This document shows positions 1 through 64,000 of a DNA stretch of 64,000 nucleotides, piece after piece. The position numbers were made by a program, and so were the translations under genes. Positions within the stretch are counted from its first letter, which is position 1, and the number at the start of each line of letters is the position of its first letter. Origin of the DNA: Pirellulales bacterium (lineage in GTDB: Bacteria > Planctomycetota > Planctomycetia > Pirellulales > PALSA-1355); assembly GCA_022844125.1 (NCBI GenBank), contig JALHMI010000015.1, positions 124,001 to 188,000 on the forward strand, written 5' to 3'. Under the pieces are notes generated by a model. The model did not search any database and was not told the origin of the DNA. It saw only the letters and a list, made by a program, of their open reading frames with translations.

Positions 1-50
1 GCTTGCCCCACGAGCTGGTTTCACGACGCTCATTCGCGGCCGGAACGCCA

Positions 51-83
51 AAGGACCGACGGGAATTGCTCCCGCCGGTCCTT
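51..83 (-). terminator. Probable terminator of the first PEP-CTERM gene
   Basis: A hairpin lies about 30 bases beyond the stop codon of the minus-strand PEP-CTERM gene. The arms at 51-64 and 70-83 form a 14-bp stem with one mismatch and a 5-base loop. Only three T residues follow on the minus strand, so termination is plausible but not textbook. Confidence 0.55.
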
Positions 84-112
84 GTGAATCCGCTCAATGC
101 AGGATCGCCTGG

Positions 113-823
113 TTACTTACGACGACGGGGCGCGTAGGCAGACAGGCCGATCATGGCCATCGCGACCAGGACAATCGTTGAAGGTTCGGGCACGGCGGTC
201 GGATATTGACGGAGAGTGAAACGCACGATGTCATCCGGAACGTCGATTCGCAGGGTGTATAATTGCAGCGCCAAATTGTGGAGGCCGCCGCTGAACACCA
301 GCACGTCTTCGCTGGTCGCGACCGCTCCAAAGGCACCCGAAGTGGGTAGCAGGTCGTAGTCCGGGGCGTCAAAATCCAGCCCGTCACCCGCGGGCGACTC
401 GAAGAAATCGCTGCCGATCTCGAAGCCCAGCACCATGGTGTAGGCGTTCCAGAAGATGCCGGTGTCGTTGTCGACCGACTCGCTGACTTTGTATTCCGTG
501 ACGCCGTCGGTTCCGCTGACGTTGAACTCGATGTCGATGTAGCCGACGTTGTCGAATCGTTTGATCGGCACCGTGATGTTGTTATCCGCAGGACCGCCGC
601 CCGTTTGATTGTCGTTGTTTACGCTTACTGTCGAGATGACCGGAACGCTCACGGTTCCCAATCCGGGACCGGAGATGCTGTTCACCGAGTCGATGCGCCC
701 GGCTCTAGCGGTGAGCGGCAGGCACAGCATTGCTGCGAGCAGCGGGAAAAAGAGCCGTCCAGCGGTCCGGCTCGCACGGCGCGAAGCGCCGCAGAAGTTG
801 ATCGATCGAACTGTTTTTTTCAT
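113..823 (-). CDS. PEP-CTERM sorting domain protein
   Basis: Secreted protein of unknown function, expected to be sorted by an exosortase. With the ATG at 823 it is 236 residues. It opens with a signal peptide (MKKTVRS..., hydrophobic LFFPLLAAMLCLPL, then ARA) and ends with the tripartite PEP-CTERM signal: VPEPS, a hydrophobic helix (TIVLVAMAMIGLSAY) and the basic tail PRRRK. The middle is Asp/Val-rich and probably beta-sandwich, with no catalytic motif visible. A longer reading from 889 would put 22 polar residues before the signal peptide, so 823 is preferred. It stands alone, with a hairpin terminator just downstream. Planctomycetes carry many such proteins, often extracellular or surface bound, but the role of this one cannot be read. 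Confidence 0.8.
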   Translation of the reverse strand: MKKTVRSINFCGASRRASRTAGRLFFPLLAAMLCLPLTARAGRIDSVNSISGPGLGTVSVPVISTVSVNNDNQTGGGPADNNITVPIKRFDNVGYIDIEFNVSGTDGVTEYKVSESVDNDTGIFWNAYTMVLGFEIGSDFFESPAGDGLDFDAPDYDLLPTSGAFGAVATSEDVLVFSGGLHNLALQLYTLRIDVPDDIVRFTLRQYPTAVPEPSTIVLVAMAMIGLSAYAPRRRK

Positions 824-1356
824 GGGCGTGTTTGCAAGCCATCGCCGGCAGACTGCCTCTTTCCCTGACGTGCACGTGAGATGGCTCACTCGATGAATCG
901 AGCGAAAACCAGGGGCGTCGGAAATGAGTGTGCTTCTACGAAAAGCGGACGACGACTTTGACGTCCAAGTGAGCCGGCACGAGCCTGCCCCGTTATCACA
1001 CGGTGAAGGTGCTTGCGCAGGATTGAGTAGCTATTGCGGCAGAAGCACGTTCTGCACGGCGATCACTAGCTTACTCCATAGGGGTGGGGGGGCTCATAGT
1101 TGCAGATTCACGACGTACCGTTAGCATAATCCCGGGGGGTCGGTCGTCAACTACTTTTGCTGCGATATTTTGCGTAAATTGTGGACCAACCCACACGGCG
1201 AATCAGCGGGCATGGGGCCACGTTCGAACAACCGGGCGCGTGTTCGTAAGCGACAATGCGGCATCGGTTTCCGGCCGCGAAGCTCGCCGGCTCTGGCAGC
1301 CCAATCTTCGCTTCAGTCCGCTCGACAATCGTCCCTGCGACGACACAACGATAGCC
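824..1356. other. Intergenic stretch, no gene seen
   Basis: This 533-base gap separates the GntR gene's 3' end from the start of the PEP-CTERM gene, both on the minus strand. It must hold the PEP-CTERM promoter. Open frames here (for example on the plus strand from 1084) are rich in Arg, Ser and Pro and look like chance frames. No RNA gene, repeat or strong hairpin was found. Confidence 0.5.
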
Positions 1357-2067
1357 CTAGCCGGACAGGCTGTCGGCCGCCGTGAACTCGAAAGAAGACC
1401 GGAATTGCACTCGGATCATCGCCCGGGCTCGTTCCACGTCGCGGTCACGGATTGCGGCCAGCAGTTCCCGGTGCTCCCACAGAATGCGTTCGGCCGATGC
1501 TGCCGAGGGCTCGGCATGCGGGGCAATTTGAAAGAATTGGACCAGGACCTGCTGCATGCCAGCTATGAGTTCCGAGCCAGTCATTCGCAGAATCTGGGCA
1601 TGAAACTCCAGATCAAGCTGCACTGAACGTTCGCTACGGGTATCGCTTTGCAGAGCCACCTCCATTTCGGCAGTGATCTGGGCGAGACGCTCGATCTGCT
1701 GCTCGGTTGCAGCCCGGATGGCGAGTTCGATCGCGCCGACCTCCAAGCAGTAGCGGAGCCTGGCAACTTCCTGCCAGTCGTGCGGCGAGTTGGCCAGCGA
1801 AGGCAAGCTGTTTGACAGCAGGCGCAGGGGGTCCGGTCTCCGCACGAGGAGGCCTTTGCGTTTGCGTCCTTCGAGAATCCCCAGCGCCTGCAGGCGGCTC
1901 ACCGCCTCGCGCGCGACCGTGCGCGAAACGCCATATTCGGCGGCCAACTGGGCCTCGGTCATGAAGAAGCTTCCCGGCGCAAGCTGCTCGCCCTGGACTC
2001 GCAATCGAATCGTGCGCGCGAGTTCGTGCGCCTGAGTCGTCGGGCGGACTTTGGCAGTTGGGTTCAT
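1357..2067 (-). CDS. GntR family regulator, FadR/FCD subfamily
   Basis: DNA-binding regulator, 236 residues, usual for the FadR subfamily. The N-terminal winged helix-turn-helix (about residues 20-75) contains TEAQLAAEYGVSRTVAREAV followed by SRLQALGILE and a basic wing (EGRKRKGLLV). The all-helical FCD ligand domain (about 90-230) shows the expected acidic/His positions, DLEFHAQIL near 155 and WEHRELLAAI near 203, which in this subfamily often bind a metal and an organic acid or sugar acid. It is divergent from the transporter at 2192 with 124 bases between, so control of the nine-gene operon and autoregulation are likely. The ligand is unknown, presumably the operon's substrate or an intermediate. 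Confidence 0.9.
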   Translation of the reverse strand: MNPTAKVRPTTQAHELARTIRLRVQGEQLAPGSFFMTEAQLAAEYGVSRTVAREAVSRLQALGILEGRKRKGLLVRRPDPLRLLSNSLPSLANSPHDWQEVARLRYCLEVGAIELAIRAATEQQIERLAQITAEMEVALQSDTRSERSVQLDLEFHAQILRMTGSELIAGMQQVLVQFFQIAPHAEPSAASAERILWEHRELLAAIRDRDVERARAMIRVQFRSSFEFTAADSLSG

Positions 2068-2101
2068 TTATTGGGTTGCTCCAACGGGCGATGATAGTTG
2101 T

Positions 2102-2120
2102 TTGACGGCGCTGTGGTCAA
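2102..2120. promoter_or_regulatory. Candidate GntR operator in the divergent promoter region
   Basis: The sequence TTGAC, nine bases, GTCAA forms an inverted repeat between the GntR gene and the symporter gene. FCD-type regulators usually bind short palindromes in such intergenic regions. The wide spacer makes this only a candidate. A second palindrome, GACACGTGTC at 2187-2196, overlaps the GTG start of the symporter. Confidence 0.35.
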
Positions 2121-2191
2121 TAAGTAGGATTTCTTTCCGTTTGCCATTCCGCACACCCCTGATTTTTGCCGTCTTGGACGTGATCTGACAC

Positions 2192-3709
2192 GTGTCGCCG
2201 CTCGATTGGATCGTGATCTTCGTCTACGCCGCGATCATGTTGATCGTGGGCTGGTATCACGCGCGCGGAAACCAAACGGCTGACGATTTTCTGCTCGGCG
2301 GGCGGAGCATTCCGGTTCTCGCCCTCGGCTTGTCACTCTTTGCCACGCTCTGCAGCACGCTGACCTATCTCGCCACACCGGGCGAGATGATTGCGCATGG
2401 CCCGATGATGATCACCCAGGTGGCGGCCCATCCCATCGTGTTCGTCATCGTCGGGTTCGGATTAATTCCACTGATCATGCGCCAGCCGGTCACCAGCGCA
2501 TACGAACTACTGGAAAAACGCCTGGGGAGGGGTATTCGCAAGGCCGGCGCAAGCGTGTTTCTTTTGCTCCGCATCGGCTGGATGGCGACGATTCTCTATG
2601 CGACCAGTTTCGTCGTGCTGGTGCCGCTGCTGGGGGTCGACCCGTCTTGGGCGCCGGTTTTTTGCGTCGTGATTGGCATCCTGACTGCGATCTACTCGTC
2701 GACCGGTGGCTTTCGTGCCGTGGTCACGACCGATGCGATTCAGGCGCTGACGATGGTGGTCGGAGCGATCGTCACGCTCGCGGTGATCAGCTATCGGCTC
2801 GGCGGCGTAGGTGGCTGGTGGCCCACGTCCTGGCCCGCGCACTGGCAAACACCAAGTTGGGGATTTGATCCCTCGGTGCGCGTTTCCTTCGGGATGCTGC
2901 TCTTGTCGACCACGCTGTGGTACGTCTGTACCAACGGCTCGGACCAGATGTCGATCCAGCGGTTTCTTTCGACCCGCGATGCCAAGGCGGCTCGCCGCAC
3001 GCTTCTGGTCGCGCAGCTCACGGACGCCACGATGGCTATCCTCTTGGCGCTCACCGGCGTCGCGATCCTGGGGTTTTACCAGGCGACGACTTCCGTCGAT
3101 CCGTCATCCATTCAGCAACAGGGCGATAAGTTCTTTCCGAAGTTCATTATGAACGAAATGCCCTCCGGACTGGCGGGGTTGGTCATCGCCGCCATCTTGG
3201 CCGCCGCGCTGAGCAGTCTGTCCTCGGGGCTGAACTCGTGTTGCGCTGTGCTCGAGCGAGACTTTTTGGCCGATCCCGCCGATGCTCGCCTGGCCCCCGA
3301 GTTGGCTGCGCACCAAAGTCTGCGACGGCTGAAGCGCCTGACCTGGCTGTTTGCCGCCTGCGCGGTTGTGCTGGGTATCATGAACACCCTGATCACCGGA
3401 AACTTGCTCGAACGCTGCTTCAAACTCGTTAACCTGCTGACTGCGCCACTGTTTGTGCTGTTCTTCCTGGCGCTGTTCATACCCTGGGCGAACGCGCTGG
3501 GGGCCTGGCTCGGGTTGATTTCGAGCATCGCCACCGCCGTGACGATCGCCTATGCGCCCGACTTCGGAATCGACCTGGGCATCAGTTTCGTGTGGATGAT
3601 GCCGTGTTCGCTGCTGGTCGGTATCATCGTCGGCGTGCTGGGGAGCGCGGCCGGTGCAAACATCACTCAGCAGAACTCCGCCCGGGAACTGGGAAAGGAA
3701 TTGCCATGA
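2192..3709 (+). CDS. Sodium:solute symporter (SSS family)
   Basis: Inner-membrane Na+-coupled transporter of the solute/sodium symporter family, 505 residues with about 13 hydrophobic segments, the usual size. The N-terminus (SPLDWIVIFVYAAIMLIVGWYH) and the following LLGGRSIPVLALGLSLFATLCS segment are typical of the family, and the Gly/Ser-rich stretch ALSSLSSGLNS lies where the family has its conserved late helix. It begins with GTG at 2192. No clear Shine-Dalgarno site is present. It is the first gene of the operon and overlaps the next by four bases (ATGA), indicating translational coupling. Family members take up sugars, sialic acid, amino acids or carboxylates, so the substrate cannot be named, but the downstream catabolic enzymes suggest it feeds them. 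Confidence 0.9.
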   Translation: MSPLDWIVIFVYAAIMLIVGWYHARGNQTADDFLLGGRSIPVLALGLSLFATLCSTLTYLATPGEMIAHGPMMITQVAAHPIVFVIVGFGLIPLIMRQPVTSAYELLEKRLGRGIRKAGASVFLLLRIGWMATILYATSFVVLVPLLGVDPSWAPVFCVVIGILTAIYSSTGGFRAVVTTDAIQALTMVVGAIVTLAVISYRLGGVGGWWPTSWPAHWQTPSWGFDPSVRVSFGMLLLSTTLWYVCTNGSDQMSIQRFLSTRDAKAARRTLLVAQLTDATMAILLALTGVAILGFYQATTSVDPSSIQQQGDKFFPKFIMNEMPSGLAGLVIAAILAAALSSLSSGLNSCCAVLERDFLADPADARLAPELAAHQSLRRLKRLTWLFAACAVVLGIMNTLITGNLLERCFKLVNLLTAPLFVLFFLALFIPWANALGAWLGLISSIATAVTIAYAPDFGIDLGISFVWMMPCSLLVGIIVGVLGSAAGANITQQNSARELGKELP

Positions 3710-4806
3710 AAGTCGCATCTCAGGACCAGCGCATCGGTCGGCCACTCGCCGAGGTCGATACGCCCGCGTTGCTACTCGACCGCGCTGCCTGCGATCGCAA
3801 TCTCGCTCGCATGGCCGAATTCTTCCGCGATCGGCCGGCCAAGCTCCGCCCGCATTTCAAGAATCACAAGTGCGTCACGCTCGCCAAACGGCAACTGGCC
3901 GCCGGCGCCATCGGCATCACGTGCGCCAAGCTCGCAGAGGCCGAAGTTCTCGCGGCTGGCGGGATCGGCGACATCCTGATTGCCAATCAGGTCGTGGGTC
4001 CACAGAAGGTTGCCCGGCTGGCCCGCCTGTCTCGCGAGGCCAAGTTGATCGTGGCCGTCGACCACATTGAACAGGTCGAGGCAATCGCGGCGGCAGCGCG
4101 GGAGTCCGGCTCGCAGGTCCACCTGCTCATCGAAGTCGACATTGGCATGGGACGCTGCGGGGTAGCGCCTGGCGAAGCCGCGTACGAACTGGCGAAGCAG
4201 ATTACCCGCATCGAGGGCGTGCGCCTGGCCGGCTTGCAGGCCTACGAAGGACACCTTGTGAACGTGCTCGATCGAGCCGAACGCGGTGAACGCGCGCGAG
4301 CAGCAATGCAACAGGCAGTCGATACCCGCACGCTGCTCGAGTCTCGCGGCATCGCGATCGAGTGCATCAGCGGTTGCTCGAGCGCCACTTACGACAGCAC
4401 CGGCACGATGCCTGGTGTCACGGAAGTGCAGGCGGGCACCTATGCCACAATGGACCGACAGTACCAGCGGCTGGCGCCTGAGTTCGAGATTGCCTTGGGA
4501 ATTCAGGTTCGCGTGATCAGTCGGCCGACCGCCGACAAGGCCGTGCTCGACATTGGCGTCAAAGGCGCCGGCTGCGAGTTTGGTGTGCCGGCCATCCGGG
4601 GTTATCCGGACGTGGAGATTCCCAGCTTCATGTCCGAGGAGCACGCCGTGGTGAAGAATTGCCCCGCTTGGCGCATTGGCGAACTGGTGGAACTGATCCC
4701 GACGCATGCCTGCACCACCTGCAACCTCCACCGGGAAATCGTCGTTCATGAGGAGGGCTTGGTCGCGGAAGTATGGCCGATCGAAGGTTCGGGAAAACTG
4801 ACCTGA
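3706..4806 (+). CDS. D-threonine aldolase / D-serine dehydratase-like PLP enzyme
   Basis: Fold-type III PLP enzyme of the alanine-racemase-N / DSD1-like family, 366 residues. PATH: D-threonine aldolase, 3-hydroxy-D-aspartate aldolase and D-serine dehydratase belong here. The N-terminus reads VDTPALLLDRAACDRN, followed by LRPHFKNHKC, where the first Lys of the family's RPH.K.HK signature would hold PLP. The C-terminal part contains HACTTCNLH, the His-x-Cys metal site of the D-threonine aldolase branch. Start: ATG at 3706, preceded by a GGGAAAGGAA ribosome site and overlapping the transporter stop. The likely reaction is cleavage or dehydration of a D-beta-hydroxy amino acid. With the downstream aminotransferase it hints that an amino compound passes through this pathway. 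Exact substrate unknown. Confidence 0.85.
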   Translation: MKVASQDQRIGRPLAEVDTPALLLDRAACDRNLARMAEFFRDRPAKLRPHFKNHKCVTLAKRQLAAGAIGITCAKLAEAEVLAAGGIGDILIANQVVGPQKVARLARLSREAKLIVAVDHIEQVEAIAAAARESGSQVHLLIEVDIGMGRCGVAPGEAAYELAKQITRIEGVRLAGLQAYEGHLVNVLDRAERGERARAAMQQAVDTRTLLESRGIAIECISGCSSATYDSTGTMPGVTEVQAGTYATMDRQYQRLAPEFEIALGIQVRVISRPTADKAVLDIGVKGAGCEFGVPAIRGYPDVEIPSFMSEEHAVVKNCPAWRIGELVELIPTHACTTCNLHREIVVHEEGLVAEVWPIEGSGKLT

Positions 4807-4838
4807 TGGACATTCACAAAATGACACGAGGTGTCACC

Positions 4839-7148
4839 ATGGATCGCGGGAATCAGTCGCTCATTGCCGGATTGCTATTATGTCTGTCAGCAATTGCGGC
4901 GCGCGCCGATGAGGCGAAACTCGTCGAGGTCCGCAAGGTCTGGGATGCGGCGCCACATAACGCCTTTACGGATCTGGTCCGCTTCCAAGGCGCCTGGTAT
5001 TGCGTGTTTCGCGAGGGGCAGGGCCATGTCTCTCCAGACGGCGCGCTGCGCGTGCTCACCTCTACTGACGGCGAAAAGTGGGACTCGGCCGCGCTGATCA
5101 CGTCGCCCGACTCCGACCTTCGTGACGCCAAGATCAGCATCACGCCCGCCGGCGAGTTGATGCTGGCCGGCGCCGGCGCACTGCATGACAAATCGCAGCA
5201 CACGCACCAATCGCTCGCATGGTTTTCGAAAGATGGCCGTAGCTGGAGTGAACCCCACAAGATCGGCGACCCGAATTTCTGGCTGTGGCGCATTGTCTGG
5301 CATCGCGACAAGGCCTATGCCGTTGGTTACGGGTGCGGTCAGGACAATCGCTCGATTCGTCTCTACAAGAGCGACGACGGCAAAAAGTTTGAAACCTTGG
5401 TCGAACGTCTCGATGTTGATGGCTATCCGAACGAGACCGCGCTGGTCTTCGATGGCGACACTTGCTACTGCCTGCTCCGTCGCGACGATCAGCCGAATAG
5501 CGGTCAGATCGGCATCTCGAAGCCGCCCTACACCAACTGGCAATGGAAAGACCTGGGCGTGCGCCTTGGCGGTCCGCAGATGCTCCGACTGGAAGACGGT
5601 CGCTATGTCGCCGCGGTCCGGCTCTATGACGGTGGATCCCGGACTTCGCTCGTCTGGGTCGATCCAGAGACCGCGAAGCTGACCGAATTCCTTAAGCTCC
5701 CTTCCGGCGGCGACAATAGCTATCCCGGACTCGTCATGCACGACGGTCTGCTCTGGGTGAGCTATTACTCTTCGCACGAGGGCAAGACGAGCATTTACCT
5801 GGCCAAGGTGAAGCTACCGGAAGTGGTGCGCGACATTGCCTCGCGGCGCGAGCTGTTTGTCGATGACCACCTGATCGCAAAACTGAAGAATGCCGAACTC
5901 CGTATGCATCAGCCGCAGCCGGCCGAAGTGTCGCTGGTATGCGACGCGCCCTGGGAAGGCAACATTTCGGCCTACTATTCGATTTTCCGCGACGACGATC
6001 GCTACCGGATGTACTATCGCGGCGCTCACTTCGACGAGCAAGCCAAGAAGTCAACACACCGTGAAGTGACTTGCTACGCCGAAAGCCGCGATGGGATTCA
6101 TTGGGACAAGCCCAGACTGGGACTGTTCGAATTCAACGGCTCGAAGGAAAACAACATCGTCTGGGATGACGAAGGCTCGCCCGATACCCACAACTTCACG
6201 GTCTTCAAGGACGCGAATCCGAATTGCCCGGCCGACGCCCGCTACAAGGCTCTTGCCGGACCTCGCAACCCCGGACTACATGCGTATCAGTCGCCCGATG
6301 GCATCCATTGGTCGCCGATGCAGTCGGAGCCGGTGCTCAGCGGTGGCGACTTCGATTCGCAGAACCTCGCGTTTTGGGATCCGACGCAGCAGCGATACCT
6401 GGCGTTCTTTCGCAAGTTCGACCGCAAGGTGCGCGACATCATGACCTGCCACTCCGATGACTTTGTCCATTGGAGCCAGCCGGAGTTTCTCGATTTTGGC
6501 GGCGCCCCGCACGAACATCTCTACACGAATGCTATCCAGCCCTACGTCCGCGCGCCGCACCTGCTGATCGGCTTTCCGACCCGTTTCCAGCCCCAGAACG
6601 AGCAGGTCGAACCAGTGCTGATGTCCAGTCGCGATGGCCGGCATTTTCGCCGCTGGCCGGAACCTTTGATTCCGATCACCGCGCCCCAGGATCGCGACGG
6701 CAACCGCGCGAACTACATGACCTGGGGACTGCTGGAACTGCCCGATCGCGACGGTGAGCTCTCGGTCTATGCGACCGAAGCCTACTACGCCGGCCCCGGC
6801 AGCCGCGTCCGCAGGTTCACGTTCCGCTCCGATGGCTTTGTATCCGCCCACGCAGGCGACAAGGGAAGCGAACTGGAAACGCATCCGCTCACGTTCACGG
6901 GCGACAAATTGCACCTCAACTACGTCGCCGCGCCAGGTGGCAGCATGCGAGTTGAAATCCAGGACGCGGAAGGCAAGCCGCTTACGGGCTTCACGCTCGA
7001 AGATTGTATACCGCTGTCGGGCGACAGCGTCGATGAAGCGGTGCGATGGAAGTCGGGGGCTAATGTGGCGAGTTTCGCCGGCCAGCCTGTCCGGCTGAAG
7101 TTCGCCATTCGTAACGCGGACATTTACGCCCTGCAGTTTGTCGAGTGA
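4839..7148 (+). CDS. Secreted two-module protein: sialidase-like propeller plus GH32/43-like propeller
   Basis: Exported protein of 769 residues with two beta-propeller-like modules. A signal peptide (MDRGNQSLIAGLLLCLSAIAARA) precedes a sialidase/BNR-type module, about residues 25-325, with repeats such as STDGEKWDS, SKDGRSWSE and SDDGKKFET. A second module begins at about 330 with RRELFVDDHLIAKLKNAELR and runs to about 690. This start is characteristic of planctomycete proteins resembling five-bladed glycosidases of the GH32/43/68 type. A small beta domain ends the protein. Start choice: the ATG at 4839 follows ACGAGG at good spacing and gives a clean signal peptide. A TGATG overlap start at 4806 is the alternative. 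It probably binds or cleaves a glycan outside the cytoplasm to supply the pathway substrate. No catalytic residues can be assigned with confidence. Confidence 0.75.
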   Translation: MDRGNQSLIAGLLLCLSAIAARADEAKLVEVRKVWDAAPHNAFTDLVRFQGAWYCVFREGQGHVSPDGALRVLTSTDGEKWDSAALITSPDSDLRDAKISITPAGELMLAGAGALHDKSQHTHQSLAWFSKDGRSWSEPHKIGDPNFWLWRIVWHRDKAYAVGYGCGQDNRSIRLYKSDDGKKFETLVERLDVDGYPNETALVFDGDTCYCLLRRDDQPNSGQIGISKPPYTNWQWKDLGVRLGGPQMLRLEDGRYVAAVRLYDGGSRTSLVWVDPETAKLTEFLKLPSGGDNSYPGLVMHDGLLWVSYYSSHEGKTSIYLAKVKLPEVVRDIASRRELFVDDHLIAKLKNAELRMHQPQPAEVSLVCDAPWEGNISAYYSIFRDDDRYRMYYRGAHFDEQAKKSTHREVTCYAESRDGIHWDKPRLGLFEFNGSKENNIVWDDEGSPDTHNFTVFKDANPNCPADARYKALAGPRNPGLHAYQSPDGIHWSPMQSEPVLSGGDFDSQNLAFWDPTQQRYLAFFRKFDRKVRDIMTCHSDDFVHWSQPEFLDFGGAPHEHLYTNAIQPYVRAPHLLIGFPTRFQPQNEQVEPVLMSSRDGRHFRRWPEPLIPITAPQDRDGNRANYMTWGLLELPDRDGELSVYATEAYYAGPGSRVRRFTFRSDGFVSAHAGDKGSELETHPLTFTGDKLHLNYVAAPGGSMRVEIQDAEGKPLTGFTLEDCIPLSGDSVDEAVRWKSGANVASFAGQPVRLKFAIRNADIYALQFVE

Positions 7149-7179
7149 CCGTTCGTAAGGCAACGCAAAGGGCCGCAGC

Positions 7180-7932
7180 ATGAGACGTGATGACCTCCGC
7201 GAGACGCTCGAGCGCGACGGATTCGTGGTGATTCCGGGACTGTTGCCGGACGCGGAACTGAGCCAGCTCCAAGAGAATCTCGAACGCTACGCGCGCGAAG
7301 TGGTGCCGACGTTGCCCGATGCTGACGCTTTTTTCGAAGACAAGACGCGACCCGAGACGCTCGAACAGTTACAGCGGATGGGCTGCGATGCCTACTTCGA
7401 GGGTTATCGCAGTCATCCTCGCTGGGTGCAGGCAGCCGAAACGATTCTGGGAGAGGCCGCGTTGGCAGAGCAGCCGGAGTGGTTCAACAAGCCGCCCGGC
7501 ACGCGGCACGTTACGCCGCCACATCAGGACAACTACTACTTTTGCCTGAAGCCACCTCAGGTGATCACGATCTGGCTGGCGCTCGATGAAGTCGACGCCG
7601 AGAACGGCTGTCTGCGGTATGTGGCAGGCTCGCACCGCGAAGGTTATCGACCGCACGCACGCTCGCAGATTCTGGGATTCTCGCAAGGGATCAGCGATTA
7701 CGGTCCGAGCGACTTCGTACGCGAGGTGGCCGTTCCGCTCAAACCTGGCGACGCCGTGGCCCATCATGGGATGACGATCCACCGAGCGGACGCCAACATG
7801 TCGGCGGTGCGTCATCGGCGCTCGTTCGCGATGGTGTTTCGTGGCGTCTCGTGCACGCGCGATGAAGAGGCTTTCGAGCGTTACTTGCAATCGGCTCGAT
7901 CGCAGCATCAGTCGCTGGGGCTGAACGTCTAG
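7180..7932 (+). CDS. Phytanoyl-CoA dioxygenase (PhyH) family protein
   Basis: Non-haem Fe(II)/2-oxoglutarate-dependent oxygenase, 250 residues, cytoplasmic. The facial triad is visible: H115-x-D117 in HQDNYYF and a distal His in GMTIHRADANMS (H201), with a nearby Arg for 2-oxoglutarate. The N-terminus (GFVVIPGLLPDAELSQLQENLERYAREV) is the usual PhyH start. Bacterial members hydroxylate small organic molecules rather than phytanoyl-CoA and often sit in catabolic or biosynthetic operons with Gfo/Idh/MocA dehydrogenases, as here. It lies 31 bases after the propeller gene in the same operon. It may oxidise the imported compound to a form that can be dehydrogenated or deaminated by neighbours. Confidence 0.87.
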   Translation: MRRDDLRETLERDGFVVIPGLLPDAELSQLQENLERYAREVVPTLPDADAFFEDKTRPETLEQLQRMGCDAYFEGYRSHPRWVQAAETILGEAALAEQPEWFNKPPGTRHVTPPHQDNYYFCLKPPQVITIWLALDEVDAENGCLRYVAGSHREGYRPHARSQILGFSQGISDYGPSDFVREVAVPLKPGDAVAHHGMTIHRADANMSAVRHRRSFAMVFRGVSCTRDEEAFERYLQSARSQHQSLGLNV

Positions 7933-7962
7933 GGAGAGCACGCGGCGAGGTGCTTCACGTCC

Positions 7963-8991
7963 ATGTCGATTCAGAAACCGCATCACGTCCTCGTCGTCGG
8001 CGCCGGCTCGATCGGTGAGCGGCATTTGCGCTGCTTTCTCGGAACAGGCCGCACCGATTGTTCGTTCGTCGAAGTGAATGCCGATCTTCGCGCCCGGATT
8101 GTGGACCGATATCACACGACCGGTTTCGCGGAGCTCCAGTGCGCGCTCGATAGCGTGGGCAAAGGCGGGACTCCAGTCACGGCGGCAGTCGTCGCCACTC
8201 CAGCCCATCTGCACGTGCAACAGGCCACACAGCTCGTCGAGGCTGGGCTTCACGTGCTGATTGAGAAACCACTGAGCACGAAGCGCGAGGGGCTTGACGA
8301 CTTGCTCGGTGAGTCGCGCGAACGCAGTGCCGTTGCCGCGGTGGCTTACGTCTTCAGGGCTTACCCAGCGCTGGCCGCAATGCGCGCAGCGATTCAGAGC
8401 GGTCGCTTTGGTCGGCCAGTGCAGCTCGTTGCCACCTGCGGTCAGAACTTCCCGACGTATCGGCCCGCGTACCGCGAGACGTACTACACCGACCGGGCGA
8501 AAGGCGGCGGCGCGATTCAGGATGCCCTGACCCACGTCCTCAATGCCGGCGAGTGGCTCGTCGGTCCCATCGATCGGCTGGCGGTCGACGCCGCGCACCA
8601 GGTGCTCCCCGGCGTCGACGTTGAAGACACAGTGCACCTCCTCGCCAGGCATGCTGGCGTGCTGGCCAGCTACAGCCTCAACCAGCACCAACCGGCAAAC
8701 GAGATCACGCTTACCGTCAACTGCGAGCGCGGGATCGCGCGTTGGGAGCCACACCAACGGCGCTGGCGGTGGATGATCGTGCCGGACGAGCCTTGGCACG
8801 ATGAACCGCACGAACCGCTCGAGCGCGACACGCCGTTCCTGCGGCAAGCGCACAGCTTTCTCGATGCGATCGAGGGAAAGTCCGCGCCGCTTTGCACGCT
8901 CGCCGAAGGAGCCCAGACGCTGAACGTCAACCTGGCCGCGCTCGCGAGCCTTGACGCAGGCAGTTGGCAAACGGTGGAGGGCAGGGGATGA
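7963..8991 (+). CDS. Gfo/Idh/MocA family oxidoreductase
   Basis: NAD(P)-dependent dehydrogenase, 342 residues. The Rossmann half starts with VLVVGAGSIGERHLRCF, and the family's EKP motif appears as VLIEKPLST near residue 92, whose Lys is catalytic in relatives. The C-terminal half shows the expected alpha/beta domain with GGGAIQDALTHVLNAGEWLVG, in which Asp and His match the family's substrate-binding positions. Members oxidise or reduce sugars, inositols and sugar acids. It is followed by an SDR gene overlapping by four bases, so the two redox enzymes are probably made in a fixed ratio and act on consecutive steps. Substrate not predictable. Confidence 0.9.
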   Translation: MSIQKPHHVLVVGAGSIGERHLRCFLGTGRTDCSFVEVNADLRARIVDRYHTTGFAELQCALDSVGKGGTPVTAAVVATPAHLHVQQATQLVEAGLHVLIEKPLSTKREGLDDLLGESRERSAVAAVAYVFRAYPALAAMRAAIQSGRFGRPVQLVATCGQNFPTYRPAYRETYYTDRAKGGGAIQDALTHVLNAGEWLVGPIDRLAVDAAHQVLPGVDVEDTVHLLARHAGVLASYSLNQHQPANEITLTVNCERGIARWEPHQRRWRWMIVPDEPWHDEPHEPLERDTPFLRQAHSFLDAIEGKSAPLCTLAEGAQTLNVNLAALASLDAGSWQTVEGRG

Positions 8992-9803
8992 GCGACCGCA
9001 CAACTCCACGGGAGGAGCCGACGATTCAGCAGCTCTTCGACCTCACCGGCCGAGTCGCGCTGGTTACCGGCGGCGCGGGACACCTGGGCACCGCCATGTG
9101 CCGCGCGCTCGCCGAAGCCGGCGCCACGGTCGTGGTCACCAGTCGAGACGCCGAGCGTGCGCAAAGCGTTGCAACGAAGCTGCCACGGCCAGGCGAAGGG
9201 AACCATCAGGGCAGCGCTCTCGACCACTGCAATCCCGAGGATGTTCGCCGTTGTCTCGCGGAGACGATCGCAAAGACTGGCCGGATCGACATTCTCGTCA
9301 ACAACGCTCACGAGCCGGTCGCGCATGACCTGACGAGTATCACCGCGGAGGGGTTCAGCCGCCAGCTTCAGAATGCGACCGGTTACTTCGAGCTCGCGCG
9401 GTTCGTTCATCAATATGCCGTCGAACGGAAAGCGCCGGCGAGCATCGTGCTACTCGCTTCGATGTACGGGCTGGTGGGTTCTTATCCGGACGCTTACGAG
9501 GGCATCAGTCCCGCCAACTCGGTTGCCTATCAAACCTTGAAGGGCGGGATCATTCAGATGGCTCGGCACTTGGCCGTGTACTGGGCGGCCGATCGCGTGC
9601 GGGTGAACTGTTTGAGCCCGGGGCCGTTTCCCGGCGCTGCAGCTCCGGCGGCACTCGTGGAACGGCTGTGCACCAAGTCGCCACTCGGCCGGATGGGCAC
9701 GCCGGCGGAGCTGAAGGGCGCGATCGTGTTTCTTGCCTCCGACGCGAGCAACTACATGACGGGTCAGAACCTGGTGATCGATGGCGGTTGGACAGCCTGG
9801 TAG
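8988..9803 (+). CDS. Short-chain dehydrogenase/reductase (SDR)
   Basis: Classical SDR oxidoreductase, 271 residues from the ATG at 8988, which overlaps the previous stop (ATGA). The cofactor motif is TGGAGHLG near residue 25, the NNAH segment occupies the NNAG position, and the catalytic set is Ser in LLASMYG with Tyr and Lys in YQTLKGG. The C-terminus shows the usual GQNLVIDGGW. The long segment GSYPDAYEGISPANSVAYQ between Ser and Tyr is longer than the common spacing but seen in gluconate-dehydrogenase-like SDRs. It probably oxidises a polyol or sugar acid within this operon. Substrate unknown. Confidence 0.9.
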   Translation: MSDRTTPREEPTIQQLFDLTGRVALVTGGAGHLGTAMCRALAEAGATVVVTSRDAERAQSVATKLPRPGEGNHQGSALDHCNPEDVRRCLAETIAKTGRIDILVNNAHEPVAHDLTSITAEGFSRQLQNATGYFELARFVHQYAVERKAPASIVLLASMYGLVGSYPDAYEGISPANSVAYQTLKGGIIQMARHLAVYWAADRVRVNCLSPGPFPGAAAPAALVERLCTKSPLGRMGTPAELKGAIVFLASDASNYMTGQNLVIDGGWTAW

Positions 9804-9818
9804 AGAATTGGCGTACCC

Positions 9819-11171
9819 ATGAAAAGTCATCAACCAGTGGCGAGTTCGCGAGTTCCCAAATCGCTGGAGTTGTTCGAACGCGCGCTCAGACTGATTCCCG
9901 GCGGAACCCAACTGGTGAGCCGGCGTCCCAGCCGCTCCTCATATGGAGTTTCGCCCATCTATGCCGAACGTGCCAATGGCGCACGCTTCTGGGATGTTGA
10001 CGGACACGAGTACATCGACTGGATGAGCGGCATCGGCTCAGTACTGCTTGGCTACTGCGATCCCGTGGTCGACGATGCGGTGCGCGAACAGATCTCACTT
10101 GGCACGATCTATTCGATCAACCACGAGCTCGAAATCGAGCTGGCGGAAGCGCTGTGCCGCCACATCCCTTGCGCGGAGATGGTGCGCTATGCCAAGTGTG
10201 GCGGCGAGGCCTGCGCGATCGCCGTTCGCATCGCGCGCGGTGTCACCGGCCGAGATCGGGTTCTGTTCTGTGGCTATCACGGCTGGCATGACTGGTACCT
10301 GGCTGCCAACCTGGCCGAATCGTCAGGGCTCGATGCGCATTTGCTTCCCGACATCGAGCCGATCGGCGTACCGCGCGGACTTGCCGGCACGGCCGTACCG
10401 TTTGCGTACGGTGATGCGGCGGCCCTCGGCGAACAGTTGGGCCAGCACCGCGGGCAGATCGCCGCCATCATCATGGAACCACTCCGCTCGGAACTGCCAC
10501 CAGACGGATACCTTGCCGCCGTGCGCCAGCTCGCAACCAAGCACGGAGCCGTGCTGATCTTCGACGAAGTGTCTGCCGGTCTGCGGTTCGGCATGGGCGG
10601 CGCGCAGGGTGCACTAGGCGTCACGCCCGACATGGCCGTCTTCGCCAAGTCGATTTCGAACGGTTATCCCATGGCAGCGGTTGTCGGCCGACGCGAAGTA
10701 ATGGAGCCGGCAGCACAGATGTTCATTTCCAGCACCTATTGGAGCGACACGATCGGGCTTCGAGCAGCGCTGACCACCTTGCGAGAAGTTGAGCGGCGCG
10801 GCGTGCCTCATCAACTGGAGGTTTTCGGCGCGAAGCTGAAAGCTCGCTTGAATGCGATCGCCAGCGAGGTCGGTCTGCCGGCCGTCTGTTGCGGCGTGGA
10901 TGTGCACCCGCATCTCGAATTCGAGCTGGATAACCCACAGCTTGTGCCGGCCGTCAAAACGCTGTACATCCAGGAGATGGCCAAGCGCGGCTGCCATGGC
11001 AACACGGCCTTCTACCTGAACGCGGCTCAAGGTGACGCCGAGCTCGAACAAACGGCCGCTGCCGTGCGCGAAGTCTTTGCGATCATTCGTGATGGTCTCG
11101 CGGCGGACAACGTTTCACAGCTCCTCGAGTGCGCGCCGCAGCACGACGCCTTCCGCCGCCTCGTTCGCTAG
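9819..11171 (+). CDS. Class III aminotransferase, glutamate-1-semialdehyde aminomutase-like
   Basis: PLP-dependent fold-type I enzyme, 450 residues. Early segments (LIPGGTQLVSRRP, YIDWMSGIGSVLLGY) resemble HemL-type proteins. The cofactor region shows KCGGEACAIAVRIARG, YHGWHDWY, IFDEVSAGLRFG with the pyridine-binding Asp, and VFAKSISNGYPMAAVVG with the Schiff-base Lys at residue 277. It is unlikely to be the housekeeping hemL, because it lies in a catabolic operon and replaces several HemL-typical stretches. It could transaminate or isomerise an amino-substituted intermediate, which with the D-threonine-aldolase-type enzyme suggests a nitrogen-containing substrate. It starts 15 bases after the SDR stop. 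Confidence 0.87.
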   Translation: MKSHQPVASSRVPKSLELFERALRLIPGGTQLVSRRPSRSSYGVSPIYAERANGARFWDVDGHEYIDWMSGIGSVLLGYCDPVVDDAVREQISLGTIYSINHELEIELAEALCRHIPCAEMVRYAKCGGEACAIAVRIARGVTGRDRVLFCGYHGWHDWYLAANLAESSGLDAHLLPDIEPIGVPRGLAGTAVPFAYGDAAALGEQLGQHRGQIAAIIMEPLRSELPPDGYLAAVRQLATKHGAVLIFDEVSAGLRFGMGGAQGALGVTPDMAVFAKSISNGYPMAAVVGRREVMEPAAQMFISSTYWSDTIGLRAALTTLREVERRGVPHQLEVFGAKLKARLNAIASEVGLPAVCCGVDVHPHLEFELDNPQLVPAVKTLYIQEMAKRGCHGNTAFYLNAAQGDAELEQTAAAVREVFAIIRDGLAADNVSQLLECAPQHDAFRRLVR

Positions 11172-11181
11172 AGAGCTCCTC

Positions 11182-12360
11182 ATGCAACCCGACTCCTCGC
11201 CCGACGCGACGCCGCTCGAAGTCGTTTCTCGAGGGCAGATCTTCGATGCGGCGCGCGAGTCGCCGATTCATCGCATTGCATGCTTCACGTCGCTCTGCCG
11301 TCTCGCCTCGGGCAGGATTCTTTGCGGGTTTCAGAATGGACCAACGAAGCAGGCCGCGACCGGCACCGTAAGACTTGCCGAGTCCTCGGACGGCGGCCAC
11401 TCCTGGAACCCGATTCTTTTCGAATTCGTCACGACGTTCGACGGCACGCCTGGTTCGCTGGCCGCAATCGAACTGGTTGAGCCTGAACCCGGCAGGCTGC
11501 TGGCGTTCGCCACCTGGTTCGATCGCAGCGAACCTGAGCGGCCGCTCTTCGATCCGGAGACCGAGGGTATCTTGCGATCGAAGCAGCTGTGGGCCGAGTC
11601 GCGCGATGAGGGTCGCACCTGGACCGCCTGGCAGGCGCTGGATCTTGGCGAGCTGCGCGGCACAGCGCTTACCGGTCCTGTCCTATGCTGGCACGACGGC
11701 ACGATCGGCTTCGCGCTCGAAAGCTTCAAAGAGTTCGACGATCCCGCCCCGGGGAGGCATGCGGCGTGGCTGCTTGTCTCACGCGACGGCGGTCGGAGCT
11801 TTCAGTCGCCGGCGCTTGTAGCGCAGCATCCCGAGGGGCGGGTCTACTACTGGGATCAGCGGTTGTGCGTCGGTCGCCGCCCGGGCGAACTCACGGCCAT
11901 GTTTTGGACTCATGACCTGGCGGACCGTCGCGATCTCACGGTGCACCTGCGGCACGCCACGCTCGCCGGCACTAAACTCCGGGTGAGTCCAATCATCGAG
12001 ACCAACATTCCCGGGCAGATTGCCGCACCGCTCTGGCTGGGCGATGGGCGATTGCTCGCGTTCCTGGTCGATCGCGGCGATCCGGCGACGCTGACTCTCT
12101 GGTGCTCCACCGATCGCGGCGCCACTTGGCCGCAGACGCAGCGCCTGGTCATCTACCGCCACGACGAGCGAGCAGCACTATCGCAAGGCGCGGATAACAT
12201 CGACTTCAAGCAATACTGGGAAGACATGGGCCGCTGGAGCTTCGGACATCCCGCGATCTGCCAGCTTGACGACTCGCACGTTCTGCTTGCCTGGTACGCC
12301 GGCACTCCCAGTTGCATGAGCGTCCACTGGGCGCGCGTCCGCGTTGGCACGGCGAGGTAA
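11182..12360 (+). CDS. Sialidase-like (BNR/Asp-box) propeller protein
   Basis: Six-bladed sialidase-type propeller, 392 residues, with no signal peptide, hence apparently cytoplasmic. Four Asp-boxes are visible: SSDGGHSW, SRDEGRTW, SRDGGRSF and STDRGATW. The start at 11182 is ten bases after the aminotransferase stop, with GAGAG upstream. A longer in-frame reading from 11032 would lie inside the aminotransferase and is rejected. Exo-alpha-sialidase annotation is usual for this fold, but many planctomycete members lack proven activity and may act on other uronates or as binding proteins. It is the second propeller of the operon, the first being exported, which suggests extracellular and intracellular processing of related material. 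Confidence 0.8.
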   Translation: MQPDSSPDATPLEVVSRGQIFDAARESPIHRIACFTSLCRLASGRILCGFQNGPTKQAATGTVRLAESSDGGHSWNPILFEFVTTFDGTPGSLAAIELVEPEPGRLLAFATWFDRSEPERPLFDPETEGILRSKQLWAESRDEGRTWTAWQALDLGELRGTALTGPVLCWHDGTIGFALESFKEFDDPAPGRHAAWLLVSRDGGRSFQSPALVAQHPEGRVYYWDQRLCVGRRPGELTAMFWTHDLADRRDLTVHLRHATLAGTKLRVSPIIETNIPGQIAAPLWLGDGRLLAFLVDRGDPATLTLWCSTDRGATWPQTQRLVIYRHDERAALSQGADNIDFKQYWEDMGRWSFGHPAICQLDDSHVLLAWYAGTPSCMSVHWARVRVGTAR

Positions 12361-12363
12361 GCC

Positions 12364-13359
12364 ATGAGCGATTGGACGTTCACCGAGCAGGACCGCGAAC
12401 TCTTTGCTCGCGATCTGGATAGCTTCGTGCCTCCGGAGATCTTCGATGCCCATGGTCATTGGTATCGGGCAAGAGACTTCGCTCCAGGCACGGCGCCGGG
12501 GCTGGTTCAAATGGGTCCTCCCATAGCCGGCTCAGCGGCCTTCGACGTATCGATGGCGGACTTGCTGCCCGGCCGATCGATCGAAGGCCTGTTCTTTCCG
12601 TTCCCGCACGCCGAGTTGAGCGTCACCGAAGCCAATCAGTTTCTTTGCGATGAACTTCGCTCCCGACCTGGATCTCGCGGACAACTGCTCGTCACGCCCA
12701 ACGACGATCCCGAGCAGATTCGCGAGGTCGTCCGCCGGGAGCGGCTCGTAGGTCTGAAGTGCTATCACGTGTACGCGCCGCAGAAGCCAACGTTCGACGC
12801 CCCCATTGAGGCCTATCTGCCGGAACCGCAGGTGTGCATGGCTCATGAAGAGGGGCTTTCGATCACGCTGCACATGGTTCGCGCCCGCGCGCTCGCCGAC
12901 CCGGCCAATCAGGCCACCATTCGCCGCTATGCGGAGCGCTATCCCAATGCCCGGCTGATCCTCGCGCATGCGGCCCGCGGCTTCAATCCGCATCACACGA
13001 TGGCGGGCATTCACTCGCTGCGCGGACTGGCGAACATCTGGTTCGATACCTCCGCGGTGACCGACTCGGGCGCCATCGAGGCGATCATCCGCACGCTCGG
13101 TCACGAACGCGTGCTCTATGGCGCAGACTTTCCGGTCTCTCAGATGCGAGGCCGTTGCGTGGCCGTCGGCGATGGATTCATCTGGCTCAGCGACGAGAAC
13201 ACCCGGCTTGCGGCGGCCTACGGCAAGCTCGAATTCGCGCTGGTGGGACACGAAGCGCTCCGCACGCTTAAAGTGGCTGCGATGTCGCTGGGCTTGGGCG
13301 ACGTGCAAGTAGAAGACATCTTCCTCCACAACGCGCGCCGCCTGTACAGCCTGCGTTAG
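12364..13359 (+). CDS. Amidohydrolase family (TIM-barrel) protein
   Basis: Metal-dependent hydrolase or decarboxylase of the amidohydrolase-2 type, 331 residues. The first-strand motif appears as FDAHGHWY, a His in LILAHAARGFNPHHTM, and the late Asp in VLYGADFPVSQMRG, matching the H-x-H / H / D pattern. Relatives include lactonases, uronate or aromatic decarboxylases and deacetylases. It starts three bases after the preceding stop and is the last gene of the operon, ending ten bases before the convergent esterase gene. A terminal hydrolysis or decarboxylation step is likely but the substrate is not known. Confidence 0.85.
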   Translation: MSDWTFTEQDRELFARDLDSFVPPEIFDAHGHWYRARDFAPGTAPGLVQMGPPIAGSAAFDVSMADLLPGRSIEGLFFPFPHAELSVTEANQFLCDELRSRPGSRGQLLVTPNDDPEQIREVVRRERLVGLKCYHVYAPQKPTFDAPIEAYLPEPQVCMAHEEGLSITLHMVRARALADPANQATIRRYAERYPNARLILAHAARGFNPHHTMAGIHSLRGLANIWFDTSAVTDSGAIEAIIRTLGHERVLYGADFPVSQMRGRCVAVGDGFIWLSDENTRLAAAYGKLEFALVGHEALRTLKVAAMSLGLGDVQVEDIFLHNARRLYSLR

Positions 13360-13369
13360 TCCTGGGCGG

Positions 13370-14887
13370 TTACGGCGTGCGCTTGTGTTTCAGGAGCCAG
13401 TCCACCGCATCCGGTAGCGCGATCCCCACGGCCAGCGTATGGCCGAAGCCGGGCATCTCGCGCACTTCGACGGACATGCCCGTCGAGGCGGCCCGTTCGG
13501 CCGAAGTCCGCACACGCGCCGGCGGCACGACGCCGTCCAGCTCGGGAATCACGACCAGCACGGGCGGCGTGCCTGAAGTCGGAGACAGGGACCCACCGGC
13601 GATACAGCAGGCCGCGGCGATCGTATCCGCGTGGCCGCGCGCGAGAGAAGCGGTCGCACCTGCGCCCATCGAGTGCCCCAACACATACACTCGATCGCGA
13701 TCGATCTGGTAGTCGGCGGCCAGATCCTCGACCAGCGATTGGAGCGTTCGGATGTCACTGCCGAACGTGTACGTCAGCGGCGAGACCACAAGTACGCCCT
13801 TTTTTTCCGCGATCTGCTTGATGATTCCCGCGCCATAAGCCTCGAAGAACATATTTTCGTCGCCGCCCATGCCATGCAGCACGACCAGCAGCGGCAACGG
13901 TTCGTCCGCCTGGGCTGCCTGAGGAGCGAAGACGCGCAGCGGCACTTCGCGCTTCCCGCTGACAAATACTCGCCAGTTATCGCCCGGCTTGTTGGCATAA
14001 GGATTCTTACCGGCCGCGAGCGCGGCGATTTCGGCAGTCACATCCTCCGACAATTGGTGCAAGTCCGCCATGAACTGCGCGGAATTCACGACCGATGGTG
14101 TGTCGGTCAACAGTTGGTTACGTGCGCGGCAACTCGCGAGGGCTTTCTCGATTGCCGGTGAGTCGGCTTTGATCTTGGCAAGTTGTTCGGCGTTCGCCTC
14201 ACGCAAGGCATCCAGCGATGAAGAGACGACGTTGACGTGCCCCGCGATGACTCCCGGCTTCCCTGCCAGACCAAGCTCGATCTGGTAGCGGCCGGGCCGA
14301 GGTTTGGAGCTTGCCTCCGGAACGGCCAGTCTGACATCGACGTTCGCCTTGGGACCCAGGCCCACCGTAGAGGGGATCGCCGCGAGAACGGTGCCATCGG
14401 TTCCAAGCAAACGAACCTCGCAACCGACATCGTCCAGCGAGTCCGATTCCCAATCGTAGATTGACTGAACGCGCAGCGCGCGAGCGTCCTTCGCGTCGAG
14501 ACGCCAGACCGCAGGCTCAGGCGTAACCTTCAATGAGCTGATCGCCCGCTGTGCGGCGCGGCGCTCCTCCTTTTCGATCGATTCGGTCAGCGCATCAATC
14601 GCGCGAATCGCTTCCGCGTTGCGTCCCATGAAGAACGCCATCGTCGCCTGATCGAAACCGCGATTGATCGTGGAAACCTTCTCTCCTGCCGGCGGGTTGG
14701 CGAAATACGCCTGCTCGAGCCGCAGATACGCCGCGGCCAGGTCCGCCCGTGTGACCCGCGCTTGATCGACCGCCGGATGAGTCGCAGGCGAAGTAGCCGC
14801 GGGCGTTTCGTCCGCATTCGCAGGGAAATTGGCGAAGCCGGCCAGTACCGACAACAGAGCGATGCCACAACACGAATTCCGCCACAT
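13370..14887 (-). CDS. Secreted alpha/beta hydrolase (PHB-depolymerase-like esterase)
   Basis: Exported esterase-type protein, 505 residues. A signal peptide (MWRNSCCGIALLSVLAGF..., NADE) leads into an Ala-rich helical region of about 270 residues with no recognised fold, followed by an alpha/beta hydrolase domain from about 310. The nucleophile elbow is GHSMGAGA near residue 405, the acid is probably the Asp in PELDGVVPP near 447, and the His is in PGFGHTLAVG near 482. LLVVLHGMGGDENMFFEAYG supplies the oxyanion region. This matches feruloyl-esterase/polyhydroxybutyrate-depolymerase-like proteins. The long N-terminal region is unusual and may be a binding or scaffold domain. It shares the strand of the lipid cluster but has its own 86-base upstream gap, so co-transcription is uncertain. 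Confidence 0.8.
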   Translation of the reverse strand: MWRNSCCGIALLSVLAGFANFPANADETPAATSPATHPAVDQARVTRADLAAAYLRLEQAYFANPPAGEKVSTINRGFDQATMAFFMGRNAEAIRAIDALTESIEKEERRAAQRAISSLKVTPEPAVWRLDAKDARALRVQSIYDWESDSLDDVGCEVRLLGTDGTVLAAIPSTVGLGPKANVDVRLAVPEASSKPRPGRYQIELGLAGKPGVIAGHVNVVSSSLDALREANAEQLAKIKADSPAIEKALASCRARNQLLTDTPSVVNSAQFMADLHQLSEDVTAEIAALAAGKNPYANKPGDNWRVFVSGKREVPLRVFAPQAAQADEPLPLLVVLHGMGGDENMFFEAYGAGIIKQIAEKKGVLVVSPLTYTFGSDIRTLQSLVEDLAADYQIDRDRVYVLGHSMGAGATASLARGHADTIAAACCIAGGSLSPTSGTPPVLVVIPELDGVVPPARVRTSAERAASTGMSVEVREMPGFGHTLAVGIALPDAVDWLLKHKRTP

Positions 14888-14973
14888 CGCGAAGGCTCCT
14901 GAATCGAGAGTGTTGAGTCGTTCGGTTGAGTGCTTCTATGTAACGCTGCTCGATTCGCGATGCAAACGAATTA

Positions 14974-15768
14974 TCAGTGACCTCTCACTCCTCGCGGTGG
15001 GCCGGGCACGAACGCGTTGGTTCTCGCCTGATAGGCCGCGTACTCTGGCCGCCGCTCGGTAATCGTCTTCTCCAGTAGCGAAACGCCGGACACCTTCAGT
15101 AGCAGGACCGTCATGGCCAGCGGGCTGAGAATCGTCCACCAGGCGCCGCCGGCAGTGGCGATCAGGTATAACCCCCACCACACGCAGGCGTCTCCAAAAT
15201 AGTTCGGATGCCGCGTATAGCGCCACAGCCCCCGGTCCATCACCCGGCCGCGATTGGACGGATCGCGCTTGAACTCAGCGAGTTGCCAGTCGCCCACAGA
15301 CTCGAAGACGAAGCCCACGACGAACAGCGTCACGCCAAGCGCATCGAGCCAGCCGAGCGGCTGCATCTCCCGATCAACGACTGCCACCTGAATTGGCAAA
15401 GACACGAACCACAGGATTGCCGCCTGCAGCCAGAACACGGTAAACAGACTCAGCCACCAGAATCGTTGGCCCTGGTGTGCTCGCATCGCCTGGTAGCGGC
15501 GGTCTTCGCCGTGCCCCCAATTTCGCCGGAGGAGGTACACCGAAAGCCGCAGTCCCCACACCGCCGTCAGCAGGCCAAGCAGCAGCCCACGGTTCGTCAC
15601 TGGCTGATTCAGTGCGAGTGCCACCGCCGCCACGATTGCAAACCCCGTCCCCCAGAACGGGTCGACGATGCTCGCGTCGCGCAGACGAACGCTCAGCGCC
15701 CAGAGCGCGGCAAGCACGCCGAGCACCACGACCAGCGTCGACAACAGCGTGATAGCAAGCGGCGACAT
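14974..15768 (-). CDS. DUF1295 membrane protein (steroid 5-alpha-reductase-like)
   Basis: Integral membrane protein, 264 residues, about six helices, of the DUF1295 family related to 3-oxo-5-alpha-steroid 4-dehydrogenases. The C-terminal hallmark is visible: GLWRYTRHPNYFGDACVWWGLYL, then EKTITERRPEYAAYQARTNAFVPGPP. It is the last gene of the cluster with two CFA-type methyltransferases, DUF1365 and an FAD amine oxidase. It follows the second methyltransferase by nine bases. In other bacteria this neighbourhood is linked to light or singlet-oxygen responses and to modified membrane fatty acids, so it may reduce a lipid intermediate. That role is inference. Confidence 0.88.
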   Translation of the reverse strand: MSPLAITLLSTLVVVLGVLAALWALSVRLRDASIVDPFWGTGFAIVAAVALALNQPVTNRGLLLGLLTAVWGLRLSVYLLRRNWGHGEDRRYQAMRAHQGQRFWWLSLFTVFWLQAAILWFVSLPIQVAVVDREMQPLGWLDALGVTLFVVGFVFESVGDWQLAEFKRDPSNRGRVMDRGLWRYTRHPNYFGDACVWWGLYLIATAGGAWWTILSPLAMTVLLLKVSGVSLLEKTITERRPEYAAYQARTNAFVPGPPRGVRGH

Positions 15769-15777
15769 GGCGAGGTC

Positions 15778-16839
15778 CTACCTTCCTCGTGGCGCATTGG
15801 GCGCGAGCAAACTATGTGTCACGAACCACTCCTGGCCGTCTCGATAGCCAAATAGCTCGGCCACCGCCAGAAAGAACATCCGCCAGCGCTGAAACCAGCG
15901 CCGCGCATCGTGGCCATAGACGCTGCGTAAGACTTCCATAGCAGTATCACGATTTGCATCGAGATTTGCCAGCCAGGCTTCGGACGTACGCTGGTAGTGA
16001 TCGCCGCTCCAGGTCCACTGCCGCTCAACATGCATATGGCGGTTGAACCGCGTGAACAAGTCGGAGCGCGGCATGATCCCACCGGTAAAGAAGTTGCGCG
16101 CCATCCAGTCTGCCTGGCCGCCGGATTCGAACGGATAGGCGAATTCACGATGGCAGAACACATGCGCCAGCAACCTGCCGTCGGGCTTGAGCCAACCAGC
16201 GATCCTTTCAAACAGGGCTTCATAGTTTCGTAAGTGCTCGAACATTTCCACGGATACAACGCGGTCGTAGCTTCCCGGCTTCGGCGGAGCATAGCTGTTG
16301 ATGTCGGCTGTCACGACTTGCAAGTTCGTCAGGCCCCGGCCGGCAGCCTGCCCTTCAATAAACCGCCGCTGGGAGTGCGAGTTCGACATCGAGGTGATTC
16401 GGCTCGCGGGATGTTGCTCGGCCATCCACAGCGAGAGCGACCCCCAGCCGCAGCCCAGCTCCAGCACTTCCTGACCGTCCGCAAGCTCGGCATGCTCGCA
16501 GGTCTGCTTGAGCGCGGCCACTTCCGCCTCAGCCAGCGTAGTCGTCGCGTTGGGCCAATAGCAGCAACTGTACTTTCGCCGCGGCCCCAGCACCGTGGCG
16601 AAGAATTCTGCCGGCACCTCGTAGTGCTGCTCGTTCGCCGCCTCGGTCTCGAGCGCAATCGGACCTCTCGCCAGCGACTCGAGAAACGCCATCTGGCCTC
16701 CGCTGGCGGCCTGGATGCGGGCCGCCTTGAGACGCGACTGGCACAAGCGGCGGATTGCCAGACGCGTCACCATGTCAGGCACAAATCGGCGTTCAACCGC
16801 CTCGATTCCCAAGCCTGTCGCAAACTCGAGCGTGTTCAT
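15778..16839 (-). CDS. CFA-like SAM-dependent methyltransferase (second paralogue)
   Basis: Class I SAM methyltransferase of the cyclopropane-fatty-acid synthase superfamily, 353 residues from the ATG at 16839. SAM motif I is VLELGCGWGSLSLWMAE, followed by MSNSHSQRRFIEGQ and VVSVEMFEHLRNYEALFERI. It is more divergent from true CFA synthases than the adjacent gene and fits a group that always accompanies it in FAD-oxidase/DUF1365/CFA clusters. A start at 16941 is open but would overlap the upstream gene by 89 bases, so 16839, 14 bases from that gene's end, is preferred. It may methylate an unsaturated acyl chain, possibly in branched or furan fatty acid synthesis. Confidence 0.85.
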   Translation of the reverse strand: MNTLEFATGLGIEAVERRFVPDMVTRLAIRRLCQSRLKAARIQAASGGQMAFLESLARGPIALETEAANEQHYEVPAEFFATVLGPRRKYSCCYWPNATTTLAEAEVAALKQTCEHAELADGQEVLELGCGWGSLSLWMAEQHPASRITSMSNSHSQRRFIEGQAAGRGLTNLQVVTADINSYAPPKPGSYDRVVSVEMFEHLRNYEALFERIAGWLKPDGRLLAHVFCHREFAYPFESGGQADWMARNFFTGGIMPRSDLFTRFNRHMHVERQWTWSGDHYQRTSEAWLANLDANRDTAMEVLRSVYGHDARRWFQRWRMFFLAVAELFGYRDGQEWFVTHSLLAPNAPRGR

Positions 16840-16852
16840 GGTCGTCCGCGGC

Positions 16853-18181
16853 TCATGCCGTCCCGTAATGTGGTTGCGAGATGCCTGCGGCAGCCTTGCG
16901 ATCCAGCGTTGCGCTTGCACTGCGCGTGAGCAAAAGTGCATCTCGCCGACAGGCGGAATTGTCGAACACCAGTTGCACGACGCTCACCTGCCGTTCCTCG
17001 AAGCCAGCCTCACAATAACATAAATAATAACGCCACAACCGGATCAGTCGCTCGGTGTAACCGAGTGTGCGAATCTCCGGCAAACGAGCTTCGAAGTTCG
17101 CACACCAGCGTCGCAACGTTTCCGCATAATGCGGGGCGAAATCCTCAAGCTGCACGCAGCGCAAGCGGCTCGCGCGACCGGCCGATTCGAGCAGCGCGGC
17201 TGCCGAGGGGAGCGACCCGCCCGGGAACACGTGCTTGCGTATGAAGTCAACCGATGCGAGATACTTGTCGTAGTCGCGCTCCGGCATCACGATGCCTTGC
17301 AGGACCATCGACCCGGAGGGCTTGAGAAGTTCGCCGCACTTGCGAAAGAACGCGTCCAAAAACTGTGGCCCCACGGCTTCGATCATCTCGATCGACACGA
17401 GCTTGTCGAACTGCCCGGTGAGATCCCGATAGTCGCAATTCAGCACCGTGATCTGATCGGTAAGTCCTGCTGCCTTAACACGCTGGCAGGCGAGTTCGTG
17501 CTGCTCGCGAGAGATCGTCGTGGTGGTCACGTGGCAGCCATAGTGCCGGGCCGCGTGCAGTGCGAGTCCGCCCCAGCCGGTGCCGATTTCCAGAACGCGA
17601 TCGCCCGGACGCAGGTCGAGCTTACGGCACACGCGGTCGAACTTCTCAAGGGAAGCTTCACGCAACGATGCGCTCCACTGCGGAAAGACACCGCTCGAAT
17701 AAGCAAGCGTGTCGTCCAGCCAAAGCTGGAAGAAGTCATTCCCCAAATCGTAGTGCGCGCCGATGTTGCGGCGGCTGCCGCGGCGCGTGTTCGATCGCCG
17801 CCAATGGCCCAAACGGGCTCCCGCCTGCATCAGCCAGCACCAACCGCGGTCGAGCCGGCTGGCGGCGTGGCGATTGCGTACGAAGAGACGCATCAGCCCC
17901 ATCAGATCGTCGCATTGCCACTCGCCCGCGATGTAGGACTCGGCTGCCCCCAGGCTGCCGCCGAACGCTACTCGTCGGTAGAACCGCTGGTCGTCCACGC
18001 GAACCGAGATCGGCGCCCCGCCTGCTCCGAGCATCTGGATGCCAGCCGGGTCGAACAGTCGCACGCTTCCGCCGCGAAGTGCCGCGAGCTTGCTCAGCAC
18101 GAGCGCACGTACCGACCGGTTCCAGGGCCCAAACGCAATTTGGGAGAGTCGCTTTTGCTCGGAAGCCGCATTCATTTTCAT
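16853..18181 (-). CDS. cfa: Cyclopropane-fatty-acyl-phospholipid synthase
   Basis: Transfers a methylene or methyl group from SAM to the double bond of acyl chains in membrane phospholipids; peripheral membrane enzyme. From the ATG at 18181 it has 442 residues. The N-terminal substrate domain carries FGGSLGAAESYIAGEW. The catalytic part shows AHYDLGNDFFQLWLDDTLAYSSG, the SAM motif VLEIGTGWGGLALHAARHYG, TTISREQHELACQRV and the family's VSIEMIEAVG. A TTG start at 18199 is possible but lies inside a palindrome, so the ATG is chosen. It sits between DUF1365 and the second methyltransferase in one operon. Confidence 0.92.
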   Translation of the reverse strand: MKMNAASEQKRLSQIAFGPWNRSVRALVLSKLAALRGGSVRLFDPAGIQMLGAGGAPISVRVDDQRFYRRVAFGGSLGAAESYIAGEWQCDDLMGLMRLFVRNRHAASRLDRGWCWLMQAGARLGHWRRSNTRRGSRRNIGAHYDLGNDFFQLWLDDTLAYSSGVFPQWSASLREASLEKFDRVCRKLDLRPGDRVLEIGTGWGGLALHAARHYGCHVTTTTISREQHELACQRVKAAGLTDQITVLNCDYRDLTGQFDKLVSIEMIEAVGPQFLDAFFRKCGELLKPSGSMVLQGIVMPERDYDKYLASVDFIRKHVFPGGSLPSAAALLESAGRASRLRCVQLEDFAPHYAETLRRWCANFEARLPEIRTLGYTERLIRLWRYYLCYCEAGFEERQVSVVQLVFDNSACRRDALLLTRSASATLDRKAAAGISQPHYGTA

Positions 18182-18183
18182 GG

Positions 18184-18200
18184 ATTGATACCGTATCAAT
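18184..18200. repeat. Perfect 17-base palindrome before cfa
   Basis: ATTGATACCGTATCAAT is a perfect 8-1-8 inverted repeat. It covers the last codons of the DUF1365 gene and ends three bases before the cfa start codon. It could be an operator, an mRNA hairpin over the ribosome site, or chance. Confidence 0.5.
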
Positions 18201-18987
18201 TGGGACTGAGGGATGTCCGATTTAAGCTACTAGCCGTGAGTGTGGCGGGATGCGGAATAAAAGGTACCCCGCGCATCCGGATAAGAAACGCCTGCCAATA
18301 GATCCCCGCGATCACTTGCGCGGTCATCAGCGGATAACGAATCAGCGACCAGATCCGCCGCGCGCGGGTGAGCGGTTTCCGGTGGAGTGAAAGGATCGCA
18401 CTGAACAATCTGCCATCTGCACTCTCGCAACCGATGGCTACTGTCAGCCGCTCGCCGGGAATGGTCAGCCGCCAGTCGTACTCCAGATCCATCGGCAAGA
18501 ACGGGGACACGTGCAGCTGCTTCTGGCTCCGCTCGCGCAGCACGTGCTCATCATCGCCCCGGTCCCGCAGGTCGATTGCGTAACAGTGCCGTTCACCCCA
18601 GGGAGTATTGTTCACTTCCGCCACCACGGCTTGCAGGACAGTTCCGTGTGCGTCGAAACAGTAGTACAAGCTGATCGGGTTCATCCCGACGCCGAAATAT
18701 CGAAAGTGCGTCAGTAACCGGATCGGACCTTCAGGGCGCCAGCCGAGGCGCCCTTCAACCAGTTCTCGCACCGAATCGTCGAGCGGTTGCTCCGACGGAC
18801 CGAGATGATCGCGACGCCGAAAGCGTGCAACGGCCGGCCACTTCGTGGACCACAGCCCACGGCGTCCGAAAGTGGTTTCGATTTCGGCCAGATCCACGTA
18901 CACCATGAACAGCGGGAAGCTGAACGCACGCTCTACGAGAGCGAAGCGGCGGTGGCGGACGCGGCCCTCGTAAAGGCAACTGTGCAT
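18196..18987 (-). CDS. DUF1365 domain protein
   Basis: Protein of unknown biochemical role, 263 residues from the ATG at 18987 (MHSCLYEGRVRHRRF, the standard start of this family, with SFPLFMVYVDLAEI following). Further conserved segments are RLLTHFRYFGVGMNPISLYYCFD, VAEVNNTPWGERHCYAI and FLPMDLEYDWRLTIPGERL. It overlaps the upstream FAD oxidase gene by 55 bases, a strong sign of coupled translation. DUF1365 is nearly always next to an FAD amine oxidase and a CFA synthase, as here, and is presumed to act on modified acyl chains. A longer reading from 19065 adds 26 unusual residues and is rejected. Confidence 0.9.
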   Translation of the reverse strand: MHSCLYEGRVRHRRFALVERAFSFPLFMVYVDLAEIETTFGRRGLWSTKWPAVARFRRRDHLGPSEQPLDDSVRELVEGRLGWRPEGPIRLLTHFRYFGVGMNPISLYYCFDAHGTVLQAVVAEVNNTPWGERHCYAIDLRDRGDDEHVLRERSQKQLHVSPFLPMDLEYDWRLTIPGERLTVAIGCESADGRLFSAILSLHRKPLTRARRIWSLIRYPLMTAQVIAGIYWQAFLIRMRGVPFIPHPATLTASSLNRTSLSPN

Positions 18988-20231
18988 GGTTGGTTGCTCA
19001 ACTCCAGGGTTCGGACTGCCGCCAGTCCGCTGTTGACGCCATCTTCGTGAAATCCGGAACCCCAATACGCTCCGCAGTAATGCGTGCGATCCCTTGAGAT
19101 CTCAGGATGCCGGCGGTGCGCCGCGATCGCCGAGCTGGAATATAGCGGATGATGGTAGGTGAACTGGCGAATCACCTTCGCCGGATCGATCTGCCCCTCG
19201 TCGTTTAGCGTGACGAACAAATCCTCCGAGGCATCCAGCCGCTGTAAGCGGTTCATCCAGTACGTGACAGTTACGTCCGTCGGCGCGTGAGCCGGGACGC
19301 GATAGTTCCAACTGGCCCAGGCCCTGCGACGCGCCGGCATCAGGGAGGCGTCCGTGTGCAGTGTCGCCAGGTTCTTTTGATACGGGAACGCGCCGAGAAC
19401 TTCGCGCTCTGCAGGCGTCGGGTCCCCCAGCATGCGCAGCGCATCGTCCGCATGAGCGGCGACGACGACACGTTCGAACTCGAAGTGGCTGTCGTTCACC
19501 TGAACGCTCACGCCACGCTCACTGCGCAGGATTCGTCGCACAGGGCTATTCGGCAGGACCTTGAAATGCCGGGCTCGCAGCATCGCGTCTAGATATCGCC
19601 GTGCGCCGCCCGTGACCGTCCGCCACTGTGGGCGATCGCGCAGGGAAAGGAGACCGTGATTCGCAAAGAAGCGGGCAAACGAGCTGGCGGGAAACTCGAG
19701 CATCCGCCCCGGCGGCGCCGACCAGATCGCGGCGCCCATCGGCAGCAAGTAATTGCCAGTGAACTCTGGACCGAACCCTTCCGTGCGGAGAAAGTCACCC
19801 AGCGACGGGCCAGCGGCATCGTCCATATCCAGTAGCTGTAAAGCCGCGCGGTTAAACCGCAGGATCTCGCGCAGCATGCGATAGAACGCCGGTCGCAACA
19901 GGTTACGTCGTTGGGCGAACAAGCCGTTGAGGGAACTTCCACAGTACTCCCAGCCGCTCGCCTCCGATCGGACGCTGAAACTCATGTCGCTCGGTTGCGA
20001 GTCAACGCCAAGTTCTCGGAGCAAACGGCAGAAGTTTGGATAGGTTCTATCATTGAACACGATGAAGCCGGTGTCGACGGCAAGCTGCTCGCCACCGACT
20101 CGCACGTCCACAGTGTTCGTGTGGCCACCCAGGCGCGAATCGGCCTCAAGCAATGTCACGTCGTGACGCTCCGCCAGCGTGTAGGCGGCCGTCATTCCAG
20201 CGATTCCCGAACCAACAACGGCGATTTGCAT
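18933..20231 (-). CDS. FAD-dependent amine oxidase family protein
   Basis: Flavoprotein oxidoreductase, 432 residues. The dinucleotide-binding motif is at the extreme N-terminus: IAVVGSGIAGMTAAYTLAERHDVTLLEADSRLGGHTNT. Family segments VDTGFIVFNDRTYPNFCRLL and the C-terminal GSGFHEDGVNSGL place it in the branch that precedes DUF1365 and CFA synthase in many bacteria. It probably dehydrogenates or oxidises a lipid-linked acyl chain together with these partners. It starts about 55 bases after a strong hairpin that separates it from the fasciclin gene, so it may be expressed by read-through or from its own promoter. Confidence 0.9.
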   Translation of the reverse strand: MQIAVVGSGIAGMTAAYTLAERHDVTLLEADSRLGGHTNTVDVRVGGEQLAVDTGFIVFNDRTYPNFCRLLRELGVDSQPSDMSFSVRSEASGWEYCGSSLNGLFAQRRNLLRPAFYRMLREILRFNRAALQLLDMDDAAGPSLGDFLRTEGFGPEFTGNYLLPMGAAIWSAPPGRMLEFPASSFARFFANHGLLSLRDRPQWRTVTGGARRYLDAMLRARHFKVLPNSPVRRILRSERGVSVQVNDSHFEFERVVVAAHADDALRMLGDPTPAEREVLGAFPYQKNLATLHTDASLMPARRRAWASWNYRVPAHAPTDVTVTYWMNRLQRLDASEDLFVTLNDEGQIDPAKVIRQFTYHHPLYSSSAIAAHRRHPEISRDRTHYCGAYWGSGFHEDGVNSGLAAVRTLELSNQPCTVAFTRAASATAASLS

Positions 20232-20286
20232 GGGCGAGTTTCGGAAGAGAAGGCGAAGGTCATCGAGCCGTGGACTGCTGCAAGGT

Positions 20287-20330
20287 CGCTCGCATGGCTG
20301 GCGGAGACTCCACGGCCAGCCATGCGAGCG
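20287..20330. terminator. Strong 16-bp hairpin between fasciclin and FAD oxidase genes
   Basis: CGCTCGCATGGCTGGC (20287-20302) and its exact complement at 20315-20330 form a perfect 16-bp stem with a 12-base loop, which itself can pair further (GGA/TCC). A CTTTT run follows on the plus strand only. It lies 18 bases after the fasciclin stop, so it may terminate or stabilise that minus-strand transcript and lower expression of the downstream lipid genes. Confidence 0.6.
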
Positions 20331-20348
20331 CTTTTGTCGAGCGATCGA

Positions 20349-20882
20349 CTATTTGGGCAGCAGAACGGTATCGATCACGTGGATGACGCCGTTCGAGCAG
20401 ACGATGTCTGCCTTCACAACCTTGGCGTCATTTATCTTCACGCCGTCAGTCGCGTCGATGGAAACGCTTTGCCCCTGGACCGTTTTGGCCGAGTCGAGCT
20501 TCACGACATCGGCAGCTTTCACCGCGCCCGGTACGACGTGGTAGGTCAGGATCGCGGTCAGCTTGTCTTTGTCTTTAAGCAGGGCTTCGACCGTTCCTTC
20601 CGGCAGCTTGGCGAAGGCTTCGTCCGTGGGCGCAAACACCGTAAAGGGGCCTTTGCCTTTCAAGGTGTCGACCAGACCGGCAGCTTTCAGGGCCGCGGCC
20701 AAGGTCTTGAACGAACCGGCAGCGACGGCCGTGTCGACGATGTCGCTGGTGGCGGTCTTGGCCACGGCAACACTGTGAACCTTGGTGCCGGCGCACTTTT
20801 CTCCGGCCAGCGCCGGGTTGGCCCCCGCGGCGAGCGATAGCGTGACGGCAGCAGCGAGCAGCGAGCGAGATGTGATGGACAT
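20349..20882 (-). CDS. Fasciclin (FAS1) domain protein
   Basis: Exported protein of 177 residues with one FAS1 domain. The signal peptide is [20 protein letters not shown]...ALA. FAS1 hallmarks are present: [25 protein letters not shown], and the terminal [18 protein letters not shown] good ribosome site, AAGGAG, lies seven bases before the ATG. The domain mediates adhesion in eukaryotes; bacterial single-domain members are often part of light, singlet-oxygen or sigma-E regulons next to the FAD oxidase/CFA cluster. It diverges from the MerR-type regulator, and its promoter carries the same 16-base site as the regulator's promoter. Confidence 0.92.
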
Positions 20883-20917
20883 GACGAACTCCTTGTGGAT
20901 TGTCGAACCAGCTATAA

Positions 20918-20933
20918 ATCGTTCAAAACGTTC
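20918..20933. promoter_or_regulatory. Shared operator-like site, fasciclin promoter copy
   Basis: ATCGTTCAAAACGTTC matches the site at 21062-21077 in 15 of 16 bases. Its core is an imperfect inverted repeat ATCGT-TCAAA-ACGTT. It covers the inferred transcription start of the fasciclin gene, as expected of a repressor site. Confidence 0.6.
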
Positions 20934-20938
20934 ACGTA

Positions 20939-20967
20939 GTTCTATGCGGATTCGGTCAACTCGTCAA
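20939..20967 (-). promoter_or_regulatory. Predicted sigma-70-type promoter of the fasciclin gene
   Basis: On the minus strand TTGACG (20962-20967) is followed after 17 bases by TAGAAC (20939-20944), five and four matches to the consensus boxes. The expected start of transcription, near 20932, falls at the edge of the shared 16-base site. Confidence 0.5.
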
Positions 20968-21034
20968 GTCACTGGTCTCGATTAATTTCCGAAGATATTC
21001 TAAGTACAGGCAGGAGGCACCGAGAGCCACCGAC

Positions 21035-21063
21035 TGGACATAAGATCGCCGACACTCTATAAT
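21035..21063 (+). promoter_or_regulatory. Predicted sigma-70-type promoter of the MerR/B12 regulator
   Basis: TGGACA (21035-21040), exactly 17 bases, then a perfect TATAAT (21058-21063). This is the clearest promoter in the window. The shared operator-like site begins inside the -10 box, so the regulator would block its own promoter. Confidence 0.7.
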
Positions 21064-21077
21064 CGTTCAAAACGATC
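21062..21077. promoter_or_regulatory. Shared operator-like site, regulator promoter copy
   Basis: ATCGTTCAAAACGATC contains the perfect inverted repeat ATCGT-TCAAA-ACGAT. It spans the end of the -10 box and the predicted start site. The near-identical copy at 20918-20933 lies in the divergent fasciclin promoter. Confidence 0.65.
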
Positions 21078-21090
21078 TTCTGTGCAAGCC

Positions 21091-21957
21091 ATGAAGCACC
21101 TTTTGACCCCCAAGCAAGTTGCCCAAGCCATTGGTGTCAGCGAATCCTCGCTTAAACGCTGGTGCGATCGCGGCGCGCTGAGCATGGTCCGCACTGCGGG
21201 GGGCCATCGCCGTCTCTCGCTCGACGATGTCGTGGCCTTCCTGCGGCAATCAGGGCATCAGATTGTTCGGCCCGAACTGCTGGGATTACCGCCCGCCCGC
21301 GGTCAGTCACCCGCGACAATCGACCGTGGTCGTGAAATGGTTCGCCAAGCGCTCCTGGCGGGTGAGGATGCCCAGTGCCGGCGGATCGTGCTGGATCTCT
21401 ATTTGGCCGGCACGAGCGTTTGTGAAATTGGCGACCAGGTGTTGGCCGGCGCATTTCACGACATCGGCGACGCCTGGGAGTGCGGCGATATCTCGATCTA
21501 CCGCGAGCGGCGCGGTTGTGAGATCGCGATCCATGCCCTGCACGACTTGAGCGGCGCACTCCCACAGCCGCCACTCGACGCACCGCGAGCCATCGGCGGG
21601 ACGCTCGAGAGCGATCCCTATCAATTGCCGACGTTGATGGTCGAACTCGCCTTGCGCGAAGCCGGCTGGCAGGCGACGTCGCTCGGCACGCTCCTGCCCG
21701 CCCTCACATTGATGGATGCCCTACGCGAGAACAAGCCGCGCCTGCTGTGGCTCAGCGTCTCCAGTATTCCGGACGTCGAGACGTTTCTCGCGGATTTCGC
21801 TGCCTTGCACGCCGCGGCGACAGAGCAGGGGACCGCGGTCGTTGTCGGCGGCCGGGCACTCTCGGAGGAGCTTCGCCGGCAGATGAGCTACAGCGCGTAC
21901 TGCGACACGCTCCGTCACATGGTCTCTTTTGCACAGTCGCTGCGCCAGCCGGCCTGA
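21091..21957 (+). CDS. MerR-type regulator with degenerate B12-binding domain (CarH/LitR-like)
   Basis: Transcription regulator, 288 residues from the ATG at 21091. It has an N-terminal MerR helix-turn-helix (LTPKQVAQAIGVSESSLKRWCDRGALSMVRTAGGHRRLSLDDVV is split here as LTPKQVAQAIGVSESSLKRW and GGHRRLSLDDVVAFL), a four-helix B12-binding-2 cap (about 75-160) and a Rossmann-like B12-binding domain (about 165-285). CarH-type photoreceptors hold adenosylcobalamin with a W-x9-E-H motif and a lower axial His. Here the first reads W129-x9-E139-R140 and the second position is Y177 (LESDPYQLP), so both histidines appear absent. It faces the fasciclin/lipid cluster, has its own strong promoter, and the shared sites suggest it represses both. 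Whether it still senses light or cobalamin is doubtful. Confidence 0.88.
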   Translation: MKHLLTPKQVAQAIGVSESSLKRWCDRGALSMVRTAGGHRRLSLDDVVAFLRQSGHQIVRPELLGLPPARGQSPATIDRGREMVRQALLAGEDAQCRRIVLDLYLAGTSVCEIGDQVLAGAFHDIGDAWECGDISIYRERRGCEIAIHALHDLSGALPQPPLDAPRAIGGTLESDPYQLPTLMVELALREAGWQATSLGTLLPALTLMDALRENKPRLLWLSVSSIPDVETFLADFAALHAAATEQGTAVVVGGRALSEELRRQMSYSAYCDTLRHMVSFAQSLRQPA

Positions 21958-22031
21958 TTCGGCACGTTTTCCCAGGGAGGAAGACGCGGTCAACGTCTCG
22001 GATCTCTTCGCGGCGGTGCAGCCAGCCGGAG

Positions 22032-22766
22032 CTAAAAGCTATCCGCAGCCGATAGCACGATCAGCTCCATCGACACCGGCTTCCCGTCCGCTGATTTGCC
22101 GTCCAGTCGCAGAACCCAACCTTCGGGATCGCGCTCGTCCGGTCGCAGCGGCGACTTCGCACCCCCATCGGCCGGCTTGACCAGCGGCAGAAACGCCGGG
22201 TGCGGCGCGCCAACCGAGTCCGCGCTCCAGCCAATCAGTTCGTCGGCATCGGTCCGCACCTCGGGCGAAGCGTCTTTCTCCGGCGAGATCAACAGCAGGA
22301 AGTCGCGAGTATCGTGCGTATCGCGGTGCGCTTCGAAGGTGGGTTGCACCGCGTAACGCAAGGTGTAGGTCCCCGCCGGGATTTCCTGTTGCCGCAGGTC
22401 GAGCGCGGTATTGGCAATCTGAATCACACCGACCAGGCTGCCAGGCTGAATCTTGTATTCGACGGGCGCGGCATTCGCGGCCGCGTCCTCCTCGCCTTCG
22501 GCCGGCGGTTCGGCCAGCTTCTTTTCGGCTTCAGCCGTGATGGGCATCCAATTCTTGGTGGTCCAGATCTGGCACAGCTCCTGATCGTCCGCCAGCATCA
22601 GCTGGATGTGCTTCGGCTCGAGCTTCTCCGCGATGCTCGGATCAACCCCCTCGGGAAGACCCTCTACGACAGTGGCCGTGCACTCCACAGCACTTAGAAC
22701 GCCCGGCGACAGAAGCAGTAGTGCGAAAGCAAGAAACGATGTAACGCGAAGCATGCGAATCCTCAT
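22032..22766 (-). CDS. Secreted protein of unknown function
   Basis: Exported protein, 244 residues. The signal peptide is MRIRMLRVTSFLAFALLLLSPGVLSA. I do not recognise a named family. Visible features are a Glu/Ala-rich linker (AEPPAEGEEDAAANAAPVEY near residues 85-103), a beta-rich middle (IPAGTYTLRYAVQPTF, then HRDTHDTRDFLLLISP) and a C-terminal stretch DPEGWVLRLDGKSADGKPV. The pattern 'PAGTYTLRYAVQP...DTRDFLLL' recurs, from memory, in planctomycete secreted proteins of unknown role. It stands alone, convergent with the regulator gene. The second ATG at 22754 is an alternative start. Confidence 0.7.
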   Translation of the reverse strand: MRIRMLRVTSFLAFALLLLSPGVLSAVECTATVVEGLPEGVDPSIAEKLEPKHIQLMLADDQELCQIWTTKNWMPITAEAEKKLAEPPAEGEEDAAANAAPVEYKIQPGSLVGVIQIANTALDLRQQEIPAGTYTLRYAVQPTFEAHRDTHDTRDFLLLISPEKDASPEVRTDADELIGWSADSVGAPHPAFLPLVKPADGGAKSPLRPDERDPEGWVLRLDGKSADGKPVSMELIVLSAADSF

Positions 22767-22995
22767 GGCTGGCTAATAGCGAAGGGCCCGATTGGCGAAA
22801 TTCAGCTGTTTTGCCTTTTATTGTACCTCTCGGCGTCGCGGTTGACATCGCCCCGAACCGCAGTCTGTTTTACCCGCGAACTAACGTCTTCTCGCTTGGA
22901 AATTGCGGTTCGAATTGGCGGGGTGCTTTCCAGCGGCTGGGTACCGGCTAGTCTGAAACGGCCCAGATCCAACCATCCCCCGGGGAGAGATCGAA

Positions 22996-23409
22996 ATGAC
23001 CCACGTGCAAGGCATCCTGGAGACGGCGATTTACGTCACCAATCTGCCGCGGGCTGCCGACTTTTATCGGCGGCTGTTCGATTGCGGTACGCTACTCGAG
23101 ACCGAACGCCTGATCGCGCTCGACATCGCCGGCCGCAGCGTGTTGTTACTCTTCCTGGCTGGCGATACGGATGAACCGTTTGAAACTCCTGGTGGCATCA
23201 TTCCTCCGCATCGGGGCGTCACCGGCGGGCACTTTGCCTTGGGCATTACACAGGCCGACTTCGACCCCTGGGCGAATCGGCTCACCGCTCAGCAAGTGCT
23301 GATCGAAAGCATCGTCACCTGGCCCGGCGGCGCCCGGAGCCTCTACTTTCGCGATCCGGACGGCAATCTGGCCGAACTGATTACGACTGGTTTCTGGGCG
23401 AACTACTAG
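22996..23409 (+). CDS. VOC (glyoxalase/bleomycin-resistance) family protein
   Basis: Small cytoplasmic protein, 137 residues, with the paired beta-alpha-beta-beta-beta modules of the vicinal oxygen chelate fold. Markers are ILETAIYVTNLPRAADFYRRLFDC, GGHFALGITQADFDPW and the terminal YFRDPDGNLAELIT, whose Glu is a usual metal ligand along with the His in GGHFAL. The first-strand ligand is Glu in LETAIYV. A GGGAGAG ribosome site lies just before the ATG. Members include lyases, dioxygenases and resistance proteins, and the substrate cannot be predicted. Single-gene unit. Confidence 0.85.
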   Translation: MTHVQGILETAIYVTNLPRAADFYRRLFDCGTLLETERLIALDIAGRSVLLLFLAGDTDEPFETPGGIIPPHRGVTGGHFALGITQADFDPWANRLTAQQVLIESIVTWPGGARSLYFRDPDGNLAELITTGFWANY

Positions 23410-23583
23410 GATCTTCGGCAGAACCGGCAAGTCCCTCGCGGCGCGGCGCCCGGTGTGCTAACTGATTTCAGGGGGATATCGGCGCTGCGCGCGGCTTGCG
23501 TGGAGCCCGTTGCCCAGACTAGCATCGGATGAACTGGCTCAACTCTCAGGAAGCTGCGGCTTTTCGCTGCGCTCAATCACGAC

Positions 23584-25875
23584 ATGTGGAAGTTGCTTCG
23601 CAACCTGCGTCCGCGTTCGCGTTCGAGCAATGAGCCGGTTCAGGCGCATATGACGTTCGCTCATACGTCGTTCGGAAGTTCGCTCTCGCGCACGCGGCTG
23701 TTGCTGAAGAAGCAGCTTTGGATCTGGCCGATCATTGCCGTGGTGATTCTGGCGACGGTTGGTTATGCCGTCAGCGGCCTGATCCAGCGGACCATGGAAG
23801 ACAGTCTTCGCTCGGAACTGGCGACTCTGCTCTCGGTTGAACGCTCGATGCTTGAAAAGTGGTTCGCGGTGCAAGAGTCGAGTGCTCTCACCCTGGCCAA
23901 CAATCAGTCCATCCGGCAAACGGTCACGGAACTGGTCGAGGCCGGGAGTACTGACGCCACGCCGAGTGACGCGGCCGGCACGCCCAGTCCTGACGAGTTG
24001 CGCAAGCGTCTAGCCAAGGAACTGGAAGCGGCGCTCTCTTCGCACGACTTCGTGGGCTATGTGGTCGTCGACAAGCAACTGGAAGTCATCGCCGCGTTTA
24101 CCCCCGGACTCGTGGGACAAATCGCCACGCAATTCGAATCGTTTCTCAAACCGAGCTTCGCAGGCGAAACGAACGTGTCTCCCCCATTTCCGAGCATTCA
24201 GTTGCTCAAGGACACCTCGGGGCGGTTGCGAAGCGGCGTGCCAACCATGTTCGTGTGCGCGCCGATTCGTGACTCGAACTTGCAGATCGTGGCTGTCCTG
24301 GCAATGCGCATCCGCCCCGAGAAAGAATTCACCGAGATTCTTCAGCTGGGGCGCGTCGGCGAGACAGGCGAGACCTACGCCATCAACCAGCAAGGGCTAT
24401 TGGTCTCGAACAGCCGGTTTGACGAGTCGCTGATCCTGCTCGGTCTCTTGCCCGACACCGATGACGCGGCCTCAATCCTAAACGTTCAGGTTCGTGATCC
24501 CGGCGGCGATATGACCAAAGGTTTTCGGCCCACTGTCCGGCGGCGTGAAATGCCGCTGACCGAAATCGCCTCCGCGGCCATTTCGGGGACTCAGGGCGTC
24601 AACCTGGACGGTTTTCGCAATTACCGCGGCGCCGAGTCGATTGGAGCCTGGACCTGGCTCCCCAAGTACCAGATGGGCATTATCACCGAGATCAACTCGG
24701 CCGAGGCCTTTCGCCCGCTGATCATCTTGCAGCGAACTTTCTACGCGCTATACGCCTTGCTGGGCATCGGCGCCATCGCAATCTTCGCCTTTACGTTGAT
24801 CGTGGCTCGCTTGCAGCGTCAGGCGCGCGCCGCCGCCGTCGAGGCCAAGCAACTGGGACAGTATCGCCTTGAGGAGAAACTCGGCGCGGGCGCAATGGGC
24901 GTGGTCTACAAGGGTCGCCACGCCATGCTCCGCCGCCCAACCGCCATCAAGATGCTCGATGTCGACCAGGTCAGCCAAGCCGCCATCGAACGCTTCGAAC
25001 GCGAAGTGCAGATTACCTGTAACCTGAACAACCCGCATACCGTCGCGATCTTCGACTACGGTCGCACACCCGAGGGCGTGTTCTACTACGCCATGGAATT
25101 CCTCGACGGGATCAACCTGCAGACCCTGGTTGAACGTGATGGTCCCCAGCCCGAGGGCCGGGTGGTTTCGATCCTCAAGCAGATCTGTGCATCGCTGTAC
25201 GAAGCCCATTCGCTGGGCCTCGTGCATCGCGACATCAAACCCGCCAACATCATGCTCAACCGCCGCGGAGCGGAGCCCGACGTCGTGAAGGTGCTCGACT
25301 TCGGTCTCGTCAAGGCACTGGGCGATGGTAAGCCCGACCGCGAATCCAGTGGCGAGCTGTCCGGCACACCGCTGTACATGTCGCCCGAAGCGATCCAGAT
25401 GCCCGACTCGGTCGACGCCCGCAGCGACTTGTACGCCGTGGGCGCCGTGGGCTACTACCTGCTCTCCGGGCAAACGGTGTTTAACGCCCGCACCTTGGGC
25501 GAGCTTTGCCAGCAGCATATTTCCTCGACACCCGACCTGCCGTCGCAGCGTCTGGGGCGTGCCGTCTCGCGCGAACTCGAACACGCGATCCTGTCCTGTC
25601 TGGAGAAGAATCGCGCCAAGCGGCCGCAGACGGCGCGCGATCTGGCGGCCATGCTCGACCGTGCCGCGGCGGTGTGGACGCTCGAAGACGCGGAAACCTG
25701 GTGGAGCCGCTTTGAACGGGGACAAGCCACGCATCCCGACGTAAAGTCGAGTGCGGGCGAAATCGCACCGCCCAGTGGAGTGGCCAATGGACCCGCAGCG
25801 GGTGGCAATGCCGGTACCGTCGCCCCGTCGTTCGATCGCACGGTTATTTACGAACCGCCCGGCGACGGCGAGTAA
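23584..25875 (+). CDS. Ser/Thr protein kinase with extracytoplasmic Cache sensor
   Basis: Membrane receptor kinase, 763 residues. A first transmembrane helix (LWIWPIIAVVILATVGYAVSGLI, split: WPIIAVVILATVGYAVSGL) at about 45-67 is followed by a double-Cache-like sensor (about 70-385, with FVGYVVVDKQLEVIAAF and GETGETYAINQQGLLVSNS), a second helix (ALYALLGIGAIAIFAFTLIV) near 388-408, and a Hanks-type kinase domain (about 428-700). The glycine loop is LGAGAMGVVYKG, the catalytic loop HRDIKPANIMLN near 548, and DFGLVKALG follows. All key catalytic residues are present. Sensing a small extracellular ligand and phosphorylating cytoplasmic targets is the expected role. Cache domains are common on chemoreceptors and histidine kinases and less so on Ser/Thr kinases. 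Start codon is the first ATG; 23650 is an alternative. Confidence 0.9.
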   Translation: MWKLLRNLRPRSRSSNEPVQAHMTFAHTSFGSSLSRTRLLLKKQLWIWPIIAVVILATVGYAVSGLIQRTMEDSLRSELATLLSVERSMLEKWFAVQESSALTLANNQSIRQTVTELVEAGSTDATPSDAAGTPSPDELRKRLAKELEAALSSHDFVGYVVVDKQLEVIAAFTPGLVGQIATQFESFLKPSFAGETNVSPPFPSIQLLKDTSGRLRSGVPTMFVCAPIRDSNLQIVAVLAMRIRPEKEFTEILQLGRVGETGETYAINQQGLLVSNSRFDESLILLGLLPDTDDAASILNVQVRDPGGDMTKGFRPTVRRREMPLTEIASAAISGTQGVNLDGFRNYRGAESIGAWTWLPKYQMGIITEINSAEAFRPLIILQRTFYALYALLGIGAIAIFAFTLIVARLQRQARAAAVEAKQLGQYRLEEKLGAGAMGVVYKGRHAMLRRPTAIKMLDVDQVSQAAIERFEREVQITCNLNNPHTVAIFDYGRTPEGVFYYAMEFLDGINLQTLVERDGPQPEGRVVSILKQICASLYEAHSLGLVHRDIKPANIMLNRRGAEPDVVKVLDFGLVKALGDGKPDRESSGELSGTPLYMSPEAIQMPDSVDARSDLYAVGAVGYYLLSGQTVFNARTLGELCQQHISSTPDLPSQRLGRAVSRELEHAILSCLEKNRAKRPQTARDLAAMLDRAAAVWTLEDAETWWSRFERGQATHPDVKSSAGEIAPPSGVANGPAAGGNAGTVAPSFDRTVIYEPPGDGE

Positions 25876-26102
25876 CGGAGGAGGGGGCCCATCGTGCCAC
25901 TTGTGGCTACAGTCACCGCAACGGTCCGGCAAGCGGACCCTGATGCCTTCTCGCGGGTGCATTTTTCTCGCTCGCTCGCGGCTAATCCGCTCGGCTTTCG
26001 CTGGCAACAAGCTATATTGTCGGCACGGCCATTCGGCTGCATCTCGTTCCTCGCATTGGTGTCATCGCACACATCCATGATCGTATTCAGGTGGGAGACC
26101 GT

Positions 26103-27014
26103 ATGATGTCGACCCTTTCTCGGATTTCGTTTGCGTTGGCCGGGCTGCTGGCCATCGCGTTTCAGTCGTCGTTCGTACTGGCACAAGAAGATGCCGCGGC
26201 GGCCGCGGTTCGCCAGCGTGCCGAACAACTCGTGACCGCATTTAATGCCGGCAAGACAGATGACGTGGCCGGCTATTTCATGCCGCGCGGCGAACTGATC
26301 GACGAGGCAGGCACGGTCTATCAAGGAACGCAGGAGATCAAAGGCCTGTTGAACGCCTTCTTCAAGGAGTTTCCTGGCGCGAAGCTCGCGCTGAACGTCG
26401 AGTCGATTCGCCTCGTCGGGCCGGTCGCGATCGACGAGGGAACCCGATCGATCACCACCGCCGATGGCGAAGCGCGTTCCCAGTTCCGCTACATCGCCGT
26501 GTGGACGAACGTCGACAAGGAGTGGAAACTGGCGTCGTTCCGAGATTTTGCCGACGATCCGATCCCCACGCCGCATGACAATCTCGAACCGCTGGCCTGG
26601 CTCGTGGGCGAGTGGGTGAACGAAGGTACCGATGCTGACGTTGCCATCTCGTACCGCTGGTCTGATGACGGCAATTACCTGCTGGGCGAGTTCGACATTC
26701 AGCCCGTTGATGGGCCGCAGCGAAAAAGCACGCAGCGAATCGGCTGGGATCCCACGACCGGAACGATTCGCTCGTGGCTCTTCGATGCTGACGGCGGTTT
26801 TGCCGAGGGAAAGTGGACCATGGTGGAAGACGGGATTGTCGCCAAGAGCGAATCGGTCAATTCGGACGGCACCACGTCGTCTGCGACGATGACGATCACC
26901 CCCACGGACAACGACCACTACTCGATCGCCGGTAGCGAGCGAATCGTGGCGGGTGCACGCGAACCCGATTTCGAGCTCACCGTGACCAGGCGTCCGCCCA
27001 AGGCCGGCAACTAG
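26103..27014 (+). CDS. Secreted SgcJ/EcaC-type NTF2-like protein
   Basis: Exported protein, 303 residues from the ATG at 26103, with GGTGGGAG six bases upstream. A signal peptide (ISFALAGLLAIAFQSSFVLAQ) is followed by a SnoaL/DUF4440-type NTF2-like domain, about 35-165 (VRQRAEQLVTAFNAGKTDDV, YQGTQEIKGLLNAFF, RSQFRYIAVWTNVDKEWKLAS), then a lipocalin-like beta domain of about 120 residues (WLVGEWVNEG, GWDPTTGTIRSWLFDADGGF, WTMVEDGIVAKSES). This two-part layout is frequent in planctomycetes. No catalytic role is established. It is followed 21 bases later by the repeat/TPR protein gene, and the two may be co-transcribed. Confidence 0.82.
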   Translation: MMSTLSRISFALAGLLAIAFQSSFVLAQEDAAAAAVRQRAEQLVTAFNAGKTDDVAGYFMPRGELIDEAGTVYQGTQEIKGLLNAFFKEFPGAKLALNVESIRLVGPVAIDEGTRSITTADGEARSQFRYIAVWTNVDKEWKLASFRDFADDPIPTPHDNLEPLAWLVGEWVNEGTDADVAISYRWSDDGNYLLGEFDIQPVDGPQRKSTQRIGWDPTTGTIRSWLFDADGGFAEGKWTMVEDGIVAKSESVNSDGTTSSATMTITPTDNDHYSIAGSERIVAGAREPDFELTVTRRPPKAGN

Positions 27015-27035
27015 GCCCCACACCGTACGAGGCTC

Positions 27036-29255
27036 ATGATGTTTGCATTTGCGAAGCCAAGCCTGGCCGTATGTATTGTTGTTGGCGGATTGACCGTCTC
27101 CGCGCAAATCGCGGAAGCCCGTGGCGGCCGTGGTGGCGGTGGTGGCGGTGGTGGTCATGGTGGCGGTCGCCCTTCGATGGGGCACGTCGGCGGCGGCGGT
27201 GGTCGTCCCAGTGGTGGTGGCGCCCGACCCAGCGGAGGCGCTGCGCATCGGCCCGCATCTCGTCCCTCGACTTCGCACACTGCCAACCGTCCTTCGATGG
27301 GCAATGTTTCGCGACCCCCGGGCGGTGGTGCACGGCCCAATCTTCCTTCTCGACCGAGTGGCGGTAGCGGAAATTTCAGTCCGTCCGGCGGCGGTCGTCC
27401 GAACCTTGCAGGGCCGACGACGCGCCCCGGCGGCAACCTCGGCGGCGGTGCGGGTGGGCAGCGCCCGTCAGTGCGCCCTCCGACAAACATTCCTGCCACA
27501 AACCGACCCTCATTCCCATCGGGTGGAGTTGCTGGTGGCGGCCCGAACCTGGGCAATCGTCCCGGCGCTTCAACGCGCCCCGGCACAGGCAATCGACCAG
27601 ACTTGGCAAACCGACCTGATTTGGCGAACCGACCTGGAATCGGGACGGGCGGACCGACAACGCGTCCGGGATTGGGTCTCGATCAGCCTGGCGGTGATCG
27701 GCCGAGTCTCGGCAACGTGACAAGACCCGCTCCACTGCCTGGCCGTCCCGGCGGCGGTGATCGACCGGGCATTGGTGGAGGCAACCGACCCGGCGGCGGT
27801 GATCGTCCGAGCATCGGCGGTAATCGACCAGGAGGCGGCGATCGACCGGGAATTGGTGGAGGCAACCGACCTGGTGATGGAGATCGCCCCGGAAGACCTG
27901 GCGGTGATCGACCTGGAGGCGGCGATCGACCGGGACGCCCTGGTGATGGAGATCGCCCCGGCCGACCCGGCGATGGCGACCGACCGATCGTGGACCGGCC
28001 AATTGAACGACCGCCGAACGCCAGTCGCCCGAGCCGTCCTGGCGATGGTAACTGGAATCACGGTCCTGAGTGGGGACATCGTCCGGGCTGGGATCATCCC
28101 GGCTGGAACAATCCGAACTGGGGTTGGGGCGGCGGCAGTTGGGCCGGTCACTGGCACAACAACTGTATTCGTCCGCACTACGGCTGGTACAACGGCTGCT
28201 GGAATAACTATTGGGGTAGCAACTGGTACGCGCCCCTGGCTTGGGGCGCGGTCGGCTGGGGGCTTGGCTCCTGGACCAGCAACTGGGGATACAGTTCGGC
28301 TTACTACAACCCCTACTATGTTGCCGCGCCGGCGGTTCCGTACGACTACTCGCAACCCGTGGTCGTCGACAACTATGTGAACGACGCGGCGGATGCTGCC
28401 GTGGCCGCCGATCCGAACGCCCAGCCGCCGGCCGAAGATCCCGCGGTGCAGCACGCCACGGCGCTCTTCGACGAGGGGCTCGCCCTGTTCAAAAAGGGCG
28501 ACTATCGGTCGGCACTCAACAAGTTCGATGCGGCACTCACCCAACTTCCCGATGATCCGGTCATCCACGAGGTGCGTGCGGTGACGCTATTCGCGCTGGG
28601 AGAGTACCAGCAATCGGCCGCGGCGCTCAACTCGTTCCTGTCGAGTGCGCCAGGCATGGACTGGACTACCATGAGCAGCCTGTACGGCAACGCTGCCGAT
28701 TACGAGGCCCAGCTCCGCAAGCTCGAACAGTACTGCGTATCCAAGCCGAATGACGCCGCGGCGTATTTCGTCCTGGCGTATCAGTACCTTGTGCTGGGCG
28801 CAAAGGACCAGGCCACCGACGCGCTGCGCGTCGTGGTGAAAAACCAGCCGAAGGATTCCACTGCCAAGCGAATGCTCGATGCACTTGCACCCGAGCAGGC
28901 GACCGCGGTGGCCCAGACGCCGCCGGCCCCGGCGGCTGCTCCAGCGCCCGCGGCCGGCGCCGAAAGTCCCGCGATCGATCTGGTGGGCAACTGGCGTGCG
29001 AAAGCTGGCGACACCACGATCGATCTGGCGATTACAGACGCTTCGCAGTTCACCTGGAAAGCTTCGGAGAAGGGCAAAGCCACTGCCGAGCTCGATGGCC
29101 AATTGACCGCCGATGCCGATGCCCTTACGCTCGACAGCGCGACTCAAGGGGCCATGAGTGGTTCCGTGGCCACTCTCTCCCCCGACAAGTGGCGGTTCGC
29201 GCTCGCCGGGGCACCTGCTTCCGATCCGGGACTCACTTTCGAACGAGTTCGCTAA
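27036..29255 (+). CDS. Exported Gly/Arg/Pro-repeat protein with TPR domain
   Basis: Large exported protein, 739 residues, in four parts. A signal peptide (to about residue 28, AEARG) precedes a low-complexity basic region, about 29-330, of degenerate GGGDRPG and GGNRPG repeats. Next is a Trp/Asn/Tyr/Gly-rich stretch, about 335-445 (GWNNPNWGWGGGSWAGHW, NGCWNNYWGSNWYAPLAWG). Two or three TPR motifs follow, about 470-620 (ALFDEGLALFKKGDYRSALNKF), then a short beta domain (IDLVGNWRAKAGDTTIDLAI). The basic repeats could bind nucleic acid or acidic polysaccharide; the aromatic region may associate with the envelope. Planctomycetes carry similar proteins of unknown role. The long open frames on both strands across the repeats are shadows of its biased codons. 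Confidence 0.8.
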   Translation: MMFAFAKPSLAVCIVVGGLTVSAQIAEARGGRGGGGGGGGHGGGRPSMGHVGGGGGRPSGGGARPSGGAAHRPASRPSTSHTANRPSMGNVSRPPGGGARPNLPSRPSGGSGNFSPSGGGRPNLAGPTTRPGGNLGGGAGGQRPSVRPPTNIPATNRPSFPSGGVAGGGPNLGNRPGASTRPGTGNRPDLANRPDLANRPGIGTGGPTTRPGLGLDQPGGDRPSLGNVTRPAPLPGRPGGGDRPGIGGGNRPGGGDRPSIGGNRPGGGDRPGIGGGNRPGDGDRPGRPGGDRPGGGDRPGRPGDGDRPGRPGDGDRPIVDRPIERPPNASRPSRPGDGNWNHGPEWGHRPGWDHPGWNNPNWGWGGGSWAGHWHNNCIRPHYGWYNGCWNNYWGSNWYAPLAWGAVGWGLGSWTSNWGYSSAYYNPYYVAAPAVPYDYSQPVVVDNYVNDAADAAVAADPNAQPPAEDPAVQHATALFDEGLALFKKGDYRSALNKFDAALTQLPDDPVIHEVRAVTLFALGEYQQSAAALNSFLSSAPGMDWTTMSSLYGNAADYEAQLRKLEQYCVSKPNDAAAYFVLAYQYLVLGAKDQATDALRVVVKNQPKDSTAKRMLDALAPEQATAVAQTPPAPAAAPAPAAGAESPAIDLVGNWRAKAGDTTIDLAITDASQFTWKASEKGKATAELDGQLTADADALTLDSATQGAMSGSVATLSPDKWRFALAGAPASDPGLTFERVR
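27700..28005 (+). repeat. Tandem coding repeats (GGGDRPG type)
   Basis: Within the preceding gene, short units encoding GGGDRPG, IGGGNRP and GDGDRPGRP alternate many times in tandem, with units of about 21 to 27 bases. They are nearly identical at the nucleotide level in places (for example GGCGGCGATCGACCGGG), so copy number may vary between strains. Confidence 0.75.
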
Positions 29256-29288
29256 CGAGTTGTTTCTCAATTCCCCACAGGAGTCCTG

Positions 29289-30161
29289 ATGATGCGCTGG
29301 CGCGGTGGTGAGCAAAGCGGAAACCTGGAAGACCGTCGGCGCATGAGCCCGCGTGGTGTCGCCGTCGGTGGGGGCGCCATGCTGCTTATCATGGTGCTCG
29401 CCCTGGTGTTCGGCATTGATCCGCAACAGCTCAACCAGGTCATCGATCAAGGCGGCGGCGCCGGCGGCGGTGCGGCCGTTGAAGAGCGCGAGCTCACGCC
29501 CGAGGAGATCGAACAGCGCGACTTCACGGCCACGGTGCTCCGATTCACGGAGCGCGTGTGGGACGAACAGCTACCCAGCATCGGCCGGCGATACGACCCG
29601 CCGAAGATGGTTCTTTTCTCACAGCAGGTTCGAACCGGCTGTGGCGTGGCCCCCTCGGCAGTTGGTCCCTTTTACTGTCCCATGGACCGAACGGTATATC
29701 TCGACCCGACATTCTTCGAAGAGCTCCAGCAAAAGCTGGGCGGCTCCAAGGCCGAGTTCTCGCAGGCCTACGTGATCGCCCATGAAGTCGGCCATCACGT
29801 CCAGAATCTGCTCGGCTACAGCGACCTCGTCAATCAGAAACGCCAGACCCTGCCGGCCGAGGAGTTCAACAAGTGGTCCGTGCGGCTGGAGCTGCAGGCC
29901 GACTATCTGGCCGGTGTCTGGGCACATTACGGGCAGCGGGAGTTCAACTTTATCGAGCCTGGCGATGTCGAATCCGCAATCACCTCGGCTAACGCGATCG
30001 GCGACGATCGCCTGCAGAAACGTTCGACCGGCTTCACCTCGCCCGAGAACTACACGCACGGAACTTCCGAACAACGCGTGCGCTGGTTCACCGAGGGACT
30101 CAAGACCGGCGACCTGGGGCGGCTCGAGGAAATCTTCAGGGTCCCCTACGAGCGACTTTGA
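29289..30161 (+). CDS. Neutral zinc metallopeptidase (YpfJ-like)
   Basis: Membrane-anchored putative zinc peptidase, 290 residues. It starts MMRWRGGEQSGNLEDRR, the family's standard opening, has one transmembrane helix (VGGGAMLLIMVLALVFGI) near 35-53, and carries the zinc site HEVGHHVQNLLG at residues 165-176. Another conserved stretch, WSVRLELQADYLAGVWAHY, gives the third ligand Glu. FYCPMDRTVYLDPTFF precedes the zinc helix as usual. The catalytic domain would face the periplasm. An AGGAG ribosome site precedes the ATG. Its last 16 bases overlap the end of the convergent histidine kinase gene. Physiological substrate unknown. Confidence 0.92.
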   Translation: MMRWRGGEQSGNLEDRRRMSPRGVAVGGGAMLLIMVLALVFGIDPQQLNQVIDQGGGAGGGAAVEERELTPEEIEQRDFTATVLRFTERVWDEQLPSIGRRYDPPKMVLFSQQVRTGCGVAPSAVGPFYCPMDRTVYLDPTFFEELQQKLGGSKAEFSQAYVIAHEVGHHVQNLLGYSDLVNQKRQTLPAEEFNKWSVRLELQADYLAGVWAHYGQREFNFIEPGDVESAITSANAIGDDRLQKRSTGFTSPENYTHGTSEQRVRWFTEGLKTGDLGRLEEIFRVPYERL

Positions 30162-32518
30162 GTCGTCCGTCCGCTGTCGGGTCGCGACGGATCCTTCAGC
30201 AGTTGCTCGATCTGTTCCATGCTGACCGGCTTCACCAGGTGATGGTCGAAGCCCGCAGCCCGCGTTCGCTCACGGTCGGCTTCCTGTCCCCAGCCGGTTA
30301 GCGCGAAGAGCTTCACATGCGGATAGCGGCCGTCCGTCCGTATGCGCTCGGCGACCTGAAACCCGTCCATGCCCGGCATGCCGAGATCCAAGAGCACGAT
30401 CTCGGGCTGGAAGCTTTCCATGATGGCCAGCGCCGTTGGTCCGTCGTTGGCCACCTGGGCTTCTGACCCCAACATCTTGAGCAGCATTCCCAGGCTCGAG
30501 GCCGCGTCGCGATTGTCGTCAACGACCAGGACCTTTCGGCGGGGCTTGGGCACCGCCTGCGATGCCGGAGTTTGAGCGTTGGCTCCCTCCTGTTGAGCAG
30601 CCGTTGGCAATCGCACCGTAAACGTGCTCCCCAGGTGGGGACCGGGGCTCTGTACCGCGACGCTCCCACCGTGCATCTCGACCAGGCGCTTTACCAGAGT
30701 CAGGCCGATTCCCAGTCCTCCCTGGGCTCGGCTGGCGGTGCGATCGACCTGCATGAACATGTCGAACACCAGCGGCGCCATCTCGGTGGGAATGCCGATC
30801 CCGTTGTCGCGCACGCGCAGCACGATTTCTCCCTGGCCTCGTTCGGCGCTCAGCCAGATCTGGCCGCCACGGTCCGTGTACTTGGCCGCATTGTTGAGCA
30901 GGTTGGATATCACCTGTGCCAGACGCACCGAGTCGCCATACAGCGTGATGCTCTCGGGAGGGATCGACACCGAGAGCTGATGCCCCCCCGCGGCGATTGC
31001 CGGTTGGCTGGTGTCGACCGCCGTCCGCACGATCTCGGCGAGCGTGGTTTCTTCGCGCCGCAGTTCGATTGAACCTCGCGTGATTCGCGAGATCTCCAAG
31101 AGATCGTCGACCAGTCGGACCATTTGGGCTACCTGTCGTTCCATGATCTCGCACACGCGCTCGGCCGTGGCATCGCCGCGGGCGGACATCGACAGGATAT
31201 GTATCGAACTGCGAATCGGCGCGAGCGGGTTGCGCAGCTCGTGGGCCAAGGTGGCCAGGAATTCATCCTTGCGCTTGTCCGCTTCTTCAAGCGACTGTTC
31301 CGTCGCCTTCCGCTCGGTGACATCGCGCGTCGTTCCGGCCACCGCTTCCACTTCCCCGTCGGGACCAATCACCGGCACCAGAATGTAATCATAAATTCGC
31401 CGCCCGAACGTTCCGGTGAACGGCACTTCGCCACGGATCGGCCCCTTCGTCGCGACGACTTCTTCAATCTCGCGGTCGTGCATTGCCGCGTGCCAGGGTT
31501 CGTAGCCCAGCTCAAGGCAGTTTTTGCCGATTGCCTCCTCCCAGGTGCGGCCCCACATCTGCAGGAGCACTTCATTGGCATACACGAAGCGGTGATCCAG
31601 ACTGAAGATATACGCCAGGTCCGGCGTATTGTTGAGGATTGCCTCGTATAGCCGCCTCTGCCGCGCGGACTCGGCCTGCGTTTCGGCGAGTGCCGCTTCG
31701 GCCTGTTTGCGCTGCGAAATGTCGACCGTCACGCAGACGATGTTCACCAGAGTGCCGGACGCATCGCGCAGCCCCGTCACGCAATTGTTGACCCAGGCGA
31801 TCGAGCCGTCCTTGCGCAGATAGCGTTTCTCGATCGTGAAGTCAGGGCCGCCAGCGGCAAGCATCCGAAACTTTTCGAGGTTGTGCGGCAAATCGTCCGG
31901 GTGCGTGATGTCCTGCATCCGCAGTGCGCGCAGTTCCGCTTCGTCGTAGCCCGTGATCTGGCAGAACCGTTTGTTGACCAACTGAAATCCGCCGGCAAGG
32001 TCCGTTTGCGAAATGCCGGCCGTCGCCTGGTTCACAATCGCGCTGAACTGTTGTTCGCTCGCGCCCAGCGCCAGTTCGGCCCGCTTGAGTTCGTCGATAT
32101 TCTGTACCAGGGCCACGGCGCCCACGACCTCTCCGCCGGCATCTCGAAACGGCGCGGCGGCCACGCGGGTCCAGGTTTCACCGCCAGCTTCGTCGGTGAA
32201 CAGCATCTCCACGCCGGGAGTCACCGTTTCGCCCTGCAGCGCACGCACGCTGGGCCACCGCTCCAGTGGTAACAGCTGCCCCACACTGTCGAATGCCCGC
32301 CACCGCTTGATCCGCTGCGGATCCTGTGACGGTGCTCGCTCGGGCACCAGCCGCCGCATGGCCGCGTTGCTCAGGATCCAGCGCCCGTCGCGCCCCATCA
32401 GGCCAATGCCCACCGGCAGTTGATCAAGAACCGCGGCCAGGGGCGCGTTCGCCGCCTCCCCCGAGACGCCGGCGACCTGGCGTTCGCCGGGTTCGTTCCC
32501 ATGATCAGATTGGTCCAT
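30146..32518 (-). CDS. PAS-domain hybrid histidine kinase with C-terminal receiver
   Basis: Soluble signalling protein, 790 residues from the ATG at 32518. Three PAS domains can be seen: about 20-140 (LPVGIGLMGRDGRWILSN), 150-270 (QFSAIVNQATAGISQTDLAG) and 290-400 (AILNNTPDLAYIFSLDHRFV), with PAC-type ends. The HisKA box FLATLAHELRNPLAPIRS holds the phospho-acceptor His near 427; the ATPase has N (LLNNAAKY), G1 (VRDNGIGIP) and G2 (GGLGIGLTLV) boxes. A REC domain at the C-terminus has the acceptor Asp in LLDLGMPG near 710 and the switch Lys in HHLVKPV. No transmembrane segment is visible, so it senses a cytoplasmic cue. No adjacent response regulator is present, and the output may pass through an unlinked phosphotransfer protein. 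An upstream start at 32590 is possible but less likely. Confidence 0.93.
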   Translation of the reverse strand: MDQSDHGNEPGERQVAGVSGEAANAPLAAVLDQLPVGIGLMGRDGRWILSNAAMRRLVPERAPSQDPQRIKRWRAFDSVGQLLPLERWPSVRALQGETVTPGVEMLFTDEAGGETWTRVAAAPFRDAGGEVVGAVALVQNIDELKRAELALGASEQQFSAIVNQATAGISQTDLAGGFQLVNKRFCQITGYDEAELRALRMQDITHPDDLPHNLEKFRMLAAGGPDFTIEKRYLRKDGSIAWVNNCVTGLRDASGTLVNIVCVTVDISQRKQAEAALAETQAESARQRRLYEAILNNTPDLAYIFSLDHRFVYANEVLLQMWGRTWEEAIGKNCLELGYEPWHAAMHDREIEEVVATKGPIRGEVPFTGTFGRRIYDYILVPVIGPDGEVEAVAGTTRDVTERKATEQSLEEADKRKDEFLATLAHELRNPLAPIRSSIHILSMSARGDATAERVCEIMERQVAQMVRLVDDLLEISRITRGSIELRREETTLAEIVRTAVDTSQPAIAAGGHQLSVSIPPESITLYGDSVRLAQVISNLLNNAAKYTDRGGQIWLSAERGQGEIVLRVRDNGIGIPTEMAPLVFDMFMQVDRTASRAQGGLGIGLTLVKRLVEMHGGSVAVQSPGPHLGSTFTVRLPTAAQQEGANAQTPASQAVPKPRRKVLVVDDNRDAASSLGMLLKMLGSEAQVANDGPTALAIMESFQPEIVLLDLGMPGMDGFQVAERIRTDGRYPHVKLFALTGWGQEADRERTRAAGFDHHLVKPVSMEQIEQLLKDPSRPDSGRTTQSRS

Positions 32519-32803
32519 GCGACAGCAGACTCCCGCCATTTTCGAATCGGCCGCTGATGATAGCAAACGTCGTGCCTTTGACGTAAGCATGCGTGCTCAT
32601 TCGCACAATGCTGTGCCCAACGGCCCGATATTCTATCGAGCCGCCCCCGCGTCTGCTTGGCAAGTGCCCTGTTTTTACCAACGTGACTGCCAATCCCGAT
32701 CGCGGTATGTCAGTTGCAAACCGTGGCGGTGCGAAGTGCTGCCGGTACCCTCGAGGTAGGGAAACGGCAGCTCGGATTGACCATTGGAAGGGGGAGCGTT
32801 CAG

Positions 32804-33307
32804 ATGATCGTCAGGGCAGCAGAGACGACGAAGTTCGCGGAGTCCGCAGCGAAGGGCCCCGCGGAGCGACGGGCAACGAAAACGGCCGCTCGCGCAAGCG
32901 AACCGCGCCGCCCCTGGATGTCGAAGACCGCGGTGAATTTCATCCTCGATGGGGGCCTGCTCGTCTTCATGGTCCTGATGCTGTTCACCGCGGCCGCGCT
33001 ACGGTTTGTGTTTCCCGCGCCGACGCTCGCCGCCGGTTGGACCCTGTGGGGCTTCGGCTACGATGCCTGGGCGAACTTTCAGTTCGGGCTCGTGGCCTTC
33101 TTTGGGCTGGCCATCCTGCTGCACGTGATGTTGCACTGGTCCTGGGTCTGTTGCGTGTTTGCCGCGAAAGTGTTGCGCGGTCGTTCGGCCCGGCCCGACG
33201 AAGGTATGCAGACAATCTGGGGCGTGGGCCTGCTGATCGTCGTGGTCAACGTCATCGGCCTGCTGTTGGGACTGGCCTACCTGATGGTGCAGGCGCCAGT
33301 CACCTAG
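32804..33307 (+). CDS. DUF4405-like small membrane protein
   Basis: Integral membrane protein, 167 residues from the ATG at 32804, which follows GGGGGAG at good spacing. An N-terminal basic cytosolic tail of about 45 residues precedes three hydrophobic helices (LVFMVLMLFTAAALRFVF, FQFGLVAFFGLAILLHVML, LLIVVVNVIGLLLGLAYLMV). The His-containing AILLHVMLHWSWV matches the DUF4405 pattern, which can bind haem in relatives. It is convergent with the cbb3 operon, ending 13 bases away, so the location hints at a respiratory role only weakly. A longer reading from 32714 lacks a ribosome site. Confidence 0.75.
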   Translation: MIVRAAETTKFAESAAKGPAERRATKTAARASEPRRPWMSKTAVNFILDGGLLVFMVLMLFTAAALRFVFPAPTLAAGWTLWGFGYDAWANFQFGLVAFFGLAILLHVMLHWSWVCCVFAAKVLRGRSARPDEGMQTIWGVGLLIVVVNVIGLLLGLAYLMVQAPVT

Positions 33308-33320
33308 GGCGCTTGCAACG

Positions 33321-34067
33321 CTACTCGCACAGCGGACAGCCGGCCACTTGCGGCTCATCGCCAATCTGCAGAAAGCTCACGCCGCGGGCGATCGACATCG
33401 CCCCGGTGAGCACGACGCACCAGGCGGCAATTTTCAGCATCCTCTGGCGTCCGGTGAGCGAAAGAAGCCGGGCCCCTGTTCCGGCCAGCACCATCATGGG
33501 CACGGTGCCTGCGCCGAATGCCGCCATCGTTGCGGCACCCATTATGGGATCGCTCGTGCTGGCTGCGAGCGCGGCGAACGCATAGACCAGCCCGCAGGGG
33601 AGCAGTCCGGTCAGCACGCCGGCCAGAAACACACTGCTCCAGCGGCGATCGCGCAGGAAAGTCCCCACCATTCCGCCAACGAGGCAGCCGAGTCCAGGAT
33701 TTGCGGCACCGCTCGTGGGCGACTGAATCGAAAGCGCGGATCTCAGCCAGGACATCCCGCGACCAATTACGCCGGTCGCCAACAGGCCTTGAAAGACCAG
33801 CAGCACGCCGGCAATGATCGCTACCCCCGCCGGAACATTCACCCAGCGCGAGAGGCCGTCGGCCATCCGCAGCACGCCGTATCCAACCGCCGCACCAAGC
33901 GCGCCATAGGTAAAGATTCTGCCGGCGCTATACACGAGCTGCCGCGCCAGATTGTTCGACCAGCTTCGGGCCGGTGCGCCGATCAGCAGCGTGAAGGCCC
34001 CGCACATCCCCAGGCAATGGGCCGATCCCAGCAGTCCGCCGAGGAGCACCAATGGGAGCTCGATCAT
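33321..34067 (-). CDS. TauE/SafE-like sulfite exporter family protein of the cbb3 locus
   Basis: Integral membrane protein, 248 residues, about six helices. It opens with LPLVLLGGLLGSAHCLGMCGAF, the signature of the CcoI-linked 'sulfite exporter TauE/SafE' group (formerly HMA-permease or DUF2 family), with a Cys-x3-Cys in the first helix that may bind copper. It overlaps the P-type ATPase gene by four bases (ATGA). In other bacteria this position is held by a factor for copper supply and maturation of cbb3 oxidase, so a role in copper handling is more likely than sulfite export. Confidence 0.85.
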   Translation of the reverse strand: MIELPLVLLGGLLGSAHCLGMCGAFTLLIGAPARSWSNNLARQLVYSAGRIFTYGALGAAVGYGVLRMADGLSRWVNVPAGVAIIAGVLLVFQGLLATGVIGRGMSWLRSALSIQSPTSGAANPGLGCLVGGMVGTFLRDRRWSSVFLAGVLTGLLPCGLVYAFAALAASTSDPIMGAATMAAFGAGTVPMMVLAGTGARLLSLTGRQRMLKIAAWCVVLTGAMSIARGVSFLQIGDEPQVAGCPLCE

Positions 34068-36277
34068 CGGGCACCTGCCGGCGTGAGCTCAGAGTAAAAG
34101 TCACTGTCGTCTTCCGTAGACTCGGTTCGCCTCGGCAAACCCTCGGAAGTATTCGCGTCCGGTGAGTCCACGGGCACCGTTTGCAATCGCAGCGAATTGC
34201 CTACCACCAGCAAGCTGCTAACGACCATCGCCGCGGCGGCCCAAGCCGGGTTCAGCCAACCCGTTGCCGCCAGTCCGATGCCAACGCCGTTGTAGGCGAA
34301 CGCCCAGAACAAATTCTGACGCATCACGCGCACGCTTCGCCGCGAAAGTTCAATCGCCCAGGGGACGTGCCCCAAATCGTCCGCTAGCAATGCGACGGGC
34401 GCCGACTCACGCGCCAGGTCGGTGCCGCATCCCAGGGCAATTCCCACATCGCTCGCCGCCAGCGCCGGCGCGTCGTTTACGCCGTCGCCAATCATCGCCA
34501 CAGGACCTAGCGTCCGACGTGCCTCGCCAATCGCAGTCAGCTTGTCCTCGGGCAGCAGCCCGCTCTCGACCCGAACTCCGAGTTGCTCTGCGAGCAGTCG
34601 GCCGCGCGCAGGATCATCGCCCGTGAGCACTCCCACATCGCATCCCAACTCCCGACAGGCTGCAATGGCCGTCGCCGCCTCGGGTCGTACCGTCTCGGAG
34701 AAAGTGAACACCGCCCGAATCTCGCCATCCCAGCCGACAGCCGAAACCGACTGGCCATCCTGCCTGGTCCCTTCAACAATGTTTCGCAGTACAATCGGCA
34801 TCGCCAGCCCGCAGTTCTCCAGCCAGCGCACGCTGCCGAGCATCGTCTCGGCCACATCACCATTAAATGTCGCGCGGACACCACACCCCGATACCGTCGA
34901 GACGTTCCCGATCTTTGGGCCGACCTGGTCCGAAACGGCGTCGGCAAATTCCCCAGCGATCGCCTCGGAGAATACATGCGTCGATGCCCGCGCCAAAGGG
35001 ATGGCGCGAACCAGCGAATCGCCGGCGTGCCCACCCTCGACGACTACCATCCGTTCGACGCGCGGCGTGCCGGTGGTTAGCGTGCCCGTCTTGTCGAAGC
35101 GAACGGCCCGGATCGTCGCCAGCCGCTCGAGTGCCTCGCCGCTGCGAAACAGCACGCCGCGCTGGGCCGCGGTTCCGAGCGCCGTCCAGACCGCCATCGG
35201 GGTTGCCAGCCCGAGCGCACAGGGGCAAGAGATCAAGAGCACTGCCAGCGCCGCCATAATCGCCGTGTCGGTCGTTCCCCACCACCAGTGAGCGGCGAAC
35301 GTGAGGCAAGCGATCAGCAGCACCGCCTCCAGGAACCACGAGGAGACCCGGTCGGCCAACCGCTGGTACCGCCCCTTACTGAGTCGGGCGGTGCGCACCA
35401 GTTCGATTAGCCTGGCGAGCGAACCTTCATTCGCCGGCGCGGTCACCAGCACGACTAGCTCGCCGTCCAGATTCAAACTTCCGCCGAGCACTTCGTCGCC
35501 CACCGCTTTGGTTACCGGGCGGCTTTCACCAGTGAGCAACTGCTGCGTGACGCTGGCGCAACCACGATCGATCGTGCCGTCGGTGGCAATCCGTTCGCCA
35601 GCCAGTACCCGCAGCCGGTCTCCTGGCCGCACGCTGGCAGTTGCGACCTCAGCGACCTGGCCATTCGGCTGAACGAGCCGCACCTGTTCGGGCAGCAGCT
35701 TCTCGAGTGCTTCGAGTGCCGCGGTCGTGCGGAGTTTGCCCGTCGCTTCGAGCCAGCGACCGATCGTGACCATGACCAGTACGGTACAGGCGACCTCGAA
35801 GTACACGTGCCCCGCACCGGTGAACACCGAGACCGCCGAATAGACGTACGCGGCAACCACGCCCATCGCGATCAGCAGATCGGTCGCCGCGAGCCCTCGT
35901 TTGGCACTCGCCAGCGCGTTTTCCACCAGCGGCCAGCCGAGCAGCCAGAGTACCGGCAGACTCAAAAGCAGGCAGATGTAACGAAACAGATCGGCCAGCG
36001 ACGCGGCCAAGGGCCCCGAGCCCACTGCCCGGGCGTCGTACAAGTCCTGCGTCCAGAGCGCCATCGTGAACATCATCACGTTCAGCGTCAGAAAGATCGC
36101 CATCCCCAGCCGCGCAAGCGTCCAGCGGGCTTCTCCTTCAGCACCGGCGCCACCGGTGATCTCGGCCGCCAACCGACAACCGAAGCAGCAATAGCTTGGC
36201 TCGCTGCTGCTCGGCGACGCGCCCGCAATCGGCAGGTGGCAATAGTCGCACTGCGCTGGCGATTCGGCGTGGCTCAT
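34064..36277 (-). CDS. ccoI: Copper-translocating P-type ATPase, cbb3 oxidase assembly (CcoI/FixI type)
   Basis: P1B-type ATPase, 737 residues, needed in relatives to deliver copper for the CuB centre of cbb3 oxidase. The N-terminal metal site shows CDYCHLP and YCCFGCRLAAEI, as in CcoI proteins. Eight membrane helices are expected; the ion-binding CPCALGLATP lies near residue 352, the phosphorylated Asp in FDKTGTLTTG near 396, and the hinge is MIGDGVNDAPALAASDVG. Start: ATG at 36277, overlapping the small membrane gene stop (ATGA). A reading from 36379 would lie inside that gene. Placement directly behind ccoN/ccoO supports the assembly role. Confidence 0.93.
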   Translation of the reverse strand: MSHAESPAQCDYCHLPIAGASPSSSEPSYCCFGCRLAAEITGGAGAEGEARWTLARLGMAIFLTLNVMMFTMALWTQDLYDARAVGSGPLAASLADLFRYICLLLSLPVLWLLGWPLVENALASAKRGLAATDLLIAMGVVAAYVYSAVSVFTGAGHVYFEVACTVLVMVTIGRWLEATGKLRTTAALEALEKLLPEQVRLVQPNGQVAEVATASVRPGDRLRVLAGERIATDGTIDRGCASVTQQLLTGESRPVTKAVGDEVLGGSLNLDGELVVLVTAPANEGSLARLIELVRTARLSKGRYQRLADRVSSWFLEAVLLIACLTFAAHWWWGTTDTAIMAALAVLLISCPCALGLATPMAVWTALGTAAQRGVLFRSGEALERLATIRAVRFDKTGTLTTGTPRVERMVVVEGGHAGDSLVRAIPLARASTHVFSEAIAGEFADAVSDQVGPKIGNVSTVSGCGVRATFNGDVAETMLGSVRWLENCGLAMPIVLRNIVEGTRQDGQSVSAVGWDGEIRAVFTFSETVRPEAATAIAACRELGCDVGVLTGDDPARGRLLAEQLGVRVESGLLPEDKLTAIGEARRTLGPVAMIGDGVNDAPALAASDVGIALGCGTDLARESAPVALLADDLGHVPWAIELSRRSVRVMRQNLFWAFAYNGVGIGLAATGWLNPAWAAAAMVVSSLLVVGNSLRLQTVPVDSPDANTSEGLPRRTESTEDDSDFYSELTPAGAR

Positions 36278-36480
36278 GGAGGCGAAGTGAGCTCCACTCG
36301 CAGCGCTGGGAAGAGGTACGACAGAGTGTAGTAGACCGCGAAAATCCAGAACAGAATCCACAGCAGCCGCACATACCACGGAATGCGATTGCCCGTGTAG
36401 TGATGAAACTGGTGCTCGACGTCCGCCGGTGCGTAATCGTCGGCCGAGGTCGTCGCCGGTGAATTCTCGCTGATGTTCAT
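36274..36480 (-). CDS. Small single-helix membrane protein of the cbb3 operon
   Basis: 68 residues with one transmembrane helix (WYVRLLWILFWIFAVYYTLSYLF) near 36-58, split in short form as WYVRLLWILFWIF. The N-terminal tail contains DVEHQFHHYTGNRIPWY. It lies between ccoO-side genes and the copper ATPase, overlapping the latter by four bases. It may stand in for CcoQ or CcoS, short helices that accompany cbb3 oxidases, but its sequence does not match either clearly. Homologues of the 'HHYTGNRIPWYVR' type occur in planctomycete cbb3 operons from memory. Confidence 0.75.
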   Translation of the reverse strand: MNISENSPATTSADDYAPADVEHQFHHYTGNRIPWYVRLLWILFWIFAVYYTLSYLFPALRVELTSPP

Positions 36481-36490
36481 GCGTTCGCTC

Positions 36491-36871
36491 TTAAAATCGT
36501 GGTTTGCGACCAGTGACCGTACGTCCCGGGCGTGCCGCGGAGGAAGCCGGCGTCTTCAGCGGAATGAACCCCCGCGGCAGCGCGTCTTCATCCAGCAGCG
36601 TTTCGTTCTCCAGCATCGTGTACTTGGGCGCCTCGACATCATGAAACATGCCTCCTAGCGCTGCCCAGCCAAAGAGCAGCAGGAAGCCAAAGCTGGCGAG
36701 CAGGTAGTTCAAGATCGGGCTGATCGCGAAGGCGCCCTCGGCGTCCCCGCGGTACAGCGCGATGAACTCCAGGAACTTCGTGCCAAACCCCAACAGGCAA
36801 GGCACCAAAACCGCCGCCGCCATCACCAGCATCACCCATTGAGATGCGGGCCTCGCTCGACGAATCGTCAT
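36491..36871 (-). CDS. Two-helix membrane protein of the cbb3 operon
   Basis: 126 residues with two hydrophobic helices (WVMLVMAAAVLVPCLLGFG and ISPILNYLLASFGFLLLFGW) and a polar C-terminal tail of about 50 residues (EAPKYTMLENETLLDEDALP). It begins 13 bases after ccoO and ends ten bases before the next small gene. No named family recognised. The setting suggests an accessory or structural subunit of the oxidase, or a FixH-like assembly factor, though the FixH domain is not apparent. Confidence 0.75.
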   Translation of the reverse strand: MTIRRARPASQWVMLVMAAAVLVPCLLGFGTKFLEFIALYRGDAEGAFAISPILNYLLASFGFLLLFGWAALGGMFHDVEAPKYTMLENETLLDEDALPRGFIPLKTPASSAARPGRTVTGRKPRF

Positions 36872-36883
36872 CGTGATAGGTCC

Positions 36884-37600
36884 TTATTCCGCGGTTGCCA
36901 CTTCAGCGTCTTCCGCCTGCTCTTCGCTCTCGGACGTTTCCTCGTTGGTCTTGTTGCCCGGCAGCGGCGTCGGCTCAAAGACTTCGTAGTACGGATAGCT
37001 CTCGAGCCAGGAGCCCAACCACTGCACATATGTGATCAGCGCGATGCCACGCTTGTTCGGCTTGTCGGGCGAACCCTCGAACAGCCACGGATACGATGGC
37101 ATCGGCGATTCGTGCGAGACCATCGTCGGCTGGAAGAAATGCACCGCGTGCCAGTCGTTCGCCCGGCGGCCACCTTCACGCGACAGGTCCGGCCCCACGC
37201 GCCGCGTGCCGAACATCACCGGCCGTTGAAGTTCGTTCTGGTACTCCTCGGTCTTGGCAACGGGTCCCCAGCGGTCTTCCTCGCGTGAGACCGGCCGCAC
37301 AAACTGGCTGTGGCAATGCCAGCAACCTTCGCCCGTGTACACTCGGCGGCCAAGCTCCAGGATCTCGGCACAGTTCTCCTGGGTAGGCTCGCCCACATGC
37401 TTGGCGAACTGCTCGGGATAGCGATGGCTGAGATTTTCAAACTGGTACATCAGGTTGCTGTTCTTCTCGACTAGTTGGGTCGTCGTCTGTTCCGGCAAGT
37501 CGCGATACATGAGCGCCGGCACGAGCGCATTCGACAAGAACGCGAACGCGAAGAACCCCAACCCTGCGACCAGCAGAACGCCTGATTTACTTTCGAACAT
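36884..37600 (-). CDS. ccoO: cbb3-type cytochrome oxidase mono-haem subunit
   Basis: Membrane-anchored cytochrome c subunit of cbb3 oxidase (FixO), 238 residues. One N-terminal helix (LLVAGLGFFAFAFLSNALVPAL) is followed by a periplasmic domain with one haem site, CWHCHSQFVRPV near residues 93-104, in the family's GEGCWHCHSQFVRPV context. Later conserved text is RRVGPDLSREGGRRANDWHAVHFFQP, typical of CcoO. The C-terminal 40 residues are Glu-rich and longer than usual. Directly downstream of ccoN with a 12-base gap. Passes electrons from soluble or lipid-bound cytochrome c to CcoN. Confidence 0.93.
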   Translation of the reverse strand: MFESKSGVLLVAGLGFFAFAFLSNALVPALMYRDLPEQTTTQLVEKNSNLMYQFENLSHRYPEQFAKHVGEPTQENCAEILELGRRVYTGEGCWHCHSQFVRPVSREEDRWGPVAKTEEYQNELQRPVMFGTRRVGPDLSREGGRRANDWHAVHFFQPTMVSHESPMPSYPWLFEGSPDKPNKRGIALITYVQWLGSWLESYPYYEVFEPTPLPGNKTNEETSESEEQAEDAEVATAE

Positions 37601-37612
37601 GCTTCGATTGCC

Positions 37613-39103
37613 TTAGTTGGTACCGTGCGTTGCCAAATGGGCCTGCGGCTGCGGTTCGGGAACCACGCGCGAGACGCCCGCCTCGCGGGAAAGCCGCCAG
37701 GTCATGTACAGATTCACGAAGAAGCAAACTTGCCCGGCCATCATCGCCAGTCCGGCGAATACTCGCACAACCCAGAACGGCTGCGATCCTTCGACCGACA
37801 CTTCCCACGGCTGCAGTGAGGCCCAGTAGTAACCCTGGAACACGCCGGCCAGCGTCAGGTCGAGCGCCATTGCGAACAAGCCCACGGCCGACAGCCAGTA
37901 ATGCCACTCACACAGCTCCCGGCTCCACCACTCGGTACGCCAGATTCTGGGGAACAGGTAAGTCATGATCCCGAGCAGCCACATGCTGAACACGCCAAAC
38001 ATCACCAGGTGCGCGTGCCCCACCACCCAGTCTGAAAAGTGAATCAGGGCCTGAAAGGTGAGCGTGGTTTGCAGCGCACACTGGAAGCACGTGATGCCAT
38101 AGAACACCATGCCGGTATAGAACCAGCGGATCGGCAGGTTCGTGATGAGCGCCCGGCTGGAACCCCAGATCGTGGCGAAGAAGTTTACGATCACGGTCGT
38201 CACGACCATCTCCACGGCGATCGTCGAGACGATCGCTCCATACTGGAGGAACATCGGGATCGGCGTGTAGAGGAAGTGGTGGATGCCGTTGAGCGGATAA
38301 AAGAACGCCAAGCCCCAGAAGCCCACCAGCGACAGGCCGTGGCTCCACATCGGCTTCTTCAGCATCACCGGAACGAAGTAATACATCAGTCCCCAGCCCA
38401 GCGGCGTGACGAACAGCCCCACCAGGTCGTGAATAAACAGGCCGCCCACCGCGCCCGCGCTCGTTCCTGTCAGCGAGTACTGCGGCAGGAAGTTGCCCAT
38501 CGCGTATGTGAGAAACGTCCACACGAAAGCGGCCATGAAGTACCACGCCGTGACGTACATCGGCCCGCGCGATTTCGTGATGGGGGCCATGAAGTTCACG
38601 GCCACCAGCAGCAGTCCCGCCAGCGCCAGCGGATCGATCCAGACCGGAGTCTCACCCCACTCAAGGCCCTGCGCTCCGAGGGCAAACGGCAGGCTTTCAA
38701 GCGCCGACACATTGGCCTGCAGCGTGGGGCCCAGAACGATTCCTACGCCCGTTCCCAATACGACCACCTGCCAGGCGATCAGAATAAACCAACTCAGTCG
38801 CCAGTCGAGCACCGGCCGCAGCATGAGTCGCGGCACCGACCAGTGCAGGGCGCCCAGAAACGCGTTCGCCAGGAATCCGTAGGCGATGACGTTCGTGTGC
38901 ACCATCCGCCAACGACCCGGAGAAAGCAGCTCGATGCCGTCGAGCGGGTTGTGGCGAATGAGCTGCAGCGCCATCAACAGTCCGGCCACCATCGAGAGTG
39001 ACAGATAGAAAAGCGCGATCAGGAAGTAGGTGAGCACGATCCGCTCATCGACCAGGTCCGCATGCCGCGGCGTCTCGCGTTCTGCCGGTTGCACGTCGAT
39101 CAT
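37613..39103 (-). CDS. ccoN: cbb3-type cytochrome c oxidase catalytic subunit I
   Basis: Proton-pumping haem-copper oxidase core, 496 residues from the ATG at 39103, about twelve helices. Haem ligands appear in WRMVHTNVIAYGFLANAFLG and in DWVVGHAHLVMFGVFSMWLLG. Other C-type oxidase stretches are GLMYYFVPVMLKKPMWSHGLSLVGFW and NGIHHFLYTPIPMFLQ (shortened). The start has GGAG upstream and overlaps the preceding stop by four bases (ATGA). High-affinity oxidase for respiration at low oxygen. Longer readings from 39286 add a non-membrane, Arg-rich leader inside the neighbouring gene and are rejected. Confidence 0.94.
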   Translation of the reverse strand: MIDVQPAERETPRHADLVDERIVLTYFLIALFYLSLSMVAGLLMALQLIRHNPLDGIELLSPGRWRMVHTNVIAYGFLANAFLGALHWSVPRLMLRPVLDWRLSWFILIAWQVVVLGTGVGIVLGPTLQANVSALESLPFALGAQGLEWGETPVWIDPLALAGLLLVAVNFMAPITKSRGPMYVTAWYFMAAFVWTFLTYAMGNFLPQYSLTGTSAGAVGGLFIHDLVGLFVTPLGWGLMYYFVPVMLKKPMWSHGLSLVGFWGLAFFYPLNGIHHFLYTPIPMFLQYGAIVSTIAVEMVVTTVIVNFFATIWGSSRALITNLPIRWFYTGMVFYGITCFQCALQTTLTFQALIHFSDWVVGHAHLVMFGVFSMWLLGIMTYLFPRIWRTEWWSRELCEWHYWLSAVGLFAMALDLTLAGVFQGYYWASLQPWEVSVEGSQPFWVVRVFAGLAMMAGQVCFFVNLYMTWRLSREAGVSRVVPEPQPQAHLATHGTN

Positions 39104-39729
39104 GATTTCTCCGTTTCCAATCGATAGGGCGTATAGCGTCCCAGCGGATAGACGATCAGCATGGTCCAGCCAAATACCAGGTGTGTGATGGCAGCGACCC
39201 ACCAGGGAATCTGCTCGACGATCCACCGCCCGCCAAACAGCAGCGGCTGCAGCCAGGACAGGATGCCGTAGAAGTTCACCAGCCACACCGCGATCGCCAG
39301 CACGCTCACGATCACGAACTTCGTGCCGAACGACGCATCGCCGGCGAAGCGAGTGAGCACAATCTGGAACAGAATTCCGTAAACCATGCCCGTGGCGATG
39401 TACAAGCAGCAGCCGATGGCCAGCGTCAGGCCGTTGTCGACCGCGCTAAAGTCCAGGGCCTGTTCGCCCATCGGAAAGGTCAGGTAGACTCGAATCAATT
39501 CGAGCGGCTGCTTGCCGAACATCAGCGCGCCCACCACGTTCACCAGCAAGCTGCTCATGGCGGCCACGCCGCCAAGCAGGAAGCCAGTCGTCGCATAGTA
39601 AGCGGTGTAGTAATTCGTGGCCTGCCACTGCGGTTCGGGCGTCTCCGCCGTGCTGCTCAGCTCGGTTTCGAGCTGACCGATCTCTTCACGCAGCTCGGCC
39701 AGTCGACGCTTGATCTCGGCATGGTTCAT
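39100..39729 (-). CDS. Four-helix membrane protein of the cbb3 operon
   Basis: 209 residues. An N-terminal coiled coil (MNHAEIKRRLAELREEIGQL) is followed by four hydrophobic helices, including LLGGVAAMSSLLVNVVGAL and VIVSVLAIAVWLVNFYGIL. It overlaps both neighbours by four bases (ATGA on each side), so it is translated in step with the cytochrome c lipoprotein and CcoN. I do not recognise the family. Constant placement between a cytochrome c and ccoN suggests a subunit or assembly factor of this oxidase. Confidence 0.8.
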   Translation of the reverse strand: MNHAEIKRRLAELREEIGQLETELSSTAETPEPQWQATNYYTAYYATTGFLLGGVAAMSSLLVNVVGALMFGKQPLELIRVYLTFPMGEQALDFSAVDNGLTLAIGCCLYIATGMVYGILFQIVLTRFAGDASFGTKFVIVSVLAIAVWLVNFYGILSWLQPLLFGGRWIVEQIPWWVAAITHLVFGWTMLIVYPLGRYTPYRLETEKS

Positions 39730-40856
39730 TTCGCCGCTTCCTCCGCTGGAGCTGGATCTGCCTGGGCCGGTTCGTTCGTGGTGGGCTCGCTCGGCGTTTC
39801 AGTCGCTGGCGCGTGCGCATCGACCGCGGCCGTCTCGCCCTGTGGGTACTGCACGCCGCGCCGCCTTTGGTTCGCGAGCGAGAGCACATAATGCGTCAGA
39901 TGCCAGACCGCATCCGGATTGTCGGCGAATGAGGCACCAAACGACGGCATCGGCGTGCCGTTAATCCCGGACGAGATTCGTCGATAGATGTCGATCGGCA
40001 GTTGCCCGCCATGGAGCATTCCCGAGGTGAGATCCGCGGCCGGATCCTTCCGTCCCCAGGCGTCGTTACCCACCTCGATGCCACCGGCCAGGCCGCCCCG
40101 GCCATCGCGCCCGTGACACTTGAAACATTCACGTTGCTGGAAGATCTGCGCTCCCGCGGCGATGGTTTCCTCGGTGATCGGCGGCATCTTCGATGCGGCG
40201 TCGACCTCGCTCTCGGCGGCCAGCGTCCAGCGGTCCAGGACGGCGGCGACCAATTCCTCGACCATTTCGTCGGGCAGTTCGCCTTCGCTTTCTGCCTGGG
40301 CGACGAGCAATTCCTCCAGCTCGCCACGATGGGTCAGGGCCAGCACATAGTCCAGCACCGCTTCGCGGTCCTGCTTCGGCAGCAAGCGAAACGCTGGCAT
40401 CGAAGTCCCCGTAACGCCTTGGTCGATTGTTCGCATCAGGTCTTCGCGACGCGGCCGCGAGCCATACGGCGTCGAAGTGAACTTGAAGACGCCGCGGCGA
40501 TAATCGCGCGGACGCGGCGTCAAGTACTGCGCAGCGGGACCGTTGCCGTCACCCGTCACGCCGTGACACTGCTCGCAGTTTCGCCGATAGACCTCCGCGC
40601 CGTGCTTAAGCTGCGCGGTCTCCTCGGGCGTCGCTCCGATCAGTTTCGGCTCGCGTGGCGTGCCGCTGCGTTTGCGAAGCTGTTCGTGCACTACCTTCTG
40701 AAGCTCAGGCTCAAGCTGCCCGACAGCCGCCGAGGAAATATACTGTTGATCGACAGAGCGCTGACACCCGACGGTCAAGGCAAGGGAGCCGACCAGCGTC
40801 ATTGCCAAGGGTAATCGCGGTCTGATGCCTGTAGAATCTGGCTTGCGTTGCGACAT
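39726..40856 (-). CDS. Di-haem cytochrome c lipoprotein (CcoP-like electron entry)
   Basis: 376 residues from the ATG at 40856. The N-terminus (PLAMTLVGSLALTVGC) is a lipoprotein signal with the lipobox Cys near residue 31. Two class I haem sites follow: CEQCHGVTGDGNGP near 93 and CFKCHGRDGRGGLAGG near 242, each with a downstream Met-containing segment (TSMPAFRLLP, GTPMPSFGASF). The C-terminal 50 residues are Ala/Pro/Glu-rich. It is the first gene of the cbb3 operon and replaces a conventional CcoP, which usually follows ccoO and has a membrane helix. Role: electron delivery to CcoO/CcoN. Confidence 0.88.
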   Translation of the reverse strand: MSQRKPDSTGIRPRLPLAMTLVGSLALTVGCQRSVDQQYISSAAVGQLEPELQKVVHEQLRKRSGTPREPKLIGATPEETAQLKHGAEVYRRNCEQCHGVTGDGNGPAAQYLTPRPRDYRRGVFKFTSTPYGSRPRREDLMRTIDQGVTGTSMPAFRLLPKQDREAVLDYVLALTHRGELEELLVAQAESEGELPDEMVEELVAAVLDRWTLAAESEVDAASKMPPITEETIAAGAQIFQQRECFKCHGRDGRGGLAGGIEVGNDAWGRKDPAADLTSGMLHGGQLPIDIYRRISSGINGTPMPSFGASFADNPDAVWHLTHYVLSLANQRRRGVQYPQGETAAVDAHAPATETPSEPTTNEPAQADPAPAEEAAK

Positions 40857-41350
40857 GCGGTCGTCTTGATCGAAGGTGGCAAGTGTGGTGGATACTGACC
40901 GGCCGCGATTTGCAATCGGCGTGCCTGTTTCAAGTCGCGCACTCGGCGTGTCGCTGAAGACAGACAGCCGAATGTCGCGGTCGCCCGGGAATTTGTGCAT
41001 TTTTTCACAAAGCCGGTGCCCGTTGAGGGGCAGTACCTTTCACCGGAGCTCATCCTGGACAGCAGCTCCAACTGGGCGACTGAGCACACTCGGGATCGGA
41101 TTTCGCACGCTGTTGTCGCGCGCTGCGTTGGCCGAAGGCTACGATAAGGATCAAAAGTAACGCTGCCACGGCTGCCCGCGTCCCGGTTCACCCGTTCTCG
41201 TTACGCCAATGCGCTTGACTGCCTGCTTGCGACAAAGTACGCGTAGCAACTCTGATATCCATTTCCGCACCGAAGTCATTCGACATTGGCGACTTACCGT
41301 GCAGGTTACGAGGTAGTTTCGACGTGTGCGCCGCTGGCGCCAGCCCTCAC
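40857..41350. other. Intergenic region upstream of the cbb3 operon
   Basis: About 490 bases between the cytochrome c lipoprotein start and the end of the GNAT gene. It must contain the cbb3 promoter. I looked for a TTGAT-N4-ATCAA type FNR site and found none convincing. Several open frames here are not supported by composition. No repeat or RNA gene was seen. Confidence 0.5.
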
Positions 41351-41827
41351 TTACGTCAGCAGCTTAAAGTATCGCGCGGCAGGCCACTGCTTGAAGCCGT
41401 TCCGCTCATATGTTCGCCTCGCTTGCGCATGCCCTGGATCGGCCCCGGTTTCAACCATGGCCACGGGCACGCCCTGCTCGCGCATCCAATCGGTCGAGTG
41501 CCGCGTCAGTTGGCTGCCGACCCGCCGGCCTTGAAAACTCGGATCGACGGCAATCATGTAGATCTCGCCCATCTCGGCTGATCGGATCGCAATGGCCGTG
41601 AAGCCCGCGATCTGGCCGTCCTCCTCGGCGACCCAGACGTGCATATTCGCATCGGCCATTACTTCCTCGACCGACTTCTGCTGGGACTCGCGCCAATCGG
41701 GAAAGAAGTGCTGATAGAGCGTCAAATCGAGGGCTTCCTTGATCGACACGAAGACCGGCTCCCAGGCGCGCAAGGAGAGTGCGACGACCGCCTCGCGGTC
41801 GGAGGATACATACGGTCGGATTGGCAT
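41351..41827 (-). CDS. GNAT family N-acetyltransferase
   Basis: Acetyl-CoA-dependent transferase, 158 residues. The start IRPYVSSDREAVVALSLRAWEPVF is typical of GNAT proteins, the central strand is WVAEEDGQIAGFTAIAI, and motif A is VDPSFQGRRVGSQLTRHSTDWM, in which QGRRVG binds the CoA pyrophosphate. The C-terminal ARRTYERNGFKQWPAARYFKLL completes the fold. The acceptor (small amine, amino acid or protein) is not predictable. Its neighbours give no clue. It reads alone on the minus strand. Confidence 0.88.
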   Translation of the reverse strand: MPIRPYVSSDREAVVALSLRAWEPVFVSIKEALDLTLYQHFFPDWRESQQKSVEEVMADANMHVWVAEEDGQIAGFTAIAIRSAEMGEIYMIAVDPSFQGRRVGSQLTRHSTDWMREQGVPVAMVETGADPGHAQARRTYERNGFKQWPAARYFKLLT

Positions 41828-41966
41828 GGCTGTCGGCCCTCAGCACACGAATGTCGCGGTGGAATGCGCTACCCGGGACACCGCAGCCGCGCGTCAGGTT
41901 CGCGCCGCCTTGTCGGCGAATCTGACTGACGACGCTTCGGACCAACGATGCTGCCAGGGCAATCGA

Positions 41967-43424
41967 TTAAGCCGCTGCCCTCGCGTTCTGCGCCGCCAGT
42001 CTGCCAGGCGGTCGTCCCGACGGCACATCGAGTCGAGACAATTCCTGCAGTCGAACCTGCAGGCCGCCCCGTACGTCGTTAAGCAGGGCAAGAATATTCG
42101 CGATCAATTGCTCACCCTTGATGCGGCCCTCGCAAATATCTTCGATCAGGTTTTGTCGCAGCTTGACGAGTCGTTCGTCGAGCTCGCGCAAGAGTTCATT
42201 TGCGGTGGCGCCCGTGACGGCCTCCTGATCAAGCGTTCTGCCCAGTTCTTCAATTTTGCGAAGCGCGTCGTAGTAGTCGGACGGCTGCCGCGCGGTTTGC
42301 GTTCGCAATAGCCCATACAGCGAAAGCACCCCTGCTGCGAAAGCGCCGAAAACGCTTAACCCGTTACTGAGCCATTCGAGCGCCTTGTCGACTGCCACGG
42401 GCTTGTCGCGGTCCAGATAGGCGATCGCAGCTTCGTGAATCGGATATGGATTGGCGACGTCGCGCGGAGACCGTGGGCCCAGGCGGTGTGCCAGTTCACT
42501 CTCGAACAGCGTTGACATCAGGGCCCGCACGGCTGCGGCGTTCGCATCCTTCCGGGCGACGATCAGCAGACGAATACCAACGGTCTCGCAGTCGGTTTCG
42601 GGCAGGGCCCTGTGTCCGAAGTAACTATGCTTGGGAATCTGCGAAGGTTCCAGGAACTCGCGCTGCAGCGTGGCATGTTCGCTGGAACTCTCCTGCAGGT
42701 TGTCCAGCAGAAAGGCCTGGGTCGCCGGCAGCGCGGCGATGCGATAGTCCGCGGCCTCGATCAACTGGCGCGCCACGGCCGAGGGGGGCGAGTCCAACAA
42801 GATCAACGCATCTGGAAGTTCACGGATCAAGCGTTCTTTCTCGGCTCCGCTGGCACCCAGGATCGTGCGACACTTGTGCAGCAGCTCGGGCTTGCCGAAC
42901 TCCGTCGCAACGATGTCCCCCGCCAGTTGCGGCGAGCTGACACGAAGTCGCGCAAACTTAAGAATCTCGCGCGAGAGCAGAGCTTCGCTACTGCCAGGCT
43001 GTCCCAGATTCACGCGTTTGCCACGAATTCCTTCGATCACCGACGATGCCGCCGCGATCTCGCTGCGCAGTAGCAGATGCACGGCTTCGACTTGCGTGAT
43101 GGCCAGCACAGTGAGCTGCTCGTCGTCCGGAATCACCACGCCGTTGCTGACAAGTGCCACGTCGATCTGGCCGGCCTTAAGCTGTCGCAAGGATTCTTCC
43201 GAACCGGCATTCGTCGACAACGTGATTCGCAGACCTCCTCGCGCGGCATGCTTGGTGAGCATTTCGGCCACAGCCTGTCGCCGGGTGCCTTCAGGCCCGG
43301 CACTCATCCGCAGCGGAGGAACGGCGCGATTGACGAACATCCGCGTTGCCAGCGTCAGGCTCAGCACGGCCAGACCCAGGCTCACCACCATGGAGAATCT
43401 TCGATGTCCCCGCAGTTTTTCCAC
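41967..43424 (-). CDS. Membrane-anchored TAXI-family solute-binding protein
   Basis: 485 residues. A first helix (FSMVVSLGLAVLSLTLATRM) near 10-30 leads to a periplasmic TAXI-type binding domain, about 35-340: LRMSAGPEGTRRQAVAEML, GQIDVALVSNGV, GIRGKRVNLGQPGSSEALLSREIL, and PALLD-like LILLDSPPSAVARQL. A second helix (LSVFGAFAAGVLSLYGLL) near 357-375 is followed by a cytosolic coiled coil of about 100 residues. Ordinary TAXI proteins are free periplasmic partners of TRAP permeases. Here no permease gene is adjacent and the two-helix layout with a coiled-coil tail suggests a sensor or scaffold. Ligand unknown. Confidence 0.82.
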   Translation of the reverse strand: MEKLRGHRRFSMVVSLGLAVLSLTLATRMFVNRAVPPLRMSAGPEGTRRQAVAEMLTKHAARGGLRITLSTNAGSEESLRQLKAGQIDVALVSNGVVIPDDEQLTVLAITQVEAVHLLLRSEIAAASSVIEGIRGKRVNLGQPGSSEALLSREILKFARLRVSSPQLAGDIVATEFGKPELLHKCRTILGASGAEKERLIRELPDALILLDSPPSAVARQLIEAADYRIAALPATQAFLLDNLQESSSEHATLQREFLEPSQIPKHSYFGHRALPETDCETVGIRLLIVARKDANAAAVRALMSTLFESELAHRLGPRSPRDVANPYPIHEAAIAYLDRDKPVAVDKALEWLSNGLSVFGAFAAGVLSLYGLLRTQTARQPSDYYDALRKIEELGRTLDQEAVTGATANELLRELDERLVKLRQNLIEDICEGRIKGEQLIANILALLNDVRGGLQVRLQELSRLDVPSGRPPGRLAAQNARAAA

Positions 43425-44235
43425 GTCGCAAGCCGTCCTGGCCGGATGATGACTGTCACATTAGTCGACGCAGGATATGTAGCGAGAATTGGCGGTTTCG
43501 TCGAGATCAATCTACCCGCGCGCTATAGCTTTCCCGCGCTTCGCAGGGCAAGTGCAAAGATGCCCCCGATGACCAGGGCCGCACATAGCACGGAGAACGT
43601 TGAGTGTCAATCGGTGGAGGCTCGCTCATCCCCTGAGATTACAGCCGCGCGTCTTTCGCTGGCAACCGGGAACCATCGTGGGAGGGGGGCGAAAGCAATG
43701 CCTTATCCGAAAACGGGGGCAGAACTCAAAAAAGGCCCCGCAGTTGCCAGTCCTCAGCAACTGCGGGGCGGCATGCCACCCGGCGAAACATGAGCTGATA
43801 CCCTTAAGGCGTCAGCGGCGCCTTTAGCGGACGCCAAATAGCAGCCCAGATCGCAAATTTGCGCAACCTGGTCGCCGACTAGCTTGCCGCGACGCCACGC
43901 GATCCAGCCGGACCGCGCAGGCCTGGTACGCTGGTTGCGACGATTATGGGGCGAACACCGCATCCGTCTGCCGGTCACCTTCATCACAGCCCACGCTGAC
44001 GTCCGTCCTGCCGTTGGTGGGCGGCCAGAAATCCGGCGTCCTCGACGTTCTGGAAAATCCGCTTGATCGCGATTCGCTACGCCTGCTCGTCCGAAAGGCG
44101 CTCCAGCTCGATGCCGATTTGAACTGAGCAAAGCCTGGCGCTGCCAATGCTTGTTCGCCCGCTGCACCAAGGGTATTCTGAAGGTTCGCCCGCCCAACCT
44201 GCCAATCTTCCCACCGCGCCGCCGGAGTTCCTCGC
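43425..44235. other. Gene-poor region with an orphan terminator and a possible gene relic
   Basis: About 800 bases without a convincing gene. It holds a minus-strand terminator at 43728-43769 with no intact gene reading into it. On the minus strand from about 44125 to 43984 one frame reads VQIGIELERLSDEQA, a TAG at 44077-44079, then RIAIKRIFQNVEDAGFLAAH and a stop. This looks like the remains of a coding end, but the evidence is weak. The promoter of the DUF1549 gene should lie near 44100-44235. Confidence 0.45.
43728..43769 (-). terminator. Canonical intrinsic terminator, minus strand, no gene feeding it
   Basis: GCCCCGCAGTTGC (43735-43747) and its exact complement (43757-43769) form a perfect 13-bp stem with a 9-base loop. 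On the minus strand it is followed by one C and six T residues. No intact minus-strand gene ends before it. Confidence 0.8.
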
Positions 44236-46743
44236 TTGCACCGCCTGCGAACCGTGATCCTGCTGCGTGTGCTCGGCGCGACCTTCGTCGTGTTGACAGT
44301 GGCGTCTCGGGCCGACTCCGTTGACTACCAGCGCGACGTCCAGCCGATCCTGGCCCGCAATTGCTTCCAGTGCCACGGCGCGGACGATGCCACGCGCACG
44401 GCCGGCCTCCGTCTCGACGAGTCGGCCGGCGCGGCCGCGCAGCTCGAAAGCGGCCGGCGGGCGATCGTGCCCGGCAAGCCGGACGAGAGCCAACTGTTCG
44501 TTCGCATCACGGCCAGCGACGCTTCCGTAGCCATGCCGCCGGAAGAGACGGGCAAGAAGCTAACCGCTGCCGAGATTGAAACGTTGCGCAAGTGGATTGC
44601 CGAAGGCGCGCCCTACGCCGCTCACTGGGCTTACTCGAAGCCAGCACCGAATCCGATCCCTACCATTAACAACGCCGCCTGGCCCGCCAATCCCATCGAT
44701 CACTTCGTTCTCGCCCGGCTCGAGCAGGAAGGCCTCGCCCCCTCCGAGGCCGCCGATCGGCCGACTTTGATTCGCCGCGTCTCGCTCGATCTCACCGGTC
44801 TGCCGCCGACGCCCGAAGAAGTCCACGCTTTTGTGAACGACTCCCGACCGGAAGCCTACGAACTACTTGTCGATCGCTTGTTAGCGAGCAGCGCTTACGG
44901 CGAACGCTGGGCCGCGATGTGGCTCGACCTGGCTCGCTATGCCGACTCGCAGGGCTACGCTCCCGACGGCGCTCGCACGATCTGGCGGTGGCGCGATTGG
45001 CTGATCGGCTCGCTCAACGACAACCTGCCGTACGATCAATTCACCGTCGAGATGCTCGCCGGCGACCTGCTTCCCGAACCTTCACCGTTGCAACTCGTGG
45101 CCACCGGCTTCAACCGCAACACGCAACTCAACACCGAGGGGGGCGTCAACCTCGAGGAATTCCGCCACGCCGCCGTGGTCGATCGCGTGAACACCACGTT
45201 CGCCGTCTGGATGGGCACCACGATTGCCTGCGCCCAGTGCCACAACCACAAGTACGATCCCTTCTCGCAGCGCGAGTACTACCAGCTCTTTTCGATCTTC
45301 AACAACACGGATGACTTCAACACCGACGACCCCGTCCTCGAAGTGCCGCAGGTTGGCCGCGAGGCCGACGTCGCACGCTTGAAGGCCGAGTTGGCCGATG
45401 TCCAGTCCTCGTGGGATTACGCCACCCGGTTCCGCGACTCGCTGCAGGCCGACTGGGAGAAGTCCGCGCCGCAGGCGGCTCCCGACGCTGTTCCCAAGGA
45501 GATCGCCGAGATTCTGGCCATCGCCGCAGACAAGCGCGACAAACCCCAGCAAGACAAGCTGGCCGCCCATCACCGTGCGCTCTCAGAAGATTGGACGCAG
45601 GTCGACGCGCGCCTCCAGGCCGCCAAAGCCAAACTTGCCAGCGTGACCACGACTTCGCTGGTGATGCGTGAAGGCACCCCGCGCGAGTCCTTTATCTACC
45701 ACCGCGGCGAATTCCTTTCCCCCGGCGACCCGGTTACGCCCGGCGTGCCTGCCGCCTTGCATCCCGCGCCGGCGGGCGCAAAGCTCGATCGCCTGGGCCT
45801 CGCCCGCTGATTGGTCGATGCCGAGAATCCGCTCGTCGCCCGCGTCGCAGTGAATCGGCTTTGGCAGGAGCTCTTCGGCCTGGGCATCGTCGAAACAGCC
45901 GAGGAATTCGGCGCACAGGGCGAGCTGCCGTCGCATCCCGAGCTGCTCGACTGGCTGGCGATCACGTATCGAGACGGCGGCTGGGATACCAAAGAACTGC
46001 TCAAATTGATCGTCGCCTCGGCCACGTATCGACAAAGTGCCAAGGTCACGCCGGAACTCGCACGGCGCGATCCGTACAACAAGCTGCTCGCCCGTGGCCC
46101 GCGCGTGCGTCTCACGGCCGAAATGGTGCGCGACCAGGCGCTCGCCCTGAGCGGCCTTTTGAGCGCGAAAATGTACGGCCCGCCCGTACAGCCGGCGCAA
46201 CCTTCGATGGGCCTGGCCGCGGCCTTTGGCGCCAGCACTGACTGGACCGCCAGCGAAGGCGAAGACCGTCACCGCCGCGCGGTCTACACCCGCTGGCGTC
46301 GCAACCTGCCGTACCCGTCGCTGGTCGCGTTCGACGCACCGGAGCGAAACGTTTGCTCGGCGCGCCGGATGCGCACGAACACCCCGCTGCAAGCGCTCGT
46401 CACGCTCAACGATCCGACGTTCGTCGAGTGTGCACAGGCCCTCGCCCGCCGGGTAATTGCCGAACGGCCCGACGACAAGCACACCAACAACAACCGTGCC
46501 CGGGCCGAGCGAGCCGTCGCCCTGGCAGTCGGCCGCGCAGCCTTGCCATCCGAAACCGACCGGCTCGTCGCGCTCTACGACCAATCCCGCGCATCGCTCG
46601 AGCGCGATCCGGCCCAGGCGAAGGCCCTTGCCACGGTTCCGCTCGGTCCGCTGCCCGATGGCTTGAGCGAACTGGATGCCGCCGCCTGGACCGTCGTGGC
46701 CAACGTGGTTTTGAATCTCGACGAAACCCTCAGCAAGCCGTAA
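44236..46743 (+). pseudogene. DUF1549/DUF1553 cytochrome-type protein interrupted by one in-frame TGA
   Basis: Exported planctomycete protein, about 835 codons. Order: signal peptide, PSCyt1 haem domain (CFQCHGADDATRTAGLRLDE near residue 43), DUF1549 (PIDHFVLARLEQEGL, then SLDLTGLPPTPEEV and CAQCHNHKYDPFSQREYYQLF), a coiled linker, and DUF1553 (NPLVARVAVNRLWQELFGLGIV). A TGA at 45808-45810 interrupts it at LGLAR-stop-LVDAENPL, exactly where the family has Trp (ARWLVD), so a TGG to TGA change fits. Both halves otherwise keep full coding character, so the break is recent, a sequencing error, or read through. The first 524 residues would be made alone; the rest could restart at TTG 45811. It pairs with the DUF1501 gene six bases downstream. 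Family function is unproven, with a role in polysaccharide or sulfatase-linked metabolism suspected. Confidence 0.85.
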
Positions 46744-46748
46744 GTGAT

Positions 46749-48215
46749 ATGGACAAGCTCGCGCTCGAACTGCTCTCCGCTCGCACGCGCCGCCATTTCC
46801 TGCGCGACTCGGCCCTCGGCCTGGGCGCCGTCGCGCTCTCGATGCTCGGCGGCGACCTGAACCACGGGCTTGCAGCCGGCGCTACTGCCGACGACGATCC
46901 CTTTCTTCCCAAACCCACGCACTTCGCCCCGCGCGCGAAGAACGTCATCTTCCTTTCGATGTCCGGCGGCCCTCCGCATCTGGACCTGTTCGACTACAAG
47001 CCGGAGCTCGTCAGCCGCGACGGCCAGGATTGCCCCGAGTCGCTCACCAAGGGCAAGCAATTCGCCTTCACCAGCGGTACGCCGAAGCTCTTGGGTACGC
47101 GGCAAAAGTTCAGCCAACGCGGTGAAAGCGGCGCCTGGATCTCAGGCGCCCTGCCTCACCTGGCCACGGTGGCCGACGATCTCACGTTCATCAAATCGGT
47201 CTGGACCGAACAGTTCAATCACGGCCCCGCCGAGTTGCTCCTCTATACCGGCTTCCCCCGCGCGCAAGGTCGCGCGTCGCTCGGCTCCTGGGTCACCTAT
47301 GGCCTCGGCTCCGAAAGCCGCGATCTGCCGGGCTACATCGTGTTCGTCTCGGGACGTTCGCTGCCGAGCGCCGGCAAAGCGGCCTGGGGCAGCGGCTTCC
47401 TCTCCTCGGTCTATCATGGCGTCCAGTGCCGCACCGGCGGCGATCCGGTTCTCTATCTCTCGAATCCCGAGGGGATGGATCGCTCGTTGCGGCGACTGAG
47501 CCTGGACACGCTGCGCGAGTTGAACGAGCTCGAATCGCAGAAGCTCCATCAGCCGGAAACTGCCTCGCGGATCGCCCAGTACGAGATGGCCTATCGCATG
47601 CAGGCCGTCGTGCCCGAAACGATGGACATCGCCGGCGAACCTGCCAGCGTGCTGGCCGAGTACGGCGCACAGCCCGGCGCTCCCACCTTTGCCAACAACT
47701 GCCTGCTCGCACGGCGGCTCGTCGAGCGCGGGGTGCGCTTCGTGCAACTCTTCGACTGGGGTTGGGATTTCCACGGCACCAACGCCGGCGAAGAGATCGA
47801 TAAGGGGCTCATCGAGCGCTGCAAGTCGATGGATCAGCCCGTCGCCGCGCTGATTCGCGATCTTAAGCGGCGGGGCCTGCTCGACGAAACGCTCGTCGTC
47901 TGGTCGGGCGAGTTCGGCCGCACGCCGTTCCGCGAAGGACGCACCAAGGACGGCCAGTTCCTCGGCCGCGACCATCATCCGTTTTCGAACACAATGTTCA
48001 TGGCCGGCGGCGGACTCAAGCCGGGCATCTCCTACGGTTCGACCGACGAACTCGGCTGGGCGCCCGTCGATAAGCCGGTCCATCCGCACGACCTGCAGGC
48101 CACGATCCTGCACCTGCTGGGTCTCGACCACACGAAGCTGACCTACCGCTTCCAGGGCCGCGACTTCCGCCTCACCGACGTCCGCGGCGAAGTGCTCAGC
48201 GATCTGTTGGCCTGA
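46749..48215 (+). CDS. DUF1501 domain protein (Tat-exported)
   Basis: 488 residues from the ATG at 46749, six bases after the DUF1553 stop. A Tat-type leader with TRRHFLRDSALGLGAVALSML near residue 13 predicts folded export. The DUF1501 core shows FLSMSGGPPHLDLFDYKPEL, SGALPHLATVADDLTFIKSV, LFDWGWDFHGTNAGEEI and VVWSGEFGRTPFREG, then the terminal HATILHLLGLDHTKLTYRFQGRDFRLTD (abbreviated as ILHLLGLDHTKLTYRFQGRD). The fold is alkaline-phosphatase/sulfatase-like but usual metal residues are only partly kept. It is the constant partner of DUF1549/1553 proteins in planctomycetes. A longer reading from 46353 lies inside the upstream gene and is rejected. Confidence 0.9.
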   Translation: MDKLALELLSARTRRHFLRDSALGLGAVALSMLGGDLNHGLAAGATADDDPFLPKPTHFAPRAKNVIFLSMSGGPPHLDLFDYKPELVSRDGQDCPESLTKGKQFAFTSGTPKLLGTRQKFSQRGESGAWISGALPHLATVADDLTFIKSVWTEQFNHGPAELLLYTGFPRAQGRASLGSWVTYGLGSESRDLPGYIVFVSGRSLPSAGKAAWGSGFLSSVYHGVQCRTGGDPVLYLSNPEGMDRSLRRLSLDTLRELNELESQKLHQPETASRIAQYEMAYRMQAVVPETMDIAGEPASVLAEYGAQPGAPTFANNCLLARRLVERGVRFVQLFDWGWDFHGTNAGEEIDKGLIERCKSMDQPVAALIRDLKRRGLLDETLVVWSGEFGRTPFREGRTKDGQFLGRDHHPFSNTMFMAGGGLKPGISYGSTDELGWAPVDKPVHPHDLQATILHLLGLDHTKLTYRFQGRDFRLTDVRGEVLSDLLA

Positions 48216-48247
48216 GCGCCGCTTTGCGTTGTCCCTCGCCATCCGCG

Positions 48248-48764
48248 CTACTCCCTCTTCCCCACCACCTCCTTGATCACCGCCCCCGAATCGGGCACCG
48301 CAGCGTGATAGTCTTCGCTCAGCAGCCCGGCCAGCGTGGCGGCCGCCTGGCTCTGCGTCACGCGCTCGCAATCGGCTCGCTCGCCCAGTGCCGGCGTGTC
48401 GGGGCCGAGGAACGCCATCCACATGTTCTCGGGCCCCTCGATCTGCTGGCCGTGATTCTTCCAGTTCACCAGACCCGAACCCCGCCCGTGGTCGGTCGTG
48501 ATCATGAACGTGGTCTTGTCGCGATACTGGTCCATCGACTGCATCAAATCCCACAGCCGCTGGATATAACTGTCCACGCCCCGGGCGCTCGTCAGCAGGT
48601 GGTCGTAACGGACGGCATGCCCCCAGGCGTCCGTCGCCAGAAATCGTCGTGATCAGGACGATGTTCCGCGTCTTGAGGTCCGCGCCGCTGGCAACTTGCG
48701 CGGCCAGCAGGAGCACGATGCAGGTGAGGAAACTGAGCGAGTGAGACACGACGTCGCGAGCCAT
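48248..48764 (-). pseudogene. Alkaline-phosphatase-superfamily pseudogene with internal deletion
   Basis: The 5' part (ATG at 48764) encodes a signal peptide and the first strand: MARDVVSHSLSFLTCIVLL, AAQVASGADLKTRNIVLITT. At about 48645 the reading jumps to a second frame that gives FLATDAWGHAVRYDHLLTSA, then SYIQRLWDLMQSMDQYRDKTTF, MITTDHGRGSG with the metal-binding DHG, and a normal C-terminus ending at 48248. An intact relative has some 200 or more extra residues between these parts, so most of the middle domain is lost, plus a frameshift. It cannot make a working enzyme. Parent function: phosphodiesterase, phosphatase or sulfatase-like. Confidence 0.85.
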
Positions 48765-49299
48765 GCTTGGTCTCTCGGGAGAGATTTGGGATGGATGTTC
48801 CGTGTGCCGTGTGGAAGGCGCCCGTAGTTTAGTTCGGCTGATCCCTCCGTGCCGGGGTAACGGCCACAGGACCGCGGCGAAGAAACGAGCGGCGGCTGTT
48901 TTCAGGGCTCCGATTTTGTGGGTGTGTGGATTTAGAAACGCGTGAAAATGATGTTTCACACCCACACTTCGACCCAGGCGGGGGGCGTTCAGACGGCCCC
49001 GTTTCTCCAGCTTTTCGGCTGCGCAAGTGGGCGAATGACTTTCGTCGAGTCGAGACACAATCCGCTGAACGTACCATAACTGAAGTCCTGGCCTGATTTC
49101 AATTCTTGGTGGACACTTGAGTCGTGTGCGCGGGGCACGCCTAGTCGCTGCGTCGCACAACGAGTTGCGCTCGCGGCGCGCCACACAACTGGTCAAGTGG
49201 TCAAAGTTTGTGCGATTTTTTCTCATCCGGTTTTTCCCCATCGCAGCCCGGCGCGCGCTTCGCGCGAGCGAGGCCGTATTTGTCAGTGCTGGCCCATGG
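48765..49299. other. Gene-free stretch before the repeat field
   Basis: No coding region convinces here. The segment carries short GC-rich inverted pieces and the upstream region of the phosphatase pseudogene. Near 49240-49300 the sequence passes into the repeat field (CGCGCTTCGCGCGAGCGAGGC). No tRNA-like or riboswitch-like fold was recognised. Confidence 0.4.
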
Positions 49300-49840
49300 G
49301 TAGCCGACGCGTCAGCGCGTCAGCGAGGCTGTATTCCAAGTCTCTTCCTTCATAACCCGACGGCGTCAGCGAGGCTGTATCTTCCCACCACGACTCGACG
49401 CCTCTCTGCGGGTCTTCCCGCGCTTACGCGTCGGGCTACCAGGCGGGACCTCCTCGCTCACGCGTCGGGTTGTGAAGCGGGGAATGTTCCAATGTTCCGG
49501 CCGCCTGGGCACGTCACTTCCTTCATAACCCGACGCGTCAGCGAGGCTGTATCTCCCACCACGACTCGACGCGTGCGCCCGGCCTCTCTGCGGGTCTTCC
49601 CGCGCTTACGCGTCGGGCTACCAGGCGGGACCTCCTCGCTCACGCGTCGGGTTGTGAAGCGGGGAATGTTCCAATGTTCCGGCCGCCTGGGCACGTCTCT
49701 TCCTTCATAACCCGACGCGTCAGCGAGGCTGTATTCCAAGTCTCTTCCTTCATAACCCGACGCCTTTCTGCGGGTCTTCCCGCGCTTACGCGTCGGGCTA
49801 CCAGGCGGGATCTCCTCGCTCACGCGTCGGGTTGTGAATG
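49300..49840. repeat. Field of large inverted/direct repeats (planctomycete 'SPTRKRG' type)
   Basis: A unit of about 170-180 bases is present twice nearly complete (about 49345-49515 and 49516-49697) and once shortened (about 49699-49838, with a partial copy inside). Each unit begins CATAACCCGACGCGTCAGC and ends in the near complement CGCTCACGCGTCGGGTTGTG, so the ends can pair into a long hairpin. The internal part repeats CGGGTCTTCCCGCGCTTACG. Translation gives SPTRKRG and TRRVSE phrases that are often mis-annotated as proteins in planctomycete genomes. Non-coding, probably a dispersed mobile or structural repeat family. Confidence 0.85.
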
Positions 49841-50244
49841 TGCGGGCATGCGTGCGCCCAGGTCCTGACAGCATCATTGCACCCTTCTGAACTGAAAACG
49901 GAACACCTACCCATCTGCACCCTACGACAATGCCTGGCCACATTTCAAGCGCGTGTGCATCGCGATTCGCGGCGCGCGTTGCGGGGCAACGAGTTGCGAT
50001 TCATGGTGCGCACACTTCACCGGGGAGGGAGCGGGAAGTTGAACCGCAGAGTGCGAGAAGGATCGCAGAGGGAAGGGCTGAGGAGCGGCAGGGATTTAAC
50101 ATCCAACTGCGCGAGATCGCTAGTTCGTGAACCGTCAGTGCTAATGATACCGCGGTCACGCCTGCACTGCACTGAGTCCGCACCTCACCTCGCGCAATCG
50201 TCGCGCCGGGACTCCGTCTCACACTCCTTTGCAACTTCTGCGAC
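49841..50244. other. Gene-free stretch after the repeat field
   Basis: About 400 bases without a supported gene, lying beyond the 3' end of the helicase-type gene. A sequence rich in CGCGA/GCGCG words spans 49950-50100. No promoter pair, RNA gene or repeat copy was recognised. Confidence 0.4.
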
Positions 50245-52227
50245 TTACAGCACTTCAAAACCGATGCCACGTAGGTATTTGTACGTGCAATCGTAGTAGT
50301 CGCATTGTCGAGTTGCGTCGTTAGGATCGCCTTCCGGAACGACGATCACCATCCCTTGCCGGGCGCGCGTGAGCAACACGCGATAAGCGTTCTTGAGGTA
50401 TTGCTGCCGCTCAAGTTTGCGGACGCGATTCCAGCGGTCGCCGACGAACGACCAGTGTTCCCAACCTTGATTGGTATGACGGAAGTCGGCGTCCCACGTG
50501 ACGCAAGCATAGTCAAGTTCTAACCCCTGGACGTGGAACTCCGTTGCGACGTCCTCGAGATAGTACGAAGAGCGGACATCGGCTTTGCTGTCGAGAAACC
50601 AATGAATAGGATCCATTGGCGAGCGTACATCGATGGCGTGTGGCTTGAGTCGCTGGGCCAGCGATGAGACAACAATACCATAGCGTTCACTGCCTCGCGC
50701 GATGGCACGAAGCCAACCTTTCGCTTTAGATAACTCGCGCGTGATCACAATCGGGTAACGATCATCAATGCTGCGGAGCGTGCGAAATGCGCCATCCTCA
50801 TCGAGGTCGAGTACCTGCTTGACGAGGTGAGAGACGTTCTCCGCGCGAAACGATCGCATTGACACGCCTAAATGCAGTTCATCTCGAATCGACACATTCG
50901 GCAAAAAGGTGATCCGCTCGAGAACCTGACCTGCTGCGTACTCGGAATCCGTCAGGCGAGATGAAATGTGCAAGTGCCAATGCCCGAACGAGCGGGTGAG
51001 CGAGTCAATCCACTCGCCAATGCCTGCTTCACCCGTATTGATCTCCTGACCGCCGCCGACAAGGCAAACGATGACCGCCCAATCAGAATGCCTGTCGAGA
51101 CAGGAAATAAGAAACTCTGGCTCGGAAACATCGAAATCTGGGCGTCCCTTTTTCTGCCGCATGAACTTGGACGTCTGTGCGAGGTTCCAGGCCCGCTGGG
51201 CCTCGTCGAACAACGCAACATGCTCGATCGGAGGCCGATCGACATCAACCAGGCACTCGTCGCGAAAGTGGTGGACGTTCTGAATGAACGCCTTCACTTC
51301 GCTCCGCGCGGCGCCGATCTTCGCGATTCGGCCCTGCTCTTTCTCGCGTTGCACCTTGTCACGTGCAAGTGCCTCACGAAGGATGGCAACGAGTGGGCCG
51401 TTGCCGGAAAGGAAAACGCTGTAGAGGTCCGATTCCTTACTGATGTGCTGAGTGGCAATATTGAGTCCGACCAGCGTCTTGCCAGCGCCAGGGACACCCG
51501 TCACGAAGCAGATCGCCTTGCGCGACAGTTGCCTGGATTCAGCGATGACTTGCGAGATGGCATCTGACGTCAGTGTGAGATTCGTTGCATTAGCGTCACT
51601 CCGCGAGATTTCGGCTACGGAGTGCCCAGCATAGAGCGCGGTTGCGGCCTCGATGATCGTGGGAGTCGGGCAATACCGGCCGCCATCCCACTTCGCAGTG
51701 TCAATGACTGGTGCATCGGCAAAGTCAAGCACGCAACGGATAACATCGGCAAGCGATTCGCCTGTACTGACAATTGGCTGCAGCAGTCGGTCCTGCTGAC
51801 GCGTCATCGCGATCACTGAATTGGCGTGTAAGGCTGCCGTCGCGATGAGAACAGGCGCAATGAAACAGTCGTGACTGGGCTCGTGGAAGTTCTTCAGGTC
51901 AATGCCATAGTCAAACACCTGGTCGCTGGCATGCGACGTGAATTCACGCTCGCCGACCTTGAACTCCAAGACGAACACAACTTGGTCGATTATCGCGAGA
52001 ACATCGATGCGCTTGCCGAGCCGCGGGACAGCAAACTCGAAGTACACCGCGCCGCGGCTGCGATAGTTCGAGAGTACGGTCTTAAGCAAACAAATCTCAG
52101 TAAGCCAAGCGTCACGCTGGGTCAGTTCGATCGCATAGTTGCTTCCCTCGACGAGCCGCCCGAGTATCGCCTCTGACGATGCTGCGAGAAAGTCGTCAAT
52201 GGATGCTGAATACCCAGCTCGTTTCAT
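50245..52227 (-). CDS. PD-(D/E)XK nuclease-like / DUF2075 helicase-type protein
   Basis: 660 residues. The N-terminal part has a nuclease-like core near 70-95 ([19 protein letters not shown]), matching the D-...-E-x-K pattern of PD-(D/E)XK folds. A DUF2075 / Schlafen-like P-loop NTPase follows: Walker [14 protein letters not shown] near 240 and Walker [13 protein letters not shown] near 343, with later helicase-type segments ([33 protein letters not shown]) at 560-640. Such proteins act on DNA or RNA and are often found in defence islands. It diverges from the HipA-like gene with a 146-base gap and lies beside repeats and broken genes. Target unknown. Confidence 0.87.
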
Positions 52228-52373
52228 CCCAGCAGGCTACCAGGTCAACTGAAGTGGATCGAGGTCAACTCGATGCTCCGGAAGTATGTGCGAGCCCAAT
52301 GATTAGCGCTGGCATAATTAAGGCCCATTGCGTAAACTGTTCGCCACTCAGGGCATACAGGCAGCGGCCAACC

Positions 52374-53299
52374 ATGTTCCCCATTCACGAGATTGATACG
52401 AGCCGCCGAGCTGCCGACGAACAACTCGGTACGAAGTCCAAGTTCTGGTTCTTCGACGAAGAGAATCGCCGCTACTTGTTCAAGGCAGAAGATCGAGGCA
52501 CAGGCGAGGACTGGGGCGAGAAGATCGTTTGCGAACTGTGCAAGCTGCTCGGAGTGCCGCACGTACACTATGAACTCGCCGCGGAGTATGACGGCACGCA
52601 CTTCCTAGCGCGCGGCGTTGTCTGCGAGACGTGTGCACCGCCGCCGACTTCCCTCGTGCTGGGCAATGAACTGCTATTCGCCCTGGACTCCAGTTATCCG
52701 CGGCACGATCACCGGCGTTATAAGGTCCACGCCCATACCATCGCCACAGTTGCCGACATGATGCGGCGACTCTATCCCCCTGGACTTCAATACGCGCCGG
52801 GCCTACCGCTGGGAATTGAAAACGCCTTGGACATTTTCACCGGTTACGCGATGTTGGACGCATGGGTGGCCAATCAGGATCGTCACCATGAGAATTGGGG
52901 CGCCCTGTGGCATGAGCATTTGGAACTCGCGCCAACTTTCGATCATGGCGCCGCGCTGGCAAGGAATCTCACAGACGCGGAGCGGCTAAGTCGAATGATA
53001 CAAAGGACGGGGGGTGGCGTATTGAGACTTTTGCTCGGAAGGCTCGTTCAGCGTTTTATTCCGGAGTGCCTGGCAGCAAGGCCCTGCTCACGGATGAGGC
53101 GTTTTGGGAGTTTGCCGGACTGGTGCCAGATGTCGCCACAGCATGGCTGAAGCGGCTGGCCTCCATCGATGAGACCGCAATTCAAGAAATTATCGCACAA
53201 ATCCCATCCGAACGGATGAGCGAGCCGGCCCGGGCGTTTACGCTACAATTACTGAGTATCAATCAACGTCGTCTGCTAGCAGAGTCATCGCGGTTATGA
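52374..53299 (+). pseudogene. HipA-like kinase, frameshifted in a G6 run
   Basis: Protein-kinase-like HipA C-domain, about 308 codons if restored. The first frame gives FDEENRRYLFKAEDRGTGEDW (split FWFFDEENRRYLFKAED), then the catalytic stretch DAWVANQDRHHENWG near residues 162-176 and the metal loop FDHGAALARN near 191. At 53009-53014 six G residues end the frame. Adding one G restores GGWRIETFARKARSAFYSG and the rest of the protein (LLTDEAFWEFAGLVPDVATAWL), ending at 53299. No N-terminal HipA subdomain is present, so this is a split-type kinase comparable to HipT of HipBST. It overlaps the HIRAN gene by four bases. The break may be real, a sequencing error, or a slip site. Confidence 0.8.
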
Positions 53300-54045
53300 A
53301 GGCACTTTTCGTCGCTTGGCGTTCGGAGGAGGACACCGGCTGGGGGCCAGTCGGTCGGCTCTCGTTCGACGGTCTGCTCTACACGTTTTGTTATTTGCAG
53401 GGTGCACGCACCTTGCGCGGCTTCCGTCCGTTTCCAGGCATGGACGACCTCGACCAGGTCTACGAGTCCGAGCAGCTCTTTCCCCTGTTCGCAAATCGCT
53501 TGCTGTCCAAGGCACGGCGGGAGTATGACGACTATCTGCTGTGGGGAGGCTTCGATCCTGACAATCCCCCGGACCCGATTGCCATTCTTGGGGTGACCGA
53601 GGGAATTCGCCAGACCGACGCGATTGAGGTATTTCCTTGTCCAACGACGGACGGCGAAGGCTGCTACATTAGCAAGTTTTTCCTGCATGGCATTCGCTGG
53701 CTGGGTGAAAATGCAATCGAGTGCGTAAATGCCTTGACCGCAGGAGAGGACTTGGTGCTAGTTCCCGACGAGGACAATCCGGCCGATCTCTTTGCTGTCG
53801 GCGTGTACACGTCGAACGACGTGAAGATAGGTTACGTGCCGCGCTACTTCGCGCATGACATGCGCAAGCTAATGGTCGGCTGCGGCGATATTTTCCACCT
53901 CCAAGCGGAGCGTTTGAATCCCAAAGCGCCTCTCCAGCACCGAGTGCTTTGCCGCATTCAAGCTTGCTGGCCCGACGATTTCGAGCCTTGCAGTGGGGAC
54001 GCGTTCCTACCGATTCCAAGTAACGTGCCCGCACGATGTGACTGA
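53296..54045 (+). CDS. HIRAN-domain protein with HipA N-subdomain-like start
   Basis: 249 residues, coupled to the HipA-like gene by an ATGA overlap. The N-terminal half, about 1-100 (WGPVGRLSFDGLLYTFCYLQGA, FRPFPGMDDLDQVYESEQLF in part), resembles the first subdomain of HipA proteins, missing from the neighbour. The C-terminal half, about 122-195 (FFLHGIRWLGENAIECVNAL, LVLVPDEDNPADLFAVGVYT), is a HIRAN domain, which in eukaryotes binds 3' ends of single-stranded DNA. The pair therefore looks like a split HipA in which the small subunit carries a DNA-end sensor. Whether it neutralises or targets the kinase is unknown. Confidence 0.82.
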   Translation: MKALFVAWRSEEDTGWGPVGRLSFDGLLYTFCYLQGARTLRGFRPFPGMDDLDQVYESEQLFPLFANRLLSKARREYDDYLLWGGFDPDNPPDPIAILGVTEGIRQTDAIEVFPCPTTDGEGCYISKFFLHGIRWLGENAIECVNALTAGEDLVLVPDEDNPADLFAVGVYTSNDVKIGYVPRYFAHDMRKLMVGCGDIFHLQAERLNPKAPLQHRVLCRIQACWPDDFEPCSGDAFLPIPSNVPARCD

Positions 54046-54172
54046 AACGTCCCTCGGCGGCTCTCTCTGCCTTCGGGAATGGAAGCTCAACGCGGCCGCG
54101 AACTGAACCGTCGGCCGGAATTGGATTCAAATGATGGTGGATGTCTGACGGCTAAGGCTACCCGCCTTCGTC

Positions 54173-54388
54173 CTAAGTCTTCGACCCCGTGCCTCGGCGT
54201 GTTCTGCCGATCCACAACCCGGCCACGCCCCGCGCGGCCAGCAGCCATGTGCTGGGTTCGGGGACGACGCCATGAATGCCCACGTTGAAGCCGTAGAAAT
54301 CTTCGAACTGCGGATTCGTCCAGGAGATGCTCGTATAGGCGCCGAGGAATTGCACCGAGCCGTTCCCGTCGAGCCTGGACGCCGTCAC
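54173..54388 (-). pseudogene. C-terminal fragment of a PEP-CTERM protein
   Basis: A 71-codon frame carries only the end of a PEP-CTERM protein: YTSISWTNPQFEDFYGFNVG, then VVPEPSTWLLAARGVAGLW and a basic tail. No signal peptide or domain precedes it, and upstream frames are closed, so it is most likely a decayed or truncated gene. The Arg in the middle of the hydrophobic stretch (AARGVAG) also weakens the helix. Confidence 0.65.
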
Positions 54389-54489
54389 GCCGCAGCACCT
54401 GTGGCACTCAAGCCCGCTCGATCCGCTGCCGCTCCGATCCGCTGTCGGTTAATCGCTTCGACTGGGTTGCTTCGGCCTGGGTCTCTGGT

Positions 54490-54999
54490 TTACTTCTTCA
54501 GCCTGGCCGGCGGCGGCAGGGGCGAAGCGAGGCTGGACGGAGCCGCGCCTTCGAGGCGCCTGGCGAGCGGGATGTCGTAATAGGCGGCGCCGGCCGATTG
54601 GAACTTGCCGTCGACCCGTTGGGTGAGGACGCGAATCATGGCCTGGTCGGCCTGGTCCTTGCGGAGTTGGATTGTTCCGACGCGGCGGCCGTCGGCGGCG
54701 GGCTTCAGTTCGATGCGGCCCCGGACGTCGTACCTGCGGGAATTCTGCGTGGAGTTTTGTTTGTCGAGCACAGCCAGGGTGATTGAGTGGATGGGCTTCA
54801 GCCGTCCTTCGCTCGCGAGCGAGAACTGGACGTTGAGCGTGTCGGCGCCTGCGTCCTCGACCGTGATGTCGTACTTCAGCCCCCACTCGTCTTTCGAGGG
54901 AGCGAGCGCGTAGTAGATGGCCCAGGCCTGCGGGGAGATGAGCGCGACGGCGGCGACGACCAACAGACCGGTTGCGATGCGTGGGAATCGACTATTCAT
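54490..54999 (-). CDS. Secreted protein of unknown function
   Basis: Exported protein of 169 residues. The signal peptide is MNSRFPRIATGLLVVAAVAL, cleaved after AWA. The mature part alternates charged beta-strand-like segments (YDITVEDAGADTLNVQFSLA, SITLAVLDKQNS, DVRGRIELKPAADGRRVGTI, MIRVLTQRVDGKF) and ends in a Pro/Leu-rich basic tail. No named family recognised; it could be a single beta-sandwich. It is 101 bases from the PEP-CTERM fragment and separate from the lipoprotein gene upstream. Confidence 0.72.
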   Translation of the reverse strand: MNSRFPRIATGLLVVAAVALISPQAWAIYYALAPSKDEWGLKYDITVEDAGADTLNVQFSLASEGRLKPIHSITLAVLDKQNSTQNSRRYDVRGRIELKPAADGRRVGTIQLRKDQADQAMIRVLTQRVDGKFQSAGAAYYDIPLARRLEGAAPSSLASPLPPPARLKK

Positions 55000-55272
55000 G
55001 GCAGGTTCACCTGGATAAGGACGCGGGAGCGCTGCAGCGGAACCGAGCGACAGCGCCGCGGCTGGTGCTCATCTGGCCGGCTATTCAAGCGAAGCCCGCC
55101 GATCTGGGCAAGATCAATTGGTGGGCGCAGGGGGCGTGCTATCGCCGCCGGGACAGAGGGCGCGCCGGCCTTCGTGGCCGGGGGCTTCATCATGAGGCGA
55201 GTGAGTGTGGCCAGCGGAGTGGCTGTGGCCATGTGACGAGTGCGCCGCGTGGCGGGCGAGGCGAGAACTGAG

Positions 55273-55701
55273 CTAGCCGGGACTGGCCGAGAACACCTGG
55301 ACTTGCGGGTTCAGCGCGCGGGCTTTGGCGAGCGCGGCGCTGGCTTCGGCCGTTTTGCCCTCGGTCTGCAGGACGAAGGCTCTGGCGCTCAACACCAGGT
55401 CGAGATTCGGCGCTCCCTGTTCGGCAACGGCCAGATCGGCATGGGCGCTCTTGGTGTCGCCCAGGTGTGCGCGGCAGACGGCCCGATGGACGATGAGCTC
55501 GACCACCTGGTCGGGACTGAGGCCGCCAGAAAGATAGGCGGCGCTGAAGGCCTTCTCGGCCTCGGCGAATTTGCCCGCGGAGAATGCCGCCAGGCCGGCG
55601 TTCAGGGCTGCCTGCACTTCGGTGCGATCGGGCGCTTGGGGACCGCAGCCAGCGATGAGCATCACAAACAGTAGCGAGGGAAGCGCGACGCTGTTTTTCA
55701 T
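55273..55701 (-). CDS. Small TPR-like lipoprotein
   Basis: 142 residues. The leader [19 protein letters not shown] is a lipoprotein signal with Cys at 19. The mature part is Ala-rich and helical with TPR-like pairs: [21 protein letters not shown] near 32-52, [20 protein letters not shown] near 71-90 and [20 protein letters not shown] near 106-125. Start ATG at 55701 overlaps the stop of the upstream pilin-fusion gene by four bases (ATGA), so the two are translated in step. Likely a scaffold for protein contacts at the envelope. Partner not known. Confidence 0.82.
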
Positions 55702-58700
55702 TCGGGAACCTGCGCGACCTCGCCGCCGTTGCGAGTACCGAGGGCTCGCCAGAGCGCGAGATCGATGTCTTCGGCGATCGAGACAACTCGACCGTCGACG
55801 AAGGCGGTGTTCACCAGGCCAGGGTGGCTGCTGCGGGCGGCGATAATGGCGTGTTCGCCGGGCGTGTCCGGAATGGAACTCCAGTTGCCGCAGTCGATGT
55901 GTTCCCAGTTGGGCGGGGCGACGTGGTTGTACATGGTCGAGTCGTAGGCAGCGAACGGCCAGCCGTTGGACCAGTCTGTGCCGACCAGCCAGCGCCCGGC
56001 GGACATGAAGTTGAAGGTGGAAATGGAAGGCTTGTAAGCAGCGCATTCCTGAAAGAAGGCATCGCGGGGAATGATTTCGTCGCGGCGTGCGTTGATGGTG
56101 ACGATGTCGGTCAAGGTGGGAAGTGCGCCGGCCGGATTCAAGCCGCTGCCCTTGTCGCGTTCGCTCCAGAACGCGGTATGCGAGGTGCCGTCGGTGAAGT
56201 TGGCGATCGAGAGCCCTTTGCCGGCGGTGAAGGCCCCGTTTCCCAGTACGGGCAGCCCGCCGTTCTCGCCGTTGTGAACGTTCTGTTGGTAGCTGGCATT
56301 GGCGCCGGCGTATGGCGTGCTGCCGCCAAAGTTATAGCGGTAGTTGTTTTCCGAAACGACGCGCTCGGTGTTGGCGTCGCTGGGGCAGAGAAAGATCCCG
56401 CCGGCCTGGGCGTAAGCGGTGTAGTTGATGCTGAAGGGCTGACCGTCAATCGTCATCCGCAGGACCTGGGCTCGCGAGAAGTCGATCAGGTCGTAAATCG
56501 TGCCGTTCTCCATGAACGGCAGGATGCGGCAATGGACAGAATGAAACCCAGTCCACTCGCGGGGATTGGTTTGATCCACCGCGTTGTAGTTGGTGTAAGA
56601 GTTATTCGCCTTGCCGTTCTTGACCCAGTCGGGCAGTAGTCGCCCCGGAGGCAGCACGTCATGTGTCGACTCGTAGTTCAAGGTGGCAATCGCCATCTGG
56701 CGGAGGTTGTTCACGCACTGGCTGCGGCGGGCTGCTTCGCGGGCGGACTGCACGGCGGGCAGCAACAGCGCGATGAGGATCCCGATGATGGCGATCACGA
56801 CCAGGAGTTCGACGAGCGTGAACGCCGAACGCCGTCGGCCTTGGCGACGGGTCGGGCGCCGCCGAAACATCAAGCCCCCGGTCACCGCGGCGGCAACTGC
56901 CAGCAAGCTGCCGGAAGGCTCGGGCACAAGGCTCAGTGGTTGACCAAAATTCTGATCATCCACGCTTTGGCCGAAGTTTGATTGCAGCGTCAAAAAGTCG
57001 TTGAAGCTGACGATCCCATCGCGGTTGAAGTCCCCCGCCAGCCAGCCGCCCGCCAGCCCGAAATTGCCCTGCACGGCGAGGAAGTCGGCGAAGCTGACCG
57101 TCTGATCCAGGTTTGCGTCGCCCCCCAGTGCGACCAGGCCTTGCAGCGAGACGGACAGCAAAGAGTCGGCCAACTCGCCGGGCAAATCCTCATCGGAAAG
57201 ACTCAGCGACAATAGTCCGTCAAAGAACCCGTAGTTATCGGTGAACAAGGCGACTTCGAAGCTGGAAGAAGCTCCGGCAAGCAGGTTAGCGAACGTGGTC
57301 AGGTCGGTGGCAAACGCCGCGTCTCCCGTCAGACTCACCTGGTCGAGATCGAGCGCCGCGGTGAATCCGACGCTGTCGAGCAGGTTGTGCAGGGCCAGGT
57401 CGACAGTCGGTAGCGAGTCACCTCGGGCGACGATTCCAAAGTCGATGGAAAGATTCTGGACCTGTTCCGAGCTGTCGAACGAGGGTCGCGCGTGGTCCAA
57501 AACCGCGTAGCTCACGTCCGCGACGAAGTTCGCGTTGGCAGCGCCTTGGCTGGTTGTCGTGACTTGCACCTGTCCCGAACGACTGCCAGTGACGGCGGTA
57601 TTCAGCGATAGTTGATGAATATTCGCCGGCTGGAGCGCGCCCGCGGTCCCGGCGATCGGGCCCGAGAGGTCGCCGCTGGCGCTGCCGGTGTAGTCGAGTT
57701 CGTCGGCACCCAGCACCGTGACGACCGGCGCGGAGTTCTGCACTTCGAGTTCGATCGACACGTTGGCGCCGGAGAGCACACGCGACGGCGCGGCGGCAAG
57801 TTGGGCGTCCATCCGAGCCGGCAGTTGATAGTCCGCGACGACGGGAAGATGGTCCGAAGCTCCGGCGATTGCCGTCAAAATCGGCAGCGGCAAAGCGGTG
57901 TTGCTGGGAACATCCAGGTCGCCGTTGATGGCGTGCGTGCCGTTGTTGCCGAAGGCATGGTAGGAGCCGGGAATGATGCTCATCCCCTCGCTGTCGAGCA
58001 ATTCGCCAGTGACCATCTGCCAGTCGAAGCGATCGTCCATGCCGCCGGTGACCTGTCCACCATAGCGCGAGGTGGTCGTCGGGCTTTGGGTGTGGACGTC
58101 TCGAAAGCTCGACAAGTCGTGCCAGTTGCCAAGGCGGTTGATCGGGTCGAAGCCCTGACCCGGTCCAGCGGCGGTCAGCGGTGCCCACATCGGTTCGTTC
58201 GAGCGGTAAATGTTGAAGTCGCCGGCATAGATGACGTGAGCCCCCTCGCCGAGCGCGTCGGAGTTGGCCCGGACGCCGGCCGCCTCAACCGCGCGGCGAT
58301 TCGCATCCGCGACGGTGTCGCTGGCCTTGTAGTGATTGGCATACAAGTAGAACGTGGAGTTTTGGTCGTAACCGACCGGTTGCAACTGGTAGCGGGCGCC
58401 TTGTCTGGCAGCACCCGATCCGCTGACGGTTCCGACCGCGAAATCGTTGACGTTGATCTGCCCGTCATTATTAAAGTCCGCGACGTTCAACTGAACGGTC
58501 TGCGTGTTGTAAATCAGCCCCGGGCGGCCGCCGCCGGAAGTGGCGACGTCGTAGGGAGAGCGGGCGTACGTTCCGGGGCCATAGATGCCGTTGAGCAGAT
58601 TGACGATCGACTGGGTAGTGCTGGCCGAGGAGTTCTGCTCCTGCAATGCCAGTACGTCGATCGGTTTGCTAAAGCCCTGCCGTGCCTCGTCGCCGATGGC

Positions 58701-58832
58701 CTGGAGAACTGTTCCCAGATCACCGTTGGGACCACCGCCGGTGTTGTAGCTGACGATGCGAAGTTGCGCGAGGGCAGGACTCGAAATCCCAACCAGCAGC
58801 AGCGCGGCAAGCAAGCGGCCGACGCGAATCAT
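55698..58832 (-). CDS. EEP nuclease-like PEP-CTERM protein fused to a DUF1559 pseudopilin
   Basis: 1044 residues in one frame. Part 1: signal peptide ([19 protein letters not shown]), endonuclease/exonuclease/phosphatase domain (about 25-340: [46 protein letters not shown]), a beta region (about 345-590), dockerin-like repeats ([20 protein letters not shown] and [20 protein letters not shown]) and PEP-CTERM signal [19 protein letters not shown] from 636. Part 2 begins without a stop: ATG 56870 (residue 655), basic [11 protein letters not shown], then prepilin-type [20 protein letters not shown] and a DUF1559 body. Elsewhere these are two separate genes. An internal start at 56870 would give a normal 390-residue DUF1559 protein. 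A reading from 58997 crosses a hairpin and is rejected. Confidence 0.85.
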
Positions 58833-58891
58833 GTCCTGACTCCAACGAACACCGGCGTCGTGCCGGCGATGCGATCTGAGTTGATGTAAAT

Positions 58892-58937
58892 AGAGTCGCT
58901 CGCCCAGCAGCGGGGGGATGGCCGAGCGAGCGACTCT
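58892..58937 (-). terminator. Hairpin terminator after the second PEP-CTERM gene
   Basis: AGAGTCGCTCGC (58892-58903) and its exact complement (58926-58937) form a 12-bp stem with a 22-base loop. It lies 26 bases beyond the stop of the minus-strand PEP-CTERM gene and before the EEP-fusion start. The following T tract is poor (TATTTA), so partial termination is likely. Confidence 0.6.
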
Positions 58938-58962
58938 CAATTGGCCGACGCGTCCGTGCCGA

Positions 58963-59616
58963 CTAGCGGCGACGGGCAACCATCTTGCGACGTCCAACGG
59001 TCACCAGCGCCAAACCGCCCGCGGCTGCCAGCAGGAGGGCGCCGGGTTCGGGGACGACGGTCGTGTTGGTCACAATTTCGGCACGTGTTACCGCGATGCC
59101 GGATGCAGCACTAAACACGTTCGAGCCCAGGTCGGGGCTGGAAAGGTTGAAACCTGGCATGCTTCCCGCCCAGGTGCCCGAAGCCACCAGCAACGGGGCG
59201 TTGTAGATCGCCTGCTCCTGGGGGAGAAAAGCCACTACACCGGGAGCAGTCGCCAGGTTGCCGCCGACCTGGCCGAACCCGCGCACCAAATGCGGAGTGG
59301 GGGTCACCGTGTCCTGGGAAGCGCGAACGCCCGGGTTGCCATCGGCCGAACGGAACAGGCTGAAACCGACTGGCTGGAAGGTGTTGAGCGCGAGACCGAG
59401 CGGAGAGAGGTGATCAATCGACAGAACACCACCCGACAACGGCGCGCCGTAAGCGGCAATCCCGAAATTGTCGAGGCCCGTCGAGGCGTACAAGTTGAAA
59501 GTGCCGAGGCCACTTTCGTTGATTTTCAGGTCGAACGTCACGGTTGCGGCCCGGGCACTGCCGAAGCTGGCCAGCAAGAGTGCGGCCAGGGCCAGAAACT
59601 TACCGAAGCATTTCAT
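58963..59616 (-). CDS. PEP-CTERM sorting domain protein
   Basis: Exported protein, 217 residues from the ATG at 59616. Signal peptide [23 protein letters not shown]. The middle is a single probable beta-sandwich ([20 protein letters not shown] at the start, [18 protein letters not shown] later). The end is a full exosortase signal: [21 protein letters not shown] and the basic tail [10 protein letters not shown]. The motif order matches the 'choice-of-anchor' type PEP-CTERM proteins. It is followed by a hairpin and then the EEP fusion gene. Extracellular role unknown. Confidence 0.87.
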
Positions 59617-59730
59617 GGTGTTATTCCAATCGTTAGTTGAAAGCGAGTGTTTGTTGTTGTGGCACATCAGGGCGCCATCCCTGCGATCTAATTTGGCAAG
59701 CGTGCCTCGACATAAGTCAGTACTTGGTGA

Positions 59731-61686
59731 TCAATCGCGACGACCCGAGCTCTTGCGAGCGCGGTAGACGCGAAACAGCATGCCGGAGAAGCCCAGCCCG
59801 AACAGAATCACGGTCGACGGCTCGGGGACGGCGTTGACAGACAAGGGGTCAGCCGAGGGACCGGGGACCGGCACCATGTTGTTGAAGCCGAAGTTGCCCT
59901 GGAGGGCGAGGAAGTCACCGAAGCTGATGGAGCCGTCGCCGGTGAAGTCGCCGGAGGCCCAGCCGCCGGACCCACCGAAGTTGCCTTGCAGCGTGAGGAA
60001 GTCACCGAACGACACGGCGCCGTCCAGATTACTGTCGCCATAGGCCGTGCCGAGAATGTTCTCGACCAACTCGTCGGCATCGCCGCCTACGCCCGTCAAC
60101 GAGCCTTCGCCAGTCAGGTCGAGCCATTCCTGGCCGACCGCGGCACTGACTTCGCCGCCGCGTGTGGGATCGAGCACGGTGGCAAACAGTTCATCGATGT
60201 CGGCGGCGTCGATGATGCCGTCGCCGGTGACGTCGCCGCGGGTGATGAACTGGATGCCCTGCCTCTCGAAGAAGTGATTCGCAGCATTGAGCTCGGAATA
60301 GACCAGCGTGCCGGATTCAGGATCGAAGACGTAAACGTCACCGACCACGTTGGGCAATCCGCCGGAGTCGGCGTCGAAGAAGTAAATGTGGCCGGTGCCC
60401 TTGTCGACGGCGACGAAGCGGCCGTCGGTGACGGCGGTATCATCGTCAATCAGGCCGGAAACGGGCAGGTTCGCCGAGGTGTCCCACGCGCCGGGGAGAA
60501 CTTCGTTCTGCAAGTTTCCGTCGGTGTCGGCCGCATTGTAGTTCGTAATCTCGCGGCCGATGACCTTCGGTTCCGTGGGAATTGGTTCAAAGAAGCCCGA
60601 TTCGCCGATCAGCAGGTTGCCCTGTCCATCGACGCGAATCCAATCGAGCACGCCGTCGTTTGAGGCGGGGTTGATATTCGGATTGTCATCGAGCGCGAAA
60701 CCCGTCGGATACGGCGGAGGACCGGCGTTCAGTTCCTTCTTGGTCGCGGTCTTGTTGACCAGGTCGAGTTCGAAGAAGCTGACGTCATCGCCGCCGCCGT
60801 CGCTCTCGCCAATCCAGACGCCCTTCACGCCGTCCCGTTCAACATAGGCCATGCTGACCGGTTCGCTCCGGCCCGAGCCGTTGTCCATGTCGAGAAGATT
60901 GACCCCCTTCGACTCCCAGGATTGCGTGGTACCGCCGTTGTAGCCGCCTTCGGCAGTGGGAGCATTGAGCGTAGCCGCACCCGGCGTAGTGCTGGTCCGG
61001 CTGACGAACCGCAGCTGATGATCGTTGGCCACCGTGTCCGGATCGCTATCGGCGCCGGTCTGGTTGTCCATCAGCAGCATCTGTTCCGGATTGACGAACT
61101 CCAGTTTGTAGTCAAAGAACGGTCCGTTCTGCGGTCGCGCGATCTCACCGATCTTTTGCGTCACTCCGGCGAGATTGACGGTCGAGCCGGCGTGGTCGGG
61201 ATGTTGCGGATTGACGGCGCCATCAGGACCCGTGGCCGGAGCGTACATCGTGCCCCGAGCCCGGCCGTTGTCGACGAAATCTTTCAGTGCCGCCTGGTAG
61301 TTGAGTTTGTAGAGGTCATAGTCACCTTGCGTGTCGCCGACACTGTCGGCCACGCCGGCCGGGCCCGAGTCGAAGGCTGCCATGTAGACGGTGCCGTTGA
61401 CCGGATTCACGGTGATCGTGTCCGGATCTTCAAAATTCAATTGGCCCGATATCTCGTAGCCGGACCAGATCGAGAACAGCGGCTGCTGATTGAACACGCT
61501 GCCGCCGCTGAGGTCGGTTACGTCATAGAAACTGACCGCTCGCCGAGTCTCACCGAAGTTCTGCGTGCTGTCCAGCACCGCGACCATCTTGCGCGGGGCC
61601 GGGGGCGCGGCCCAGGCTGGCACTGCGGCGACCCCTGCCGCGATTGCTGCCAGCGAAAGCTTCGCCAGTTTTCGACGTCCGTTCAT
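59731..61686 (-). CDS. PEP-CTERM protein with dockerin-like repeats
   Basis: Large exported protein, 651 residues. After a signal peptide (MNGRRKLAKLSLAAIAAGVA, AVPAWA) comes a propeller-like or beta-rich region of about 430 residues (MVAVLDSTQNFGETRRAVSF, DGVKGVWIGESDGGGDDVSF, GRFVAVDKGTGHIYFFDADS). Next are three dockerin-type Ca-binding repeats: DVTGDGIIDAADIDELFATV near 495, DSNLDGAVSFGDFLTLQGNF near 568 and DFTGDGSISFGDFLALQGNF near 595. The terminal exosortase signal is VPEPSTVILFGLGFSGMLF plus RVYRARKSSGRRD. From the DUF839-like or NHL-like look of the first region the fold is probably a propeller, but the ligand is unknown. Confidence 0.87.
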   Translation of the reverse strand: MNGRRKLAKLSLAAIAAGVAAVPAWAAPPAPRKMVAVLDSTQNFGETRRAVSFYDVTDLSGGSVFNQQPLFSIWSGYEISGQLNFEDPDTITVNPVNGTVYMAAFDSGPAGVADSVGDTQGDYDLYKLNYQAALKDFVDNGRARGTMYAPATGPDGAVNPQHPDHAGSTVNLAGVTQKIGEIARPQNGPFFDYKLEFVNPEQMLLMDNQTGADSDPDTVANDHQLRFVSRTSTTPGAATLNAPTAEGGYNGGTTQSWESKGVNLLDMDNGSGRSEPVSMAYVERDGVKGVWIGESDGGGDDVSFFELDLVNKTATKKELNAGPPPYPTGFALDDNPNINPASNDGVLDWIRVDGQGNLLIGESGFFEPIPTEPKVIGREITNYNAADTDGNLQNEVLPGAWDTSANLPVSGLIDDDTAVTDGRFVAVDKGTGHIYFFDADSGGLPNVVGDVYVFDPESGTLVYSELNAANHFFERQGIQFITRGDVTGDGIIDAADIDELFATVLDPTRGGEVSAAVGQEWLDLTGEGSLTGVGGDADELVENILGTAYGDSNLDGAVSFGDFLTLQGNFGGSGGWASGDFTGDGSISFGDFLALQGNFGFNNMVPVPGPSADPLSVNAVPEPSTVILFGLGFSGMLFRVYRARKSSGRRD

Positions 61687-61884
61687 AATGCACAGTCTCC
61701 CTAAGAAAGCGAATCAGGATGCCTCATTGCTGGCGAACGCAACCCGACAGCGAGAACCCAGCAATAAAAAGTTTCAAACGACAACTTAGTTGCGAATTGT
61801 GATGTTGCTGCTAGCGCTCGGTGTGATTGAAGTCAGTGTTTGATGAGCCTTCTGCGCGAAGCGTCGGACAAGCGTGTTCGCATA

Positions 61885-63252
61885 TCACTTGCTCGGTGGG
61901 GGCGCGGCCTGCGAGTTCACCAGCCTGACGTCGCTCCACACAAGTCGGTGATCGCTGCTGATGACGGGAAAACCACTGCCAACGAGCGCGAAACGCTGGC
62001 TAGAGCTGGCTGGCCAGTACACGCCTCCGCCCACAACCGTCGTGTCCTTCGCTGGCAGCACGTAATCGAGCCTGAGATTCCCCGGCCCGTTCTTGTCCCC
62101 AAAGTCGCCCGTGTCAGCGCGGGGATCACCCCGGTGTTGGGCGTTAACGCCGGCCTGCAACTGCGCTTGCTCTTGCGCTCCGGCGGAGAGCGGCGCCCAA
62201 CCGGCCGCGATGCGCGGATGCTCCAGCAACTGGCGTATCGGATACCGCTCGTCGGTTCCGTCGTGAGGGTCGGAATTCAGGTCGCCGAGGATGGCGAACC
62301 AGCGGCCTTCCAGTCCTCCCTTGCGGCCGCGATCATCGACGATGTAGCCGGACCTCGCGGGGTCGAGATAGTCGGCCCAGAAGCGGATTTCATCGTGATT
62401 GCGGCGGCCGTTGCGATCCTCGGGGCCGTCGAATACGGGCGGCGTGGGATGACTGCACAGCACGTGCAGCGTCTCGCCGTCGATCCGGACAGGCACGTCC
62501 CAGTGACTCTTGGAAGAGAGCGGAAACTTCTCGAGGATGGCCGCGCTGTACCAGCCGTCGCCCGCTTTTTCAGGATCCTCGGGCAGCAACGCGCCAGGCA
62601 TGTCCTTCCAGAGGAAGTGCTGAAAAGTGCGTGCCGCCTCGTGGTCGATTGGATACTTTGAGAGCACCGCCATGCCGTATTGCCCGGGATAGCGACCGTA
62701 TCCCCAGGCGTCGCGGGCAAATTCGTTGGAGTTCATCTCCGCTGCCCGAATCCCGTCGCGATCGAGGTCAAACTCCGAGGGCAGGCCAGTATTCACCGGG
62801 GCGATGAAGCGGTAGGGATATCTAACTGCCTCCGATTTCGGTTGCGCCGCGGGGCAGCAGTCTTGCGGCACTGCGAGATAATTCGTCAGAAAAAGCTCCA
62901 GGGTCTTGCCAGTAGGATCGTAGTCGAACTCGTTCAGGAGGACGACGTCCGCGTCAACCTGCTGCAAGATCTCGGCCACGGCCCGTGCCTGCGGATCGTT
63001 GCCGCTACTGAGACGATCGCGTATCTGGCCGTCATGCTCACCGGCCAGGGCCACGTTGAACGTTGCGATGCGAACGGCGCCGGCCGTCTTCGCCGGTGGC
63101 CAGGGTTCGCCGGACTTTTCGAGTGGGAGAGATGCGTTAGGGGGCGAATCCTGCTCGGCCTGAGCAGCCGAAAATTCTTGCACTGACCAAACAAGAGCGA
63201 CCGCCAACAAGCCCGTCGCAAGTGACCAAGGCCTGCAACCTCCCATGAACAC
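61885..63252 (-). CDS. Secreted endonuclease/exonuclease/phosphatase (EEP) family protein
   Basis: Exported Mg-dependent phosphoesterase-like protein, 455 residues from the GTG at 63252; 463 from the ATG at 63276. A signal peptide (SLATGLLAVALVWSVQEF, SAAQA) precedes an EEP domain with VRIATFNVALAG, the metal-binding NEFDYDPTG (N-E-F), FAILGDLNSDPHDGTDER (GDxN), and the terminal SSDHRLVWSDVRL (S-D-H), all catalytic residues present. GAGGAG lies eight bases before the GTG, favouring that start; an ATG at 63246 is also open. It is the second EEP protein in the block, without a PEP-CTERM signal. Nuclease or phosphatase activity on extracellular substrates is likely. Confidence 0.87.
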   Translation of the reverse strand: MFMGGCRPWSLATGLLAVALVWSVQEFSAAQAEQDSPPNASLPLEKSGEPWPPAKTAGAVRIATFNVALAGEHDGQIRDRLSSGNDPQARAVAEILQQVDADVVLLNEFDYDPTGKTLELFLTNYLAVPQDCCPAAQPKSEAVRYPYRFIAPVNTGLPSEFDLDRDGIRAAEMNSNEFARDAWGYGRYPGQYGMAVLSKYPIDHEAARTFQHFLWKDMPGALLPEDPEKAGDGWYSAAILEKFPLSSKSHWDVPVRIDGETLHVLCSHPTPPVFDGPEDRNGRRNHDEIRFWADYLDPARSGYIVDDRGRKGGLEGRWFAILGDLNSDPHDGTDERYPIRQLLEHPRIAAGWAPLSAGAQEQAQLQAGVNAQHRGDPRADTGDFGDKNGPGNLRLDYVLPAKDTTVVGGGVYWPASSSQRFALVGSGFPVISSDHRLVWSDVRLVNSQAAPPPSK

Positions 63253-63276
63253 GCATACAACTCCTCGATGAGACAT

Positions 63277-63713
63277 CTATCGCGGCTAGTGAGCTCCCGC
63301 AGCCTCGGCGGGAGTCAGCAATCTAGCCAGCATGCGTGTTGTGATGATGAGCTGTCGATGAGTTCCAAATAAAGATTCCGTAAGCGTCCCCCCGCGCGAG
63401 CGGCAAACCGATCAGGCAGCTTGCTCAAGGATCCGTGTTTTCTCCATCTTGACGCGAAAGTCCACTGCGCAAACTAGATCGCGATTGTGCGCACGGACTA
63501 TGGTCAGAGACTGCTGCGCGGTCAAAGCTCATCGGCATTCAATCAGTTCCTCACAGCAAGCTAGCGAGCCGCTAATCTGCGCGGCGTACCATCTGTCCGT
63601 GGCTGAGTTGCGGGCCGAAGCAGGGTGCAGATGTCCGTCAGCCACCGGCAAGCGTGCTTGAGTCCTGTTTTCCTCGCTTGACTACCTGACCCCTGGACGA
63701 AAGGAATGTTCTA
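63277..63713. other. Divergent intergenic region
   Basis: About 440 bases between the minus-strand EEP gene and the plus-strand gene at 63714. It must contain both promoters. No hairpin, repeat or RNA gene stands out. An open frame at 63449-63661 on the plus strand is rich in Cys, Arg and Ser and is not supported. Confidence 0.45.
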
Positions 63714-64000
63714 ATGATCAAAAGCTTATTCACGAGCGCTTGTTTGCTGGTTGCACTTGCGAGCAACGTCCAAGCCGCTACGCTGGCCGCCTGGGATATG
63801 TTCGGCCAGCCGGGAAACCAAGCTACCTCTCCTGTCGCCTCCCCCACGGCTAATGTCACCGGGGTTGTAATGTCGCGTGGTGCCGGGCTGAGCCCCAGCA
63901 CCGCCGGCAACTCCTTCAGCGCCACCAGTTGGGACACCACGACTGCGGACGACTACTTCGAGTTCGGCTTCGACGTGGCTCCCGGCTACACTGCGAGCCT
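63714..64000 (+). CDS. PEP-CTERM-type exported protein, cut by the window end
   Basis: The frame opens at the ATG at 63714, with AAGGA eight bases upstream, and stays open to the last base. It encodes a signal peptide MIKSLFTSACLLVALASNVQ (cleaved after QAA) and then TLAAWDMFGQPGNQATSPVA, VTGVVMSRGAGL and SATSWDTTTADDYFEFGFDV. This opening, 'AAWDF.GQPGNQ...RGAGL', is usual in planctomycete choice-of-anchor PEP-CTERM proteins. The C-terminus is outside the window, so the sorting signal is inferred. Confidence 0.82.
   Translation, partial: MIKSLFTSACLLVALASNVQAATLAAWDMFGQPGNQATSPVASPTANVTGVVMSRGAGLSPSTAGNSFSATSWDTTTADDYFEFGFDVAPGYTAS

Follow-up and report, generated by a model that had tools for sequence, protein, structure and literature searches.

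A nine-gene planctomycete operon, recurrent in part, with a possible role in oxidative, non-phosphorylative breakdown of an amino sugar or amino-sugar acid

What compound is served by an operon that combines a sodium symporter, two PLP enzymes, an Fe(II)-dependent oxygenase, two dehydrogenases, two propeller proteins and an amidohydrolase? The question is raised by a cluster in the window, the whole 64,000-nucleotide stretch of Pirellulales DNA analyzed here. Nine co-directional genes on the forward strand (2192–13359) are tightly packed, with intergenic gaps, derived from ORF coordinates, of −4, 32, 31, 30, −4, 15, 10, and 3 bp in gene order; a divergent GntR/FCD regulator gene (1357–2067, reverse strand; Pfam FCD 2.7e-20, GntR 1.2e-10) faces the cluster, and the unit ends at 13359 because the next gene (13370–14887) is convergent. 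The cluster is a real operon. Coordinates and gaps bear out the preliminary description of nine abutting or overlapping genes facing the regulator, and profile searches, in which all ten ORFs were present, agree with its gene names at the family level. The first gene encodes an SSS sodium:solute symporter of the sugar type (2192–3709; PF00474, 9e-31; TIGR00813; nearest subfamily PRK10484).

The best NCBIfam match of the regulator is NanR, far below the cut-off (69 vs. 260 bits); a 73% ortholog stands at the head of a sister operon (L057), and relatives at 52–60% adjoin loci with an HpcH aldolase or with the amidohydrolase–aminotransferase pair. Between the regulator and symporter genes, an inverted repeat (TTGAC-N9-GTCAA, 2102–2120), the arms of which double as divergent −35-like hexamers, marks a weak operator/promoter candidate (2102–2130). 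The candidate is weak because promoter-like sites in this region occur at chance level (2 found vs. 1.9 expected) and because the repeat did not turn up in the sister intergenic regions, with no motif common to the window and L057 or L160–L164.

The second gene (3706–4806) encodes a fold-III PLP enzyme matching Ala_racemase_N and D-ser_dehydrat, the overall sequence of which is nearest to D-threonine aldolases and the 3-hydroxyaspartate aldolase BhcC (1.6e-71 to 1.2e-60; D-serine dehydratase, 2e-29). The metal site of D-threonine aldolase is formed by His347 and Asp349 (ligand roles from PMC4401734). Although the window enzyme shares fold and overall sequence with D-threonine aldolase and BhcC (4v15, 6qkb), it carries H-x-C in place of the aldolase H-x-D and an Asn aligned with the aldolase base His193 (position counted by hand), and both substitutions recur in its counterpart at the related locus L142; three relatives show a Y-G-D motif instead. 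Since the metal-ligand Asp is replaced by Cys and the base by Asn, the marks of Zn-type D-serine dehydratases (His and Cys metal ligands, no His193 base), the protein is read as dehydratase-type and looks like an ammonia-lyase that would convert a 2-amino-3-hydroxy acid to a 2-keto-3-deoxy acid. The curated HMM cut-off for BhcC is missed (271 vs. 690 bits), and BhcC or D-threonine aldolase activity was rejected on the active-site residues. Fewer than half of the related loci carry the gene (L042, L101, L116, L142, and L144/L173), and the core step may therefore be something other than elimination.

The seventh gene encodes a class III aminotransferase (AT; 9819–11171), for which K277 is conserved in aligned relatives and the closest solved structures are those of HemL, glutamate-1-semialdehyde aminomutase (GSAM; E 3e-59). 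This GSAM-like protein differs from HemL, however, in scores well below the curated cut-offs (TIGR00713, 238 vs. 527; PRK00062, 263 vs. 398) and in its place in the tree, within a separate operon-linked clade apart from HemL; cut-offs and tree together reject HemL identity. A second match (40%), on contig C2, may be this genome's HemL. The last gene encodes an Amidohydro_2 metal hydrolase (AMH; 12364–13359; PF04909; AF2 pLDDT 94.5), in which H30, H32, K132, H170, H202, and D255 are invariant among aligned relatives; its modeled fold appears lactonase-like or decarboxylase-like, with Foldseek ambiguous among lactonase, decarboxylase, and hydratase, all at TM about 0.5–0.6. In one planctomycete class, AMH and AT are fused in a single ORF of ~790–850 aa, which places the aminotransferase in the core of the system rather than at its edge.

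The two propeller proteins differ in architecture. PROP2 (~4839–7148) has a signal-peptide-like N-terminus, a sialidase-like N half, and a GH32/GH130-like C half, and its halves are encoded by separate genes in Blastopirellula marina L054. SIA (~11182–12360; AF2 pLDDT 87) shares the propeller fold (Foldseek, E about 1e-12 to 1e-13) and Asp boxes with GH33 sialidases; no signal peptide was seen in it. We judged its active site by the residue roles of 1EUR, an arginine triad and an acid/base Asp. In an HMM alignment to 1EUR, in which placement of the remaining two triad Arg is uncertain, the first triad Arg column holds Cys in the window protein and Thr in most relatives, and the acid/base column holds Gln in the window protein. 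A canonical sialidase was rejected on these residues, and this cytoplasmic propeller is probably not a sialidase. Two names given in the preliminary description hold in part: "D-threonine-aldolase-like" suits the overall sequence of the PLP enzyme but not its active site, where both positions compared carry dehydratase-type residues and give no support to aldolase activity, and "cytoplasmic sialidase-like" suits the fold of SIA but not an ordinary sialidase activity, the catalytic residues being missing.

The catalytic residues of the three oxidoreductases are intact. The PhyH-family Fe(II)/2-oxoglutarate dioxygenase (7180–7932; PF05721, 7.7e-37) keeps its HxD…H metal triad (H115, D117, H195/H196); across 29 sequences both HQD and the distal His are conserved. 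Among its closest solved relatives is EvdO2, presumably, from its name, an orthosomycin-sugar oxygenase. EKP and D187/H191 are conserved in aligned relatives of the Gfo/Idh/MocA dehydrogenase (7963–8991; family match), as is Y181xxxK185 in those of the SDR (8988–9803), which resembles gluconate 5-dehydrogenase (PRK08213, 206 bits; cut-off 279).

The neighborhood recurs and is not unique to this strain, so the uniqueness that the preliminary description had named as grounds for refutation does not hold. Sister operon L057 retains seven of the nine genes and the regulator; it has no match to the DTA-like enzyme and contains an HpcH aldolase, a family that the window lacks, whereas L142 carries both (DTA-like, 67%; PROP2, 67%; HpcH, 75%; PhyH, 61%; SDR, 58%). 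Partner sets repeat in Pirellulales, Gimesia-like planctomycetes, and Chloroflexi; in Chloroflexi and other relatives, the repeated neighbors of AT are HpcH or DHDPS aldolases, a DAO oxidase, and enolase-type enzymes, and in Chloroflexi DUF455 proteins hold a place similar to that of PhyH. Across 391 other planctomycete genomes, AMH is found together with AT in 22 of 22 (Fisher p 1.5e-21; within class 1.3e-7), PhyH with AT in 15 of 15 (1.9e-14; within class 5.4e-5), and HpcH with AT in 14 of 17 (9e-11; within class 0.02), p values uncorrected for common descent within that class. The genes group far more often than chance would give, and the enzymes are tied together by these co-occurrences and the AMH-AT fusions. 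The HpcH aldolase found inside sister operons is GarL/HpaI-like, its best profile scores being to GarL and HpaI, both below the cut-offs. A 70% identical ortholog lies in the same genome, 10.5 kb upstream of the operon (C15:114908-115720); with this conserved partner outside, the operon is not self-contained.

The operon is analogous to, rather than a member of, the Ong pathway of oxidized-chitin catabolism in Pseudoalteromonas (PMC9537276). The two appear to share an SSS importer, of an amino-sugar acid in the Ong pathway and matched in the window at the family level only (PF00474), a fold-III PLP enzyme from the superfamily of D-serine dehydratase and D-threonine aldolase, which is a deaminase in the Ong pathway, an enzyme of the amidohydrolase type, and, in the route proposed below, a 2-keto-3-deoxy acid intermediate (PMC9537276). 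OngC is a 2-amino-2-deoxygluconate deaminase and OngB a D-aminoacylase-type deacetylase (PMC9537276). The window PLP enzyme falls in the superfamily of OngC and has a dehydratase-type metal site, whereas the window amidohydrolase belongs to PF04909. PhyH, Gfo/Idh, SDR, the class III aminotransferase, and the propellers are additions of the operon, and the aldolase partner is of the GarL/HpaI type, which would act on unphosphorylated acids. None of the ten genes encodes the GH20 hexosaminidase, KdgK, RidA, or MurR/RpiR regulator of that pathway. By analogy, the operon also resembles non-phosphorylative sugar-acid pathways, such as those for L-fucose, L-rhamnose, and pentoses (for example, PMC6336799; PMC11199699). 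The likeness lies in a dehydrogenase, a lactonase-type enzyme, an SDR acting on a 2-keto-3-deoxy acid, and an aldolase; the operon differs in its two PLP enzymes and PhyH, and it holds no sugar-acid dehydratase gene. The preliminary description could match the operon to no described pathway, which stands for the operon as a whole, no paper describing this gene set having been found in the literature searched, but not for its chemistry, which resembles these routes.

We consider it nearly an even call, with doubt slightly the heavier, that the operon serves to take up an amino sugar or amino-sugar acid and to degrade it oxidatively, without phosphorylation. Of the two substrates first suggested, an amino-substituted glycan or a modified sugar acid, the evidence favors a reading as an amino-substituted sugar or sugar acid. 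We infer the substrate, each reaction and their order, and the roles of PhyH, AT, and the propellers as follows. Before uptake, PROP2 would trim a small sugar or sugar acid that carries nitrogen, and the symporter would bring the trimmed compound in for degradation in the cytoplasm. The Gfo/Idh dehydrogenase would oxidize the sugar, with PhyH joining where the sugar bears a modification, and AMH would open the resulting lactone or take off a substituent. The fold-III PLP enzyme would then eliminate ammonia from a 2-amino-3-hydroxy acid, leaving a 2-keto-3-deoxy acid. AT may act on an amino group located elsewhere in the molecule or carried by a cleavage product, the SDR would adjust a hydroxyl or keto group, and the upstream aldolase would cut the 2-keto-3-deoxy acid to pyruvate and an aldehyde. 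Against this model, the route does not require the aminotransferase, the HpcH gene lies outside the operon, and the predicted Amidohydro_2 fold does not appear to separate lactonase from decarboxylase or hydratase.

The propellers, the symporter, and a regulator nearest NanR would also suit catabolism of a nonulosonic (sialic-acid-like) acid, released or handled by the propellers, imported by the symporter, and cleaved by an aldolase, with AT taking off a second amino group of the kind that pseudaminic and legionaminic acids carry. This scheme is also in line with the DHDPS-family aldolases of some Chloroflexi relatives and with distant AT relatives that adjoin cytidylyltransferase and PseB/PseC/NeuB-like genes; that CMP-sugar association, however, belongs to an AT branch below 50% identity, and none of the 61 loci with AT of at least 50% shows it, SIA lacks two of the residues expected, and no NanA/NanK/NanE/NagA-type gene was found among the ten, leaving the scheme unlikely. 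We judge equally improbable a sugar acid that bears an O- or N-modification but no amino group on the ring, from which PhyH would remove the modification, for example by oxidative demethylation, while the two PLP enzymes processed amino-acid by-products or recycled an aldehyde: the tie of PhyH to AT, the kinship with EvdO2, and the DUF455 proteins of Chloroflexi speak for it, and the AMH-AT fusion and the DTA-like enzyme's second place in the operon speak against it.

Still less probable is genuine retro-aldol cleavage by the DTA-like protein, in which a D-beta-hydroxy amino acid would yield glycine and an aldehyde, the operon then degrading such an amino acid or a conjugate; the protein's nearest sequences are aldolases, but both active-site replacements and the missed BhcC cut-off count against that activity. 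Use of a 2-aminoethylphosphonate-type phosphonate, with PhyH hydroxylating and the class III PLP enzyme eliminating, like PhnY with PbfA, is very improbable. Weak matches, of PhyH to methylphosphonate hydroxylase (5e-10) and of the regulator to phosphonate regulators, speak for it, but all of them fall far below cut-off, and the propellers and aldolase are left unexplained. No phosphonatase, HD-domain PhnZ, or phn gene lies in or beside the operon, and for lack of these partner genes the phosphonate pathway was rejected.

Beyond this locus, the amino-sugar reading may extend, somewhat more tentatively, to a widespread and previously undescribed pathway of Planctomycetes and Chloroflexi, shared partly by Latescibacterota and Poribacteria, which would degrade, with no phosphorylation step, an amino sugar or diamino sugar acid by means of an AMH-AT pair (sometimes fused), a PhyH or DUF455 protein in the oxygenase role, a fold-III PLP enzyme of the dehydratase type, a GarL-like aldolase, and a cytoplasmic sialidase-fold propeller of new function. 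The labels "D-threonine aldolase" and "sialidase" in such operons can mislead at the active-site level, and the AMH-AT fusion offers a one-protein handle for a substrate search. If the proposal is true, it would provide a function for generically annotated PhyH, Amidohydro_2, GSAM-like aminotransferase, and sialidase-like propeller proteins in planctomycetes, Chloroflexi, and related bacteria, and a second oxidative amino-sugar-acid route beside the Ong pathway of chitin.

The ten genes of the preliminary description are all present and belong to the families it named (ORF analysis with Pfam and NCBIfam scans). Reading frames place the start of the D-threonine-aldolase-like (DTA-like) gene at 3706, overlapping the SSS symporter stop by 4 bases, and those of the double propeller (PROP2), with a signal-peptide-like N-terminus, the SDR gene, and the cytoplasmic propeller (SIA) at ~4839, 8988, and ~11182, respectively. 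Since the nine operon genes (2192-13359, + strand) are spaced by −4 to 32 bases and are limited downstream by a convergent alpha/beta hydrolase-like gene (13370-14887), a single transcript is plausible from sequence. The GntR/FCD gene (1357-2067, − strand) lies 124 bases from the operon; divergent promoter-like sites in this gap overlap on an inverted repeat, their count being at chance level. The window also holds a separate lipid-modification cluster at 14974-18199 (− strand; a DUF1295 gene and two adjoining cyclopropane-fatty-acid-synthase-like genes, CMAS), and ~15-25 kb upstream of the operon the same contig carries a glycogen/trehalose-type cluster (L168, 1551-12049), whose alpha-amylase-superfamily ORFs were named by eye from sequence.

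With the class III aminotransferase (AT) as query, strong matches were found in 55 of 392 planctomycete genomes. From the GTDB representative genomes, 80 named loci were recovered. The neighborhood recurs outside this strain: the same partner genes repeatedly lie near AT in related loci, and they occur together in genomes far more often than chance would give, with relatedness only partly controlled by rerunning the test inside the class. A sister operon (L057, MAG RI_361) forms one unit of GntR (73% identity), SSS (63%), PROP2 (61%), the Gfo/Idh/MocA dehydrogenase (GFO; 53%), the PhyH dioxygenase (60%), SDR (67%), AT (70%), and the Amidohydro_2 hydrolase (AMH; 65%). Blastopirellula marina (L054) has PROP2 split into two genes, plus PhyH, SSS, AT, and AMH; locus L142 has DTA (67%), PROP2 (67%), the GarL/HpaI-like aldolase HpcH (75%), AKR, PhyH (61%), and SDR (58%). 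Neighbors no more than 7 kb from AT include AMH (9/26), PhyH (11/26), SDR (7/26), and GFO (6/26) in loci whose AT is ≥58% identical (n = 26), and AMH (16/35), SIA (13/35), HpcH (15/35), and DUF455 (13/35) in those at 50-58% (n = 35). The literature searched, which took in few subscription journals, yielded no paper on this gene set. A larger relative operon (L173:11960-18791, with L144) encodes HpcH, GFO, SDR, a DTA-like protein (H-x-C), DHDPS, Amidohydro_2, a 3-hydroxyacyl-CoA-dehydrogenase-like protein, and an M19 dipeptidase.

AMH and AT form a single ORF of ~790-850 codons in "Gimesia-like" genomes, our label for the planctomycete class with this fusion (L045-L052, L160-L164, and further genomes of that class); the fused ORF adjoins GntR and HpcH in L160-L164, and its AT part falls on another AT branch than the window AT. 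The Chloroflexi unit has the order SIA-HpcH-ADH-AT-AMH-DUF455-AKR-AKR-GFO, with slight variations (L084, L094, L099, L106, L114). A 400-residue DUF455 (PF04305) protein, its N-terminal half unassigned, occupies in Chloroflexi (L084, L087, L094, L096, L099, L106, L114) the place of PhyH in planctomycetes.

PhyH metal residues are kept across 29 sequences; the catalytic residues of the Gfo/Idh and SDR proteins are conserved too. AMH has invariant H30, H32, K132, H170, H202, and D255 and a confident predicted structure, comparison of which favors none of lactonase, decarboxylase, or hydratase. The sialidase-like description of SIA holds for its fold, a confident sialidase-type propeller by predicted structure and structure comparison, but sialidase activity is unlikely because HMM alignment of the window protein places a non-Arg residue at the first triad Arg and Gln in the column of the acid/base Asp. 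Other polar residues are conserved throughout the family, which argues that SIA is some sort of enzyme or binding protein.

HpcH/HpaI-family proteins are members of sister operons, and the closest copy in this genome (70%; C15:114908-115720) lies 10.5 kb upstream on the operon's own contig, adjoining a HEAT-repeat gene. HEAT-repeat-like genes are also near the module in L057 and L144, and such proteins repeatedly lie beside HpcH or its operon (L165:2421-2915, L057:8273-9181, L144:3715-4632), with a signal-peptide-like N-terminus in L057 and L144 that is not obvious in L165. GarL and HpaI, which cleave 2-keto-3-deoxy or related acids, are the best HpcH profiles; because both scores are below cut-off, they do not fix its exact substrate.

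D-threonine aldolases are indeed the sequences nearest to the DTA-like protein, but in alignment their His-x-Asp is replaced by His-x-Cys, and Asn stands at the position of the catalytic base His193 of AxDTA. Both features are common to the window and L142 proteins; three relatives further removed carry Y-G-D. Zinc D-serine dehydratase and 3LLX likewise have the His-Cys pair and lack His193 (PMC4401734), and the DTA-like enzyme is therefore predicted to catalyze ammonia elimination, not retro-aldol cleavage. The fold-III PLP enzyme OngC, a distant relative of the D-threonine aldolase and D-serine dehydratase families, converts 2-amino-2-deoxygluconate to KDG and ammonia, and its gene cluster also encodes an SSS importer (PMC9537276).

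AT is GSAM-like, scores below the HemL cut-offs, and falls in an operon-linked clade. A nonulosonic-acid version of the pathway is improbable: cytidylyltransferase neighbors occur at 10 of 19 loci with AT below 50% identity, with PseB/PseC/PseG/NeuB-like neighbors recognized there by eye, but at 0 of 61 loci with AT at ≥50%. The distant AT relatives may possibly catalyze a modification step in nonulosonic-acid biosynthesis. Cytidylyltransferase genes were noted beside such relatives in L108, L110, L119, L122, L123, L125, L128-L131, and L133, and PseB/PseC/PseG/NeuB-like genes in several. We tentatively favor breakdown of an amino-sugar acid, for which a coherent route would comprise substrate import, then oxidation, ring-opening, ammonia elimination, and finally unphosphorylated aldol cleavage; PhyH, AT, and the propellers may also take part in it. 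As fewer than half of the related loci carry the DTA-like gene, the module core is better described without it, as AT, AMH, aldolase, and an oxygenase, PhyH or, in its stead, perhaps DUF455.

Follow-up and report, generated by a model that had tools for sequence, protein, structure and literature searches.

Tyrosine stands in place of the lower axial histidine of CarH/LitR photoreceptors in the MerR-type regulator encoded in the window (the whole 64,000-nucleotide stretch of Pirellulales DNA analyzed), and comparison with related proteins indicated that it is the conserved state of a Planctomycetota-wide clade. A sequence-only reading of the same DNA had described the regulator as a CarH/LitR-like protein that appears to have lost both cobalamin-contacting histidines, wording that undersells this conservation. 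The clade is probably a variant of the CarH/LitR kind that works like one, yet it fails two of the defining residues, and its proteins are probably working sensors of a new variety and not broken ones because the remaining pocket, the DNA target, and the light-damage gene neighborhood have been kept. As a whole, our reading is that the regulator would be a CarH/LitR-kind repressor of photo-oxidative-protection genes, with (A/T)CGTTCAAA repeats over the promoter and a pocket that still holds a ligand, released by light or oxidation. We give this reading a probability of about 0.4.

The positions of the gene, its motifs, and its neighbors are listed in Table 1. An in-frame GTG at 21082 is an alternative start that would add three amino acids. 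HTH_17, MerR_1, and B12-binding_2 (27.4 bits, cut-off 23) passed their Pfam cut-offs in the 288-residue protein, while B12-binding scored 30.5 bits against a cut-off of 32.1, which was reached when neighbors were included. The domain order from Pfam and the predicted structure was a MerR-type helix-turn-helix (HTH), a B12-binding_2 cap, and a Rossmann B12-binding domain, which bore out the CarH/LitR-like architecture first proposed. The score for the NCBIfam CarH equivalog (NF052513), 38.8 bits against a cut-off of 400, says little, since none of 14 control genomes passed either.

Table 1. Features of the regulator locus (positions in the window)
Feature	Coordinates	Strand	Details
DUF1295 membrane protein	14974..15768	-	Pfam E 3e-79
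Second SAM methyltransferase, CMAS family	15778..16941	-	Pfam CMAS E 5e-43
Cyclopropane-fatty-acid-synthase (CFA) family protein	16853..18199	-	Pfam CMAS E 9e-82
DUF1365 protein	18196..19065	-	Pfam E 1e-74; true start inside open frame
FAD-dependent amine-oxidase-type oxidoreductase	18933..20231	-	Pfam Amino_oxidase; recurrent neighbor
Fasciclin-domain gene	20349..20882	-	Pfam Fasciclin E 6e-43; divergent from merR
Putative operator copy 1, TAAATCGTTCAAAACGTTCA	20915..20934	+	PWM 31.5 bits; between divergent fasciclin and merR genes
Predicted sigma-70-type merR promoter, TGGACA-N17-TATAAT	21035..21063	+	11/12 matches, 0.3 expected in shuffles
Putative operator copy 2, ATAATCGTTCAAAACGATCT	21059..21078	+	PWM 23.6 bits; overlaps -10 of merR promoter
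merR-type regulator gene with CarH-like B12-binding domain	21091..21957	+	288 aa; ATG 21091 to stop 21957, no internal stop
N-terminal DNA-binding domain, residues 4-53	21100..21249	+	Pfam HTH_17 E 3.9e-10
Cap motif W129-x9-E139-R140 (CarH EH to ER)	21475..21510	+	W129 = 21475-21477; E139-R140 = 21505-21510
Lower-ligand motif D175-x-Y177-x2-P180 (classic D/E-x-H-x2-G/P)	21613..21630	+	D175-P176-Y177 = 21613-21621
GxxxP element G199-P203	21685..21699	+	invariant, 169/169 rows
S222-x-S224 nucleotide-tail motif	21754..21762	+	41 residues past P180
G253-G254 of B12-binding motif	21847..21852	+	

The reading frame, the coordinates, and the residues W129, E139, R140, and Y177 were all where the sequence-only reading had placed them. 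In alignments with sequences of solved structures, R140 lay opposite the His of the EH pair in both CtMerR of Chloracidobacterium thermophilum (8jbs) and TtCarH, and Y177 lay opposite the His of G-D-L-H in CtMerR and of G-E-R-H in TtCarH. The lower-ligand stretch reads D175-P-Y177-Q-L-P180, so the lower axial His is absent. E130, directly after W129, occupies the position of TtCarH H132, and the light-state-ligand His is therefore also missing. There was no His between residues 152 and 239, and other histidines that might stand at the replaced positions were looked for across the domain in 169 homologs without finding a conserved substitute, the best position being 151 (His in 89 of 169). The tail of the published B12 motif, D/ExHx2G/Px41SxT/Vx22-27GG (PMC9304148), was found as 41 residues, S222-V-S224, 28 residues, and GG, departing from the motif in its third residue, which is Ser, and in its last gap, which is one residue longer than the range.

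Both replacements extend well beyond this one protein. Residue 177 was Tyr in 152 of the 169 homologs (Ser in 5, Ala in 4, Phe in 2, Asp in 2, His in 1, and three others once each), and residue 140 was Arg in 129, His in 39, and Ala in 1. Other positions were kept nearly throughout: W129 in 163, E139 in 166, D175 in 164, G199 and P203 in 169 each, and the GG pair in at least 167. The same genome encodes a second copy of the regulator, 62% identical (L049, G000:C6:186000-204000, gene 9187-10143), which shares both replacements, adjoins a fasciclin gene, and has operator-type sites upstream. By this comparison the replacements exceed chance or drift, because Tyr is found in 152 of 169 homologs and the identical pair of replacements in a paralog of 62% identity. 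A recent loss, or one confined to a single genome, was ruled out by the spread of Tyr177 across the phylum and by this paralog.

The homologs came from 222 loci, in which 226 frames with E < 1e-30 were reduced to 169 distinct sequences, including the window protein, once duplicates and contained copies were dropped. Because the profile by which rows were scored and selected was one of D-x-Y proteins (34 of the first 48 sequences), lower-scoring relatives are under-sampled in these counts. A family match at E ≤ 0.001 was present in 48 of 97 related genomes. At E ≤ 1e-15 the family profile picked up 179 of 392 genomes of the phylum, with the weaker matches often limited to the B12 domain. A relative was encoded in 340 of the 353 stretches of one contig scan; the best 80 of these were used, 79 from Planctomycetota and one unplaced, and a Gimesia MAG was among the carriers.

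A tree was inferred from 100 rows, comprising 10 outgroup sequences, all later-fetched sequences, all sequences departing from R/Y, and every third of those remaining, with the motif columns excluded. A branch with SH-aLRT support of 95 separated the outgroup, with canonical CarH-like proteins, from the rest, in a tree made by a quick method with several long branches and a root placed by hand. Six changes were needed on it at residue 140 and 13 at residue 177. Many members outside the window protein's class still have the EH His, as do a few within it (L027-L029 and L040), while almost no member of the clade has the lower His. We read the tree as placing the change of the lower His to Tyr at the root of the clade or close to it, with Tyr lost again here and there afterward, and the change of the EH His to Arg on the lineage leading to the window protein's class; on this reading of the alignment, the two losses of His are not one event. 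The phylum also yielded seven full-length MerR-CBD proteins with lower scores (L222 and L235-L240), six with E-H and a lower His and one, L238, with neither.

Several members departed from the common pattern. One protein inside the Tyr clade (L190, 5040-6032) was the only one with His at 177, and its EH pair and D-A-H make up the full canonical set, which could be ancestral or a reversal. Tyr177 was lost in a paralog branch of six rows, all in family f7, in which the other motif positions except 174 were kept (W, E, G, P, S, and GG). Five loci of this branch (L036 3445-4461, L043 16905-17891, L044 15607-16566, L045 1294-2421, and L046 4890-5864) had Ser or Ala at 177 and no operator copy upstream. 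A search of plasmids for relatives gave two matches, one of them a canonical LitR-type protein (EEH, ERH) on plasmid pTH2c of Rhizobium sp. TH2 (L241), divergent from an adjoining fasciclin gene; the MerR gene is missing from the gene table of that plasmid.

Apart from the histidines, the pocket was strongly conserved. The published light-CBD signature consists of GxxW, EH, GxxH, and GxxxP (PMC11796333), and 12 of the 13 positions of this signature and the B12 motif fell within the top 25 of 208 domain positions by conservation (hypergeometric p 6e-12), with residue 174 the sole exception. The other signature residues (G126, W129, E139, D175, G199, P203, S222, and G253-G254) were among the most conserved of the domain. 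Spacing was equally constant in the 152 D-x-Y rows: W-x9-E in 150, P-x41-S in 151, and 26 to 29 residues before GG in all 152. Because W, E, GxxxP, SxS, and GG are kept at the classic spacing, the pocket may well have retained a ligand, though these residues may instead reflect fold or dimer contacts, since the Tyr-less f7 paralogs keep them too. The sequence-only reading went further, to a regulator that no longer binds B12, which the reported failure of TtCarH H177A to bind B12 favors but which the kept pocket leaves as a possibility.

The supply of adenosylcobalamin (AdoCbl) was considered as a discriminating test and dropped as uninformative. In 73 genomes chosen as complete (56 with the regulator gene and 17 without a match), the PduO-type adenosyltransferase PF01923 was near-universal (70 of 73), so AdoCbl is expected to be available in nearly all; PF02572 was found in five, four of them above the cut-off. 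One genome with the regulator, listed as 99% complete (G004), had neither family and was not counted as B12-free because it encodes other proteins with B12-binding domains.

A model of the regulator was predicted with AlphaFold (pLDDT 90.1) from a 77-row alignment that combined the window protein with 76 of the best 80 loci, with L109, L121, L140, and L146 excluded. Foldseek placed CtMerR first (E 7e-16), TtCarH next, and then the photocobilins. With VIA-align, the best solved match was the B12 domain of CtMerR (8jbs; Z 26.9, rmsd 2.4, 221 residues aligned), followed by photocobilins (Z about 25), the SCHIC domain of AppA (4heh, Z 20.8), and TtCarH (Z about 20.4). CtMerR (8jbs/8jbt) was also the best PDB match by sequence (family profile E 2.6e-55). 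Reported to be light-responsive with AdoCbl and a tested AdoCbl photoreceptor (PMC11796333), it shares with the window regulator the MerR-type HTH, four-helix cap, and Rossmann domain, both GxxW and GxxxP, and a similar SESS-KRW DNA-reading stretch. It has E-H and a lower axial His204, whereas the window regulator has E-R and Y177; like the window regulator, it is without the equivalent of TtCarH H132 (W-R). The likeness to class I CarH/LitR, represented by TtCarH (5c8d), lies in domain order, W-x9-E, SxS...GG, and association with light-type genes. Unlike TtCarH, the window regulator is without the EH His, the H132 equivalent, and the lower axial His; its DNA-binding stretch reads SSLKRWCDRG against EVLRQWERRYG, and its family has its own putative operator.

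The sequence-only reading had also linked the regulator to a lipid cluster of a light or singlet-oxygen type, and the neighborhoods agreed with this. Among 95 loci in which the family member is flanked by 4 kb or more on each side, 25 had, no farther than 5 kb away, at least two of FAD oxidoreductase, DUF1365, and CFA synthase. Neighbors were clustered by single linkage and named from Pfam, and those within 4.5 kb included FAD oxidoreductase (25 loci), CFA (24), DUF1365 (24), TspO/SDR (18), fasciclin (17), epimerase (16), photolyase (7), and ferrochelatase (6). At least one of these eight light-type neighbors was present in 62 of the 95; the 34 control loci (121 kb), most of which were shorter, yielded one ferrochelatase. 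The fasciclin gene of the window is likely the first gene of the controlled run, and in 12 of the 95 loci a fasciclin gene lay no more than 400 bp from the regulator. The lipid run was also found beside distant EH/Tyr members (L199, L210, L214, and L218). In Vibrio cholerae, blue light is reported to induce CFA synthase and photolyase-family genes (PMC5241685).

The family's operator-like element is a 9-bp direct repeat, (A/T)CGTTCAAA. The sequence AATCGTTC was common to 58 of 166 member upstream regions, compared with 0.5 in shuffles, and a matrix built from these regions had the core AAA(A/T)TCGTTCAAA(A/T)CGTTCA. Upstream regions passed 8 bits in 118 of 166 cases; in one shuffled set the maximum was 10.1 and the ninth decile 0.5. 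In 1.886 Mb of loci there were 245 sites of at least 17 bits, compared with 0 for the reversed matrix, and 213 of the 245 were near a family gene, an enrichment that is partly circular because the matrix was built from those regions and in which not all sites are independent because some loci are near-copies of each other. The other 32 sites are not circular, and several were at fasciclin or epimerase genes. Grouped by residues 140 and 177, a site was present in 84 of 118 R/Y regions, 23 of 30 H/Y, 6 of 9 H/other, 1 of 8 R/other, and 0 of 1 A/Y, and no operator-type site of 14 bits was found in eight loci of canonical or other MerR-CBD genes.

The two copies in Table 1 were the only sites of at least 11 bits in the window. 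A pattern search of the same genome with at most one mismatch matched the window, the paralog, and one further site (C14). This third site falls within an open frame, where Pfam gave no match for the region, and was judged to be chance. In 13 genomes many one-mismatch sites remain, and eight of these regions were read. In one complete genome (G008; L298 4190-5000), two 30-bit sites flank a fasciclin gene that is remote from the regulator and divergent from a peptide methionine sulfoxide reductase gene. Of the other seven regions, one had a 27-bit site inside a long open frame and six had 18- to 19-bit sites only, near which no open frame of at least 140 aa started.

The support for the reading of a light- or oxidation-released repressor is computational: the fold, the family-specific repeat, the neighborhood, and the kept pocket with Tyr for His. 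The (A/T)CGTTCAAA repeats would be the binding site over the promoter, and binding there would repress the regulator's own gene and the divergent run from fasciclin through FAD oxidoreductase, DUF1365, CFA synthase, and methyltransferase to DUF1295. The pocket between the four-helix cap and the Rossmann domain would hold a ligand, for which a corrinoid bound without any His is the likeliest candidate; Tyr177 would face the cobalt as a phenolate ligand or a spacer, and W129, E139, and P203 would still meet the upper ligand. Light or oxidation of the pocket ligand would change the oligomer state and release the DNA. A more specific form of this proposal, which we hold tentatively, is a phylum-wide class of corrinoid-binding repressors with cobalt held with or over Tyr (a Tyr-on or ligand-free B12 photoreceptor), the same operator, and photochemistry unlike that of CarH, switching on genes for membrane lipids and defense against photo-damage. 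Counted against a corrinoid are the change of EH to ER in the class of the window protein, the Tyr-less f7 branch that keeps the pocket, and the failure of His mutants: TtCarH H177A is reported to bind no B12 (PMC8221060, PMC4557120), which speaks against corrinoid binding by the Tyr clade, and M. xanthus CarH H193A to be inactive (PMC4557120). In favor of a corrinoid, Mmp10 is described as binding cobalamin although it has no His motif, a Leu lying beneath the cobalt (PMC8828468).

It is also possible, if doubtful, that the regulator resembles CarA or class II LitR, with an apo dimer that binds DNA, no ligand in the pocket, and a signal that arrives through a partner (an antirepressor or a LOV protein) or through oxidation of the protein. 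CarA of Myxococcus xanthus, a CarH relative with a broken B12 signature, is reported to function without B12 (PMC9304148), and class II LitR of Pseudomonas (PplR/PmlR2), reported as B12-free, regulates PhrB, UfaM, FolE, and CryB, with a short LOV protein acting as its inhibitor (PMC9758184), so that a similar set of photolyase and UfaM-type lipid genes is controlled there, a further point against the corrinoid. The loss of the lower His, essential in TtCarH, and the retention of the other pocket residues in Tyr-less paralogs fit such a mechanism. The routes differ, however: CarA is described as having lost the Trp and kept the EH and His motif (PMC9304148), and class II LitR as without the Rossmann domain (PMC9758184), whereas the window family is the reverse of CarA, with W kept and His lost, and retains the Rossmann domain (by model and Pfam), E, GxxxP, SxS, GG, and the spacing. 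None of the ten neighbor clusters given to Pfam contained a LOV or antirepressor gene.

Tyr is a common heme ligand, and a swap of tetrapyrroles, in which heme, protoporphyrin, or another porphyrin is bound through Tyr177, would parallel the heme of AppA SCHIC, a B12-type fold with altered ligand residues. The structural match to SCHIC and the recurrence of ferrochelatase and TspO/SDR genes nearby are in line with this, but the heme His of SCHIC is shifted by two residues, the Trp/Phe cap is lost, and a blocking long loop follows strand 3 (PMC9144470), whereas the window regulator keeps W129, has no His in the corresponding region, and aligns without a gap in this loop to cobalamin-binding CtMerR. 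We consider such a swap unlikely. Decay of the sensor part to a vestige, leaving a constitutive repressor, would account for the absence of both histidines, but it sits so poorly with the strong conservation of pocket positions across the phylum and with the motif shared by two paralogs of one genome that we regard it as very improbable.

In the available portions of the literature on CarH/LitR, B12-independent MerR proteins, Planctomycetes, and Tyr as a lower axial ligand, no description of this clade was found, nor was a published measurement on any Tyr-clade member. The published mining for B12 photoreceptors would miss the clade because its signature, as reported, demands both histidines (PMC11796333). 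The defined putative operator makes a direct DNA-binding assay feasible. The family serves as a natural test of which pocket elements are required, in which the lower ligand has become Tyr across the phylum and the EH His has been lost in one class and retained by many members beyond that class. Should the pocket still bind a corrinoid, the coordination would be new among B12 light sensors; if none is bound, the family would have reached B12 independence by a route other than that of CarA or class II LitR.
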